From a virus, in IMG/VR virus record IMGVR_UViG_3300027754_000149, positions 1 to 47,887 of that record: 47,887 bases of DNA; one strand, given 5' to 3'. Of the stretch, positions 1-47,887 are shown piece by piece. Every line of letters begins with the position of its first letter. Within the stretch, counting starts at the first letter, position 1. Both the position numbers and the translations under genes were made by a program. The notes under the pieces were generated by a model. That model was given only the letters and a program-made list of their open reading frames with translations, did not search any database and was not told the DNA's origin.

Positions 1-2
1 CC

Positions 3-299
3 CTCACGCTGGAGGAAGTTCATGCGCTTCTTAAAAAAGACCTTGTTCGTTTTGAGTCTTGGGTATGCAGACTATGTCCTGTTAATCTTACTCAGCCTCG
101 CTTTGATGCACTTGTCTCCTTTGCGTTTAATCTAGGGGCTGGTGGACTACAGCGTTCCAGCATCCGCATGAAGCACAACAGGGGTGAGTTTGAAGGTGCT
201 GCGGACGGTTTCTTGCTGTATACCAAGGCAGGGGGTAAAGTGTTTCAGGGGCTTGTTACCCGTCGAAAAGACGAACGCGCCGTATATTTAGGGGCATAA
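3..299 (+). CDS. Phage lysozyme (endolysin, GH24-like), C-terminal part
   Basis: The reading frame is open from the window edge to TAA at 297-299, giving 98 residues of a muramidase that cuts peptidoglycan at the end of infection. Seen: a segment reading QPRFDALVSFAFNLGAGGL, then a serine-arginine pair, and a late GLVTRRKDERAVYLGA. In GH24 (T4/P22-type) lysozymes these are the conserved FxFNxG core and the C-terminal RRxxE motif. The N-terminal part with the catalytic glutamate lies outside the window. The stop is followed after one base by the next ATG, so the gene is tightly coupled to the late operon. No holin or spanin is visible beside it. Confidence 0.9.
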   Translation, partial: LTLEEVHALLKKDLVRFESWVCRLCPVNLTQPRFDALVSFAFNLGAGGLQRSSIRMKHNRGEFEGAADGFLLYTKAGGKVFQGLVTRRKDERAVYLGA

Positions 300-300
300 G

Positions 301-2730
301 ATGCCGTTACAGAAACTACAGTTAAAGCCCGGAGTTAATCGGGAATCCACCACTTATGCCAATGAGGGCGGGTGGTTTGAGTCTGACAAGGTTAGATTCC
401 GTTCGGGTTATCCTGAGAAGCTTGGTGGCTGGACTAACCTTGCCGCTCTTAATAACGGCTCTGCATATACCTACTATGGTGTAAACAGGGGCATGGTTAA
501 CTGGGTTACGTTGTCTTACGCCAATGTAAACGGTGTTGGCACTAATCAAAAATACTACGTTGAATATGGCGGCAGGTATTACGACATCACACCTTTAACA
601 TCAGCCTCTCCGGTAACACTTGGAGCAAACCCGTTTGCAACAACCTCCGGTTCTTATTTAGTCACAGTAACAGCGGCAGGGCATGTAACGTCTCCCGGCA
701 CTTGGGTTACTTTTTCTGGTGCTACGGCAGTAGGCGGATTGACCCTGAACAATGAATATGAGGTTATCTCTGCGTTAGATGGTAATACTTACACCATCAT
801 AAATTCCACAGCCGCTACTTCTACGGCTACTGGCGGCGGTTCGGCTGTCGTTGCCAACTACCAAATTAATGCAGGTAATGCGACGTTTTCTGTTAGCAAC
901 GGTTTTGGAACAGGCCCGTGGAATGGTGTTGTTTACGGCGCGGCTAGTTCAACATTGTCATCCACTATTACTGCTACTGCCACATCTATTACCGTAGCTT
1001 CAGCTTCTGGGTTTCCTTCCCCTGCTGGAACAATTGTAATTGAAGCTGAAATAATTACCTACACCGGAATTTCTACCAATACATTTACCGGTTGCACTAG
1101 AAGCCTAATTAATCCAACCATTCATTCTTCCGGCGTAACGGTTAGGCAGTACTCAAGCCAAACTTCTGGCACTTCAGCTTATGGTTGGGGTGACGCCTCT
1201 GCTTCAGCTAACGGTATAGGCACACAACTACGTCTTTGGTCTGCGGATAACTTTGGACAAGACCTGATCTTTGCTCCTCGTGGTGGTGCTATCTACTACT
1301 GGGCTGCGGATACAACTACATCTCCTACGCCAAGGGGTATTACATTGCAAAAAGCAGCGCAGAATGCTTCTTATGCAAACTACGCTTATATACCAAACAC
1401 CACGCTGGACGTTATATCTTCCGATGTGCAACGGTTTGCCATTGCTTTTGGGGCTAATCCCTATACGCCCGGAAACTCAAATACTACGTTTGACCCGATG
1501 CTTGTGCGGTGGTCTGATCAAGAAGACCCGTATGAATGGGTTCCAGCGGTTACTAATCAGGCCGGTGAATACCGGTTGCAGGGTGGCTCTACAATTGTTG
1601 CTGCTAGGACTTCTAAACAAGAAATTTTAATTTGGACTGATTCTTCGTTGTTTAGTATGCAGTATCTGGGGCCACCCTATGTCTGGGGCTTCAACCAGTT
1701 GATGGGTAACACTTCCATCATTTCACCCAATGCTATTGTTTCTGTAAACAACCAGACGTTTTGGATGGGTACGGATAAGTTCTATGTGTATACGGGCCGT
1801 GTAGACACGCTTTCATCTACTTTGTGGCAATATGTCTTTAATGATATAAATCAAGATCAGGCTTACCAGATTGTAGCCGGAACCAATGAACGCTATGGCG
1901 AAGTCTGGTGGATGTATCCTTCTCTTGGTAGCCCAGTAAACGACCGTTACGTAATTTATAACCACTTAGAACAGATTTGGTATTACGGCAATATCAACCG
2001 CACAGCATGGTTGGATTCCCCGTTGCGTCCGTATCCAATGGGTGCCTTCAGTGTTCAAAATACTTATCTTGCTCAAGCAATCACGGCTACCCAAACCAGC
2101 CTTACGTTAATAAACGGCTACTCTTATCCGGGTTCTGGGACTTTAAAAATTGATAGCGAATACATAACCTACACAGGTCATACCAAAGCAGACGGTAATA
2201 CCATACCAAACTGTGTGCGCGGTGCAAATAATCCGGTTACCAATATTGCATCAACCGCCGCAACGCACGTTCAGTATTCTGCTGTGACTTACAACACGCC
2301 AAACCAAGTCATGTATCACGAAAACGGAACGGATGACGGTTCACTGACGGTGCTTCAACCCATTGAAGCCTATATACAGTCCTCAGACTTTGATATTGGT
2401 GATGGGCATAACTTTGGATTTGTAAACCGGATGCTGCCTGACGTTACGTTTGACGGGTCTACAGTATCCGCACCGCAACTGACTATATCGGTCAGGCCGC
2501 GTCAAAACTCTGGAACCAATTACGGGGTTGGCAATTCACCTACAGTGGTCAGCGGTAATAACTACTCAAACCCGCTTGTCCATAACTACTTAGTCCAGCT
2601 TTTCACTGGACAGGTTTACACGCGGATACGTGGGCGTCAGATGGCGTTTAAGATTCTCTCAACCGATCTTGGTGTGGCTTGGCAACTGGGTGCAACCAGA
2701 ATTGATGTCAGACCCGATGGTCGCAGATGA
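301..2730 (+). CDS. Large beta-rich virion protein (tail/head-completion type)
   Basis: This 809-residue protein begins one base after the lysozyme stop. The N-terminus (residues 1-50) has the pattern KPGVNREST, GGWFESDKVRFRSG and PEKLGGW, which I know from large structural proteins of podovirus-like phages, usually left unnamed or called phage stabilisation or tail proteins. The body is rich in Gly, Ser, Thr, Asn and Tyr with little charge, as in beta-sandwich or propeller virion proteins. Two segments resemble each other, near residues 215-285 and 590-670; both carry an EYITYTG or EIITYTG-type strand followed by a CTR or CVRG turn, so an internal domain duplication is likely. It sits between lysis and fibre genes, which supports a tail or head-tail role. 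The exact assignment is uncertain. Confidence 0.7.
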   Translation: MPLQKLQLKPGVNRESTTYANEGGWFESDKVRFRSGYPEKLGGWTNLAALNNGSAYTYYGVNRGMVNWVTLSYANVNGVGTNQKYYVEYGGRYYDITPLTSASPVTLGANPFATTSGSYLVTVTAAGHVTSPGTWVTFSGATAVGGLTLNNEYEVISALDGNTYTIINSTAATSTATGGGSAVVANYQINAGNATFSVSNGFGTGPWNGVVYGAASSTLSSTITATATSITVASASGFPSPAGTIVIEAEIITYTGISTNTFTGCTRSLINPTIHSSGVTVRQYSSQTSGTSAYGWGDASASANGIGTQLRLWSADNFGQDLIFAPRGGAIYYWAADTTTSPTPRGITLQKAAQNASYANYAYIPNTTLDVISSDVQRFAIAFGANPYTPGNSNTTFDPMLVRWSDQEDPYEWVPAVTNQAGEYRLQGGSTIVAARTSKQEILIWTDSSLFSMQYLGPPYVWGFNQLMGNTSIISPNAIVSVNNQTFWMGTDKFYVYTGRVDTLSSTLWQYVFNDINQDQAYQIVAGTNERYGEVWWMYPSLGSPVNDRYVIYNHLEQIWYYGNINRTAWLDSPLRPYPMGAFSVQNTYLAQAITATQTSLTLINGYSYPGSGTLKIDSEYITYTGHTKADGNTIPNCVRGANNPVTNIASTAATHVQYSAVTYNTPNQVMYHENGTDDGSLTVLQPIEAYIQSSDFDIGDGHNFGFVNRMLPDVTFDGSTVSAPQLTISVRPRQNSGTNYGVGNSPTVVSGNNYSNPLVHNYLVQLFTGQVYTRIRGRQMAFKILSTDLGVAWQLGATRIDVRPDGRR

Positions 2731-3380
2731 GCATCCCACCCAACACTCTGCTGCCACCAAAAGCTCCCAACTTACCCGTTGGGCCGCTACAGTATGAGCA
2801 ACGCTATCAAGATCAGCTATTGAACGATCTTCGGCGGTATTTCAACACGCTGGATAACACTTTGGGGTTGTTGTTAGGCACAGGTGGTGGTGGCGGAAAA
2901 TACGTTAGGTTCCCTTATGGAGCCTTTCAATCCGGCGTTGATCAAACTGCCACGGTAAATACCGCAACCGCAATGACGTTTAACGTCACAGACTATTCCA
3001 ACGATGTGTCTGTGGTGAGTAACTCTAAGATAACTGTGATTAACAGCGGTATCTATAACCTGCAATGGTCTGGTCAGTTTGAGAACGCAGACACTCAGCT
3101 ACATGACGCAAGTGTCTGGATACGTGTAAACGGCACGGATGTGGTTGGTTCTAACGGCCTCATTTCGGTGCCTAATAAACACGGCGGGGTCAACGGGCAT
3201 ACCATTGCGGCTTGGAACTACTTTGTCCAGCTTGACGCGGGAGACTACGTAGAATTGTGGTGGTCTACGGATGACGCCCAAGTTTCCCTGCAATACTATG
3301 CTGCTGGAACCGGCCCCACCCGTCCAACCACGGCTTCTGTAATTGCTACGCTGTCCTTTGTGTCAGCACTACCCGCATGA
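2727..3380 (+). CDS. C1q/TNF-like tail fibre head or virion decoration protein
   Basis: This 217-residue protein overlaps the previous stop by four bases (ATGA). Residues 1-50 are a proline-rich and helical stretch (TLLPPKAPNLPVGPLQYEQ) that could anchor to the virion. A glycine run (LLLGTGGGGGKY) follows, then about 160 residues of short alternating beta-strands. The pattern GIYNLQWSGQFEN, AWNYFVQLDAGDYVELWW and a C-terminal ASVIATLSF strand matches the C1q-like jelly-roll used as a trimeric receptor-binding head in phages. The short neck plus jelly-roll suggests a small fibre or head decoration rather than a long tail fibre. The jelly-roll assignment is by pattern only. Confidence 0.65.
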   Translation: MSIPPNTLLPPKAPNLPVGPLQYEQRYQDQLLNDLRRYFNTLDNTLGLLLGTGGGGGKYVRFPYGAFQSGVDQTATVNTATAMTFNVTDYSNDVSVVSNSKITVINSGIYNLQWSGQFENADTQLHDASVWIRVNGTDVVGSNGLISVPNKHGGVNGHTIAAWNYFVQLDAGDYVELWWSTDDAQVSLQYYAAGTGPTRPTTASVIATLSFVSALPA

Positions 3381-3414
3381 TAATATTAACAAAACCCACC
3401 CTTTTGAGGCACCT

Positions 3415-4857
3415 ATGAACGATACTGCTAGAGGTCTTGCTTCCTTCGGTCGCGGCGGCGATACCGAGCTTATCCATATGACCAAGGGGGAGATACGAGG
3501 CTTGCAGCAGTTAGCTCTTGCCCACGGTGGTTCCCTTACCATCAACCCCCACACCGGCCTCCCCGAAGCTGGGTTCTTGAAGTCTTTGTTACCTATGGTT
3601 ATTGGTGGTGCGCTTACAGCTTTTTCTGGTGGTGCGCTATCTCCTTTGGCCGCAGCTATGATTACAGGAGCAGGATACGGGGCCGTTACAGGGGATTTAA
3701 AAAAAGGACTGATGGCGGGAGTGGGTGCTTTTGGCGGTGCGGGTATGGGTGCTGGCTTAGCTGAAATGGGTGCAGAGGCTACGGCTAATGCTACACAAAC
3801 AGAAGCACTTAAAAACGCGGGTATAACCCAAATAGGCGAAGCTGGTGCGGGGCAAAGTCCGTTTGCAAATAAAATTGTTGATAATGCTATGTCTAGCGAT
3901 GTTTTATCCAATGATATAGCAAGTGGTACGTATACAAATTTACCCAGCCAATCACAAATTATGGCACAACAAAATGCCGAAATAGCGAGAATAGCTGGGG
4001 CTAATCCAACTCAAAAAGTAGCCGATATGTCTGCTAGCGAGTACGCAACTAATGCAGGTAAAGGTTTAAACCAAGTAAACCCGTTTAGTGCTAACTTTTC
4101 AGCCCCCACTGCAAGTAAGTTTGTAGGAGCAAATACAAGTAACATAGGCGCTGCTGTAACCCCCACCATCATGGACACAATGTACCCCGAAAGAAAAGGC
4201 GTTGGGATGGGTGCATATCAGCCTGACCAGTATGACCAGCGGTTGGCGAAGTACCATTTAGCAGAGAACTATCAACCCTACGTACCGGCTCAGCCCGATC
4301 CGTACTACCGCGCTCAGTATGCTAAAGGCGGTGGGGTTTCCAAGTACGAAGGCCGTGACCCGGAAAGCGTAAGTATACCCCGAACAGGTATTATAAAAGA
4401 CACCGATCCAGATACCGCGCCGTTGGATGCGTATGCAGCTACGCTTGCTAGACTTAAAAAAATAGCTAGCCGGGCAGACCTTAATTATGCTGCTCCTACT
4501 ATAGCTTCCACACCAGCTTCTCCCGCTCTTAAAGGGTTAGGGGATATCGGTAAACCTACGTCAATGATGGCTGCGGGTGGTGCGCTGGGTGGGTACTCTG
4601 ACGGTGGGCATTTACTTAAGGGGCCGGGGGATGGTATGAGTGATAATATACCGGCTACGATCAATCGAAAGCAACCTGCGCGATTAGCCGACGGGGAGTT
4701 TGTGGTACCCGCTGATGTTGTTTCGCACCTTGGTAATGGATCGACCGATGCTGGAGCCAAGAAATTGTATGCCATGCTAAATAAAGTTCGTACCGCTAGA
4801 ACAGGTAGAAAAGCACAGGGTCGTCAAATCAACCCTAACAAATTCATGCCTGCATGA
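3415..4857 (+). CDS. Glycine/alanine-rich virion protein (tail or ejection component)
   Basis: The frame is open upstream, but I start at ATG 3415 because GAGG at 3406-3409 precedes it and the earlier start lies inside the previous gene. The 480-residue product has a Gly/Ala-rich hydrophobic stretch near residues 55-115 (LLPMVIGGALTAFSGGALSP), a disordered middle, and a distinctive C-terminus with GPGDGMSDNIPATI, PARLADGEFVVPADVVSHLG and GSTDAGAKKLYAM. I recognise that C-terminal signature from structural proteins of other podovirus-like phages, where its function is not defined. Loops rich in GG (KGGGVSKYEG, AAGGALGGYSDGG) recur in the protein encoded at 5330-7726. Cotranscription with tail genes supports a virion role, possibly membrane-active during DNA entry. 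Confidence 0.65.
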   Translation: MNDTARGLASFGRGGDTELIHMTKGEIRGLQQLALAHGGSLTINPHTGLPEAGFLKSLLPMVIGGALTAFSGGALSPLAAAMITGAGYGAVTGDLKKGLMAGVGAFGGAGMGAGLAEMGAEATANATQTEALKNAGITQIGEAGAGQSPFANKIVDNAMSSDVLSNDIASGTYTNLPSQSQIMAQQNAEIARIAGANPTQKVADMSASEYATNAGKGLNQVNPFSANFSAPTASKFVGANTSNIGAAVTPTIMDTMYPERKGVGMGAYQPDQYDQRLAKYHLAENYQPYVPAQPDPYYRAQYAKGGGVSKYEGRDPESVSIPRTGIIKDTDPDTAPLDAYAATLARLKKIASRADLNYAAPTIASTPASPALKGLGDIGKPTSMMAAGGALGGYSDGGHLLKGPGDGMSDNIPATINRKQPARLADGEFVVPADVVSHLGNGSTDAGAKKLYAMLNKVRTARTGRKAQGRQINPNKFMPA

Positions 4858-5315
4858 GTACTCTAACATATGAAGACACCGACCCTTTTCGTTTTGTGGA
4901 GGAGATGAAGTTACTGTTTCCAATACATTATGAAGAGCTATGTGTCGTCAAAGACTTTGAGCTTAATCCCGACTACGCTGCGTACAAACGGATGTGCGAT
5001 GCTGGTATGTTGCGATGTATTACATGCAGATGCGATGGTGAACTTATTGGTTACATAATATTTATCATCCAACCGCATTTGCACTACATGTCTTGTAAAA
5101 CCGCTTTTGAAGACATTTACTTCATCAGGAAAGAATACCGTAGGGGTCGTGTTGGTATCAAGCTATTTCAATACGCAGAAAACGTCCTTAAGGGTATTGG
5201 TGTAGACAGAATAGTTATGCACACAAAGGTTCACTTGGATAACTCTAGGTTGTTTGAATACTTGGGTTACAAGATGACGGACAAAATATTTACGAAGCTA
5301 CTCAAAGAAGAGTAA
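4854..5315 (+). CDS. GNAT-family N-acetyltransferase
   Basis: This 153-residue protein overlaps the previous stop by four bases (ATGA). It has the GNAT fold signature: beta-strands GELIGYIIFII and AFEDIYFI lead into motif A, YRRGRVGIKLFQYAE (about residues 97-111), whose RxxGxG/A loop binds the acetyl-CoA pyrophosphate. NSRLFEYLGYKMTDKIFTKLL at the end is the usual last strand-helix unit. Phages often carry a GNAT gene within the tail/ejection operon; the substrate is unknown. It could acetylate a virion protein or a host factor late in infection. Confidence 0.85.
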   Translation: MSTLTYEDTDPFRFVEEMKLLFPIHYEELCVVKDFELNPDYAAYKRMCDAGMLRCITCRCDGELIGYIIFIIQPHLHYMSCKTAFEDIYFIRKEYRRGRVGIKLFQYAENVLKGIGVDRIVMHTKVHLDNSRLFEYLGYKMTDKIFTKLLKEE

Positions 5316-5329
5316 GACCGGAGAACACC

Positions 5330-7726
5330 ATGCGCTATTACCATGACACGATGCTGCCCGAACGGGCTTTCCAATCTTTTGGCGGCAAGATGACGTTTGA
5401 AGGTGGTGATAGCGGGGGCGGATCGGCTGCACCTACCTCCTCTACTCAATACAACACTAACATTCCTGAGTACGCAAAACCGTACGTTACAAACATGCTG
5501 GAGGCAACCCAGCAGCAGTTGTTCAATGTAGATGCTGACAAAGGCATAACGGGTTTTAAACCGTACCAGCCTTACAGCAACAACGTGAACGACTACTTTG
5601 CTGGCTTCTCTCCTATGCAGAAACAGGCACAGCAAGCTACGGCTAATATGCAAGTGCCGGGTCAGTTTGGGCAGGCTTCTGGTTTGGCGGGGATGTCGGG
5701 TCTTGGCAGTATGGCAGCAGGTCAACAGTACGGGCAACAAGCTACTGATCCTAATGCTGTGGGTCGATACATGAACCCGTATTTGCAAAATACTTTGCAA
5801 CCCGCCATGCAGTTGCTTAATCAGCAGTATGGTATTGCCGGTCAACAACAGCAGGGTGCTGCTACTAAGGGTGGTGCGTTTGGTGGTAACCGTGCAACAC
5901 TAGCTGACAGTCTCAACCAACAGAACCAGATGTTGGCGCAAAACCAACTTGTCGGCGGTGCATATAACCAAGCCTACAACACTGCCAATCAAAATATGCA
6001 GGCCGCTGCCTCACAAGGGTTGCAAGGATATAATCAGGCTAATACTGCGGCGGGTACACTGGCTAATATTGGGGGCCAAGACCTAGCTGCACAGCAGAGT
6101 ATTGCTAATGCACAAAATGCTATGGGTGCGCAGCAACAAGGGCTAGAACAGAACAAAATCAACCAAGCCATCCAGAACTACGCTACCCAGCAACAGTATC
6201 CGATGATGCAGTTGGGTATGATGTCTAACATGCTGCGTGGTTTGCCGATGCAGTCCACCACTACTCAGAGCTATCAAGCTACGCCTAGTACTGCTCAACA
6301 GTTAATCGGTGCTACCGGTGCGTTAGGTTCTACCTACCAAGCTTTTAACCCTACACCTAAGAAAGAAGGTGGGGTGATCAAAGGATTAGCTCACGGTGGC
6401 TCAGTTAATAGCTATGCCGTGGGTGGAGAGATTAAAGATCAGTTAAGTAGGATGCCAACTGATCAGCTTGAAAAAATTATGCAAACTTCAACTAGCAATG
6501 AAATTCGTTCGCTGGCGGCACAACTTGTTGCTGAACGTAGAATGGCTGAACAGATGACTACGGCTCCCGAAAGAACAACCACCAATGTGGGACAGGGGTT
6601 GATGGCTGCTAACACTGGCAATACGTTTGATAATATGGCTGGCGGCGGCATTATTGCTTTTGATAAGGGTGGATATACAGATGACGAATTAGCGGCTAAC
6701 CGTGCGGCAACTAACGACGCACGCCCGTTAACCCCAGAAGAATTGGATGCACGTTTGGCGGCACCCGTAGCACCGGGACTTCCCGTTACACCTGTACAGA
6801 AACCTGCACAGATCGGTGGTTTGGATTTTGAATCAAACCTGCGTGGCATAGAACAAGACCGTGTTTCTCGTGGTATCGGCGCACCTCGCCAAGCCGAAAA
6901 AGAAATGGTTGATAAACGCCTTGCGGGGTTGCCTGCGCAAGAATATACACAGAATAAACTTGCGCAAGCGCAATTCTTTGTTGGTTTGGCTAACAATCCG
7001 GGTGGCATATTGCGTGGTGGCTTGAAATCAGCGGAAGAAAATTTGCCTAAGCTGGCTCAACTCCGCTCTGACCAAGCTAAAATCCGTGAAAATTACGCCA
7101 CCATTCAAGCCAGCATTGCTGAAGCTGACCGTCTTGATAAACTGGGTATGTTCGACAAAGCTGAAGCTATCCGTGAGAACGCGGTTAAGTTGCAAGGTGA
7201 GAATGCTCGTAACGCTGCTACGATTGCGGGTAGCGAGGCAAATAGTAGAAGACAAGCCGAGGCTAGTATTAGGGGGCAGGAAATAAATGCCGCAGGTAAC
7301 CTTGCGGTTGAAAGACTGCGCGGTGGTCGTCCCGATGCTACAAAGCAAGAACAGGCTATGCTAAGCCAGTACGCTAAAGTTATAAAAACAGAACATCCCG
7401 AGTGGTCACCTGAACGGATACAAGTAGAAGCATACCAGCGGATGCAAAAAGATAGCAGGTTTGCTGGGGGTAAATCCGAGGCAGGTACCAACGCTGTTAT
7501 GATGCGTTTAAGACAGACCGCAGAAGCAAAAGACCCTGAGATAAAAAGACTAATAAGAGAAAATGCAACTTTAGGCACTGCAAATGATGAAAGAACAACA
7601 AGAGCTAAAAACGACGCTGCAATAGCGCGAATAAGAAAAGAAATAGTGGACAGATATCCACTTATTAACGAAGACAGTGCTAGTACGGATGCTTCAAGTA
7701 GTGATCCGCTTGGCTTGCGAAGATAA
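5330..7726 (+). CDS. Gln/Ala/Gly-rich virion protein, probable ejection (internal) protein
   Basis: This 798-residue protein starts at ATG 5330 with GGAG seven bases upstream. Residues 30-80 contain the ordered stretch NIPEYAKPYVTNMLEATQQQ. Residues 100-330 are extremely rich in Gln, Ala, Gly, Asn and Met (for example GGAFGGNRATLADSLNQQNQ). Short GG-turn segments follow (KEGGVIKGLAHGG, AVGGEIKDQL, GGGIIAFDKGGYTDDE), and the C-terminal 300 residues are charged and probably helical. Such composition is typical of proteins ejected with the DNA by short-tailed phages. It lies directly before the giant protein, and the two may form one ejection assembly. I see no enzymatic motif. Confidence 0.65.
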   Translation: MRYYHDTMLPERAFQSFGGKMTFEGGDSGGGSAAPTSSTQYNTNIPEYAKPYVTNMLEATQQQLFNVDADKGITGFKPYQPYSNNVNDYFAGFSPMQKQAQQATANMQVPGQFGQASGLAGMSGLGSMAAGQQYGQQATDPNAVGRYMNPYLQNTLQPAMQLLNQQYGIAGQQQQGAATKGGAFGGNRATLADSLNQQNQMLAQNQLVGGAYNQAYNTANQNMQAAASQGLQGYNQANTAAGTLANIGGQDLAAQQSIANAQNAMGAQQQGLEQNKINQAIQNYATQQQYPMMQLGMMSNMLRGLPMQSTTTQSYQATPSTAQQLIGATGALGSTYQAFNPTPKKEGGVIKGLAHGGSVNSYAVGGEIKDQLSRMPTDQLEKIMQTSTSNEIRSLAAQLVAERRMAEQMTTAPERTTTNVGQGLMAANTGNTFDNMAGGGIIAFDKGGYTDDELAANRAATNDARPLTPEELDARLAAPVAPGLPVTPVQKPAQIGGLDFESNLRGIEQDRVSRGIGAPRQAEKEMVDKRLAGLPAQEYTQNKLAQAQFFVGLANNPGGILRGGLKSAEENLPKLAQLRSDQAKIRENYATIQASIAEADRLDKLGMFDKAEAIRENAVKLQGENARNAATIAGSEANSRRQAEASIRGQEINAAGNLAVERLRGGRPDATKQEQAMLSQYAKVIKTEHPEWSPERIQVEAYQRMQKDSRFAGGKSEAGTNAVMMRLRQTAEAKDPEIKRLIRENATLGTANDERTTRAKNDAAIARIRKEIVDRYPLINEDSASTDASSSDPLGLRR

Positions 7727-7745
7727 ATTTTAAAGAAAGTATGCG

Positions 7746-10700
7746 ATGGCTTCATTATCGGATTTTCGGTCGCAATACCCTCAGTACGACGACATATCAG
7801 ATAGCGTATTAGCGGATACTTTATACGGCAAATTCTATTCCAATATACCCCGCGAAGAATTTAACAAACAAATTGGATTAGCATCCGTTCAAGCAGCGGC
7901 TACGGCTACTCCTGCCCAAGAAACACTTGCGGCTACTTCTGCACCCACTATTTCTGCACCCACTACTCCCGCAAGAACTGGGTTGATTAGTAGGCAGTTG
8001 GAACAGATGCGGGGTGAGCCGAGTAGAGAACTGGACTATTTAGGTTCCGCAACGCAACGGGGGTTGTTGGGTGTTGAATCGTCCGCACTTGGGCAAAGAA
8101 TGTCAGGTGTAGCTAATCGTTTACAAGCATATGGTGAACGCTATACGCCAGAGCAAATAGCAGCTAATCCCAAGCTCCAAGAAAAAATAGCGCGGGATGA
8201 AGAATTATATGCAAGTCTTGCCTCCGAAGTAAAAAACATATCCCAAAAAAGTTTGGACATACTTAAAGGGCCAAATACGCGCCCCTCTAGTCAATTGATG
8301 TTTGGTGTGGGCCAAGAAAATCGTGATTGGGCGCAAACGGCAGCAGATTTTGGTAAAGCTATAGCTAAAGACCCCGGTGCTATTGTTGATTTGGGGCTTA
8401 GTTCAGCTATACCTTCATTGGGTATGGCTGCTACATCTACGCTTACTTTTATGGCTACAAAAAACCCCTATCTGGCTGCTGCCGCTGGTGGTGGTGCCTC
8501 GGCTAGCGTTGAGTTTGGTAATGAATATGCTGAAAACCGTGCTGCCGGTATGGATCACAAAGAAGCATGGGCTGCTGCGGCCAAAAAAGCGGGTGTTGTA
8601 GGTGCTTTGGATGCCGTATCCATGCGTACTGCTGGTAAAACACTGGATGCTGTTTGGAATATTGTAAAAAGCGGTAAAAATGTAAGCAAGGAAATAGTAA
8701 AACGTGTAGGCAAAGAAACCGGTGTGCAAGCGGGGTTGGGTGCCTCTGGTGAAGCTCTGGGTTCCATAGCAGCGGGTAAGCCTGTTGATCCTACTTCTGT
8801 ATTTGCAGAAGCTGTTGGGGAAGCCGTAACCTCACCTATAGAAGCTGCGTCTATGAAGGCGCAGACAGAACAAACTCCTAGTCAGCTTGTTGGTCGCGCT
8901 TTGCAGGAAGATGTTAACGCTCGCAACTTTACCTCGCGTGGCGCAGAGCAAGAAGCTGTTGCTCGTCTTAGCCCTGAACAAGCACAACTTCAAAGAAGGG
9001 GAGAAGCGCCAGAAGGGATTGATACTCAGCGTCCTTTTGTGGCCCCCCTTGCCGCACAGCCACCAGAAGAAAAGCAAGCTGCTGTTAATACTGTTACGCC
9101 AGAACAACGTGCTAACCTGATTGCTATAGCACAAAGCGATAACGGTTTACCGTTGGATGTTGCTACTGCTTTAGTAGATGAACAGATTGCCGCCGAAACA
9201 GCCGCAAGGCAACCCGCTGCACTTAAAACCGCCGCTACCACTGGAGTTGCTACTCAAATACCCGCTGGCGTTGATCCACAACGGCTAGAAGAAATAGAAA
9301 TTGAATACGTTAACGCTGGGTTTTCCATCAAAGAAGCCAAAGCTAAAGCACTTGAACAAGCAATACAAGAAGTTAAAATTGTTTCTCCTACCAAAACTTT
9401 GGGGGCGGACGTAGAAGTTGTTGCCAAACTCAAGCAGATGGTTGAAGACCCCTCAGTAGATAGAAGTACTATTGGTGCCTTACGTGAAGCGTATCAAAAA
9501 GAAACCGGTAAAATTGCGCCGCCGGAAGTAGTTCAATCTGTGTGGTATGAAAAGAGAAAACAAGAGCAGGAGAAAGCAAATGCAAACATATCAACAGTGC
9601 CTGCCAGTACAGGAACTGGAGCTACCGATGTTGGAGCAGGCGCTACAACGGATATACAGCAACAACTCGGACAATCTACCGGACAAGTTGCAGGCGCTCA
9701 GCCCGATGGAATGGCAGTTGCTGGGGCATCTGCTGCACAACCTGCTGCGGGAAAAGTCGGAGAGCCAAGTGCATTAGATAAAGAATGGGAAGAAGCAAAT
9801 TCCGCACATAGCAAAGCATTGGCTATTGTTATTCGCGCTAGAGAAGCGTTTGAAAAAGCGGATAACTCCCTTGCAAGTGATGACCCTAAATTAGAAAGAT
9901 CGCGTAAAAATCTGCAATTAGCCGAGGAAAAAGAATCCGATGCGCTAGCTGCTTTTGCAGCAGTTGTAGAGAAACAAAACAAAGTTAAAACCGCTGCGGC
10001 TACTACCGAAGTGACGTCAAAGCCTACGGTACCTACTGACTTTGCGGTTAAGGAAATACCCCCTGCGGAATCCACCACTGGCAAACGCGCTTGGAATGTA
10101 ACCGGCCCTGCTGGAGAGGTACTTGGCACCTTTGATAAAAAAGGTGATGCAACTGCTCGCGCTACGCAAGCTAGAAAAGAAGCTAGGGAAGCTGCTGGTA
10201 AAAAGCAAGCTGGTCGTCCTGCTGTTTTAACGCCAGAGCAACGTGTTGAAAAAGAACAGTTACGTAGGGAAAATCAAGCTACAAACATAACAGCAACTCG
10301 TACAGCGCAAAAACTGCTTGACAACATAAGCTCCAATGCTCTCCCTGACCCCAATAAACTTGACGAATATAACGCACAGCGTGTAGCTACTATAGCTTTG
10401 GCTTTGGACATTGCTACTAACCCTGCGCACCGTATGAATACTGCTGGGGAAATAGCCAAGCAAGTGCTACAGCATCCTAGCATTAACAATCGGGAACGCA
10501 CCCTTGCCGTTATCGCTTCTAACGGGCTACGCGAAACTCGTGGTGAAACGCCGTTAGATCAAACTAAACTTGAACAGTTATTTTTAGCCAAACGACTTAC
10601 AGCTAGGGCAGAACCCAACGCCTCCGCACAGCCGGAAACAGAAACGGTTAAAGCAAACCCCGGTGCAAATATGCAACGGCTAGCTAAGATGTTGGGCGCT

Positions 10701-13700
10701 AAACTCTACGGTAAACCCGACAATATTGCCGCTGTTTCCATAAAAGAGCTAGTCCAAAACGCCTTTGATGCTATTAAAGAGTCTATAGAAAAAACCGGGC
10801 TTGTAAAAGGTACTATTAATATAAAGATAGACCCTGTAGCTCGTACTATTACCATCATAGACAACGGCGCGGGTATGCCCGGTAGTGTTATGGGCAATGA
10901 ATTTTTGCAAATTGCTGGCACTGTTAAAAATACAGATCGCCCTTCGGGTGGTTTGGGTGTAGCAAAAATGTTGTTTTTGTACGAGAACGATAGACTTGAA
11001 GTTGTTTCTTTGCGCAACGGTGTTGTTTCGCGCATGGTTACAACGGGTGATGAGCTAAAAGCAGTTTTGGGTGTCGATCCTAATACGGTAGGTGGCCCCA
11101 CTGCCCCGAATGTAGACATAAGTAGAAACCCAAAAACCGTAGAAACGTACACAAAAAATTTATTCCCCGATGGGCATGGCACCGCAGTTACGGTACAAAT
11201 ACCCGTTAGCTACGTAGATTCTAGCGACGGTAAAGATGTAAGTATTCCGTTTAATGAACATAGTTTTGCTAATTTGCCCGTGCTAAAGTTTAGTCCGTTG
11301 TTTGATAATATTAGTGTGGAAATTACTATCGCTGGGTATGCACCAGTTACAAAACCTATTGGGGCAAATTTTCCCATTCAAGATTACACTACGTTTGCAA
11401 ATGTACGTTTTAAATGGGGTGTAGCACGTATATACGTATCTAAGGAAATAGACAAAACTATATCTTCTGGCGACAGTAATACTTATGTTTTATCAAATGG
11501 GCTATGGCAGTTTTCTACCGCGATAAAAGATCGTGCGGGTTGGGATGGAAAATCGGTAAAACGTAATTTTTACATTGACGTTTCGCCAAGCCCAGATGTA
11601 AAACCAGAAGACTCCGGCTACCCGTTTGACTTAAATAGGCAAAGTTTTTCTTCCGCAGTAAAACCGGATTTTGAAAAAATATTTACCTACATAACGGCTT
11701 TGTACACCCAAATAGATTTAGCTGCTGGCATAAAAGATTTTGGCGTAATGCAGTATGTGGATTTAAACGGTAACCTAACTGCGCCAAAAAAAGTAGTACC
11801 TACTGCCCCTCCTTCGAATAACGCGTTCACCCTTATAAAACCCGGTGATGCAGTAGAAGTGCGCGATGGAGTTTTATACGTTAATAATCGAGCCATACCA
11901 GAACTAACAGCGGACGATCTTAAAGACATAGCCCTACGTGTAGACGAATTAAGAATACCGCAAAGCGAAATTGACCCTGATAAAGTAATGGTGCATGACA
12001 ACACTATGAGTACGGACATTACGCTTTCCGTACCTTCCGGCCAAGACGCAGAAGCTAAAAGTCATGTATTATTAATGAAACTAGAAAAATCAGACCCAAT
12101 ACAATTTAAACTTACTCCTTTCGTTGATATTACGACCGGTAAACCGGCAAAAGGTAGTTATGAGTGGACATGGACTAACCCTAGAAACGGTTTTTCTACT
12201 TCGGAAGAAGGTACGCCCACTGAAATCCTACGTCAGATATTTGAAGGCGGTTTTTACGAAAAAGCTGTTGAAGTTCTTAGGTCTTTTTCGCCTCCAACTC
12301 CCTCTATATCGGATTTAGCTAGAGCTAAGTTCGGCAAAGACTATGATAAGTATCTTGCCTATATAGGTAATATATTCTACTCACTGCGTAACGCGTTGAT
12401 AGCTGCTGATCCCACTAAATATGCAGGGTTAAAAACGGAAGCGTTAGGTATCAGCGTAGACAATGAGTACTACGGGGTAAGTATAAAGATACCTTTTGTG
12501 GGTATGTTTATAAACCCTGTGACTACCAAACGACATGCTAACTCCGCACAAATAGCGTTGTCCATGATTGGTACTATGGAGCATGAGCTAGGGCATTTCA
12601 TGCAACGTAACCATAACGCGAACTTCGCTAGCGAAATGCAAGATGTAATAGTACTGCTGGAGACCAGTACTAATTTTAATGTGGCAGAGGCCAAACGAAA
12701 TTTAACGCGTTTCATCGAGGATAACAAAAATATATTTGATTTTCTAAAAAAGGAATTTGACAGTGGAAATTACAAAAATCGTGGAAATAAGTTCCAAGAC
12801 GCTAGCAACCAACAAATCGGAGATGGAAGCACTGCTCAGTCAGTGGAAAACCTTGTCGATGCAGGAAGCCAAGGGGAGAACGGAGTACTCGGACGCACTG
12901 GAGAACGCCCTGCAACTACTGAACAAGAGCAACAGCGTGCAGGAATTAATACACAAACTCAAAACGCAACGTACTTAATATCGTCACTTACTGCTTCTAC
13001 AAACGGCACCCATAACCCAATATATAGTACGTTTAAAAACGCTTCCGAAGCGTTGTTGTGGATACGCAAGAATGGAAATAAGTTTGAAAAAAACTTAGCA
13101 GATTTAATCTATGTCTATACCCGTTCCCGCAAAATTCGGTTGGAAATAGTCACCGACGTAAATACGCTACCAGACGATATTCGTGCGGAGTTTGAAAGCA
13201 ACCCTGCCGGTGTGTACTCGGACAACGTCATCTACCTGAACGCTAAGTTAGGTATGAGTAACACCATATTCCTGCATGAAGCCTTGCATGGGGCTACGCT
13301 TCAGAAAATGTACGACTATCTATCCAACAAAGAACTTGGAAAAGATGTCAACCCTGAGTACGAACAGGCTTTTGATACCCTGATTGTTACGATGGAACGG
13401 GCAAAACGGCGTTATGACCTGTTGAAAGAAGCGGGTATGTTGGATGACCGTATGCTTAGGTTTGAAGACCTTGAGGTATTTACTAACCCGTTTGAGTTTG
13501 TCACCTATGGTTTGACCGATTCTGACGTGCAAGAATTCTTGTTGCAAACCCGTGGGGAATCCAGAACCTATCTGGGTAAAGTATTTAACACGTTGATGGA
13601 TAACTTCGTCAGCGGCATCCGTGCTTTTTTCAAGATGGGTGAACAACATCAATCTGCAATGCAAGATTTAATAATTGCTACACATAAACTAGTAACTACT

Positions 13701-16700
13701 AGTGTAAACGCTACTGGTATACGGGTTGCTCCCCCCGCTGCGGCTAAGAAAGTAAATCAAACGGGGGTTAAAGTAAGCAAAGCAATAGAAGCTGTCAAAG
13801 CTTCCATAAACGCCTACACAGTGTCATCGGGTATATCCGCTGGTGTTAAAAACCGTAGCAATCCCGGTTGGTTTACCCTGCTCAAGAGCAGATATGATGC
13901 GTATAGCACGGGAACCCTAAGAGCTATACTGTACTCTGCCCCTACGTCATATATTGTTAATTGGAAAAACGACGACGTGCCGGGGTTAAAGCGTATTGAT
14001 GACCTGACCCAACGCATGAGTTCTATGCGATCTAGCATGCAAGCTGCGTACGCAAAGAAAGCCAAACAGCTTACAGCGTTTGTAACTAAAAACGGTCAGC
14101 AAGTAATTGGTAGCGCCATGCACTTGGCTAGGTTGCATGAGGTAAGTCCTACCAAATATACCAATCGTGCTGATGCTCTTGCAAATGACCCCGATGCAAA
14201 AGCCTACGACGCTAAGAGTGTTGATCCACAATATGATCCTGCCAAACAGCGTGCATATAAAGGTAACGCCACTACCCGTAGGCGCAACATCAACGAAGTA
14301 TTTGATGCTTGGGAAGCCCTAGGTAAGCAAGCTGGTGGGCATGATATGTACAAAATGGTTCGTCAATTCTACATTGACAACTACAATATTATCCGCTCCA
14401 TACTGAATACCCAAATCCAAGCATTACCTATAGATGCAGCAGCAAAAGAAAAACTACTTAAATCAGTTCGCGTGATGCAGGAACAGGAAAGAATTGACAA
14501 AAACGGCAATAAAACAAAAGCATTTCCTGAGGAGTATTTTCCGTTTATGCGCTATGGCGAGAATTGGTTGCGCGTAAAAAGCGGCCCTGCCGGTCGTGCA
14601 TTCTATACATTTGACGACGCTACTTCCCGCAATAACTTCTTGAATGAAGAAGCTGTTAGGTTAAAAGTAAGTCCAGACAATGGAAACATTTTTCGAGCGG
14701 GGTCAGAACTAACCTCTTTGCGTAAAGATTTTGCAAACGGTAGCCTCATGTTGCAACAAATGTTTTCAATCATAGACGACGCTACTACGGCAAAAAGTGT
14801 GGCTGGCGCATCACCTGTGCTTAATCCGCTGACGGCAGCGAGTAATATAGATAAGTTTAAAGAGGACTTAAAAGACCAGTTATACCAAGTCTATCTATTG
14901 ACGTTGCCCGAACGGAGCATACGAAAACAGTTCTTGCACGCCGAGAATGTAACCGGTTTTAGCTCTGACATACTACGTAATTTCAAGACTTCGGCCACCA
15001 AGATGGCTAACCAAGCTGCAAAACTCAAGTACGCCACTGATATACAGAACGATATATCGGCAGCGCGGAGTAGCTTGGCTGGTAGGCCACCCCTACAATT
15101 TGAAAAACTATCATTGTTTGTAAATGAAATGGCTGCTCGCGCCGCTGAGGAGATTAACCCACCGCCACCCAATACGGCGGTAAGCGTGGCAAACCACATG
15201 GCCTTTATGTGGCTCCTTACTTCTGCTGCGTCCGCCGCTGTACAATTTCTTAGTATACCTACGATGGTAATGGGTAGGTTGAATGTGGATTACGGATATA
15301 TAAACGCGGCGGCTAAGTTTATGAAGTATGCGTTTATATTTAGGTCTGTGGGAGTTACAAAAGAAGAACCCAACGGGGATGTAACTTATACTGCTCCGTC
15401 CATAGGCAACTCCAACCTAGTTAAGTCTAGTACGCGTTTGCAAAGGGCTTTTGACGCTGCTGTAGATCGCCAAATAACAACGGAAACCAATATATCTGTA
15501 CTGACAAATAACAAACGTACCCCAGAAAACACGCCGACAAATAAATTTACCGGCGCAACGCAACAGATATATAGCGTAATCACTGGTATGTTCAGTGGTG
15601 CGGAACGCCTCACCCGCGAAATGACGTACATGATGGCGTTTGAACTTGCGTTTGACAAGACCAATGATTTCAACGCTTCTGTAGAGCAAGCAGTAAAAAT
15701 CGTACAAGACACGTTGTTTCGGTATGACAGCATGGAAAGGCCACGTTTGTTACGCCCTGCTTTGCTTAGGAACATAGGGCAAATGAAAATGTACGCTGGG
15801 TTTATGACGCTTTATTTCTTGCGTAATACGTACACTGCTATGAAAGTGACAAACCCCAAAGAGTCTCTACGAGCTATGCACCTTTTGGGTAGCACTTTAT
15901 TGATGGGTGCGATGTTCCACGGGCTTAAAGGTACGCCTTTTTACAGCAGCATATGTACGCTGATTGATTTGTTCCTTAATTCCGGTGAAGACAGCGAGGA
16001 AAAGAGACGCCGTAGAGCAAACAATCCGTTGACTGCCGAAAGCTCCGACCTACGTTTTAGGTATGAATTTTTGCCCAAACATTTTGGGGACGTAAAAATT
16101 CCGGGTATTGGTAAAGATGTAAATGGCGGGGACTATAAGTTAAGCACGGTGCTGGAAAGAGGGCCGGTATCGGTTCTTACAGATATGAACGTAGGGTCAC
16201 GTACCTCTTATGACAACATGTGGTTCCGCAGTGCGCCAGATGGTAAGAACTGGAAAGAAACGGCCTTTAACATAGCCGAAGCAAACCTCGGCCCTAGCGT
16301 ATCAGCGGGTGGGACTTTCGTAGAAGGTCTTGGGGATTTGGCAAACGGCGATGTGCAACGTGGTCTAGAGAAGATGGTTCCCGCACTTTTCAAAGGTAGC
16401 GTTGTAGCATATAGGCTAGATAAAGAAGGTGCGCAAACTCGTAATCACGATGTTATATTGCGGAAAGAAGAAATAACGGCGTTAAACTTGGTTGCTCAAA
16501 TGTTTGGCTTTACCCCTACTCGGTTAGCTAAAATACAAGATACCAATTTTGCGCTCAAAGAAGTTGTAGCTGACGCTAAAAAAGAAAAATTAAAATTGTT
16601 GGATGAACTTAAAGATTTTGAAGAAAATCCCAGCAAAACAATAAAAGATATGCGTGCATTAAATAATAGAATAGATCAGCATAATAAGAAATATGGATAT

Positions 16701-16847
16701 ATAGAAGACTTTGTTATAGATGAGGATACCCGTGAACGGTCGTTAAAATCGTACGAAAAACGCAAAGAAAATACTGAGCGCGGGTTGTTTACAACAGAAG
16801 AAACTTACCCGTACCTACGTAAACTTCAACGCAGTCAAGGATATTAA
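7746..16847 (+). CDS. Giant polyvalent virion protein with GHKL ATPase and two HExxH protease motifs
   Basis: One uninterrupted frame encodes 3033 residues. Residues 5-45 (FRSQYPQYDDISDSVLAD, then FNKQIGL) match a short N-terminal module I know from phage polyvalent or ejection proteins. An Ala/Gly hydrophobic segment covers about 215-300. A GHKL (Hsp90/gyrase-type) ATP-binding site is complete: KELVQNAFDA at 1000-1009, DNGAGM at 1039-1044 and SGGLGVAKM at 1067-1075. Two zinc-protease motifs follow: HELGH at 1613-1617 and HEALH at 1844-1848. Hydrophobic helical stretches lie near 2480-2530 and 2700-2735. The tail end is helical and charged. The gene is last in the late operon, after likely ejection proteins, so injection into the host with the DNA is the natural inference. 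Polyvalent proteins of phages and plasmids are known to combine such effector domains. There is only a weak AAAGAAAG ribosome site. Confidence 0.8.
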   Translation: MASLSDFRSQYPQYDDISDSVLADTLYGKFYSNIPREEFNKQIGLASVQAAATATPAQETLAATSAPTISAPTTPARTGLISRQLEQMRGEPSRELDYLGSATQRGLLGVESSALGQRMSGVANRLQAYGERYTPEQIAANPKLQEKIARDEELYASLASEVKNISQKSLDILKGPNTRPSSQLMFGVGQENRDWAQTAADFGKAIAKDPGAIVDLGLSSAIPSLGMAATSTLTFMATKNPYLAAAAGGGASASVEFGNEYAENRAAGMDHKEAWAAAAKKAGVVGALDAVSMRTAGKTLDAVWNIVKSGKNVSKEIVKRVGKETGVQAGLGASGEALGSIAAGKPVDPTSVFAEAVGEAVTSPIEAASMKAQTEQTPSQLVGRALQEDVNARNFTSRGAEQEAVARLSPEQAQLQRRGEAPEGIDTQRPFVAPLAAQPPEEKQAAVNTVTPEQRANLIAIAQSDNGLPLDVATALVDEQIAAETAARQPAALKTAATTGVATQIPAGVDPQRLEEIEIEYVNAGFSIKEAKAKALEQAIQEVKIVSPTKTLGADVEVVAKLKQMVEDPSVDRSTIGALREAYQKETGKIAPPEVVQSVWYEKRKQEQEKANANISTVPASTGTGATDVGAGATTDIQQQLGQSTGQVAGAQPDGMAVAGASAAQPAAGKVGEPSALDKEWEEANSAHSKALAIVIRAREAFEKADNSLASDDPKLERSRKNLQLAEEKESDALAAFAAVVEKQNKVKTAAATTEVTSKPTVPTDFAVKEIPPAESTTGKRAWNVTGPAGEVLGTFDKKGDATARATQARKEAREAAGKKQAGRPAVLTPEQRVEKEQLRRENQATNITATRTAQKLLDNISSNALPDPNKLDEYNAQRVATIALALDIATNPAHRMNTAGEIAKQVLQHPSINNRERTLAVIASNGLRETRGETPLDQTKLEQLFLAKRLTARAEPNASAQPETETVKANPGANMQRLAKMLGAKLYGKPDNIAAVSIKELVQNAFDAIKESIEKTGLVKGTINIKIDPVARTITIIDNGAGMPGSVMGNEFLQIAGTVKNTDRPSGGLGVAKMLFLYENDRLEVVSLRNGVVSRMVTTGDELKAVLGVDPNTVGGPTAPNVDISRNPKTVETYTKNLFPDGHGTAVTVQIPVSYVDSSDGKDVSIPFNEHSFANLPVLKFSPLFDNISVEITIAGYAPVTKPIGANFPIQDYTTFANVRFKWGVARIYVSKEIDKTISSGDSNTYVLSNGLWQFSTAIKDRAGWDGKSVKRNFYIDVSPSPDVKPEDSGYPFDLNRQSFSSAVKPDFEKIFTYITALYTQIDLAAGIKDFGVMQYVDLNGNLTAPKKVVPTAPPSNNAFTLIKPGDAVEVRDGVLYVNNRAIPELTADDLKDIALRVDELRIPQSEIDPDKVMVHDNTMSTDITLSVPSGQDAEAKSHVLLMKLEKSDPIQFKLTPFVDITTGKPAKGSYEWTWTNPRNGFSTSEEGTPTEILRQIFEGGFYEKAVEVLRSFSPPTPSISDLARAKFGKDYDKYLAYIGNIFYSLRNALIAADPTKYAGLKTEALGISVDNEYYGVSIKIPFVGMFINPVTTKRHANSAQIALSMIGTMEHELGHFMQRNHNANFASEMQDVIVLLETSTNFNVAEAKRNLTRFIEDNKNIFDFLKKEFDSGNYKNRGNKFQDASNQQIGDGSTAQSVENLVDAGSQGENGVLGRTGERPATTEQEQQRAGINTQTQNATYLISSLTASTNGTHNPIYSTFKNASEALLWIRKNGNKFEKNLADLIYVYTRSRKIRLEIVTDVNTLPDDIRAEFESNPAGVYSDNVIYLNAKLGMSNTIFLHEALHGATLQKMYDYLSNKELGKDVNPEYEQAFDTLIVTMERAKRRYDLLKEAGMLDDRMLRFEDLEVFTNPFEFVTYGLTDSDVQEFLLQTRGESRTYLGKVFNTLMDNFVSGIRAFFKMGEQHQSAMQDLIIATHKLVTTSVNATGIRVAPPAAAKKVNQTGVKVSKAIEAVKASINAYTVSSGISAGVKNRSNPGWFTLLKSRYDAYSTGTLRAILYSAPTSYIVNWKNDDVPGLKRIDDLTQRMSSMRSSMQAAYAKKAKQLTAFVTKNGQQVIGSAMHLARLHEVSPTKYTNRADALANDPDAKAYDAKSVDPQYDPAKQRAYKGNATTRRRNINEVFDAWEALGKQAGGHDMYKMVRQFYIDNYNIIRSILNTQIQALPIDAAAKEKLLKSVRVMQEQERIDKNGNKTKAFPEEYFPFMRYGENWLRVKSGPAGRAFYTFDDATSRNNFLNEEAVRLKVSPDNGNIFRAGSELTSLRKDFANGSLMLQQMFSIIDDATTAKSVAGASPVLNPLTAASNIDKFKEDLKDQLYQVYLLTLPERSIRKQFLHAENVTGFSSDILRNFKTSATKMANQAAKLKYATDIQNDISAARSSLAGRPPLQFEKLSLFVNEMAARAAEEINPPPPNTAVSVANHMAFMWLLTSAASAAVQFLSIPTMVMGRLNVDYGYINAAAKFMKYAFIFRSVGVTKEEPNGDVTYTAPSIGNSNLVKSSTRLQRAFDAAVDRQITTETNISVLTNNKRTPENTPTNKFTGATQQIYSVITGMFSGAERLTREMTYMMAFELAFDKTNDFNASVEQAVKIVQDTLFRYDSMERPRLLRPALLRNIGQMKMYAGFMTLYFLRNTYTAMKVTNPKESLRAMHLLGSTLLMGAMFHGLKGTPFYSSICTLIDLFLNSGEDSEEKRRRRANNPLTAESSDLRFRYEFLPKHFGDVKIPGIGKDVNGGDYKLSTVLERGPVSVLTDMNVGSRTSYDNMWFRSAPDGKNWKETAFNIAEANLGPSVSAGGTFVEGLGDLANGDVQRGLEKMVPALFKGSVVAYRLDKEGAQTRNHDVILRKEEITALNLVAQMFGFTPTRLAKIQDTNFALKEVVADAKKEKLKLLDELKDFEENPSKTIKDMRALNNRIDQHNKKYGYIEDFVIDEDTRERSLKSYEKRKENTERGLFTTEETYPYLRKLQRSQGY
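9580..9777 (+). other. Possible overprinted ORF inside the giant gene (65 codons)
   Basis: In the +1 frame of the giant gene, ATG 9580 is preceded by AGGAG at 9568-9572 with ideal spacing (7 bases). It opens 65 codons predicted to be helical and polar (QELELPMLEQALQ, MEWQLLGHLLHNLL). In the main frame the same DNA encodes a low-complexity Ala/Gly/Thr/Gln linker. Disorder in one frame and order in the other is the usual sign of overprinting, but a chance ORF is quite possible. Confidence 0.2.
12763..12978 (+). other. Possible overprinted ORF inside the giant gene (71 codons)
   Basis: This ORF is also in the +1 frame. GTG 12763 (or TTG 12757) lies downstream of AAGGA at 12750-12754. The product is polar and helical (EMEALLSQWKTLSMQEAKG, then ALENALQLLNKSNSVQELI). 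In the main frame the region is a disordered Gly/Ser/Gln/Thr linker between the two metalloprotease motifs. No homology is known to me. Confidence 0.2.
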
Positions 16848-16856
16848 AACAAAAGA

Positions 16857-16877
16857 ACCCCCGCACTTGGCGGGGGT
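16857..16877 (-). terminator. Hairpin terminator between convergent operons
   Basis: An 8-bp perfect stem, ACCCCCGC/GCGGGGGT, with loop ACTTG lies nine bases after the giant gene's stop. Read on the minus strand it is followed by TTCTTTTGTTTT, so it is a good intrinsic terminator for leftward replication transcripts. On the plus strand it has no U-tract, and termination of late transcripts there would be weaker. Confidence 0.8.
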
Positions 16878-16946
16878 AAACCACATAGTAAGGAGCTAGC
16901 TTACTGGAAGGGGCAAGCGTTAGGTGGCTTGCGAGGGCAGTTTAGT

Positions 16947-17150
16947 TTATATCCTCCAGATTCGCAAACCCTTGATGCTGTCTTCGATACTGATCTTCAT
17001 CAAGACCTCCAGCTTCAACCTTTTTGTAACTACCCTTATTTCTTGTTTTGCTTTGGCGCAATCAATACAGGGTATGAAAAAAGAATACCCTGCCCTAAGC
17101 GAACGCCAGTTGATATTATAACTAACCCCCTCTATCCGCACTATCGCCAC
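16947..17150 (-). CDS. Small conserved-looking hypothetical protein
   Basis: This 67-residue product is the last gene of the leftward operon. It overlaps the primase-helicase 3' end by 29 bases. The start is GTG 17150, or possibly GTG at 17141; no strong ribosome site separates them. The sequence has an INWRSLRAGYSFFIPCIDC segment and ends in GLRIWRI. The terminal GLRxWRx pattern and the hydrophobic SFFIPC strand look like a folded protein rather than chance translation. Function is unknown. Confidence 0.6.
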   Translation of the reverse strand: MAIVRIEGVSYNINWRSLRAGYSFFIPCIDCAKAKQEIRVVTKRLKLEVLMKISIEDSIKGLRIWRI

Positions 17151-19965
17151 TCGCAGGTAGTAGGCCGTTCATGTCGATGAAGTCACTATTGGCGCAGTCA
17201 AACGTCAGTGCGTAGACCCCCGGCGTACTCATCTTCATACCCTTGGACATACGCTTGACCCCTGCACCTAGGAATATACCCTTGGTTTTTAACTGCTTCA
17301 GCACGTCTTTGTAATGCACCTGCGATTCCACACAGTCTTTGCGGAACTCGTTGGCTGATAAGAACAACTTATTCGTATCCGGTTCAAATCTGATAAGCAA
17401 TGGGCCTCTGGGTTCCATCATCGGAAGTGTAGCCATTCTGGTGCGTTGATCCACATCGTCGTTCACGACAAGCATGTTCTGCATGCAGCGGTTGACGTAG
17501 CTACCAATTACCCCCGCCACTTCGCTAACAGGAGGAGTTACGTCTAGTCGGATATCCTTAAGCATGTCATTAACAGCCCACTGATATATAGCCTTCATGT
17601 CGTAGTCGATCAGGTTCAGGTTCCGTGCAATAAGGCCACCCGTAATGTTACAGGCAAGGATGGAAGACCAGAATCGCTCTCTATTGGTCAGGCGCATCTC
17701 CTTGTCTATCTTGGCCTGCACAGCAAGTAAACCACTGACTGACTCTTCCAAGTTACCAAGCAGATGGTTGCAGTAGATATCCCCAGCCATGCCGTAGTTC
17801 TCCATAAGCTGATGGTCGAACATATGCTTAGCTACGCTAGGTTCAATGATGTCAGAAGGTTCGATCTGGTATTCAATCAAGCGCATCAATTCGCCATCAG
17901 GACTAGCCTTATGGATACCAAGTTTCTCGTAGAAGCTGGCGTTAGAACTCGCCAGTGAAAGGGTTTGCCACGTTGTGTTGTTTAACCGCATCTCGTTTGA
18001 TTGTGACTTAGCACGGTTTGGGCCGCGACCTTGAGACATACTGTACGCTAGTGTAGAGAAGTCTTTGGGTTCAGTATTTGTCATCTCGTCCATAGTGAAA
18101 GGCAGGTTATTCATCACGCCTAGATGGATCATCCGTGCGGCTAGAGTGTCCTTCCAGATTGCAGCTAACCTAACGGGGTGTCCATATACGCTATTGCACA
18201 TATACAAGACGGTTGATTTGCCCGTGCCTGATGACTTGTGAATGAGGTTGATGATGGCCCCATTCTGCCCCGTGAACTTCAGTAGGGGTGCGCCAAAGGC
18301 TGTCAGAGCAGCAAAGGCGTGGGGTTCCAATCCCGGTTTAGCGTACATATTAAACACTTCTTTCCACTTCTCTAACGTCCCACAGGGAACCATGCTCTCT
18401 GCTATCTGCGCAGTAACACTAGAAGGAGGGCTATGAAACGTGCCATCTTTTGTGATCTCTCTGCTACCGATAACAAACTTACTATCCCCCTCCGTCCAAC
18501 CAAACTGTGTTCTCATAATCTCGGCCTTAATTTTATATTGAAGCTCTTTGACGAATATCATTATGTACGTCGTAAGCTCATTCATCTGATAGGGCAACCC
18601 TGCTACACCCTTACGAGCTAGCGCCGTCCTCAGACTCTCTTTCACCGCAACAATCGCTAGTGGTACAGTAAACTCAACTACTTCTTCCTTTGGAAGATGC
18701 AACCGTATCAGTGCTAACTCACCTTCTACAGGGTCACGCATGCGTTTAACTACGTAGATGTCATGCTCGTACACACAGATTGGTTCGGCTTCCTCGTCCG
18801 ACTTAGCTGGCATCTTATACACACCACCATTCTGTCCCCTAAAGTAAGGCGTAGGGTACTTGGGTATGATGTAAGTGCCATCTTTCTCTAGCGTCGTTGA
18901 TTCTTTCTCCTCCTGCTCTGGGCGTATGACTTCTCTACCTAGAGATAACGGAGTCTTAATGCGACCTTTCCACGGGCAACCTGCGCAACCGCCGGGGTTA
19001 TGCTTCTCAAACGTAGCGCAGTGATGCGCCCCCTTGGTGTTACTCGCCTTGGTCTCGGTTTCTTCAAAGCTGTAGTTCGTGTACTTCTCAGATATCTTAT
19101 GGATAGCAGTGCTACGGTCTACGCAAAGATGGGCAACGGACAGTGCATCCCACCATAGCGGTTCGGTGATGGCATCTTGGTTCTGGTATATATGCAGAAG
19201 CTGTGCGCAGCCTTCGCCGTTGGCGCTCTTACGCATGATGCGACTGAAACTAAGTGTGGTGTTGCTAAGCAGTGACTTGGCTAGCTCACTTAGCTCTTGG
19301 TGGGCAGACGCCGCTATGTTTGTTACTTCTTTAACACCTAACAAGTCCCGAAATGGGACATACTCTACATCTGTGCAGTCACTAATTATTTCTACGGGTA
19401 ATGGTGGTTCATCTTTGAAGTTTAGTGTGCCGGGAATACGTAACACACGGGCCACTTCAAATACGCTGGCATCCACATAAAGGTTGTGAATAACACAAAG
19501 CTCATTAAGTCGGTTAGCTACAGGCTCCCATTCCTCACGGGTTACAGGTTGCGTTAACGGCCAGTAAACATGAATCCCCCTGCCGGAGTTAACCAATAGT
19601 GGGCGTGGCAAACCAATCACGGAACAGAACTGTTTCAGTGCATTAAGACCCGCTGTCTGATCTATGTATCCGTCTGGTCTACCTGTCTTGTCGTTTACTT
19701 GTGCCTTTGTTGCACCACAGTCTATATCCAACCAAAAACACTTGATGCTCTGGACATTCTCTTTTGTACGGTTTGCATCCGTCTTGTATTTGGCACAACC
19801 AAAAAACACATTGCGCTGTTGTTCTACAAACTCCGCTGAAACCTTATCGACTTCCTCACGGGTTGCTACAAGAACCTGCCGTACATTCTTCTTCCCCTTT
19901 ATGCCTACCACAGCGAACCAGCCATCAGCGGCTTGAACCCTGTCTAATAGATCAACATTCGGCAT
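17122..19965 (-). CDS. Primase-helicase (AEP/PrimPol-like N-terminus, P-loop helicase C-terminus)
   Basis: This 947-residue protein should prime and unwind phage DNA. The N-terminal third carries archaeo-eukaryotic primase marks: FWLDIDCG near residue 76 (DxD metal site) and NSGRGIHVYWPL near 124-135 (the SxH motif). A Cys/His cluster near 315-333 (CATFEKHNPGGCAGCPW) resembles a zinc knuckle. The second half has a DUF927-type superfamily 3-like helicase core: Walker A SSGTGKST near 578-585 and Walker B FTMDEMT near 621-627. The fused arrangement is common in phages that lack a DnaB/DnaG pair. The ribosome site is weak (AAAGAGAA). It is last but one in its operon, behind the XRE gene and a hairpin that may reduce its expression. 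Confidence 0.88.
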   Translation of the reverse strand: MPNVDLLDRVQAADGWFAVVGIKGKKNVRQVLVATREEVDKVSAEFVEQQRNVFFGCAKYKTDANRTKENVQSIKCFWLDIDCGATKAQVNDKTGRPDGYIDQTAGLNALKQFCSVIGLPRPLLVNSGRGIHVYWPLTQPVTREEWEPVANRLNELCVIHNLYVDASVFEVARVLRIPGTLNFKDEPPLPVEIISDCTDVEYVPFRDLLGVKEVTNIAASAHQELSELAKSLLSNTTLSFSRIMRKSANGEGCAQLLHIYQNQDAITEPLWWDALSVAHLCVDRSTAIHKISEKYTNYSFEETETKASNTKGAHHCATFEKHNPGGCAGCPWKGRIKTPLSLGREVIRPEQEEKESTTLEKDGTYIIPKYPTPYFRGQNGGVYKMPAKSDEEAEPICVYEHDIYVVKRMRDPVEGELALIRLHLPKEEVVEFTVPLAIVAVKESLRTALARKGVAGLPYQMNELTTYIMIFVKELQYKIKAEIMRTQFGWTEGDSKFVIGSREITKDGTFHSPPSSVTAQIAESMVPCGTLEKWKEVFNMYAKPGLEPHAFAALTAFGAPLLKFTGQNGAIINLIHKSSGTGKSTVLYMCNSVYGHPVRLAAIWKDTLAARMIHLGVMNNLPFTMDEMTNTEPKDFSTLAYSMSQGRGPNRAKSQSNEMRLNNTTWQTLSLASSNASFYEKLGIHKASPDGELMRLIEYQIEPSDIIEPSVAKHMFDHQLMENYGMAGDIYCNHLLGNLEESVSGLLAVQAKIDKEMRLTNRERFWSSILACNITGGLIARNLNLIDYDMKAIYQWAVNDMLKDIRLDVTPPVSEVAGVIGSYVNRCMQNMLVVNDDVDQRTRMATLPMMEPRGPLLIRFEPDTNKLFLSANEFRKDCVESQVHYKDVLKQLKTKGIFLGAGVKRMSKGMKMSTPGVYALTFDCANSDFIDMNGLLPASGDSADRGG

Positions 19966-19986
19966 AAGATTCTCTTTATGAAAGTA

Positions 19987-20007
19987 AAGGGGGGACTAGC
20001 CCCCCTT
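19987..20007 (-). terminator. Hairpin between the XRE gene and the primase-helicase
   Basis: A perfect 8-bp stem (AAGGGGGG/CCCCCCTT, loop ACTAG) lies between the two genes. Read leftward it is followed by TACTTTC, a poor U-tract, so partial termination or an attenuator is more likely than a full stop. A second small hairpin, GCTAAC/GTTAGC at 20018-20032, covers the XRE stop codon. Confidence 0.5.
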
Positions 20008-20027
20008 ACCTAGTGGCGCTAACTAAG

Positions 20028-20255
20028 TTAGCTATGCTTTTTGATGTACAAGGTTACAGCTTCAACTTTGTCTTTTGGATCGTGTGTACCTGCGAACCAG
20101 TTATAGACAGTCTGCTTGCTGACACCAAGTATATTTGCCACTTCACTCGCGGGGATGTCCAGTGCAATGCACAACCGCCCAAGCAAGACACCTAACCTAC
20201 TCTTGCTTGCTTGCTTGTTAAGCCTAACTATTCTTGCACTGTATCCGTAGCTCAT
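20028..20255 (-). CDS. XRE/Cro-like helix-turn-helix protein
   Basis: The product has 75 residues. I start at ATG 20255 because GAGGAG at 20261-20266 precedes it; an upstream in-frame start would run into the neighbouring gene. A helix-turn-helix is clear: IPASEVANILGVSKQTVYNWF, with the recognition helix SKQTVYNWF, followed by a basic-acidic C-terminal tail (YIKKHS). It is small, Cro-sized, and has no dimer or ligand domain beyond the HTH. It lies inside the replication operon, so it may feed back on early transcription. It is one candidate binder of the dispersed TAACANTGTTA palindrome, but nothing in the sequence proves that link. Confidence 0.8.
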   Translation of the reverse strand: MSYGYSARIVRLNKQASKSRLGVLLGRLCIALDIPASEVANILGVSKQTVYNWFAGTHDPKDKVEAVTLYIKKHS

Positions 20256-20257
20256 GT

Positions 20258-21187
20258 TTACTCCTCGGCCCAAGCTGATACCACATCAGCCAGATTCTTC
20301 TTAGGCGCAGGTACTTCCGGTTCCGACTTCTTGGATACACGCTTAACAGGTTCTGCCGCTACGGGTTCGTCCTCATCTTCAGCGGCAAACTGTGGGCCTT
20401 TCGGTGCAGCTTGCTGAACCACTGGTGCGGGTTTAGCCGGTATTGCGGCAGGTAACTTCTTCACACCGTCCATTGCTGCTGCCGTAAGCTGTACGAACCG
20501 CTTGGCTTCCACGGATTTCTGTGCGGTTTCAACCAGATCAATCTCATCGTCGGTCAAATGACGCACGGCAGTGAACTTCAGCACATCGCCGGTTTCGTTC
20601 TCATCAAAACGCATCTCAGTAACAACACGGTCGATGCTCTCACCGTTGGCGGGGAGGAAGTTCTTGTAGCTCTCAAACGGATGGGTATTGCCCACACCCT
20701 TACCAAACAACGACTTTGACGGGATGTTGAACTGATACACCTGACCACTTGGGTCACCATCAAGCATCAATGCAACACGACGCAGGAAGCGACATGCACG
20801 GCCCTTACCGTTTGGCCCCGACCCGTCAATGTTCTGGGGGCAGGTTACGCATGAAGCGGACTGTGCATTACTAGCGGTTGATTCTGGTGCTGCACCAAGG
20901 TTAGACCAGCAGTCAGGCAATGTCGCCTCACCGTCAGGGTCGTATGCTTTAGCGTAGAACTGACGTGACACCTTTGGCAGCGCGTTGATAACGATGACGT
21001 TGAGGAAACCGTCGCGTACTTTACCCGCTTCCTTGCCGTTGATCATGCGGCGAAAGACGCCCTTGTTCATAACGATCCTATTACCCCCTGTGCTTGCATC
21101 AGCAAGGGACTTCGCTAACTCACTGACTTCACGAACGCGGGTAGGTGCTACGGTGGTGGCTTGCTTAAAAATGCTCAGGTTGCTCAT
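20258..21187 (-). CDS. Probable ssDNA-binding protein
   Basis: This 309-residue protein has a strong ribosome site (AAGGAG) and overlaps the preceding stop by four bases. About 220 residues look folded, with a cysteine group CVTCPQN followed by GRACRFLRR near residues 112-136. The C-terminal 90 residues are Pro/Ala/Lys-rich and acidic, ending in VVSAWAEE. A folded core with a flexible acidic tail is how phage and bacterial ssDNA-binding proteins recruit partners, and the gene sits between the primase and recombination genes. I infer the role from architecture and place. A recombination mediator is an alternative. Confidence 0.5.
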   Translation of the reverse strand: MSNLSIFKQATTVAPTRVREVSELAKSLADASTGGNRIVMNKGVFRRMINGKEAGKVRDGFLNVIVINALPKVSRQFYAKAYDPDGEATLPDCWSNLGAAPESTASNAQSASCVTCPQNIDGSGPNGKGRACRFLRRVALMLDGDPSGQVYQFNIPSKSLFGKGVGNTHPFESYKNFLPANGESIDRVVTEMRFDENETGDVLKFTAVRHLTDDEIDLVETAQKSVEAKRFVQLTAAAMDGVKKLPAAIPAKPAPVVQQAAPKGPQFAAEDEDEPVAAEPVKRVSKKSEPEVPAPKKNLADVVSAWAEE

Positions 21188-21630
21188 GCTTTGCTCCTTC
21201 TAACGGATATGGTGTATTTACTGTCTGCTTGTAACCCCATCGGTAATTTGTCGGGGTTTTCTTCTAGGAACTGCTTCAAATTTCCTTGGTGTATACGCCG
21301 CTCAAGAATGCCATAGGCATCATTGTTTTTGATAAACGTGTACATAGAATCCCAATCATTCGTCCAGTACCTTGAAGATACCTTACGCATGATGGTGCCG
21401 TGCGTAGTCTTTATACTTGTTGCATTGTTCTCGTTGCATATCTCCAAAAGTTTGTCCGCGATAACATCCTTCTGGGCGTCCAAGTCCTTCTTCCGCTCTT
21501 CGTATTCTGCGGTAAGCATATCTATCGCATCACGAATTTTTATGTACGCCGATGCCAGTAAGTCTGGGGGTAGAATCTTCACCTGCGTGTCCAGCGAGAG
21601 TTGCGCTACTTCGTCTACTGTTTCATCCAT
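21184..21630 (-). CDS. Gp157/Gam-like coiled-coil protein
   Basis: The product has 148 residues. AAGGAGCTAGC precedes ATG 21630. Residues 25-65 form a charged helix (TAEYEERKKDLDAQKDVIAD), followed by TSIKTTHGTIMRKVSSRYW. A long helix and then a (I)KTxxGTIxxRK strand pattern is typical of siphovirus Gp157-like and Gam-like proteins, which act with phage recombinases. The gene lies directly upstream of the putative ssDNA-binding protein and downstream of a promoter, so it is probably first in its transcript. The assignment is by pattern and is moderate. Confidence 0.5.
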   Translation of the reverse strand: MDETVDEVAQLSLDTQVKILPPDLLASAYIKIRDAIDMLTAEYEERKKDLDAQKDVIADKLLEICNENNATSIKTTHGTIMRKVSSRYWTNDWDSMYTFIKNNDAYGILERRIHQGNLKQFLEENPDKLPMGLQADSKYTISVRRSKA

Positions 21631-21669
21631 GCTAGCTCCTTAAGGATGGGTCGTTTGCCCATTTGAACC

Positions 21670-21698
21670 ATTGTAACTGCGCTACTTGACTTTGTCAA
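21670..21698 (-). promoter_or_regulatory. Sigma70-type promoter, -35 inside a palindrome
   Basis: Read leftward: TTGACA (21693-21698), 17-bp spacer, TACAAT (21670-21675). The -35 box is one arm of TTGACNNNGTCAA (21686-21698). It overlaps the 3' end of the SNF2 gene and would start transcription about 35 bases before ATG 21630. The promoter at 29195-29222 has the same design, including GTCAAGTAG after the -35 box. Confidence 0.75.
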
Positions 21699-23092
21699 AC
21701 CACATCTTCGATTTCATTGTGGTAAAGGTCAATTATTTTTGTATGGATATCTATGTTATTTTGTAGCATGTTATACAACTTTGACTCTACTGCACTACCT
21801 CTGATATGCACAATCGTCATTGGGTTTACTTGCCCCGGCCTGTCGATACGCGCATTCGCTTGGAGGTAGGTTTCTACGCTGGTAACCGGTGAGTACCAGA
21901 CAATTACGTTAGCGGAGGTAAGGGTCAATCCGTGCGATGCAGCTTGCGGCTGAATGATAAGCACTTGGATATCATCTTCGTCTTGGAACCGCTGGATGAT
22001 GGAGTGACGCTTGTTGACCGATACCTGCCCGTTGATTATGGCTGACGGGATACCCTTCTTAGTGAGGAAGCTATGTACTAGCTGGATAGTGTGCGTAAAG
22101 GGTACGAATACGAGTACCTTATGACTAGCCTCGTTGATCACTTCTTGTAGCACGTTAAGCCGGTTGCTCACGTCAAACTCGACCACTTCTCCATTGTCGG
22201 TGTAGACCGCACCACCAGATATCTGCAACAGCTTGTTGATGTTGACCGCTGCATTGACCGACGTTATCTGTTCCCCACCCGCTGATATAGTCATCTGCTT
22301 CTTAAGCATAGTGTAGTACTTGATCTGCTGCGGGGTCAGGGGTGCATCCCGTTCTACGAACGTAACACTAGGCAAGTCCAAACACTGTGCCTTCTCAAAC
22401 CGTATCGCAGGTTGTAGTACTTGATGCACTATGGCTTGCGCTTGCGGCTTGGGAGTCCACTTGAAGTTGCTTATTTTATACATCACCGAATCGCGGAACT
22501 GCCCAAAGAACTTTGGCGTGTTAGCAGGGTTGATCATCTTGGCAAGTCCAAAGGCGTCCACGGGAGACTGTGCTGCTGGAGTACCCGTAAGCATCCACAT
22601 GCCTTTGGTTGTCTTGGCGATATCCCTTAGCGTTTTCCATCTTGTAGTCTGTGCATTCTTATAAGCACTTGCCTCGTCCACTACGATCAAGTCAAACCCG
22701 CCGTTGATGATGGCATCTTTGACTATCTCCACCCCATCGTAGTTAATGATGACGAACTCAGCACCGTTGTTGATCAGCTTCACGCGACGCTTAGCTTCTC
22801 CATAGGCCACGTCACAGGTGCGGTGTATTGCAAACTTGAACAGGTCTGCCTGCCACGCTGACTTCATAATGGATAGCGGACAAATCACAAGGACACGGTT
22901 GACGATACCCAAGTCCATCAAGTAGTCACATGCCCATATCACACTGGCGGTTTTACCCGTACCCTGCTCGTTAAAGCAGAATGCCCTGCGGTTAAGGGTT
23001 AGGAACTCTGAGGTCTGTTTCTGGTGAGCGAAAGGTTTGAATTTTCCCGGCCAGTGGTAGTCCGTCAGGATGCTATTTGTTTTTTGGGGCAT
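21695..23092 (-). CDS. SNF2-family DNA helicase/translocase
   Basis: The 465-residue superfamily 2 ATPase probably remodels recombination or replication intermediates. Motif I is FNEQGTGKTAS (about residues 38-48), motif II is the VVDEAS variant near 133-138, motif III is MLTGTPAAQSP, and motif VI is QANARIDRPGQ (about 410-420). I start at ATG 23092 (MPQKTNSILTDYHWPG) because longer versions run into the HNH gene; the two genes overlap by 20 bases and the ribosome site is weak, implying translational coupling. The length is a minimal SNF2 core without accessory domains, as usual in phages. Confidence 0.88.
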   Translation of the reverse strand: MPQKTNSILTDYHWPGKFKPFAHQKQTSEFLTLNRRAFCFNEQGTGKTASVIWACDYLMDLGIVNRVLVICPLSIMKSAWQADLFKFAIHRTCDVAYGEAKRRVKLINNGAEFVIINYDGVEIVKDAIINGGFDLIVVDEASAYKNAQTTRWKTLRDIAKTTKGMWMLTGTPAAQSPVDAFGLAKMINPANTPKFFGQFRDSVMYKISNFKWTPKPQAQAIVHQVLQPAIRFEKAQCLDLPSVTFVERDAPLTPQQIKYYTMLKKQMTISAGGEQITSVNAAVNINKLLQISGGAVYTDNGEVVEFDVSNRLNVLQEVINEASHKVLVFVPFTHTIQLVHSFLTKKGIPSAIINGQVSVNKRHSIIQRFQDEDDIQVLIIQPQAASHGLTLTSANVIVWYSPVTSVETYLQANARIDRPGQVNPMTIVHIRGSAVESKLYNMLQNNIDIHTKIIDLYHNEIEDVV

Positions 23093-23360
23093 TCTTTTTG
23101 ACTGTGTGGTCGGGGTTGCGGCTAAATGATCTGTTTGCGGAAGCAGATTTGACACGAAGGTTCCCAGCAGTGTTTGTACCCCCTTTACTAAGAGCCTTGA
23201 TGTGATCGACATCCTTACCATCTCCTTTATGTACCGCACCTTTTTTAACCATCGCTGCCCGTGCCGCATTACGTTCTGTGCGTTTTTTAATTTCTTCCGG
23301 TTTACCTTGATACGTTTCGTACTCGTGCTTGTATGGTCTAGGTTTGTTGACGTATGGCAT
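23073..23360 (-). CDS. Small HNH nuclease
   Basis: The 95-residue product starts at ATG 23360, which has a near-perfect AGGAGG at 23367-23372. Residues about 45-75 contain the core DGKDVDHIKALSKGGTN then AGNLRVKSASANRSF, matching the beta-beta-alpha-metal (HNH) fold with DH and N residues. The basic N-terminus (KPRPYKHEYE) suits DNA binding. It is coupled to the SNF2 gene, so it may be a replication or recombination nuclease rather than a homing enzyme. Confidence 0.85.
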   Translation of the reverse strand: MPYVNKPRPYKHEYETYQGKPEEIKKRTERNAARAAMVKKGAVHKGDGKDVDHIKALSKGGTNTAGNLRVKSASANRSFSRNPDHTVKKNAPKNK

Positions 23361-23377
23361 TTTGAACCTCCTTGTAT

Positions 23378-23797
23378 TTACGCTGCTAGCTGCTTGAATT
23401 GACTTATTGGTATGTAGACGCACCGTTCTATGTCCATAGGGTCATCCCTATCTTTACGTCCACCAATGGATTCTTCGTACTCCGTTTTGACGTTAGCCAT
23501 GAACAGGCCGTTTGTAAACTTAATGACTAGCAGGAACGGGGCATTTTCCTTGTGCGCCCAATCCAGCCCTTTCTTATGCTTTGCTGAACTCAACATCAAT
23601 GTGGGGTATTTATCACTAGCGTTATTCCTAACTTTTATCTCCACTATAGCTTGTACTTTACCGTTCTTAACAAACTTCCCGTTTACCGGATGCAGGGGTG
23701 GGTACTGCTCGTAGGTACAATCAAATATGTTGCAAAACTTAGCTGCTATTTCTAGCTCTCTCGCTACGCTACTGGAGTTCTCGTATTGGGGTCTCAC
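23378..23797 (-). CDS. Probable PD-(D/E)XK-like nuclease
   Basis: I start at GTG 23797, which overlaps the preceding stop as GTGA and has AAGGAG about eight bases upstream. The 139 residues contain AIVEIKVRNNASDKYPTLML, where E-I-K fits the (D/E)XK catalytic strand, then a helix with HKKGLDWAHKE and the strand FLLVIKF. This order is that of small resolvase-like nucleases. No second acidic motif is certain, so activity is inferred. It is embedded between a Cas4-like exonuclease and an HNH nuclease. Confidence 0.5.
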   Translation of the reverse strand: MRPQYENSSSVARELEIAAKFCNIFDCTYEQYPPLHPVNGKFVKNGKVQAIVEIKVRNNASDKYPTLMLSSAKHKKGLDWAHKENAPFLLVIKFTNGLFMANVKTEYEESIGGRKDRDDPMDIERCVYIPISQFKQLAA

Positions 23798-24468
23798 CTT
23801 CTTGGCTCCTTGTAATTGATACAGGTTTTGACGGGACACCAACCGCAGAGAGGGCCAGACACAGCGTTCCATACCCCACTTTGCAGTGCCTCTTCGATTC
23901 GCATCACGTCGTATTCAAACGGTTCGATGTACGTTTTACTGTCGTTTCTTGTATGGGTGCGGCGTACAAACTCATTACTGACTACAAATAGCAACGCGGA
24001 ATTTAATTTGTTAATCTGTGGATAGTGCGTGAAGATAGCTGTTGCTAATAGGTCTAGCTGCTTGGTATCCGCGTACTTGGCGTTCTTGCTAGTCTTGTAG
24101 TCAATCATCAAGGCTGTATCGCCTCGTATGATAAGTAAGTCAATGATGCCCCGCCACCATACGTTCTCGGCAAAGAATTCGCAGGGGGTGTATTCTTCTC
24201 CCTCCTTGGCTAACCCTAACCTAAGTTCGCAATGCTTTTCCCCGTCGATCTGTTGGAGTACACTTAACACATCTCGGAGGTAAGCAAACTTCTCTGGTAT
24301 CGGGTCACCGTTTCTTATGAAATTCTCAGCGGCTTTATGTACTTCGTTCCCGTATACCAGAGCGGTATTGCTTGACTGCTTAACATCTTTGGCGACACTT
24401 AAGTGGTAGTACTTCTTCGGGCACTGTTGGAAGTTTTTTATCGAACTGTACGACCACGTTATCGCCAT
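23794..24468 (-). CDS. Cas4/RecB-like PD-(D/E)XK exonuclease
   Basis: The 224 residues carry the full RecB-nuclease order: SYSSIKNFQQC at 6-16, histidine in GNEVHKAAE at 44, D110 in GIIDLLI, D123 and K125 in MIDYKTS, and QLDLLATAIF (the conserved Q near 137). Cysteines at 16, 208, 211 and 216 match the four that hold an Fe-S cluster in Cas4 and AddB. It should be a single-strand exonuclease for recombination. No CRISPR array or other cas gene is in the window, so an adaptation role is not indicated. Confidence 0.85.
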   Translation of the reverse strand: MAITWSYSSIKNFQQCPKKYYHLSVAKDVKQSSNTALVYGNEVHKAAENFIRNGDPIPEKFAYLRDVLSVLQQIDGEKHCELRLGLAKEGEEYTPCEFFAENVWWRGIIDLLIIRGDTALMIDYKTSKNAKYADTKQLDLLATAIFTHYPQINKLNSALLFVVSNEFVRRTHTRNDSKTYIEPFEYDVMRIEEALQSGVWNAVSGPLCGWCPVKTCINYKEPRR

Positions 24469-24469
24469 G

Positions 24470-24673
24470 TTAGTCTTTCTTCTTTCTTGGTTTGACTGCG
24501 GCTAGCCCACGACTACTAGCATATGGTACCCTTTCTTCCTTTACTTTGTCAAGAAGCGCATTGGCAATATCTACTGAATCATCAACCACATGCTCAAAAT
24601 CGTGGCCCCGTATGATGTATCCAAGCATAGCCAAACCTGCATATAGACTACGTAGCTGATCATCGTCATTCAT
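24470..24673 (-). CDS. Hypothetical protein, 67 residues
   Basis: It overlaps the upstream gene by four bases and ends two bases before the Cas4-like gene start. The first 45 residues look helical (DDQLRSLYAGLAMLGYIIRG, then VDIANALLDKVKEE) and the C-terminus is basic (VKPRKKKD). It is unrecognised. Tight coupling to a nuclease gene suggests cotranslation only. Confidence 0.6.
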   Translation of the reverse strand: MNDDDQLRSLYAGLAMLGYIIRGHDFEHVVDDSVDIANALLDKVKEERVPYASSRGLAAVKPRKKKD

Positions 24674-24951
24674 TTTGCAGTGTGTCTATAAGATTCATTT
24701 ACTTCACCATTTTTAACAACGGCGGCAGACCAAAGGCTATCGAAAACCGGCATAGCCCCTTTCAGCATGAGTTCCATAGGCGAGATTTCCCTGCCGCTAT
24801 CCTTCCTACCTTCGTTAGTAATAGGTACCAACGACCGTGTAAATCCCGGCCCTACATAACAAGGCTTACTGTAGTGCGGCACGTAGGTAATACCGTTAAG
24901 GACAAAAACTTTCGTGCGCTCGGTTACTACTGTTTCCATATTGTTAGCCAT
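24670..24951 (-). CDS. Hypothetical protein, 93 residues
   Basis: ATG 24951 is preceded by AGGAGAATACAA. A second in-frame ATG lies four codons later. The N-terminal half reads as beta-strands (TKVFVLNGITYVPHYSK) and the C-terminal half is mixed (MELMLKGAMPVFDSLWSAAVV). No motif is recognised. It forms part of the string of small overlapping early genes. Confidence 0.6.
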   Translation of the reverse strand: MANNMETVVTERTKVFVLNGITYVPHYSKPCYVGPGFTRSLVPITNEGRKDSGREISPMELMLKGAMPVFDSLWSAAVVKNGEVNESYRHTAK

Positions 24952-24966
24952 TTGTATTCTCCTGAG

Positions 24967-25266
24967 TTAGTCTTGGTTTTTAAGTGCTGCGTTCCACCCT
25001 GTTACAAACGTCTTGTACATCGCCCCTGCCAACGGGTAAATGTGATTGGTCTTCTGTGGCATCATTTCTTCACAGTATTTCTGCCATGCTTCATCAACGG
25101 TTGCTCCCCGTTCTTTCAAAAGATTTTCATAGTCCTGCTCTGATGCTATCAACGCCGCCTCAAGCACCCTGATCCGCGCTGCCTGTTCATCGTAGTTTAG
25201 TATTGGTTTATTCATTTTCTCCCGCGCTTCCTGTGCTAGTGCTTCCTGCCTGTTTATCTTGGTCAT
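24967..25266 (-). CDS. Hypothetical helical protein, 99 residues
   Basis: It is mostly helical, with a heptad-like stretch AARIRVLEAALIASEQDYEN and a later aromatic helix (YKTFVTGWNAAL). It starts four bases inside the stop of the preceding membrane-peptide gene (ATGA). Its arrangement, coiled coil plus small membrane peptides, repeats at 25454-25868. Function is unknown. Confidence 0.6.
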   Translation of the reverse strand: MTKINRQEALAQEAREKMNKPILNYDEQAARIRVLEAALIASEQDYENLLKERGATVDEAWQKYCEEMMPQKTNHIYPLAGAMYKTFVTGWNAALKNQD

Positions 25267-25391
25267 GTGTTTTTTTCCCGCAGCTTGGCTTCAATTTTTT
25301 CTTCAACTGCCGCTTTTGCTATATCAAAAACAACAACAACAAATGCAACAGGAATCATCAGCAAAACAAATGGAATCAAAATAATCTTCAT
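25263..25391 (-). CDS. Single-span membrane peptide, 42 residues
   Basis: ATG 25391 follows GAAGGGGG. The peptide begins MKIILIPFVLLMIPVAFVVV, a 20-residue hydrophobic segment, and continues with a charged helix (AAVEEKIEAKLREKNT). It has ATGA overlap with the next gene. This is one of several small membrane peptides in the early operon, which may be superinfection-exclusion or host-membrane factors. Confidence 0.65.
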   Translation of the reverse strand: MKIILIPFVLLMIPVAFVVVVFDIAKAAVEEKIEAKLREKNT

Positions 25392-25427
25392 ACCAAACCC
25401 CCTTCTTCCTGCTTTCCGTTAATCACT

Positions 25428-25457
25428 TTAGCGGCGTGTTATTTCTTCGTGTGTCAT
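25428..25457 (-). other. Nine-codon mini-ORF with a strong ribosome site
   Basis: GGAGGGGAA precedes ATG 25457, which overlaps the upstream stop as ATGA. The peptide is MTHEEITRR. Its start resembles that of the gene at 25868-26047 (MTREEERLF), so it may be a truncated copy that keeps the translational link. Confidence 0.3.
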
Positions 25458-25720
25458 TTCCCCTCCTTCATCGCCACAGCTTCGGTAAGCTTGCATTTCG
25501 TATCAGCCAAAAGCTCACAGGCGCGATCAAACACTTTCTCCCAGCTTTCAGCCTCACCTTTCAGCCGCACGATTTCGGCTTGTAGCTCGGCAAGTTCAGC
25601 GGCGGTTGAAAGCTGGTCAACATTACATAACCGCAATTGCTCTCTTGCTTCAACAAGTTCGCGCTCAAGCTGCTCAACCCGCACAGATTGTTCTATGTAT
25701 GTTGGTATGAGTTTGCTCAT
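25454..25720 (-). CDS. Coiled-coil protein, 88 residues
   Basis: I start at ATG 25720 (MSKLIPTYIEQ) because the next upstream gene ends at 25722. Nearly the whole length is a heptad coiled coil (VRVEQLERELVEAREQLRL, then AELAELQAEIVRLKGEAES). In some phages such short coiled coils are Rz-like spanin parts, but there is no membrane anchor here and the gene is in the early operon, so I leave it unnamed. Confidence 0.6.
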   Translation of the reverse strand: MSKLIPTYIEQSVRVEQLERELVEAREQLRLCNVDQLSTAAELAELQAEIVRLKGEAESWEKVFDRACELLADTKCKLTEAVAMKEGK

Positions 25721-25721
25721 C

Positions 25722-25868
25722 TCATCTCCCAAAGTAACACCAGATATATGCGAACACAGTGACTAGCACCGCACCACACGCAACCCCATCCCGCACACCC
25801 TCACGGTAGGCAATCTTCCTATGGCGCAGCACCTTTTCCCACTCTTTGTCATCCCAGAAGTCCAGCAT
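25722..25868 (-). CDS. Small membrane protein, 48 residues
   Basis: ATG 25868 overlaps the upstream stop (TAATG). The first 28 residues are charged (MLDFWDDKEWEKVLRHRK); the C-terminus is one membrane helix (GAVLVTVFAYIWCYF) ending GR. The topology suggests a cytoplasmic N-terminus. It is not recognised. Confidence 0.6.
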   Translation of the reverse strand: MLDFWDDKEWEKVLRHRKIAYREGVRDGVACGAVLVTVFAYIWCYFGR

Positions 25869-26047
25869 TATTTCTTCTCCTTCGTCTTGTGTATCTCAGC
25901 TTGGTATCTGTTCCACGCCTCGGCTAGTTTCACATCAGCGCCTTTCCATTCACGCAGCGCAGGTTGTGTGCTTTCCTTGAAGAAATTCTTACGCTGCCGG
26001 ATATACTCAGCCAGCACCTTGAACAACCGTTCTTCTTCGCGTGTCAT
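25868..26047 (-). CDS. Hypothetical charged helical protein, 59 residues
   Basis: ATG 26047 overlaps the upstream stop by four bases (ATGA). The sequence is helical and highly charged (MTREEERLFKVLAEYIRQRK, then WNRYQAEIHKTKEKK). It is linked by TAATG to the next gene, so the two are translated together. No family is recognised. Confidence 0.6.
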   Translation of the reverse strand: MTREEERLFKVLAEYIRQRKNFFKESTQPALREWKGADVKLAEAWNRYQAEIHKTKEKK

Positions 26048-26163
26048 ATCGCCCCTACCATTTTGCTAACCCACTTCACATACAGCACGAGCAGGATCAA
26101 AGCATTGACCGACAGGAACGCAAGCAAGCAGCATGTCCCCAAGAATTTAATTGTCTCTTTCAT
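26044..26163 (-). CDS. Single-span membrane peptide, 39 residues
   Basis: ATG 26163 overlaps the upstream stop (ATGA). MKETIKFLG is followed by a membrane helix (LLAFLSVNALILLVLYV) and a short basic tail (KWVSKMVGAI). It belongs to the same chain of coupled tiny genes. Confidence 0.6.
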   Translation of the reverse strand: MKETIKFLGTCCLLAFLSVNALILLVLYVKWVSKMVGAI

Positions 26164-26309
26164 TTCCTTACCCTCTCAGCTTTATCCCGCGCCTTCTTCT
26201 CAGCCAACACCTTGGCCTCGTAGTCTTTCATACGCCGCTTGAAACTGTCGGCGTTGTTGTGCGTGTTTGATCCATGATACCTATATGTCATGTCGATTTT
26301 CTTTTTCAT
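26160..26309 (-). CDS. Hypothetical basic protein, 49 residues
   Basis: ATG 26309 follows AGGAGAGGGTA and lies nine bases downstream of the DNA polymerase stop. The peptide is Lys/Arg-rich and helical (SFKRRMKDYEAKVLAEKKA). It may bind nucleic acid; there is no motif to show it. Confidence 0.55.
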   Translation of the reverse strand: MKKKIDMTYRYHGSNTHNNADSFKRRMKDYEAKVLAEKKARDKAERVRK

Positions 26310-26318
26310 TACCCTCTC

Positions 26319-28142
26319 CTATGCTTCACCGTAACTTTGACCAATGCCAGACTCGCAGTTAAGCGGTAGGTCTAGCGCCCAGTGCGGCCTAAGCCGCATA
26401 CATATTTCAACGTACTCCAATGCAGTAAAACTCTCTTCCTTCGGTACCACAGCAGTTACCGCGTCATGCACCGTCATCGCTACCTTGTACTTCTTAGCTA
26501 CCTTCAACAACTGCTCCCCGATGATAATCCTAGCGAGGGCTTGGCATACGTTCTCAATCACCTTCCCCCCGTATATGCGCGTAGGTATAGTGGCCTTACC
26601 CTTCTTCGTGTCGTACACCAACTCGCTCTTGCCCTCCTTAGTCCACACCCGCAGGTTCGGGTACTTCAGATACAACCCGTTAGGTAGCCGGATACCCTTC
26701 TTGCCCTCAACCACCAGCACACCAGCGCGACCCAACGGCACTGTCTTGTCCTCCATCATCGCTTCAAGTGCCATACCTGCTTGCCGCCAGAGGATAGGAA
26801 TCCATTCATACGTACTACGATATACGCTGATAATCCGTTCTGTTTCCCCCAACGGCATAACTACACCGAAGGTCTGTAACTGTATCTGGAACTTCTTAGC
26901 CCCCATCCCGTAGCCGCAACCTAGAATGGTAGTCTTGCCAACAAACCGCTCGTCTTTGGTTATGTCCTTCGCGTCCTTGCCGTATATGGAGGAGGCCATG
27001 ATCTTGTACACGTCCTCTCCGCGTTCAAAGGCATCCACCAAATCGTTCTGTTCAGCTAGCCACGCCAGTGTCCGCGCCTCAATCTGCGAGGAGTCTGAAT
27101 TGATGATCATGCAGCCCTCGGGTGCTTGTATGGCGTACTTAAGCAGGGAATTTCGCCCAAGGTTCTGCATGTTTATCTTGTCATCCCCACCCCACCGTCC
27201 GGTGTGTGCTGCGTAGTAGCGTAGGGGTACGGGTAGTAGTCCTCTCCGGGCAATGTCGATAAACCTCTGAGTGCGAGTTTCCTCCAGCGTAGACTTAACG
27301 CCTAGCCTTGCGGCTACGATGTTTTGCACAATCACGTTGTCGTGTTCGAGTAGTGCTTTAAACCCCTCATCAGTTTTGGAAAACGCGTAGGTCTCCTTAC
27401 CTGTAGCGGGGCTTATCTTCATCGGCGGCTCTACCCCAAGGCTTATCAACACCTCGGCCAACTTGGGGTTACTCATAAGCTGCTCTTTCTCTATGAGCAT
27501 CTTGCTCATCAAGTCGGCCTTGCCTTGTTTAAGCTGCTTCAAATGCTGTTCAAGAGAGGGTAGGCTTAGCTTCAATACCGGTTCGGAAAACATCCTTATG
27601 GTCAGGTCGATAAGGCGTAACTCACTAACATCAAAGTCAGCGGCCATCTTCTTGAATATGTCTAAGGTCAACGTAACGTCGTTCTCGCAGTAAGAGCCAT
27701 ACCGTGCGAGTGCCTCGGCATCGAAGTCTATCCGGTGCATACCTGACACCTTACCAACCTCCTCACCTTTGACACCAACGCCATAGTGCAGAGCAAGTGC
27801 AGCCAGACTACCGCCCACCTCAGTGCCATGTATAGCTCTTGCCATTGATAGCGTATCCGCAATACGCTTAGGCTTGATCCCGAAGTGCCAATTCAGTATC
27901 GCCATGTCGAAGGCGGCGTTATGCGCTAATGCAATGTTCTCGTGCAGATTCCATGACTCAAGGAATTCCTTAGTCTGAGCCTTAGTACCACTAAACCATT
28001 TGGGCCTCTCACCTTCGGTTTGGAGCGCCACGCCCACTACCTCAAACTGCGGGTCGCGTATGTAGGCTTCGGTCGTCATCTTCTTAAGTGTGAAGTCACG
28101 CTCATGGTAGTAGGTTTCAAAGTCAATGCCGATGATCTTCAT
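26319..28142 (-). CDS. Family A DNA polymerase with 3'-5' exonuclease
   Basis: The 607-residue replicative polymerase has DEDD exonuclease motifs DFET (D7, E9), HNAAFDMAIL (D79) and YCENDVTLT (about 154-162). Its Pol A-type palm and fingers show motif A INSDSSQIEARTLAW near 345-359, motif B GKTTILGCGYGMGAKKF near 399-415, and motif C TVHDAV near 553-559. The size fits compact phage PolA enzymes without a 5' nuclease domain. The start overlaps the upstream stop by four bases. With the primase-helicase and SSB-like protein it completes an autonomous replication set. Confidence 0.95.
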   Translation of the reverse strand: MKIIGIDFETYYHERDFTLKKMTTEAYIRDPQFEVVGVALQTEGERPKWFSGTKAQTKEFLESWNLHENIALAHNAAFDMAILNWHFGIKPKRIADTLSMARAIHGTEVGGSLAALALHYGVGVKGEEVGKVSGMHRIDFDAEALARYGSYCENDVTLTLDIFKKMAADFDVSELRLIDLTIRMFSEPVLKLSLPSLEQHLKQLKQGKADLMSKMLIEKEQLMSNPKLAEVLISLGVEPPMKISPATGKETYAFSKTDEGFKALLEHDNVIVQNIVAARLGVKSTLEETRTQRFIDIARRGLLPVPLRYYAAHTGRWGGDDKINMQNLGRNSLLKYAIQAPEGCMIINSDSSQIEARTLAWLAEQNDLVDAFERGEDVYKIMASSIYGKDAKDITKDERFVGKTTILGCGYGMGAKKFQIQLQTFGVVMPLGETERIISVYRSTYEWIPILWRQAGMALEAMMEDKTVPLGRAGVLVVEGKKGIRLPNGLYLKYPNLRVWTKEGKSELVYDTKKGKATIPTRIYGGKVIENVCQALARIIIGEQLLKVAKKYKVAMTVHDAVTAVVPKEESFTALEYVEICMRLRPHWALDLPLNCESGIGQSYGEA

Positions 28143-28591
28143 ACCTTACTACCTTTAAGCAACGTCTTTATCCGGTCTAACATATCGGGGCTAGAAATCA
28201 CGCTTTTGGGGTCGCTATATGGAATAATCTCTTCTCTAGCGTCGCTATAGCCGAATGTGCCTACAGCAGTAGTGCCACCTGTATTACTGGTCTTATACGG
28301 CAGCTTCTCGTCACTACCCAACAGCCGTTGCATAACACGATTCGTAAACTCGTTGGCCTGTATTTGCTGCATCTTGGTATGAAGAACGATCACCTCGTCA
28401 TCAGTCAGGCAACAACTGGATATCAACGGTTTAAAACCCAATGGGCGCTCACCTGCCAATTGCTTCGCCCTGTTTATCACCATACCAAGCAGGTCGAGCC
28501 ACTTCGTTTCGTCTGTGTAGAACTCCTCGGGGTTACTACCCATACGCTCTAGTAGAATTTGCACACCCTTATTCATGTTCTTGGTTTCCAT
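28139..28591 (-). CDS. Hypothetical protein, paralogue of the next upstream gene
   Basis: The 150 residues include LLERMGSNPEEF, KWLDLLGMVINR, LTDDEVIVLHTK and EFTNRVMQRLL. The same pattern in the same order occurs in the 95-residue protein at 28591-28878, so the pair arose by tandem duplication. This copy has an extra 50-residue Ser/Gly/Asp-rich C-terminus. Its start overlaps the neighbour's stop (TAATG), and its stop overlaps the polymerase start. Function is unknown. Confidence 0.65.
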   Translation of the reverse strand: METKNMNKGVQILLERMGSNPEEFYTDETKWLDLLGMVINRAKQLAGERPLGFKPLISSCCLTDDEVIVLHTKMQQIQANEFTNRVMQRLLGSDEKLPYKTSNTGGTTAVGTFGYSDAREEIIPYSDPKSVISSPDMLDRIKTLLKGSKV

Positions 28592-28878
28592 TAAGCCTCC
28601 TGTTTATCTACTGCTAGTATGCGTCTGATGAACTCTTGATGCAGTAGCCCCTTACTAGTATCTACAAACTTATCCCACACCATCTCGCATTCCTTGTCGC
28701 TTAGTGCCACTAGCACATGCTTGTTAGCGGTATCTTGTTTTCTTTGGTACACCATCTGTAGTATGTCGCCCCACTTAGAGCCTTTGCTAAAGCTAAACTC
28801 CTGTGGGTTGCTGTCCATACGTGTCATCAATAGCGCCACGGCCTCGCATGGTTTAAACTCTGTCTGTTTTATGCCCAT
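28591..28878 (-). CDS. Hypothetical protein, short paralogue of 28139-28591
   Basis: The 95 residues share LLMTRMDSNPQEF, KWGDILQMVYQR, LSDKECEMVWDKF and EFIRRIL with its downstream neighbour. It is a compact helical unit without the C-terminal extension. Both precede the DNA polymerase and may act with it, but no catalytic motif is seen. Confidence 0.65.
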   Translation of the reverse strand: MGIKQTEFKPCEAVALLMTRMDSNPQEFSFSKGSKWGDILQMVYQRKQDTANKHVLVALSDKECEMVWDKFVDTSKGLLHQEFIRRILAVDKQEA

Positions 28879-28888
28879 CTCTTCACCT

Positions 28889-29188
28889 CTATGGTTGTTT
28901 CAATACCCGTATCAAGTCGTATAACATTGTTATGTTGTCCTCATTGATTACAACTGCGGTGCCACCTGCACGGCGTATAGCGTCTAGCTCTTGGTGCTGC
29001 AATGCTGTCGGGGAACGATCATTGGCCTTGCACTCGACACCAAGGAATTTACCGTTGACGCAACATACAACGTCAGGCACACCCGACCGGCCATAGCCGT
29101 GGGTTGCGGGGAAGAAATAATAAACGCCGTTAGCCTTGAGTAGGTCAACGACCTTGCGCTTTACTTTTGCTTCGGGGGTAGTAGCCAT
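28889..29188 (-). CDS. VRR-NUC domain nuclease
   Basis: The 99-residue single-domain VRR-NUC enzyme has TPEAKVKRKVVDLLK, then GRSGVPDVVCCVNGKFLGVECKA, where D near 39 and E-C-K near 52-54 are the PD-(D/E)XK residues, and a Q-x-x-x-L helix (LQHQELDAIRRAGG). In phages such nucleases lie beside SNF2 and PolA genes and probably cut branched DNA. The predicted transcription start falls at or next to ATG 29188, so translation may be leaderless. Palindrome site 1 lies in its 3' end. Confidence 0.9.
   Translation of the reverse strand: MATTPEAKVKRKVVDLLKANGVYYFFPATHGYGRSGVPDVVCCVNGKFLGVECKANDRSPTALQHQELDAIRRAGGTAVVINEDNITMLYDLIRVLKQP
28922..28932. promoter_or_regulatory. TAACANTGTTA palindrome, site 1
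   Basis: This is the leftmost exact copy. It lies in the VRR-NUC gene, where it encodes ITML on the minus strand; flanking A/T extend the symmetry to 13 bp. Confidence 0.7.
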
Positions 29189-29194
29189 GTCCCG

Positions 29195-29223
29195 ATAATA
29201 CAGGACTACTTGACAATGTCAAG
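29195..29223 (-). promoter_or_regulatory. Sigma70-type promoter with -35 in a 15-bp palindrome
   Basis: Read leftward: TTGACA (29217-29222), 16-bp spacer, TATTAT (29195-29200). The -35 box is half of CTTGACAATGTCAAG (29209-29223), a perfect 15-bp palindrome that shares the ACAATGT centre of the dispersed TAACANTGTTA element. A repressor bound here would block the -35 box. The start point would fall near 29188, the first base of the VRR-NUC ATG. Confidence 0.75.
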
Positions 29224-29250
29224 AGGGGACTACAAAAAAAGAGGGGGGTT

Positions 29251-29278
29251 GGGCAGTAATGTAGATTACCTGCTGCCC
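29251..29278 (-). terminator. Probable terminator of the accessory early operon
   Basis: The interrupted hairpin has outer stem GGGCA/TGCCC and inner stem GTAAT/ATTAC with a CTGC bulge. Read leftward it is followed by a C-rich stretch and then seven T, just before the next promoter. The U-tract is about ten bases from the stem, so efficiency is uncertain. Confidence 0.5.
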
Positions 29279-29293
29279 GTCAGGTTGTGGAGG

Positions 29294-29329
29294 CTTACCG
29301 GCTGGACTTTAATTGGGGCTACCGGTAAG
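29294..29329. other. Intergenic inverted repeat
   Basis: Perfect 8-bp arms CTTACCGG and CCGGTAAG are separated by 20 bases in the gap between the DUF3310 gene and the VRR-NUC promoter. It may help termination or bind a protein. Confidence 0.45.
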
Positions 29330-29386
29330 AACGAATGGGGTCACATCTACAAGATTATACCCACGCGTTGATAGGACTGCCCCGCC

Positions 29387-29941
29387 TTATTCTGCTTTCT
29401 GTATAGCCCGTTCCAGATACCAACGTGCCTTCTGCAAATCCTGTAACGGGTCAGTGTCCTTGTGACCGGCACGAACTATATACTTCACGACGTTACCTAG
29501 ATGGTAACTCAACTGCTTAGCCTCAATGAAGTCGATCACCTCAAGCCCACCCACGGTGTAATGCGGGGGATGATTCACCATATCAGGTTGTGTAGTAATA
29601 ATTGCGGGGGTTGTATCGAACACTCCAGTAGCCTGTTCCATACCAGCTACTACCGCACCTACAACTGCATTGTGGAATCTATCGTTCTTACCTTTCTTCA
29701 GTAGATCATTACGCATCCACTTATACGTAGAGTCCTTACCCTTGGTCAGCGTCAACCCACCAACTTCTACGCCTTCCTTTATTTCCAACGGCGCATACCC
29801 GTTCGCCTTGTTCTCCTTCTTCATGTGATACCGTGCGCTATACACGTCTTGCGTAGTAGCATCACACCGCTTCGCTATTTCCTTCGTTGTGGCCTTCGGA
29901 TACTTCAGTATTGCCCTGCGAATCTTTTCTAACTTGCTCAT
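29387..29941 (-). CDS. DUF3310 protein with N-terminal winged-helix-like domain
   Basis: The 184 residues have two parts. Residues 1-40 (KIRRAILKYPKATTKEIAKR, then TTQDVYSARYHMKK) look like a winged-helix DNA-binding unit. Residues 120-184 (VNHPPHYTVGGLEVIDFIEA, LGNVVKYIVRAGHKD, DLQKARWYLERAI) are the conserved phage DUF3310 domain, proposed to be related to nucleotide kinases or pyrophosphohydrolases but not characterised. The start overlaps the RHH gene by 80 bases, an unusually long overlap. It is the last gene of its operon. Confidence 0.85.
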   Translation of the reverse strand: MSKLEKIRRAILKYPKATTKEIAKRCDATTQDVYSARYHMKKENKANGYAPLEIKEGVEVGGLTLTKGKDSTYKWMRNDLLKKGKNDRFHNAVVGAVVAGMEQATGVFDTTPAIITTQPDMVNHPPHYTVGGLEVIDFIEAKQLSYHLGNVVKYIVRAGHKDTDPLQDLQKARWYLERAIQKAE

Positions 29942-30125
29942 TGTCTAGCTCCTTGATGTGTTGTTCTGCATACTCTTTTAGAACCTCCCGCATCTTGGCT
30001 TGCGTGCGTGTCGGGTAGGTCTCTCTATACCACTTCATTACATGGGGTTCAAGCCTAATACTAGTGAATGCCAGTGCAGGTTTCTTCCCCTTACCTCTAC
30101 CACGTTTCTTGATAGCATCTTCCAT
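29862..30125 (-). CDS. Small ribbon-helix-helix-like DNA-binding protein
   Basis: I start at ATG 30125, giving 87 residues. A basic arm (KKRGRGKGKKPA) is followed by FTSIRLEPHVMKWYRETYP and helix QAKMREVLKEYAEQHI: a beta-strand then two helices as in RHH proteins. The last 25 residues are acidic and disordered. Palindrome site 2 lies 24 bases upstream of the start, as expected for self-regulation. It is a candidate binder of the dispersed palindrome. Confidence 0.6.
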   Translation of the reverse strand: MEDAIKKRGRGKGKKPALAFTSIRLEPHVMKWYRETYPTRTQAKMREVLKEYAEQHIKELDNEQVRKDSQGNTEVSEGHNEGNSEAV

Positions 30126-30148
30126 GTTGACCCCATGTTGGTAATGTA

Positions 30149-30159
30149 TAACATTGTTA
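30149..30159. promoter_or_regulatory. TAACANTGTTA palindrome, site 2
   Basis: This exact copy contains the TAA stop of the gene at 30157-30975 and lies 24 bases before the RHH-like gene start. Confidence 0.75.
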
Positions 30160-30975
30160 TGTTGCGTCGAGAATGAAAAAGGTATTGGCATCGACCTTGA
30201 GTCCTGCACCCTCAATGATCTGGCTATCCTCTACTAGCTTAAGCATACCCACCCCTCTACGTATGAAGTCAGGTAGCTGCTCGCTAGTACATACTTTAAT
30301 CTCACCGCCTTTACCCTTCTGCACAGCATAGTCCAACTCGTTGATCAACACAAGCCACCCGCTGCCGTTATTTCTACAATCATATACTGCATTTGCTACT
30401 CTGCTCTCATTAACCTCCTTCGGAAAGTTATGCCTCTCCTCATCAGTAATACTTAGCTGCGGGTTTAGAGTATCCCATTGCTCTAGTAATAGCTTAACAA
30501 CTGTAGGCATCATCTTGCTGTAGGTTGCCGCTATAATCCTATCCTTGTTAGTCGTAACACTATACGCTACGTGGCTAGCATGTTCCTGTGCCGTAGCCAA
30601 CATCTCAAGCACACTTTTACGCGCCACGAACTTGTTGATCTGTTTGATCGCCTTCTTCATGTCCGTAGTCCTGATGCTACTACCCCGCTTCCTAGATTTA
30701 TCTATGCGCTCGTTACCGATAACAAAGCAATTCCTTTCGTTATACAAACCCATAGATATCCTGCCTATCTCCTCGCGCTTCTCGGTAATAACCACTTCCC
30801 TCGCGCCTAGTATCTGCGAACTCGTGCTAAAGAACTTGTAGTTTTTGCACTTAAGTACCCATGTCGGATGGGCTAGTGCTACCGCCTCTACTAGCGGTTT
30901 GATAAACGGATGAATAACAAACGTGTTGCCGTGGTTGTCCGCATCTGTGCGTAACTCAATGTTAGCGTATGCCAT
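30157..30975 (-). CDS. Hypothetical protein, 272 residues
   Basis: This is a mixed alpha/beta protein. The N-terminal half has strands (WVLKCKNYKFFSTSSQILG, EVVITEKREEIGRISMGLY) and then a basic SRKRGSS stretch and KKAIKQINKFVARKSVLEM. The C-terminal half is helical. No catalytic motif is visible. Its stop codon lies in palindrome site 2. It is part of the operon that carries the AAA+/VWA pair, and I do not recognise it. Confidence 0.65.
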   Translation of the reverse strand: MAYANIELRTDADNHGNTFVIHPFIKPLVEAVALAHPTWVLKCKNYKFFSTSSQILGAREVVITEKREEIGRISMGLYNERNCFVIGNERIDKSRKRGSSIRTTDMKKAIKQINKFVARKSVLEMLATAQEHASHVAYSVTTNKDRIIAATYSKMMPTVVKLLLEQWDTLNPQLSITDEERHNFPKEVNESRVANAVYDCRNNGSGWLVLINELDYAVQKGKGGEIKVCTSEQLPDFIRRGVGMLKLVEDSQIIEGAGLKVDANTFFILDAT

Positions 30976-30987
30976 GTCTACTCTCCC

Positions 30988-31845
30988 TTACCAATCGAAC
31001 CGTTTAAGAATGTCATCTACCTTTGCCTTTACCGTGCTACGCACATCAGCACTTTCCTTAATCGCATCAATGTCCACACCTAACATTGTTATCTCAAGGG
31101 CACGTCGTGCTTCCTCCAACTGCGGGTCTTTCGTTATGTTCAAGTGAGTCAGCATGCTGCATAGACCTTGCGCGTTACTCACAAACGTATCATGGTAGCG
31201 CCGCTTGGTTTCATCATTGCCCTCTACGTCAGTCAACTTCTCCGACATACCGGTCAGCATGCTATGCAACTTATCCCACGGTTCCTTCATAGCGTCGGCT
31301 AGCCGTCCGCTGTAGCTGCTCTCGTATTGCTGTGCTAGCTCTTGCATCTCCTGTTGCGGTATATCCAAACGGAAGTCACCCGACTCAGGCAACGGACTAA
31401 ATACCAAACGGAATCCAAACTTCTGCTTAACATCCTCCAACGTAGGGTAATCGTCCGGGTCAAATAACGCGCCCATGTGATGCTTTGATAGGTCTATCAA
31501 ATCTATGTAGCTCGCGTAGAAGTCATTACACATGTTATCCATGTTGGCTTGATACGTGTTCATCGTCTGCTTGTATTCCATGAACAGCGACGTAGGTAAC
31601 AGGCGCGTCCCTTTGTCCGACCAAGACAACGTGGTCTTGTTGTGATACAGCCGGATACCTGCCGCGTAGTCTGCAATAACCTTGCGCTTGCTAGTGCCTG
31701 CCATAAGGTTCTTCTGAACCCTCGCGCTACCTGTGCTTGCTGAGTTATTGATAAGCACCGACTCGGTTGCCCCCTTGTCATACTTATTAGCAGGCCACAC
31801 GCTGATGTTCAACTCTACCAATACTGCGCTAGATGAAATGCTCAT
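30988..31845 (-). CDS. Hypothetical protein linked to the MoxR/VWA pair (DUF3150-like?)
   Basis: The 285 residues follow AGGAGATAGAC at the start. The N-terminus is beta-like (AVLVELNISVWPANKYDK), the centre helical (MEYKQTMNTYQANMDNMCND), with GFRLVFSPLPESGDFRLDI in the middle. A DUF3150 protein often accompanies CobS-like AAA+ and VWA genes in phages. The position and the order of secondary structure fit, but I cannot confirm the family. Palindrome site 3 lies inside it. Confidence 0.55.
   Translation of the reverse strand: MSISSSAVLVELNISVWPANKYDKGATESVLINNSASTGSARVQKNLMAGTSKRKVIADYAAGIRLYHNKTTLSWSDKGTRLLPTSLFMEYKQTMNTYQANMDNMCNDFYASYIDLIDLSKHHMGALFDPDDYPTLEDVKQKFGFRLVFSPLPESGDFRLDIPQQEMQELAQQYESSYSGRLADAMKEPWDKLHSMLTGMSEKLTDVEGNDETKRRYHDTFVSNAQGLCSMLTHLNITKDPQLEEARRALEITMLGVDIDAIKESADVRSTVKAKVDDILKRFDW
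31081..31091. promoter_or_regulatory. TAACANTGTTA palindrome, site 3
   Basis: This exact copy is inside the gene at 30988-31845, read there as ITML on the minus strand. Confidence 0.7.
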
Positions 31846-31854
31846 GTCTATCTC

Positions 31855-32103
31855 CTATTTCTTCTCTGGTTTACCTGCAAGTTTAGCCATCTGATACAAC
31901 GACTCGGTCATCAAATGCACTGATACCACTTGACTTTCTGTATCAATGTAGACGTGATGCGTAGTGCCGCCATCTTCTGCTTTGCGATACACCTCCTCAT
32001 ACTTCTCTACGCCGCTCAATGCTTCTAATACTTGCACGGCTTTATCCACATCCAACACATACTTGTGGTAGCCCAACATCACTATTGCTTTAGCTCTTGC
32101 CAT
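31855..32103 (-). CDS. Hypothetical protein, 82 residues
   Basis: ATG 32103 (MARAKAIVMLGYHKYVLDVD) follows AAGAAAGGGGAATAGG; longer frames would run far into the VWA gene. It has strands separated by helices (KAVQVLEALSGVEKYEEVYR, HHVYIDTESQVVSVHLM) and a basic tail. It is directly downstream of the VWA gene. Function is unknown. Confidence 0.65.
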   Translation of the reverse strand: MARAKAIVMLGYHKYVLDVDKAVQVLEALSGVEKYEEVYRKAEDGGTTHHVYIDTESQVVSVHLMTESLYQMAKLAGKPEKK

Positions 32104-32104
32104 C

Positions 32105-33352
32105 CTATTCCCCTTTCTTAATATGTATCGTCTTACCCACTGGTGCGATAACATCGTTATCAATAACCACCCATAGAACTGGTGCATTCCATTCCACTCC
32201 CCAAGAATCCCCAACGTATCCGTCAGTCAGGATGATGATTGCATCGGGTCGAATCGCTTTCTCCTGCATGTATCCGATCATGCAACTCGGGTCAGTGCCG
32301 CCACCACCTTTGGGTTGGGTCGATGTAACAATGTTATCCAGCGCGTTAGTATCGTATTCTTCATGTCCTGCTACTTCACAATCCCAATACAACAGGTCGA
32401 TCTTCTCTGGCTTCACATCTTGAGCGATACCCTGCACCTCAGCGAGGAAGTCATTCAACTCCTGACCTCCGATGGAACCGGACGTGTCGATGCCCACCAC
32501 CAGATGCCCCACCCTCTCGCTTATCAGCGTAGGCATATAGACACCAGTGTGCAGGAACCGCCGGTTAACCCTACGCCACGATGACGTATCACCACCACGC
32601 ATCGTAGACTTGACGAACTCACGCAGGGCTTCCTTCCAATTAACCTGTGGTGCTAGCAGGTCACCCAACTCACGGCTCATGCCACCCGCACCCTTACCGG
32701 CTATCTTCTGCTGTGCGATTAGCCCTTGTCGGATACCTGCATCCACATCACGCTCAAGGTCTGACTTCTCCTTGTCGGTCAACTCCTTGGCACCCTCCCA
32801 ATCATGCTCATCAAACCCACCGGCACCCTCACCCTCACCATCACCGGCACCGAACCTACCCTTACCATCCTTCTTCTCCTGCTTGAGTAGGTCGAACACC
32901 TGCTTGCTGTTCATGCCACGGAACTGCTCATCAAGTAGGCCAATGCGCTTACCGTTCTTAACCGGCATTGCTATAACATTGTTATTCTTATCCATATCAA
33001 CCAACTCAAGGTTGATCACGTAGTCACACGCCATGTTCGCCAACTGCGCATCCTCGTCATACAACTTACGCCAGATGAACAGATGCCGGTAGACCTTGTG
33101 CATAGTCTCGTGCAGCACAACGAACGCCAACTCCTTGTCATCCAACTCCTTGATGAACTCCCGCCCATACATCTCATCTCTACCGTTAGTAGCTGCGGTA
33201 GGCAGGTCATCCACTACCCTCGTTCTGCCTAGCATCATCACCCCCGACCAGAATGCAAACTGTGGGTTGCGCATGATGCTGATCTTCACCTTGCTAAGGC
33301 GACGCTCTTCCTTGTCCTTCTGTTCCACTCCCTGCTTGGCTACGGATAACAT
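32105..33352 (-). CDS. DUF2201-type protein: metallopeptidase-like domain plus VWA domain
   Basis: The 415 residues include HETMH at 81-85 inside LAFVVLHETMHKVYRHL, the zinc-binding motif of the putative metallopeptidase half. An acidic Gly/Asp/Glu-rich linker near 170-195 leads to a VWA half with the MIDAS motif VVGIDTSGSIGG near 286-297 and IILTDGY later. Such proteins pair with MoxR-type ATPases, and the AAA+ gene is immediately upstream. By analogy with CobS-CobT, the pair could remodel or insert metal into a target protein. The ATG start is the centre of palindrome site 6, six bases after GGGAG. Confidence 0.88.
   Translation of the reverse strand: MLSVAKQGVEQKDKEERRLSKVKISIMRNPQFAFWSGVMMLGRTRVVDDLPTAATNGRDEMYGREFIKELDDKELAFVVLHETMHKVYRHLFIWRKLYDEDAQLANMACDYVINLELVDMDKNNNVIAMPVKNGKRIGLLDEQFRGMNSKQVFDLLKQEKKDGKGRFGAGDGEGEGAGGFDEHDWEGAKELTDKEKSDLERDVDAGIRQGLIAQQKIAGKGAGGMSRELGDLLAPQVNWKEALREFVKSTMRGGDTSSWRRVNRRFLHTGVYMPTLISERVGHLVVGIDTSGSIGGQELNDFLAEVQGIAQDVKPEKIDLLYWDCEVAGHEEYDTNALDNIVTSTQPKGGGGTDPSCMIGYMQEKAIRPDAIIILTDGYVGDSWGVEWNAPVLWVVIDNDVIAPVGKTIHIKKGE
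32149..32159. promoter_or_regulatory. One-mismatch variant of the palindrome
   Basis: TAACATCGTTA near the 3' end of the VWA gene differs from TAACANTGTTA at one position. It may be a weak or decaying site. Confidence 0.35.
32326..32336. promoter_or_regulatory. TAACANTGTTA palindrome, site 4
   Basis: This exact copy within the VWA domain coding region is read as DNIVT on the minus strand, a different frame from site 1. Confidence 0.7.
32974..32984. promoter_or_regulatory. TAACANTGTTA palindrome, site 5
   Basis: This exact copy within the VWA gene is read as NNNVIA on the minus strand, the third reading frame seen for the element. Confidence 0.7.
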
Positions 33353-33357
33353 TGTTA
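33347..33357. promoter_or_regulatory. TAACANTGTTA palindrome, site 6 (contains a start codon)
   Basis: This exact copy has its central ATG as the start codon of the VWA gene, between GGGAG and the second codon. A bound protein or the fixed sequence could affect initiation. Confidence 0.75.
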
Positions 33358-33367
33358 TCTCCCTTGA

Positions 33368-34435
33368 TTAAAGTAAGTCCTCGTTCTTCTGAACCCAGTC
33401 AGCAAACTTCTTGCTGCTGAACGCTATCTGCTGCTTGCTCGGGGTCTTAGCGATGTTGATCGCAAAGCATGCTTGCCACTCGGCACCGAACCGTTCGATG
33501 TAGTCCATGAACGCATTGATCGTAGACTTATCCACCTTACTGATCGCACCGAACACTACAATGGCACATGCACCTGCGCTGTCAGGCACAGACGCACTCT
33601 TAGGATTGGCTATCACAGATTCCCACGTCGGCAACTGGTCTGCGAACTCAATGTAAGCCTGCATCGCACGACTCGCTGACTCACCCACGGCACCACTCAT
33701 TGCTGCTATCAGACTCTCGCTATCCAACTGCGAGCGCACCTTAACAATGTTAGACACCCGCTCAAGACTGCGAGGCGATACGAAAGCAGTCTGCATCCTC
33801 TTGGGGTTGTAGATGAACTCATTCCCATCTTGGTTGCCATCGGTGTAGCTTGCCATCGCATGCGGATACTGCTTAACCCATGCACATATCTCTGGCGCGA
33901 TACCGTTGTTCATCGCCCACCCCAACCACTCATCAGCATCGGGCTTTCTTACACGTAGCGGGATAATACGATTGCGACTATGCGCCTTCAGGCTGTCACC
34001 TACACCGTCACTACTCAGGTTACCGGTAAGGAACGTGATGCTCTGGTCATGCACAGGTATGTCACCTAAGCGGGGATTCACCACCTCAAGCATGGGGTGC
34101 AGCATGTTCTTGATCGGGTCAGCACCCTTCGTATACTCATCTAACATTGTTATGACGGGCTTACCTAGATGCAACTGGAAGCGGCTGTTCGGGTAATACC
34201 TAGTAGTGCGTGTCTCGTGGTCGATCACCGGCATAGCAATGTCACCCAAGTCCATGTTCGGCACGTCGATGTATGCTGTGCTGTGATTGGGCAACGCTGC
34301 TGCTAGCGTCTTAATCAGAGAGGACTTACCAATTCCGGGTTCCCCCTCTAACAAGTAGCGGTTGCTCGGCGTGGACAGGATGATCTTCGCGCTCTGTGCC
34401 AACGTGATTGTCTTACCAAAAGTTACTTCAGCCAT
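33368..34435 (-). CDS. MoxR/CobS-like AAA+ ATPase
   Basis: The 355 residues start at ATG 34435 (MAEVTFGKT), with AGGAG eight bases upstream. Walker A is GEPGIGKSS near 30-38. A MoxR-type insert follows (NMDLGDIAMPVID), then Walker B VITMLDEYTKG near 93-103, sensor 1 FLTGNLSSDG, and an arginine-rich RNRIIPLRV. The C-terminal lid domain is helical. It should form a ring that acts with the VWA partner encoded 15 bases downstream. The long leader upstream carries four tandem repeats, palindrome site 9 and a strong promoter, so expression is probably high and controlled. Confidence 0.9.
   Translation of the reverse strand: MAEVTFGKTITLAQSAKIILSTPSNRYLLEGEPGIGKSSLIKTLAAALPNHSTAYIDVPNMDLGDIAMPVIDHETRTTRYYPNSRFQLHLGKPVITMLDEYTKGADPIKNMLHPMLEVVNPRLGDIPVHDQSITFLTGNLSSDGVGDSLKAHSRNRIIPLRVRKPDADEWLGWAMNNGIAPEICAWVKQYPHAMASYTDGNQDGNEFIYNPKRMQTAFVSPRSLERVSNIVKVRSQLDSESLIAAMSGAVGESASRAMQAYIEFADQLPTWESVIANPKSASVPDSAGACAIVVFGAISKVDKSTINAFMDYIERFGAEWQACFAINIAKTPSKQQIAFSSKKFADWVQKNEDLL
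33742..33752. promoter_or_regulatory. TAACANTGTTA palindrome, site 7
   Basis: This exact copy within the AAA+ gene is read as SNIV on the minus strand. Spacing to neighbours is about 395 and 400 bp. Confidence 0.7.
34142..34152. promoter_or_regulatory. TAACANTGTTA palindrome, site 8
   Basis: This exact copy coincides with the Walker B codons (ITMLDE) of the AAA+ gene. Confidence 0.7.
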
Positions 34436-34479
34436 GATCTTACTCCTATTAAAGTATGTATAAGTTACGAGTATTGATA

Positions 34480-34490
34480 TAACATTGTTA
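34480..34490. promoter_or_regulatory. TAACANTGTTA palindrome, site 9
   Basis: This exact copy lies in the non-coding leader of the AAA+ gene, four bases from the tandem repeat array and 45 bases before the start codon. Flanking bases extend the symmetry to 15 bp (34478-34492 with one mismatch). Confidence 0.8.
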
Positions 34491-34494
34491 TGTG

Positions 34495-34588
34495 CTGCCA
34501 ACTAGGAACGTCTTGCTGCCAACTAGGAACGTCTTGCTGCCAACTAGGAACGTCTTGCTGCCAACTAGGAACGTCTTGCTGCCAACTT
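34495..34588. repeat. Tandem array: four identical 21-bp units plus a partial fifth
   Basis: Units start at 34495, 34516, 34537 and 34558, each beginning CTGCCAACTAGGAACG; the fifth stops after about ten bases. There are no mismatches between units. Twenty-one bp is two helical turns, so bound proteins would line up on one face as in iteron arrays. The array is transcribed in the leader of the AAA+ gene. A structured leader RNA or recent polymerase slippage are alternatives. Confidence 0.95.
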
Positions 34589-34619
34589 AGCGGCGACTAC
34601 TTATTGCCGTTTTCAACTA

Positions 34620-34639
34620 ACAGGGCGGACTTTCCCTGT
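34620..34639 (-). other. Hairpin at the 5' end of the leader transcript
   Basis: ACAGGG/CCCTGT arms with an 8-base loop lie at the predicted transcription start of the 34.65-kb promoter, so the mRNA would begin with a stem-loop, a common way to protect a 5' end. Confidence 0.45.
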
Positions 34640-34647
34640 AAGTATAT

Positions 34648-34676
34648 ATTATACCACATAATACTACCCATGTCAA
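34648..34676 (-). promoter_or_regulatory. Consensus sigma70 promoter for the AAA+/VWA operon
   Basis: Read leftward: TTGACA (34671-34676), 17-bp spacer, TATAAT (34648-34653). Both boxes are full consensus and the spacing is optimal. It directs transcription from about 34,641 through a roughly 205-base leader into the AAA+ gene. Confidence 0.9.
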
Positions 34677-34693
34677 GTGTTTTGGCGTCTTAC

Positions 34694-35608
34694 TTAGCTA
34701 GCGTCGTCGGCATGAAATGAATCCCAATTGCTACCGTAGAACCCCTTGTATGCGTCCTTCTTCACCTCGCCATCGGGAACTTGCACCTCCTTGAATACCC
34801 TGTCGCGGTTAACCCCAAGCAGCACGTTCTCGTAGAACTCCATGTCTATACGCACCGTATCCCTGTAATGATCAATTCCTCTGCATAGCAGCATAGATGC
34901 TCGGTAAAAGTCATAGTGCTTGTTCTCCATCGTGCTTAGCATCCACTTGTTCAGATACTCCACCCGTTGAGTAAACTCGCTTCGCCCGTTCATGCGTGTA
35001 TCACTTGTAGGGTAATGCCCTTGTGCCAACGCCTCCTCTATCTCCTGTTTATGCACGCCCTCACCTGCACGTAGTTTGAGGAAAGCACATATGTATTCAT
35101 GGAAGGGGCGGTATGGTGCGAGTGCTTCCTTCTTACCCTTGCGGTCTACCATGTGGACGATGCGCTTATCCCAATCGCTTAGCGTGAAGGTGTCCATCCC
35201 ACCATCGGGATGCTTTGTTCTGGTTAACGTAGTAGGGGCATGACTATGTAAGCGGTATTCTCCGCCATCACTAAACTTAACGCAGATAGAACCGTCGAAC
35301 ACCCGCGTTTGAATACCCAGACGCCACACCAATTCGCTGATGAACTTGCAGGTCGAACTGCTTATCCACTGGTTGAGGGATATAACAATGTTATCCTCCG
35401 GCGTGAACGTAACCACTGGCGTGTTGTAGAGGAAGCACTGGATGTTGCCGTTCTCCTGCTTGAATATACGGAAGCTGTCGATCTTACTGCGCTTACCCAA
35501 CGGGCGCTGATCTTCAGCCCGCCCACGGATATGCTTGGTAGTCTCATGCCTTTTCAGTGCCTCCGCGTAGTTTTCTATGCTACTGATACCTGATACTTGA
35601 TAGCTCAT
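34694..35608 (-). CDS. Hypothetical protein, 304 residues
   Basis: I start at ATG 35608 (MSYQVSGISSIENYAEAL), preceded by GGAGGTGTGAG. It has mixed structure: basic near 25-45 (IRGRAEDQRPLGKRSK), beta-rich to about 150, and helical afterwards (FHEYICAFLKLRAGEGVHKQ, YLNKWMLSTMENKHYDFYRA). It is the last gene before the 34.65-kb promoter. No family is recognised. Palindrome site 10 falls within it. Confidence 0.65.
   Translation of the reverse strand: MSYQVSGISSIENYAEALKRHETTKHIRGRAEDQRPLGKRSKIDSFRIFKQENGNIQCFLYNTPVVTFTPEDNIVISLNQWISSSTCKFISELVWRLGIQTRVFDGSICVKFSDGGEYRLHSHAPTTLTRTKHPDGGMDTFTLSDWDKRIVHMVDRKGKKEALAPYRPFHEYICAFLKLRAGEGVHKQEIEEALAQGHYPTSDTRMNGRSEFTQRVEYLNKWMLSTMENKHYDFYRASMLLCRGIDHYRDTVRIDMEFYENVLLGVNRDRVFKEVQVPDGEVKKDAYKGFYGSNWDSFHADDAS
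35383..35393. promoter_or_regulatory. TAACANTGTTA palindrome, site 10
   Basis: This exact copy within the 304-residue gene is read as DNIVIS; A/T flanks extend the symmetry. Confidence 0.7.
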
Positions 35609-35688
35609 CTCACACCTCCACTCATAAAGAACCACGTTACCACCCACCCACTTACTACTCCCAGTATCCAAACGATTAGCATCTCCAT
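35605..35688 (-). CDS. Single-span membrane peptide, 27 residues
   Basis: ATG 35688 follows GGAGAAATGAG. The peptide begins MEMLIVWILGVVSGWVVTWF and is almost entirely one membrane helix. Its stop overlaps the next start (ATGA). It is too short for family recognition; coupling and the ribosome site support translation. Confidence 0.5.
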   Translation of the reverse strand: MEMLIVWILGVVSGWVVTWFFMSGGVR

Positions 35689-35689
35689 C

Positions 35690-36037
35690 TCATTTCTCCG
35701 GTTTGTCTAAGTTATCTAATGCGAATCTACCCCGCGTCGCAGCGGCCACCATCGTATCCCACCATTCCTCAGTGCAATCCACAGTGCCATCACGCGTCTC
35801 CCATGCGCTAACAATGTTATGTAGCATCAACGCAAGCATGGCTTTCTCGTCCGTCAGATCGTCCATTGCCTTTTGCCACGCAGGGTCAACTTGGGTTATT
35901 GGTGTAGGTTCGGGTGCGGCTTGCACTTCTGTTGTAGTCTGGCACTTAGAACACCACCCAAAGAACACCCCTTTTTCCAATTCAGCCGCCACGTTAAGTG
36001 TCATCTCGCACACTCTACAATTTAAATACTTCATCAT
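35690..36037 (-). CDS. Zinc-ribbon-like hypothetical protein, 115 residues
   Basis: Two CxxC pairs (CRVCE near 7-11, CSKCQ near 29-33) form a likely zinc ribbon at the N-terminus. A Pro/Thr linker and a helical C-terminal domain (KAMDDLTDEKAMLALMLHNI, then EEWWDTMVAAATRG) follow. The start is ATG 36037 or the adjacent 36034. Palindrome site 11 lies within it. Function is unknown. Confidence 0.6.
   Translation of the reverse strand: MMKYLNCRVCEMTLNVAAELEKGVFFGWCSKCQTTTEVQAAPEPTPITQVDPAWQKAMDDLTDEKAMLALMLHNIVSAWETRDGTVDCTEEWWDTMVAAATRGRFALDNLDKPEK
35809..35819. promoter_or_regulatory. TAACANTGTTA palindrome, site 11
   Basis: This exact copy within the zinc-ribbon gene is read as HNIVS on the minus strand. 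Confidence 0.7.
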
Positions 36038-36108
36038 GCCTCCAAAATAAAGAATACAAACACAGCACCGACCACTACCCCTACGAGGAACATCATAGCT
36101 TCGATCAT
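36034..36108 (-). CDS. Single-span membrane peptide, 24 residues
   Basis: ATG 36108 overlaps the upstream stop (ATGA) after AGAGGAGTTGAA. The peptide MIEAMMFLVGVVVGAVFVFF plus ILEA is one hydrophobic helix with a GxxxG-like face. Its stop overlaps the next start. Confidence 0.5.
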   Translation of the reverse strand: MIEAMMFLVGVVVGAVFVFFILEA

Positions 36109-36431
36109 TTCAACTCCTCTGGTATCTCTACCTCATCACCTAGCTTGGATGCAACGTAGCAGCGCATTGCTGCAATCAGGGGCGTTGGGCCGGTCAGCCT
36201 GTGGGTTTCGCTTTCGCTGTTTTTGTACGCCGCCCAGCTTCCACCACCAAGGTTTTCGACACGGGCTATCTCCCGCTCGATGATCGAGCCACCTTGCGAC
36301 CAATCGGTTGAGTAGTGCATATTAAACATTTCATGGTGCGGATGATCTTCGTATGTAAACTCTACTTTTTCACACTTCGCTACTGCCCAATCAAGGGCAG
36401 CACCTTGTAACTCACTCGTTTTGATCTTCAT
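36105..36431 (-). CDS. DUF2591 (NinX-like) protein, copy 1
   Basis: The 108 residues have an N-terminus MKIKTSELQGAALDWAVAKC, a centre with TDWSQGGSIIERE, and a C-terminus GPTPLIAAMRCYVASKLGDE, which together define the phage DUF2591 family found among lambdoid nin-region genes; its function is unknown. The second copy lies immediately upstream with identical ends and a different middle. The start overlaps that copy's stop (ATGA). Confidence 0.9.
   Translation of the reverse strand: MKIKTSELQGAALDWAVAKCEKVEFTYEDHPHHEMFNMHYSTDWSQGGSIIEREIARVENLGGGSWAAYKNSESETHRLTGPTPLIAAMRCYVASKLGDEVEIPEELK
36112..36194. repeat. 83-bp direct repeat, copy 1 (DUF2591 3' end)
   Basis: It is identical over 83 bases to 36435-36517, by eye. 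It encodes the shared C-terminal module of the two DUF2591 genes. Identity at silent positions shows recent duplication or gene conversion. Confidence 0.9.
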
Positions 36432-36434
36432 ACT
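36373..36434. repeat. 62-bp direct repeat, copy 1 (DUF2591 5' end)
   Basis: It is identical over 62 bases to 36768-36829. It encodes the shared N-terminal module and the bases around the start codon. Confidence 0.9.
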
Positions 36435-36826
36435 AACTCCTCTGGTATCTCTACCTCATCACCTAGCTTGGATGCAACGTAGCAGCGCATTGCTGCAATC
36501 AGGGGCGTTGGGCCGGTTCGATAGTCTATGTCGCCTTGATCGGTAAACAAGGTTTCGATGCGGTATGAAGTCCATGCTTCCTGCTCGACGTACGACTTCT
36601 GGTCGTTGGGTGCAACGGTTAATTTCTCACGCTCGATGATCGGGCCTGCATATGACCAGTTAGTTGAGGGTTCCCATGTCCACGGGGTGTAACCTTCCTT
36701 TGCGGCTAGCACGTATAGTGGTCGGCCACAAGTTCCAGCAGGTCGAATCTCAATATCCATCTTCTCGCACTTCGCTACTGCCCAATCAAGGGCAGCACCT
36801 TGTAACTCACTCGTTTTGATCTTCAT
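36428..36826 (-). CDS. DUF2591 (NinX-like) protein, copy 2
   Basis: I start at ATG 36826 because the conserved family N-terminus begins there; AGGAGAGAAAGT lies just upstream. The 132 residues share the first 22 and last 32 or so with copy 1. The middle is unrelated in detail (RPAGTCGRPLYVLAAKEGYT, then TNWSYAGPIIERE) and about 25 residues longer. Conserved ends with a variable centre suggest diversification for different partners, or recombination with another phage. Confidence 0.9.
   Translation of the reverse strand: MKIKTSELQGAALDWAVAKCEKMDIEIRPAGTCGRPLYVLAAKEGYTPWTWEPSTNWSYAGPIIEREKLTVAPNDQKSYVEQEAWTSYRIETLFTDQGDIDYRTGPTPLIAAMRCYVASKLGDEVEIPEELV
36435..36517. repeat. 83-bp direct repeat, copy 2
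   Basis: It is the partner of 36112-36194. The offset is 323 bp, so recombination between copies would delete one DUF2591 gene cleanly. Confidence 0.9.
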
Positions 36827-36829
36827 ACT
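36768..36829. repeat. 62-bp direct repeat, copy 2
   Basis: It is the partner of 36373-36434, covering the start of DUF2591 copy 2. Confidence 0.9.
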
Positions 36830-37101
36830 TTCTCTCCTAGTTGCTCGCGTATAACAGTTGTTATGCATGCATCCACCTTGATCAACCGCTTCCTGCCACG
36901 CGGTTTAATGGGGGTGCGGTTATAAAAATAGTCCTCTGCTGACCGCATGTTTTCATACACCTTCACGTCGTAATAAGACTTCTTGTGATGCTCAGCTACC
37001 TGCACATGAAACTCTATGCCACTCTTAGAGGCAAGCTCGATCTGCCGCTTCATACCTTTCAGCCTTCTCCAACTCTTAAAGTGTGGGTCTCTGGGCATCA
37101 T
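36823..37101 (-). CDS. Hypothetical basic protein, 92 residues
   Basis: ATG 37101 (or 37098) overlaps the upstream stop. It is Lys/Arg-rich (FKSWRRLKGMKRQIELASK, PIKPRGRKRLIKVDACITT), with a strand segment EFHVQVAEHHKKSYYDVKVY. The high basic charge suggests nucleic-acid contact. It is unrecognised. Confidence 0.6.
   Translation of the reverse strand: MMPRDPHFKSWRRLKGMKRQIELASKSGIEFHVQVAEHHKKSYYDVKVYENMRSAEDYFYNRTPIKPRGRKRLIKVDACITTVIREQLGEKV
36852..36863. promoter_or_regulatory. Spaced variant of the palindrome
   Basis: TAACAGTTGTTA keeps both TAACA/TGTTA arms but has a two-base centre. It lies within the basic protein gene. Confidence 0.35.
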
Positions 37102-37334
37102 TTGAATTCATCCTCGTGCAGCACCGGCTCTTTAGCTGCCTCTGCCCACTTATCCGTAAGCCACAACACATCGTCAACATTGTCGGCACCGATACACGGA
37201 TCACCAAACCCTGTGGGCTTGCCATCAGCGTCATAAGTCACCTCCTTCAGAGTAATCCAGTCCTTCCCGTCGTTCTCCGCAGGTGTATTCACAAACCTGT
37301 AATTCCACGTAAACTCGCCGTTCTTCTCGCTCAT
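37098..37334 (-). CDS. Hypothetical acidic protein, 78 residues
   Basis: It starts at ATG 37334 after AAGGAGAACGAG. It is acidic and beta-like at first (GEFTWNYRFVNTPAENDGKD, ITLKEVTYDADGKPTGFG), with a helical end (WLTDKWAEAAKEPVLHEDEF). Its size and the WITLKEVxYD pattern fit small phage inhibitors or host-interaction proteins, but I recognise no family. Confidence 0.6.
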   Translation of the reverse strand: MSEKNGEFTWNYRFVNTPAENDGKDWITLKEVTYDADGKPTGFGDPCIGADNVDDVLWLTDKWAEAAKEPVLHEDEFK

Positions 37335-37352
37335 CTCGTTCTCCTTGTGTTG

Positions 37353-37583
37353 TTAACTTGCCTGCTTTGCTACCACTAGCACATCTTTACCCTCGATCTT
37401 CAACAGGCGCTTCTTGAATCCCTTGCCGATGTTGATCGCATGGTAATACCAGAGCGCCTGTGCTGCCTTGCAGAAACTGTTTCGGGTCTTGTATGCACCC
37501 TTCGTATAGCGTCCGATTTGCACACGCCAGATTACTTTCGGTGCAGTCAGGTCTAGCTCCTGCTGCTGTGGTGTCTGTAACAT
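37353..37583 (-). CDS. Hypothetical protein, 76 residues
   Basis: ATG 37583 lies inside palindrome site 12, with AGGAG eight bases before it. The N-terminus is Gln-rich (LQTPQQQELDL); then WRVQIGRYTKGAYKTRNSF and a helix (AAQALWYYHAINIGKGFKKR) suggest a small alpha/beta fold. It is unrecognised. Confidence 0.6.
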   Translation of the reverse strand: MLQTPQQQELDLTAPKVIWRVQIGRYTKGAYKTRNSFCKAAQALWYYHAINIGKGFKKRLLKIEGKDVLVVAKQAS

Positions 37584-37588
37584 TGTTA
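37578..37588. promoter_or_regulatory. TAACANTGTTA palindrome, site 12 (stop and start codon)
   Basis: This exact copy supplies both the TAA stop of the gene at 37586-37744 and the ATG start of the gene at 37353-37583. One element thus forms the whole junction between two genes. Confidence 0.8.
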
Positions 37589-37744
37589 TTTCTCCTGTTG
37601 ATATTTTCTAGCGAGTATTGCTACTACCTGTGAGTAACTCAGAGTCACGCCTAGTTGCTCTTCCAACACAGCCTTGCATGCAGTTAGTGCTTCGACTTGC
37701 GCTCCCGTAAGTGAAATAGTCTTGGCTATGTATTTCTTGTCCAT
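37586..37744 (-). CDS. Small ribbon-helix-helix-like protein, 52 residues
   Basis: ATG 37744 overlaps the upstream stop (TGATGG) after GGGAGGTTG. The sequence KKYIAKTISLTGAQVEALTA, then LGVTLSYSQVVAILARKY, fits a short strand followed by two helices with a central turn, as in CopG-like RHH repressors. It ends exactly in palindrome site 12. It is a candidate binder of the dispersed palindrome. Confidence 0.55.
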   Translation of the reverse strand: MDKKYIAKTISLTGAQVEALTACKAVLEEQLGVTLSYSQVVAILARKYQQEK

Positions 37745-38115
37745 CACAACCTCCCTGCTATCATTAGCGCCACCATTTCGGCGCGGTTAACTTGCACGGT
37801 GACATACCTGTAGTTCATATGCCATTCCTTCCACGCATCGCACGTAGGGCATCCTACTTCACGGTCTTTACACGGCTTGCCTACGTAGGCAGTCACCTCC
37901 TTCTTGGTCATCGGCACCCTGATGGTGACGGTAGTGTCTATCTTCATCTTTTTTAGCGGGTTGATTTCATGTAACATTGCTATGCTTCTTGGTTTCACAA
38001 ACTCTAGCTTGGTCTTGGGGTCGAATATGTAGCGGTTAAGCCGCGCCGCTTGTTTCGCCAAGATGTGCATCTCAGTGTGATGTTTCAACCACTCTTCCTT
38101 TGTCGGCTTCTTCAT
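37744..38115 (-). CDS. Hypothetical protein with cysteine cluster, 123 residues
   Basis: The start at ATG 38115 overlaps the upstream stop. The N-terminal helix is charged (TKEEWLKHHTEMHILAKQAA), the centre beta-like (KMKIDTTVTIRVPMTKKEVT), and CKDREVGCPTC near 82-92 could hold zinc. It ends with NRAEMVALMIAGRL. It is unrecognised. Confidence 0.6.
   Translation of the reverse strand: MKKPTKEEWLKHHTEMHILAKQAARLNRYIFDPKTKLEFVKPRSIAMLHEINPLKKMKIDTTVTIRVPMTKKEVTAYVGKPCKDREVGCPTCDAWKEWHMNYRYVTVQVNRAEMVALMIAGRL
37972..37982. promoter_or_regulatory. One-mismatch variant of the palindrome
   Basis: TAACATTGCTA within the 123-residue gene differs from the consensus at one base. Confidence 0.35.
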
Positions 38116-38279
38116 TTCACAACCTCCTCTTTGACTTCACTGACAGGCGGGTATTCGACAGCCACGAGTTCGTTGTCGCTCCCGCACAGGTAATCCATCT
38201 CTACACCGAGGGTCTCCAGTGCGTCATCGGCGTTTTCAGCCTGTATAAATACTGTGATGTTTATCTCGTAGGTTTTCAT
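38112..38279 (-). CDS. Hypothetical protein, 55 residues
   Basis: I start at ATG 38279 (MKTYEINITVFIQAENADDA), preceded by AGGAGGAAGTGA. The strand-helix-strand outline resembles many small phage proteins with an xxAxDAxEx helix. It is coupled to both neighbours by ATGA overlaps. Function is unknown. Confidence 0.6.
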   Translation of the reverse strand: MKTYEINITVFIQAENADDALETLGVEMDYLCGSDNELVAVEYPPVSEVKEEVVK

Positions 38280-38452
38280 TTCACTTCCTCCTGATTTAGC
38301 ATCCATTTGAGAAACTCCTCGCTGTCCCCTAATGCTAGGGCTATGGACATGCGAACACGCCAATCCCCTTCACTACCCCTGCTCAACAGCGTAGCAATCC
38401 ACGCTAGTCTTTCCTTCTCTAGTCTTTCCTTCTCTGTTAGTAGCATGTTCAT
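38276..38452 (-). CDS. Hypothetical helical protein, 58 residues
   Basis: I start at ATG 38452 (MNMLLTEKERLEKERLAWIA), with GGGAGGGCTGG upstream. A 15-bp direct repeat in its 5' end encodes EKERL twice. The rest is helical (WRVRMSIALALGDSEEFLKW). It is coupled by overlaps on both sides. Confidence 0.55.
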   Translation of the reverse strand: MNMLLTEKERLEKERLAWIATLLSRGSEGDWRVRMSIALALGDSEEFLKWMLNQEEVK

Positions 38453-38700
38453 TTCACCAGCCCTCCCTTGTTGTTCAGGCCGTGCAGGTCGCGCCGGTCT
38501 GTGATTAAAACGTAGTTGCTTTTGTGCATCGGTGCTATGCACCACGTAGCACGCGCAGCTTTTGCTGCTTGCTCACCGCAGAATAGGCACACCTTGTAAC
38601 CCAACGCCCAACGGCGCGGCTCTACGTCATCGCCGCAGTAAGAGCAATGCAACCCGCTGTCTACCGCCGTGTTCTCGGCACATAACATTGTTATGCTCAT
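38449..38700 (-). CDS. Cysteine-rich zinc-finger protein, 83 residues
   Basis: ATG 38700 gives MSITML, the codons of palindrome site 13. Two CxxC pairs (CSYCGDD near 19-25, CLFCGEQ near 38-44) form a treble-clef-like zinc finger, followed by IAPMHKSNYVLITDR and a GLNNKGGLV end that I have seen in other phage early genes. A DksA/TraR relation is possible but the spacing is not decisive. Confidence 0.65.
   Translation of the reverse strand: MSITMLCAENTAVDSGLHCSYCGDDVEPRRWALGYKVCLFCGEQAAKAARATWCIAPMHKSNYVLITDRRDLHGLNNKGGLVK
38683..38693. promoter_or_regulatory. TAACANTGTTA palindrome, site 13
   Basis: This exact copy begins within ten bases of the start codon of the zinc-finger gene, reading ITML on the minus strand. 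Confidence 0.75.
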
Positions 38701-38701
38701 C

Positions 38702-39001
38702 TCACACACCCTTCTTCTGTGCGTTTAACCAACCCTGCGCGATGTGCAGGTAGTTTGCCGCCTCAACCGTCAACACCCGTCCAGCGTCCAACTCTTTTGC
38801 TGCCCACAGCAAATTGTCCATCATGGCAACTACATCAACCTCTACTACCCCCAACAACCTGTTTGCCCACTCGGGATGCACCCAAGCAGCAACACCATCG
38901 AAGCACACCCACACCCAACCCTCGGGGCGAGCATTCCACCCCAACACGGCTACCTCTGCCGCAATCGCTTCGCTCAAATCAATCATCTCGTTCGTGTTCA
39001 T
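38702..39001 (-). CDS. Hypothetical protein, 99 residues
   Basis: ATG 39001 follows GAGGAGATAGAT, a start cassette also used at 39462 and 39682. The sequence is hydrophobic and Trp-rich (LGWNARPEGWVWVCFDGVAA, AMMDNLLWAAKELDAGRVL). The fold is unclear. It is unrecognised. Confidence 0.6.
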   Translation of the reverse strand: MNTNEMIDLSEAIAAEVAVLGWNARPEGWVWVCFDGVAAWVHPEWANRLLGVVEVDVVAMMDNLLWAAKELDAGRVLTVEAANYLHIAQGWLNAQKKGV

Positions 39002-39015
39002 ATCTATCTCCTCGT

Positions 39016-39462
39016 TTAGTAAAGATGAAACCCTGATACCGCTTGTATCGCAGCAACAATCTGCTGCTGACTACGACCACCCGTTGACGTTGATAGCTGC
39101 ATACCTCGCATGGACGGGCGAATGTTGGTTATGGTGCCGCCGCATACTGAAGCCATGATGCTATTTGCATAGCTATCGGAGTAGTCATAACCCCCTGCGG
39201 CCTCCATAATTGCAACGAACCGTTTCTCATACGGGTTATGGGGTTGCGTCTCCATCCACGCCTTGCGTATCTCATACAAGGTGCCTTGAAACTCGTCGGA
39301 GCCGATAACCTTCTCGCTCGCATCTTTAACCACCCGATCTAAGGTGTCGCCCTTATATGCAGCGAGCAGCTTAGGGGTAGCAAAAGGCACGGAATGAACC
39401 ACCGCACCGTCCACCACAATCTCCACGTTGCCGTGGCATAACATTGTTATGCAGTAGCCCAT
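39016..39462 (-). CDS. Hypothetical protein, 148 residues
   Basis: ATG 39462 follows TTTAGGAGATAGAT. The N-terminus is beta-like (MGYCITMLCHGNVEIVVDGA), and the middle charged and helical (DASEKVIGSDEFQGTLYEIR). The end is Gly/Ser/Thr-rich with GGRSQQQIVAAIQAVSG. Palindrome site 14 lies 13 bases into the gene. Function is unknown. Confidence 0.6.
   Translation of the reverse strand: MGYCITMLCHGNVEIVVDGAVVHSVPFATPKLLAAYKGDTLDRVVKDASEKVIGSDEFQGTLYEIRKAWMETQPHNPYEKRFVAIMEAAGGYDYSDSYANSIMASVCGGTITNIRPSMRGMQLSTSTGGRSQQQIVAAIQAVSGFHLY
39439..39449. promoter_or_regulatory. TAACANTGTTA palindrome, site 14
   Basis: This exact copy near the 5' end of the 148-residue gene reads ITML, as at site 13; the two genes share this short N-terminal coding element but nothing else. 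Confidence 0.75.
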
Positions 39463-39476
39463 ATCTATCTCCTAAA

Positions 39477-39487
39477 TAACACTGTTA
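39477..39487. promoter_or_regulatory. TAACANTGTTA palindrome, site 15
   Basis: The arms are exact, with central C instead of A/T. It contains the TAA stop of the gene at 39485-39682 and ends just before the ribosome site of the next gene. Confidence 0.75.
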
Positions 39488-39682
39488 TTTCTCCTTCAAG
39501 TAGGGGAACTCGGTAACCGCGTAGCTGCACCACTTGCCAGTAACAACCTGCGCCAACAGGTAAGGTTCTTCAGCGTGGAAGTTTCCATAGACCTCTGAGA
39601 ACGTGTCACCCCATACCGCAGCAAAACGCTGCAAAAACGCCTGATCTACTGCTGACCGGCAACCTGCAAAATCTACCAACAT
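39485..39682 (-). CDS. Hypothetical protein, 65 residues; first gene of the operon
   Basis: ATG 39682 follows TTAGGAGATAGAT. The sequence is compact and aromatic (FLQRFAAVWGDTFSEVYGNF, WCSYAVTEFPYLKEK). It is the first gene after the 39.77-kb promoter, so it is among the earliest expressed and is a fair candidate for a host-takeover protein. No family is recognised. Confidence 0.6.
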   Translation of the reverse strand: MLVDFAGCRSAVDQAFLQRFAAVWGDTFSEVYGNFHAEEPYLLAQVVTGKWCSYAVTEFPYLKEK

Positions 39683-39699
39683 ATCTATCTCCTAAGTAA

Positions 39700-39714
39700 C
39701 CTAACAATGTTAGG
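39700..39714. promoter_or_regulatory. TAACANTGTTA palindrome, site 16 (15-bp form)
   Basis: CCTAACAATGTTAGG is perfect over 15 bp and extends to 17 with the flanking A/T. It lies between the 39.77-kb promoter and the first gene's ribosome site. Confidence 0.85.
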
Positions 39715-39763
39715 TGCATCGAAAAAACCACTTAACCTATAAATAATCTTCCCCTACCCCTAT

Positions 39764-39792
39764 ATTATACCACATTGTTATGGTCAAGTCAA
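39764..39792 (-). promoter_or_regulatory. Sigma70-type promoter of the early accessory operon
   Basis: Read leftward: TTGACT (39787-39792), 17-bp spacer, TATAAT (39764-39769). The spacer contains TAACAATGTGG, a copy of the palindrome with one damaged arm, so a dimer bound there would overlap the polymerase. It has the same GTGGTATAATATA core as the 34.65-kb promoter. Confidence 0.85.
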
Positions 39793-39872
39793 GTAATTTG
39801 GGAATGGGTGCAGGTAAAAGTCACGGAGGAGAAAAGGGGGGAAAAAGTATTTCCGACCACATCGGGAAGGGT

Positions 39873-39995
39873 AAAGTTATAAAGTAAGAAAAAACAGGGT
39901 AAAGTTAGAGAATTTTTTTGCGTTTCTTACAATATAAAAAATGAATAAAATCAGTTAGATAGATAGATAAAATATGTATAAAGTTATAAAGTAAG
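39873..39995. repeat. 16-bp direct repeat pair, 107 bp apart
   Basis: AAAGTTATAAAGTAAG occurs at 39873-39888 and 39980-39995; a shortened GTAAAGTTA lies between at 39899-39907. It is in the non-coding hub, AT-rich, and suited to a protein binding or unwinding site. Confidence 0.75.
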
Positions 39996-40265
39996 TACTT
40001 TTTCAATATTAAGAGTATGCCGTCCTTGCAAATCCCTTTTTATTTTTTATTTCGTGCTTAACTGCGCGGAGTGCTCTTTCGACTCGACGGTCACCTCTCA
40101 ATATTCCCGAAAAGTCTTACATTACACAAAAAAGTGGTGTTTTTCCCTTTGTAATCATGGGGTTAACTAATGTAAGAGTCATTTTTCGTTTTCTAACATT
40201 CCTTTATAATCAAACACTTATTTCTTACATTACTTCTAACATTAGGCCGCTTTCTCTTACAATAC
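39926..40265. repeat. Dispersed CTTACAWTA motif cluster
   Basis: Copies lie at 39926-39934, 40116-40124, 40224-40232 and 40256-40264, with an inverted copy at 40168-40176. All lie in the non-coding hub. The motif is short, so chance plays a part, but five copies in 340 bp are more than expected. Confidence 0.55.
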
Positions 40266-40274
40266 CCCTTAGTG

Positions 40275-40289
40275 TATAACAATGTTATA
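40275..40289. promoter_or_regulatory. TAACANTGTTA palindrome, site 17 (15-bp form)
   Basis: TATAACAATGTTATA is perfect over 15 bp and lies in the non-coding hub. Confidence 0.85.
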
Positions 40290-40414
40290 ACGTAAGAAAA
40301 AAACTGAAAATAACCGAAGTTTTTCGTATAAGACCTTTATTTATCTTCAGTCGGCCCTCCTCATGCCCCCCGCCCTGCAGAACTATCACACGGAAAAATC
40401 CCGCCTAGCGGCGT

Positions 40415-40429
40415 CCTAACATTGTTAGG
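40415..40429. promoter_or_regulatory. TAACANTGTTA palindrome, site 18 (15-bp form)
   Basis: CCTAACATTGTTAGG is perfect over 15 bp, with the same outer CC/GG as sites 16, 19 and 20, all non-coding. Confidence 0.85.
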
Positions 40430-40464
40430 TTGTTCGTCGCTACGGGTAAATGATGGACAAAAAA

Positions 40465-40484
40465 ATACCCGCCGAAGCGGGTAT
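40465..40484 (-). terminator. Intrinsic terminator of the 180-residue gene
   Basis: ATACCCGC/GCGGGTAT forms an 8-bp stem with a TTCG tetraloop on the minus strand, followed by seven T. This is a textbook intrinsic terminator for leftward transcription, isolating the gene at 40536-41078 from the hub. Confidence 0.9.
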
Positions 40485-40499
40485 AAATGAAGCGGGAAA

Positions 40500-40517
40500 G
40501 GGTGAGTTTCCTCACCC
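40500..40517. other. Hairpin after the 180-residue gene
   Basis: GGGTGAG/CTCACCC (loop TTTC) lies between palindrome site 19 and the terminator. It may stabilise the 3' end. Confidence 0.55.
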
Positions 40518-40519
40518 CT

Positions 40520-40536
40520 ACCTAACATTGTTAGGT
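40520..40536. promoter_or_regulatory. TAACANTGTTA palindrome, site 19 (17-bp form)
   Basis: ACCTAACATTGTTAGGT is perfect over 17 bp and abuts the stop codon of the 180-residue gene. Confidence 0.85.
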
Positions 40537-41078
40537 TACTTGCCGGTAGCGATCTTGCCCAAATCTACGCCTAGACATAGCAGGGCTTCAGCAATATACA
40601 CTTGCGCTTCCCTGACCGCATCGGGCAATTCCGTCTGACGTGCGTTAAACTTCCAGAGGGAGGTCAAATCTTCCACATTGCGCAGCATTGGACTGCGGGT
40701 ATGCTTAGCGTCACCTTCACCTTCACCCGCTTCACCTTCACCCGCTTCACCCGCTTCCCCCGTCGTCGCGGGGTTCGCCATTTCGCTAGCGTATTTACGC
40801 ACCATTGCCCACACTGTGGACGGGTTGGAATGGCCGTTGGATTTCAAGACTGCGAAGAGGGCTTCTTTTTCTGCGCGAACAATCTTACCTTCCTGCGATA
40901 CATCTTTGGCTTCGATGTTGTACCAACCCTCAAATAGCATTTCGTTTAAGTCTGCCGCGTAAGCGCGCTTCGCACCATAGGCGCGAGTCTCGTTTATTGC
41001 CACGTCTAAGCGGGACTGCTCTAAGCGCGATAACGGCGCGGTGGTGGTGGTGTCTTGCGTATCGGTTGCTGTTGTCAT
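40536..41078 (-). CDS. Hypothetical protein, 180 residues, isolated leftward gene
   Basis: ATG 41078 follows AGGAGTAGATACC. The N-terminus is Thr-rich, and residues 17-100 are folded and helical (LEQSRLDVAINETRAYGAKR, AEKEALFAVLKSNGH). A low-complexity Glu/Ala/Gly tract near 108-121 leads to a second folded part (TSLWKFNARQTELPDAVREA). It is flanked by 15-17-bp palindromes on both sides and has its own terminator, so it forms a self-contained unit. This makes it a suspect for a regulator, but no DNA-binding motif is clear. Confidence 0.65.
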   Translation of the reverse strand: MTTATDTQDTTTTAPLSRLEQSRLDVAINETRAYGAKRAYAADLNEMLFEGWYNIEAKDVSQEGKIVRAEKEALFAVLKSNGHSNPSTVWAMVRKYASEMANPATTGEAGEAGEGEAGEGEGDAKHTRSPMLRNVEDLTSLWKFNARQTELPDAVREAQVYIAEALLCLGVDLGKIATGK

Positions 41079-41151
41079 GGTATCTACTCCTAAGACTGCG
41101 GGTTACATATCGGGCAAGGGCCTGATATGGGCGGACTACCGCCATGTGTTT

Positions 41152-41180
41152 ATTTTAACAGGGTACCTAACAATGTTAGG
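41152..41180 (-). promoter_or_regulatory. Candidate extended -10 promoter overlapped by palindrome site 20
   Basis: Read leftward: TGTTAAAAT (extended -10, TAAAAT at 41152-41157), with the -35 position falling in the palindrome at 41166-41180 and no good -35 box. A GGCGG/CCGCC hairpin follows near the start point, as at the 34.65-kb promoter. Confidence 0.4.
41166..41180. promoter_or_regulatory. TAACANTGTTA palindrome, site 20 (15-bp form)
   Basis: CCTAACAATGTTAGG is the rightmost copy, perfect over 15 bp, upstream of the 180-residue gene. Confidence 0.85.
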
Positions 41181-41493
41181 GTATTCTGTAATCAATAATG
41201 CCACCCGCTTAAACGATTTTCCTATACCGTAATGGCAGGTATGGTACCCCCCAGAATGGGGTAGATGGAACCACGCCAACCCCTGTATCACTGTTCTGCA
41301 CATTGTATAACGCCCCCCATACTTTCCACTATTATGTACCCCCACCCCCCTATATATTTTTCTGATAACTCTTCCTCTACTCTGGTATCCGTAAACACCC
41401 CCCATCACTTTTAATTACCTCCCCCCACCCCCCTATATTTTTTGTGTTATATTTAGCGCAGGTATTTCTGGAGCGCCACAACGCCCTGCATGT

Positions 41494-42147
41494 ATGACTA
41501 TTAACGTAGAACCTTCAAGTTCACACCCACTGCCATACTCAACCGAGGATGATGAGGTTTCTTCGTTTGCTGATGCGCTTACGGTAACTGCTAATACTCA
41601 GACTCTTATAGAGCAATTGGGTGGGCCACCGGAGATGACGCCGGAAGATGCCAAAGATGCAGCAGCCACTCTTCAGTCCGCATTAAAAACACAGAACAAG
41701 TCCGCTTTGAACACTGCACCAGTTGCGTTTGCAGCAAGAGAATTTATCCGCATATATAGTGCGCGTTTAGCTGCCGACATTTCCGATGTCAGGACATCAA
41801 TAACTAATAAGCTGTTGGAGCTTGCCAACTGCGGTGACCCACGGTATGAACTCAAAGCCCTAGAGTTGCTTGGTAAGCACAGCGACATTGCGCTATTTAC
41901 GGAGCGCAGCGAAGTCACAATCAATTACAAAACGTCCTCTGATTTGGAAGAGGCAATCAAGGAGCGGGTCAAACGACTGCTTAACTCCGACATAGTAGAT
42001 GTAACCCCCATAACGTCTGAAAGTCTGGACGAGGAGCTAGGGATAGCTGGGGAGGATACAGATACTGAAGAACTTGTAGCGCAAGTAACATCCACTGACG
42101 TAGTTGATACGAGTTTGTCAGGGCAACAAGCGAGTGGTACACAGTGA
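41494..42147 (+). CDS. Terminase small subunit
   Basis: The 217 residues have a helical core with FAAREFIRIYSARLAADISD, KLLELANCGDPRYELKALEL and LGKHSDIALFTERSEVTINY, a pattern I know from small terminases of this phage type. It should bind the packaging site and stimulate the large subunit. Both termini are acidic and probably disordered. The ribosome site is poor: GGAG lies about 20 bases upstream of ATG 41494. The stop overlaps the next start. Confidence 0.8.
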   Translation: MTINVEPSSSHPLPYSTEDDEVSSFADALTVTANTQTLIEQLGGPPEMTPEDAKDAAATLQSALKTQNKSALNTAPVAFAAREFIRIYSARLAADISDVRTSITNKLLELANCGDPRYELKALELLGKHSDIALFTERSEVTINYKTSSDLEEAIKERVKRLLNSDIVDVTPITSESLDEELGIAGEDTDTEELVAQVTSTDVVDTSLSGQQASGTQ

Positions 42148-43679
42148 GTTTGTTAAATCCCAGCACCGTCAGTCTTAAAGATATCCCCAGTATTCTCCAT
42201 TTATTGCCAGAACAAGAGCAGGCCAAGCTGCTTGAAGATTTGAAACTGCTTGAGAACCTGAAGACTAAGGAGACGGCGCAGACTAAGTTCATGTCGTTTG
42301 TGCGTCTGGTGTGGCCTGCATTCATATCGGGTAAACACCATGCGGTGATGGCAAATGCGTTCGAGCGGGTGGCTAATGGGCAGGCTAAACGGCTCATCAT
42401 CAACATGCCGCCGCGTCATACGAAGTCAGAGTTTGCTAGTTACCTGCTTCCAGCGTGGTTTTTAGGCAAGTTTCCGCATAAGAAGGTTATCCAAACGTCC
42501 CACACGGCTGAGTTAGCGGTTGGTTTTGGTCGGAAAGTGCGTAACTTGGTGGATATGGACATCTACAAGGGCATATTTCCCGGTGTTGGGCTGCAATCTG
42601 ACTCAAAAGCAGCCGGTAGATGGGCGACAAACGCTGGTGGTGACTACTTTGCTATTGGTGTAGGCGGTGCGGTTACTGGTAAGGGTGCTGATATCCTCAT
42701 CATTGACGACCCACACAGTGAGCAGGAGGCCACACTCGCTGAAACTAACTCCGACATCTACGACAAGACGTACGAGTGGTACACATCTGGCCCTCGGCAG
42801 CGGCTACAACCGGGTGGGGCCATCATTATAGTGATGACACGCTGGTCTAAGAAGGACTTGACCGGCCAAGTGTTGAAGTCTGAGATACAACGGGGTGGTG
42901 AGGAGTGGGAGGTCATTGAGTTTCCTGCACTGTTTGAGGACTATGACCCGCCGAGACCGCTTTGGCCTGAGTTTTGGTCGTTAAAAGAGCTTTTAGCGTT
43001 AAAAACCGAGCTTCCGGCGTCAAAATGGCAAGCCCAGTACATGCAACAGCCCACTTCCGAGGTCTCGGCTATCGTCAAGCGGGAGTGGTGGAAGATTTGG
43101 GATGAGGACAAACCCCCACTTTGTGAGTTTAAGATTCAGTCGTGGGATACGGCCTTCCTTAAGACCGAGCGAAGCGACTACTCGGCCTGTACGACGTGGG
43201 GTGTGTTCTATAGAGAGGACGACACCGGCAAAGCACAGGCGCACATCATCCTGCTCAATGCTTTCAAAGACCGGATGGAGTTCCCAGAGTTAAAGCAGGT
43301 TGCCTTTAAGCACTACAAGTTGTGGAACCCAGATGCCCTGATCGTAGAGGCTAAAGCTACGGGTGCGCCGTTGATCTTTGAGCTACGGGCTATGGGCATA
43401 CCAGTGCAGGAGTTTGTACCTAGTCGGGGTAATGATAAGATTGCTAGGTTGAATGCCGTGGCGGACATATTTGCGTCCGGTAAAGTTTGGGTGCCTAATA
43501 CTAACTGGGCAGAAGAGCTTGTGGAGGAGGTTGCAAGTTTCCCTTCGGGGGAGCATGACGACTTGGTGGACTCCATGACTCAGGCACTGTTGCGCTTTCG
43601 GCGCGGGGGCTTCATACCGCTGCTTACAGATGAACCAGAACCCCGCAAAGAATTTAAGCGGCATAAAGCATACTATTAA
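42144..43679 (+). CDS. terL: Terminase large subunit
   Basis: This is the packaging motor, 511 residues, starting at GTG 42144 (GTGA overlap). The ATPase has the Walker A variant NMPPRHTKSE near 87-96 and Walker B DILIIDDPHSEQ near 183-194. The RNase H-fold nuclease has QSWDTAF near 332-338, LIVEAKATGAP near 400-410 and HDDLVDSMTQALLRF near 471-485. All three acidic nuclease positions are present. The length is normal for the family. Confidence 0.95.
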   Translation: MSLLNPSTVSLKDIPSILHLLPEQEQAKLLEDLKLLENLKTKETAQTKFMSFVRLVWPAFISGKHHAVMANAFERVANGQAKRLIINMPPRHTKSEFASYLLPAWFLGKFPHKKVIQTSHTAELAVGFGRKVRNLVDMDIYKGIFPGVGLQSDSKAAGRWATNAGGDYFAIGVGGAVTGKGADILIIDDPHSEQEATLAETNSDIYDKTYEWYTSGPRQRLQPGGAIIIVMTRWSKKDLTGQVLKSEIQRGGEEWEVIEFPALFEDYDPPRPLWPEFWSLKELLALKTELPASKWQAQYMQQPTSEVSAIVKREWWKIWDEDKPPLCEFKIQSWDTAFLKTERSDYSACTTWGVFYREDDTGKAQAHIILLNAFKDRMEFPELKQVAFKHYKLWNPDALIVEAKATGAPLIFELRAMGIPVQEFVPSRGNDKIARLNAVADIFASGKVWVPNTNWAEELVEEVASFPSGEHDDLVDSMTQALLRFRRGGFIPLLTDEPEPRKEFKRHKAYY

Positions 43680-43688
43680 GGACATATC

Positions 43689-46169
43689 ATGGCGATGGAA
43701 AAAGGTCTATATGCAGCCCCCACAGGGATTGAAGAAGCTGCCGCGCAAGAACCGATGTTGGAGATTGAGATTGAAGACCCGGAGTCGGTGACCATCGGTG
43801 TGGATGGGAAAGAGATTACGATTGAGCCGGGTAAAGAGTCGGATGAGGATTTTACTGCCAATCTTGCTGACTATATGGACGAGGGCAAGCTGCAATCTTT
43901 GGCGTCCGAACTGGTTGGTGAGTTTGAAGAAGACGTGAGTTCGCGTAAGGATTGGATGAAAACTTACGTCGATGGTCTTGAGCTTTTGGGTATGAAGCTG
44001 GAGACTAGGTCGGAGCCGTGGGAGGGTGCTTGCGGGGTGTATCACCCGCTGCTCTCGGAGACCTTGGTTAAGTTTCAGTCTGAGACGATGATGGAGACTT
44101 TTCCTGCAATGGGGCCGGTCAAGACTGAGATCATAGGTAAAGAAACACCGGAGAAGAAGGAAGCCTCTGTCCGCGTTCAGAACGACATGAACTACCAGTT
44201 GACAGAGAAGATGACTGAGTTTCGTCCCGAACATGAGCGTATGTTGTGGGGCTTGGGCTTGTCTGGCAATGCGTTCAAGAAGGTGTATTACGACCCGTCA
44301 TTTGCACGGCAAGTATCTGTTTTCGTACCAGCAGAGGACATTGTTGTTCCATACGGCGCGAGTAATCTTCAGACCGCTGAGCGCATTACCCATGTGATGC
44401 GTAAGACTAAGAACGACTTGTTGAAGCTGCAAGTGGCTGGGTTTTACCGCGAGGTGGACTTGGGTGACCCCGTCAACTCTCTGGATGAAGTAGAGAAGAA
44501 GATTGCAGAGAAGATGGGCTTCAGTGCTACTACCGACGACCGGTTCAAAGTTCTTGAGATGAACGTGGACTTGGATTTGGAAGGGTATGAGCATAAGGAC
44601 AAGAAAGGAAACGCTACTGGTATTGCTTTGCCATACATAGTTACGATTGAAAAGGGTACGCAGACCGTACTGGGTATACGCAGGAACTGGGAACCCGACG
44701 ACAAGACTCACGCCAAGCGCCAACACTTTGTTCATTATGGCTACATCCCCGGCTTTGGCTTTTACTACTTCGGTCTTATCCACTTGATCGGGGCTTATGC
44801 CAAGAGCGGTACTTCACTCCTCCGTCAGTTGGTAGATGCAGGCACTCTGTCTAACTTGCCCGGTGGTATGAAGACGCGAGGCATGCGGGTGAAGGGTGAC
44901 GACACGCCGATAGCTCCGGGTGAGTGGAGAGACGTGGATATTCCAAGTGGTGCGTTGCGCGACAACATCATGCCGCTGCCGTACAAAGAACCAAGCCAAG
45001 TGCTGATGGCGCTGATGAATCAGGTAGTGGACGAGGGGCGTAGGTTTGCCGCTGCCGCTGATCTGAAGGTGTCGGACATGAGTGCGCAGGCTCCGGTTGG
45101 TACTACGCTGGCTATTCTTGAGCGCACCCTGAAGGTGATGAGTGCTGTGCAGGCGCGGATTCACTACGCCATGAAGCAAGAGTTGCGGCTCCTCAAGGGC
45201 ATCATCAGGGACTATACGCCAGCGGAGTATAGCTACGAGCCAGAGGAAGGCAACCGCAGGGCAAAGAAGTCCGACTACGACATGGTGGACGTGATACCGG
45301 TCAGTGACCCTAACGCCGCTACTATGAGTCAGAAGGTGGTGCAGTACCAAGCTGTGATGCAGTTGGCGCAGTCAGCCCCGCAGTTATACAACCTCCCGCT
45401 GTTGCATAGGCAGATGATCGAGGTGCTTGGGGTGAAGAACGCCAGCAAGCTTGTGCCTACAGAAGAGGATAAGAAACCCTGCGATCCTATTACTGAGAAT
45501 ATGAACATACTGAAGATGAAACCAGTAAAAGCATTTCTTTATCAGGATCACAGAGCGCATATACAAGTACATATATCGGCTATGAAAGACCCGCAGATTC
45601 AACAAATAGTAGGTCAAACCCCGATGGCGCAACAGATCATGGCGGCTATGCAGGCGCATATTAACGAACATATTGGCTACGAGTACCGCAAGCAGATGGA
45701 GATGCGGATGGGAACCATGTTGCCGCCGCCGGAAAAGATTGAAGAAGACGGTATTCCGCAACATATGGAAGTGCAGATTTCACAACTTGCCGCACAAGCT
45801 GGCCAACAGATGTTGCAGCAAAACCAGCAGCAAGCAGCGGCGCAAGCAGCACAGCAGCAAGCGCAAGACCCGCTCATCCAACTTCAGCAGCAGGAGTTGC
45901 AGATTAAACAGCAAGAGTTGCAACGCAAGACGCAGAAAGATCAAGTTGACGCTGCCGCTAAAGCCGATCAATTGGATATTGAGAAGGAACGCATTGCCGC
46001 TCAAGAACGTATCGCGGGTATGCAGGTAGGTGCGCAAGCCGCCAAAGCTAAAGCTGAACTAGCTGCTAAACAGCAAATGGAAGGTCTTCGTATTGGTACA
46101 GATGTCGCTCATAAACAAGCGCAATTACAGCAAACAAATAAGCAGCAAAACAACCAACCAAAAAGGTAA
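43689..46169 (+). CDS. P22-type portal protein
   Basis: The 826 residues have AAGGA upstream of ATG 43689. After a 60-residue acidic N-terminus come RKDWMKTYVDGLELLGMKLE, EPWEGACGVYHPLLSETLVK and DIVVPYGASNLQTAERITHV, the order seen in large portals of P22-like podoviruses. The C-terminal 150 residues are Gln/Ala-rich and helical (QQQELQIKQQELQRK), which would form the barrel extending into the capsid. It is consistent with a short-tailed virion. Confidence 0.9.
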   Translation: MAMEKGLYAAPTGIEEAAAQEPMLEIEIEDPESVTIGVDGKEITIEPGKESDEDFTANLADYMDEGKLQSLASELVGEFEEDVSSRKDWMKTYVDGLELLGMKLETRSEPWEGACGVYHPLLSETLVKFQSETMMETFPAMGPVKTEIIGKETPEKKEASVRVQNDMNYQLTEKMTEFRPEHERMLWGLGLSGNAFKKVYYDPSFARQVSVFVPAEDIVVPYGASNLQTAERITHVMRKTKNDLLKLQVAGFYREVDLGDPVNSLDEVEKKIAEKMGFSATTDDRFKVLEMNVDLDLEGYEHKDKKGNATGIALPYIVTIEKGTQTVLGIRRNWEPDDKTHAKRQHFVHYGYIPGFGFYYFGLIHLIGAYAKSGTSLLRQLVDAGTLSNLPGGMKTRGMRVKGDDTPIAPGEWRDVDIPSGALRDNIMPLPYKEPSQVLMALMNQVVDEGRRFAAAADLKVSDMSAQAPVGTTLAILERTLKVMSAVQARIHYAMKQELRLLKGIIRDYTPAEYSYEPEEGNRRAKKSDYDMVDVIPVSDPNAATMSQKVVQYQAVMQLAQSAPQLYNLPLLHRQMIEVLGVKNASKLVPTEEDKKPCDPITENMNILKMKPVKAFLYQDHRAHIQVHISAMKDPQIQQIVGQTPMAQQIMAAMQAHINEHIGYEYRKQMEMRMGTMLPPPEKIEEDGIPQHMEVQISQLAAQAGQQMLQQNQQQAAAQAAQQQAQDPLIQLQQQELQIKQQELQRKTQKDQVDAAAKADQLDIEKERIAAQERIAGMQVGAQAAKAKAELAAKQQMEGLRIGTDVAHKQAQLQQTNKQQNNQPKR

Positions 46170-46172
46170 ACG

Positions 46173-46364
46173 ATGAATACTACGCTTGACGTACTGCTTA
46201 AGCAGTGCAGAGATAAGCGCATGCAAGTAACCGACTCCGTTGCTAACGGTGCAGCTAAAGACTACGCAGAATATCGCGCAATGTGTGGGGAAATTCGAGG
46301 TCTTCTCACAGCAGAAATGTACGTTAATGACCTTGCAAAACATATGGAGACATCAGATGAGTGA
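46173..46364 (+). CDS. Small helical protein, 63 residues
   Basis: ATG 46173 follows AAAGGTAAACG three bases after the portal stop. It is helical throughout (TLDVLLKQCRDKRMQVTDSV, YAEYRAMCGEIRGLLTAEMY). Small helical genes often occur between portal and capsid genes. Function is unknown. It overlaps the next gene by eight bases. Confidence 0.65.
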   Translation: MNTTLDVLLKQCRDKRMQVTDSVANGAAKDYAEYRAMCGEIRGLLTAEMYVNDLAKHMETSDE

Positions 46365-46767
46365 AATTTTGATCGGTCAGAACCCGGATAAACCGGAGCA
46401 GTCCACCGTACTTCCAGAAACGCAAGAAGCAAAAGCAAGGCAACTTCCTCAACCGTCTGGGTACCACATCCTTTGTGCAATCCCTGAGATTGACGGAACT
46501 TACGAGAGTGGTCTTGTTAAAGCAGATGTCACCATGTCGCATGAAGAACGTCTGACTACGGTGCTGTTTGTTGTTGCGCTTGGCCCAGATTGCTACGGGG
46601 ATGAGAAGCGGTTTCCTAGTGGGCCGTGGTGCAAACAGGGTGATTTTATTCTGGTACGTCCGAATACGGGTTCACGGATCAAGATTCACAACCGCGAATT
46701 CCGCATGATCACTGATGACAATGTTGAAGGTGTTGTCGAAGACCCACGCGGCATCGCTCGCGCATAA
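46357..46767 (+). CDS. GroES-like co-chaperonin
   Basis: I start at ATG 46357 (MSEILIGQNPDKPEQ), with GGAG upstream. The 136 residues include a mobile-loop region near 52-70 (YESGLVKADVTMSHEERLTT), then VLFVVALGPDCYGD, CKQGDFILVRPNTGSRIKIH and REFRMITDDNVEGVV, in the strand order of GroES. Like T4 gp31 and related phage proteins it would cap host GroEL for capsid folding. No GroEL is encoded here. Its place between portal and scaffold supports a head-assembly role. Confidence 0.85.
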   Translation: MSEILIGQNPDKPEQSTVLPETQEAKARQLPQPSGYHILCAIPEIDGTYESGLVKADVTMSHEERLTTVLFVVALGPDCYGDEKRFPSGPWCKQGDFILVRPNTGSRIKIHNREFRMITDDNVEGVVEDPRGIARA

Positions 46768-46777
46768 GGAGAAACTC

Positions 46778-47749
46778 ATGGCAGAAGCAGAATATAAGTT
46801 TCCAGACGAAATTGAGGAAGCTGAACGCGACGAACTAGACGATAAGTTGGTCATTGAGGTTGAAGATGATGCCCCGGAACAAGACCGGGATATACGTCCG
46901 CTACCCAAGGAAACTGTCGATTCTTTGGAAAACGACGACCTTACTAGCTACGGTAAGAAGGTAAAAGCACGGTTATCGGAGATGAAAAAGGTTTGGCATG
47001 ATGAGCGCCGAGCCAAAGAATCCGCAGATCGTGAGCGGCAAGAGGCCGTTTCTCTAACCCAAAGGGTGCTAGAAGAGAACAAACGGCTTAAAAATACCCT
47101 TTCCGAAGGGGGTAAACAGTACGCTTCAACGGTACAAAATGCTGCTCTTTTGGAAGTAGACGCTGCTAAGAGAGCTTACAGGGACGCGTATGATTCGGGT
47201 GATGCTGATAGGCTAGTAGAGGCACAGCAGAAATTGACTGAAGCTAGCATTAGGCAAGATAAAGCACAAAATTTTAAACCCCCTTTACAAGTATCAGAAG
47301 ATGAGGTAGATTCACAATACGTATCTGCTCAAACTCAGTCCGCACCTAGAGTTGATCCGGTAACTGCTAAGTGGTTAGAGACAAACACTTGGTACGGGTC
47401 AAATGGTAATCGTACTATGACATCGTTTGCCATAGGTATGCACGGAGATTTGGAAGAACAATACGGAGGCCAATACGTTGGTTCCGCAGACTACTTTAGT
47501 AAGATTGACGCAGAAATGCGCCTACGCTTCCCCGAGAAATTTCCCGGAGAGGCAAAAACGCAGGTAGAGGATGAAGAATCCGGCCAGCGCACAGCCAAAC
47601 TATCTTCAGTCGTAGCACCAGCAACGCGAAGCACGGCGTCAAAACGAATTGTGCTAAAAGCAAGCCAAGTGGCTCTTGCCAAAAAACTTGGTTTATCGAA
47701 TGAGCAGTACGCTCTTGAAATGCAACTACTGGAGAGAAACAATGGCTGA
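46778..47749 (+). CDS. Scaffold protein
   Basis: I start at ATG 46778 because AAGGAG lies just upstream; the longer frame overlaps the GroES gene. The 323 residues are acidic at the N-terminus (FPDEIEEAERDELDDKLVIE) and form long charged helices in the centre (KKVKARLSEMKKVWHDERRA), with a basic C-terminus (TASKRIVLKASQVALAKKLG) that would contact the capsid. The composition and place before the capsid genes are typical for a scaffold. Confidence 0.8.
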   Translation: MAEAEYKFPDEIEEAERDELDDKLVIEVEDDAPEQDRDIRPLPKETVDSLENDDLTSYGKKVKARLSEMKKVWHDERRAKESADRERQEAVSLTQRVLEENKRLKNTLSEGGKQYASTVQNAALLEVDAAKRAYRDAYDSGDADRLVEAQQKLTEASIRQDKAQNFKPPLQVSEDEVDSQYVSAQTQSAPRVDPVTAKWLETNTWYGSNGNRTMTSFAIGMHGDLEEQYGGQYVGSADYFSKIDAEMRLRFPEKFPGEAKTQVEDEESGQRTAKLSSVVAPATRSTASKRIVLKASQVALAKKLGLSNEQYALEMQLLERNNG

Positions 47750-47887
47750 ACAGAATCGCATCGCTCGTGAGTTAGAAACTCGTGTAACTACGCAGCGCAA
47801 AACGCACTGGACACAACCCGGAGGTCTACCCACTCCTGAACCGGAAGATGGTTATACCTTTAGGTGGATACGGACGGCTCTTCTAGG
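47742..47887 (+). CDS. Pre-capsid hypothetical protein, 5' end only
   Basis: ATG 47742 overlaps the scaffold stop by eight bases; 48 codons are in the window. The sequence RELETRVTTQRKTHWTQPGG, then GYTFRWIRTALL, matches a short protein commonly found just before the major capsid gene in related phages; its role is unknown. The window ends inside it. Confidence 0.7.
   Translation, partial: MAEQNRIARELETRVTTQRKTHWTQPGGLPTPEPEDGYTFRWIRTALL

Follow-up and report, generated by a model that had tools for sequence, protein, structure and literature searches.

Temperate phages provide the best-known examples of dispersed operators. In the early region of the temperate Streptomyces phage phiC31, one repressor acts at conserved inverted repeats, which are dispersed palindromic operators, and to our knowledge no spacer dialects have been described for them. 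In bacterial chromosome organisation, the matS site is a 13-bp palindrome with a one-base centre that occurs in about 20 copies within one genome domain, and its partner MatP is a ribbon-helix-helix (RHH) protein. Cluster A mycobacteriophages carry more than 20 short stoperators, which are recognised by one phage protein (the L5 repressor), lie in promoter regions and elsewhere, have an effect on elongation, and differ in site specificity between related phages (PMC9283540). SPBRE of Bacillus phage SPbeta is a dispersed repeat that was found in silico before its binder, the phage master repressor MrpR (PMC10516654). In Cluster K phages, 11-19 short conserved repeats (SAS/ESAS) are located near translation starts, and some of these include inverted repeats and a spacer that varies (PMC3203893).

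The window analysed here spans an entire IMG/VR virus record (47,887 bases) and encodes, among other proteins, a terminase, a portal protein, DNA polymerase A and a helicase. It contains 20 exact TAACANTGTTA cores, all of them within 28922-41178 and none elsewhere, and 26 strand-hits with at most one mismatch were found in the window against 0.06 expected. Across the leftward early genes, TAACA-n-TGTTA sites recur at intervals of about 0.6 kb, and none were found in the rest of the window (Table 1). Taken with the link between such sites and the g405 gene in related phages, this distribution suggests a DNA-binding switch acting genome-wide and not a replication origin. Based on the comparisons given below, we consider it somewhat probable that g405, the product of the gene heading the leftward operon, binds the sites and silences or road-blocks early transcription, with the AAA+ leader as one node of a dispersed-operator network.

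Table 1. Positions of the palindromic sites and of the associated genes and signals in the window.
Feature	Position	Strand	Remark
Dispersed palindrome	28922-28932		Close to 3' end of Hjc-like gene; final site of segment
BrnA-like RHH-type gene	29862-30125	-	Candidate binder ranked second
Dispersed palindrome	30149-30159		Leader of RHH-like gene
Dispersed palindrome	31081-31091		Within ORF 30988-31845
Metallopeptidase-like/VWA (DUF2201) gene	32105-33352	-	3' of AAA+ gene
Dispersed palindrome	32326-32336		Within VWA gene
Dispersed palindrome	32974-32984		Within VWA gene
Dispersed palindrome	33347-33357		Contains VWA start codon
AAA+ (MoxR-like) gene, driven by leader	33368-34435	-	Pfam AAA_5; PHROG 1297 ATPase
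Dispersed palindrome	33742-33752		Within AAA+ gene, codons SNIV; codon-level conservation in N1-spacer relatives
Dispersed palindrome	34142-34152		Within AAA+ gene, codons ITML before conserved DE; codon-level conservation in N1-spacer relatives
Dispersed palindrome TAACANTGTTA	34480-34490		AAA+ leader; position conserved in relatives
4.5 tandem 21-bp units	34493-34587	-	21-bp period
Short hairpin, predicted transcript 5' end	34616-34643	-	Inverted repeat; arms extend to 34616-34625 / 34634-34643
Sigma-70 type promoter TTGACA-17-TATAAT, TG before -10	34648-34676	-	5' of AAA+ gene; 12/12 consensus
Dispersed palindrome	35383-35393		Within ORF 34694-35671
Dispersed palindrome	35809-35819		Within ORF 35690-36037
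Dispersed palindrome	37578-37588		Contains start codon of ORF 37353-37583
Dispersed palindrome	38683-38693		Start of ORF 38449-38709
Dispersed palindrome	39439-39449		Start of ORF 39016-39462
Dispersed palindrome, centre C/G	39477-39487		Overlaps stop of ORF 39485-39682, just 5' of next gene
Dispersed palindrome	39702-39712		Between promoter 39792-39764 and RBS of ORF 39485-39682
Second strong early promoter TTGACT-17-TATAAT	39764-39792	-	11/12 consensus; palindrome, then RBS downstream
Dispersed palindrome	40277-40287		Non-coding
Dispersed palindrome	40417-40427		Non-coding
Dispersed palindrome	40523-40533		Just 3' of g405
g405, 180 aa, early gene heading leftward operon	40536-41078	-	Between two sites; proposed site-binding protein
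Dispersed palindrome	41168-41178		About 90 bp 5' of g405 start; first site of segment
Small XRE (HTH_3) gene	20028-20252	-	Outside site segment; candidate binder

Like the stoperators of Cluster A, the sites are many and nearly identical (20 in the window), and they may share a single binder. The L5 sites, however, are asymmetric, oriented with transcription, and scattered over a temperate genome in its promoter regions and short intergenic gaps, whereas the sites described here are palindromes, occur in both centre orientations, keep to the early segment and, in phages with a one-base spacer (N1), lie within genes in about half of the cases. Furthermore, no integrase was detected here, and g405 has neither a detected HTH nor a reliable match to a curated family. 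With palindromic sites that lie partly in genes, the network is not a member of the L5 system, and g405 seems unrelated to the L5 repressor as far as visible. The SPBRE system also differs, as MrpR is a recombinase-like prophage protein and its sites are found in a limited number of promoter regions. The feature expected of a dispersed-operator network, namely sites that follow one regulator gene across genomes, was observed for the candidate regulator g405.

The first-pass annotation had singled out the leader of the AAA+ gene, and all of the elements that it listed there are present: the TTGACA-17-TATAAT promoter, a stem-loop at the predicted start (6-bp stem ACAGGG/CCCTGT, 8-nt loop), four 21-bp repeats plus a partial one (4.5 copies, 100% match), and the exact palindrome ATAACAATGTTAT at 34479-34491. 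Of these, the promoter and the palindrome are the elements of consequence. The repeat unit is found in 4.5 copies in the window and L002. In the nearest relatives, L003, L004 and L005, whose AAA+ proteins are 91-92% identical to that of the window, it occurs once (L003 and L004) or twice at 32-bp spacing (L005), and no perfect copy of its 15-bp core was found in any other locus fetched. Since the number and spacing of the repeats vary among the nearest relatives, they are treated as a tandem duplication in the leader; they look incidental, and most likely represent a lineage-specific event in an untranslated region rather than iterons. The 5' hairpin, which has no counterpart at that position in L003 or L005, is probably incidental as well, and distant relatives carry neither repeat nor hairpin. 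The whole leader folds no better than its own shuffles (z -0.73) and has no Rfam match. Among named phages, no DNA relative of the leader region or of g405 was found, the few short matches to the leader being chance-like.

A palindrome is located within 140 nt of the ATG in 112 of the 115 AAA+ leaders of non-redundant relatives, a set that leaves out those flagged as g405-negative, and a promoter match was found in 107 of these leaders. The leader site lies a median of 38.5 nt 5' of the ATG and, where both elements were found, a median of 51 bp downstream of the -10 (range, 28-157). The distance of 157 bp in the window is longer than in most relatives because the 21-bp repeats fill the difference. 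The same order of promoter, leader, site (39702) and RBS follows the promoter at 39792-39764. As the site is placed downstream of the start point, a road-block is suggested over simple promoter occlusion. The proposal that this is an autoregulated leader of the AAA+/VWA genes thus holds in part: the leader does look regulated, given the site in 112 of 115 cases, but autoregulation by the AAA+/VWA products is unsupported because the sites run over about 12 kb and follow g405.

Relatives were collected by a search with the AAA+ protein, and most of the site-bearing ones harbor 9-28 copies of the palindrome. Comparison of these phages revealed that the half-sites are shared, while the spacer of 0, 1, 2 or 3 bp is phage-specific: N1 in most relatives, N2 in L020, L043, L046, L052, L055 and L056, N3 in L053 and L054, and N0 in L067. 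The base outside the core is A in the window's own clade and C in others. A TGACA half-site dialect was found in L323, L328 and L331, which hold 10-11 copies of CTGACA-N2-TGTCAG; the g405 helices of these three are diverged, and helices and sites are possible specificity-determinant pairs. In the longer records, the sites occupy, apart from a few outliers, a single stretch that opens where the leftward early operon starts and closes in the vicinity of the Hjc-like gene. Their exactness is high, with 308 exact and 10 one-mismatch cores counted in N1-type loci, and on the operon strand A is favoured at the centre (1234 A vs 797 T), with both centre orientations occurring in leaders. A de novo palindrome search in the site-less clade found none. 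A scan of IMG/VR for CCTAACAATGTTAGG yielded, among the matches listed, almost only contigs of this phage group. Bacterial genomes searched for prophage copies gave, among the matches listed, a single relative with 54% identity, on a 7-kb contig of metagenomic origin, and otherwise short matches in Micromonospora.

According to an approximate gene caller, about half of the N1 sites are within genes (159 vs 150); 73 of the 80 N0, N2 and N3 sites are non-coding, though most of the sequence codes. Many sites are found 10-50 nt before start codons or contain an ATG. In the AAA+ gene of most N1 phages, the in-gene sites are spelled by the same codons (ATA ACA ATG TTA and TCT AAC ATT GTT), whereas the N2 phages L020 and L022 encode identical SNIVK residues with AGC AAT ATC GTG instead. 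Analysis of synonymous conservation in 27 N1 phages placed all seven site codons in the top 19 of 239 testable columns, and in 14 non-N1 phages the three testable site codons rank 53-119 of 165. This comparison indicates that the in-gene sites are under selection as DNA, even at the cost of codon choice. In four phages with mixed spacers (L006, L011, L040 and L067), the sites within genes are mostly N1 and the intergenic ones mostly N2 or N0, a pattern that would be expected if non-coding sites switch dialect first. Mixed spacers in L006, L011, L040, L060 and L067 suggest that dialect switches are ongoing.

The sites closely follow g405, the presence of which was called by HMM, so that a very diverged copy could escape. 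Among the first sixteen records, g405 was found in every site-bearing one and was absent from the site-less G012. In 81 loci containing both terminase and AAA+ genes, counted before duplicate removal, all of the g405-positive ones carry dispersed palindromes; three that lacked TAACA sites proved to hold CTGACA-N2-TGTCAG. After reduction to 64 non-redundant loci whose early region is complete, dispersed sites were present in 59 of 59 g405-positive and in none of five g405-negative loci (Fisher p 1.3e-7, uncorrected for kinship). No other family in the interval between TerL and AAA showed a g405-like pattern. On the AAA+ tree (FastTree), the five negatives form five separate branches requiring 5 changes, and they look, as a consequence, like separate losses of g405, in which the dispersed sites appear to have been lost as well; the AAA+ leaders of two g405-negative phages, L290 and L299, retain a site. 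A site was found within 150 bp upstream of 121 of 145 g405 copies and downstream of 135 of 150 (random, 16%), as expected of an autoregulated gene. The dialect labels require 9 changes on the g405 tree compared with 21 when shuffled; N2 belongs mostly to one g405 subfamily, with at least three further N2 lineages elsewhere.

The g405-positive L296 and g405-negative L299 are a close pair (AAA+ distance, 0.025) that amounts to a natural deletion experiment, although their differences exceed the loss of g405. No alignment to the g405 region of L296 was found in L299, where 3 sites are left in the available stretch; the SNIV site is lost, and the leader and VWA sites are kept. A short local repeat array is located 3' of the g405 position in both (L296:6761-6880 and L299:6530-7098). 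Two g405 copies in one early region were observed in G010, G011, G014 and others.

The g405 protein itself has no convincing Pfam, PHROG or PDB-sequence match, and tblastn found no match in phage records. The AlphaFold2 model is confident (mean pLDDT 84.5), two-part and helical, and Foldseek returned no match to it in PDB or BFVD. No DNA-binding family or HTH was detected, so that, with neither family nor fold matched, DNA binding by g405 is proposed from its association with the sites.

Four other explanations were considered. The first-pass annotation had offered a replication origin with iterons and palindrome in the AAA+ leader, which would suit tandem repeats spaced by two helical turns beside a palindrome. 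The nearest relatives nevertheless differ freely in repeat number and spacing, the very observation named beforehand as speaking against it; the cumulative GC skew reverses near 17 kb and 41 kb, at the switches in gene orientation, and not at 34.5 kb, and the leader palindrome is only one among 20. Several ORFs near the leader have no assigned function, and none was found to match a known initiator family. The iteron origin was rejected on account of the variable array and the missing skew turn; an origin at the leader is unlikely, and one built of iterons and palindrome is extremely improbable. It is also unlikely, in our estimate, that the sites are bound by the BrnA-like RHH or the small XRE protein with g405 acting only as a modulator. 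Both are DNA-binding types by sequence, the RHH gene borders the site segment on its downstream side in 16 of 16 records, and the recognition helix of XRE is nearly invariant, as a fixed half-site would need. But g405 tracks the sites exactly, and neither of these genes does. XRE, found also in records G016 and G017, which have no sites or few, was rejected as binder for this reason; RHH was rejected because it persists in the site-less loci L042, L050, L266 (same record as L048) and L287, and because its contact-strand residues vary while the half-site is constant. No simple correlation of the spacer with RHH loop length or strand was seen by eye, and the RHH structure gave no useful fold match.

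That the sites organise or protect DNA in a matS/MatP-like or partition-like manner, with no gene repression, is regarded as rather unlikely. Such a role would fit near-exact 13-bp palindromes that keep to one segment, have no strict orientation and, in N1 phages, fall within genes in about half of the cases, but the sites are enriched in leaders between promoter and RBS, 73 of 80 N0/N2/N3 sites are non-coding, and no ParA-type ATPase was found in 16 records. Nor is an RHH binder linked to the sites as in the matS/MatP system, since the RHH-like protein persists without them, and the g405 model is, unlike MatP, all-helical. Action in RNA near translation starts, in the manner of Cluster K SAS, strikes us as very improbable. 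It would account for the many sites 10-50 nt before start codons or containing ATG and for the bias of the operon-strand centre to A; against it stand the intragenic half of the N1 sites, the occurrence of either centre orientation in leaders, and the exact sequence, kept with no compensating changes seen and with a spacer (loop) of variable length. SAS elements are in sense orientation at translation starts, asymmetric and have no assigned binder, unlike the exact palindromes found here, which also occur in mid-gene and have a linked protein.

In the preferred reading, with g405 as the binder, a strong sigma-70-type promoter would start the AAA+/VWA transcript, in which the palindrome sits past the promoter and ahead of the ribosome-binding site. 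The g405 protein, made early at the head of the operon, would bind the palindromes, shut off its own synthesis and, once bound, block initiation or elongation over the early genes. This would end early transcription, and it could also silence related phages that superinfect. Two observations count against g405 operators: about half of the N1 sites are in genes, where they are not needed for promoter repression alone, and degenerate sites are nearly absent, which operators do not usually show. Searches of 16 records, some of which are fragments, gave no match to PF00589, PF00239 or PF13614; with tyrosine integrases, serine recombinases and ParA-type genes all undetected, a role in lysogeny is unlikely, and we favour early shut-off or the silencing of superinfecting relatives. 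It is conceivable, though doubtful, that these phages, in which integration and partition genes were not detected, practise a stoperator-like silencing by a protein of new fold, the dialects being specificity types that silence close rivals and spare others, with each switch recoding at least 10 sites, the non-coding ones first.

A common group of uncultivated phages in which no lysogeny genes were detected keeps exact palindromes through its early genes alongside one early protein, and g405 may represent a new kind of site-specific DNA-binding protein. The dialects (spacer of 0-3 bp; TAACA or TGACA) and the five apparent g405 losses offer natural pairs for studying the recognition of half-site spacing, and such pairs could show whether non-lysogenic phages use networks of this kind to shut off early genes or to exclude superinfecting phages. 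A literature search of incomplete coverage found no phage paper for the core sequence TAACAATGTTA.

The cyanophage Pag-Yong1 of Planktothrix (L127, OL906435.1) shares the ATPase/VWA gene pair and has a dispersed palindrome family of its own, GGTTCAGNCTGAACC, at 8.8-47.6 kb; among named phages it is the closest analogue that was found. Its GTTCA-N3-TGAAC core is present at 22 sites in the 50 kb examined, and 17 of the 22 are intergenic, 11-83 bp before annotated starts. A literature search of incomplete coverage found no paper naming this phage. Its operon is headed by a 187-aa gene that is flanked by sites as g405 is; no homology of g405 to this first early gene was found.

Several minor features of the window were also noted. 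A stretch of about 0.8 kb (39764-40523) has few obvious genes and contains a strong promoter, a terminator-like hairpin (40484-40465) and several palindromes; its AT-rich part at 39.9-40.1 kb is a possible place to look for an origin. The ORF at 7746-16847 encodes 3033 aa with, at most, a weak HATPase-like match. The adjacent paralogous ORFs 36105-36431 and 36428-36868 share MKIKTSELQGAALDWAVAKCEK, indicating a recent duplication.
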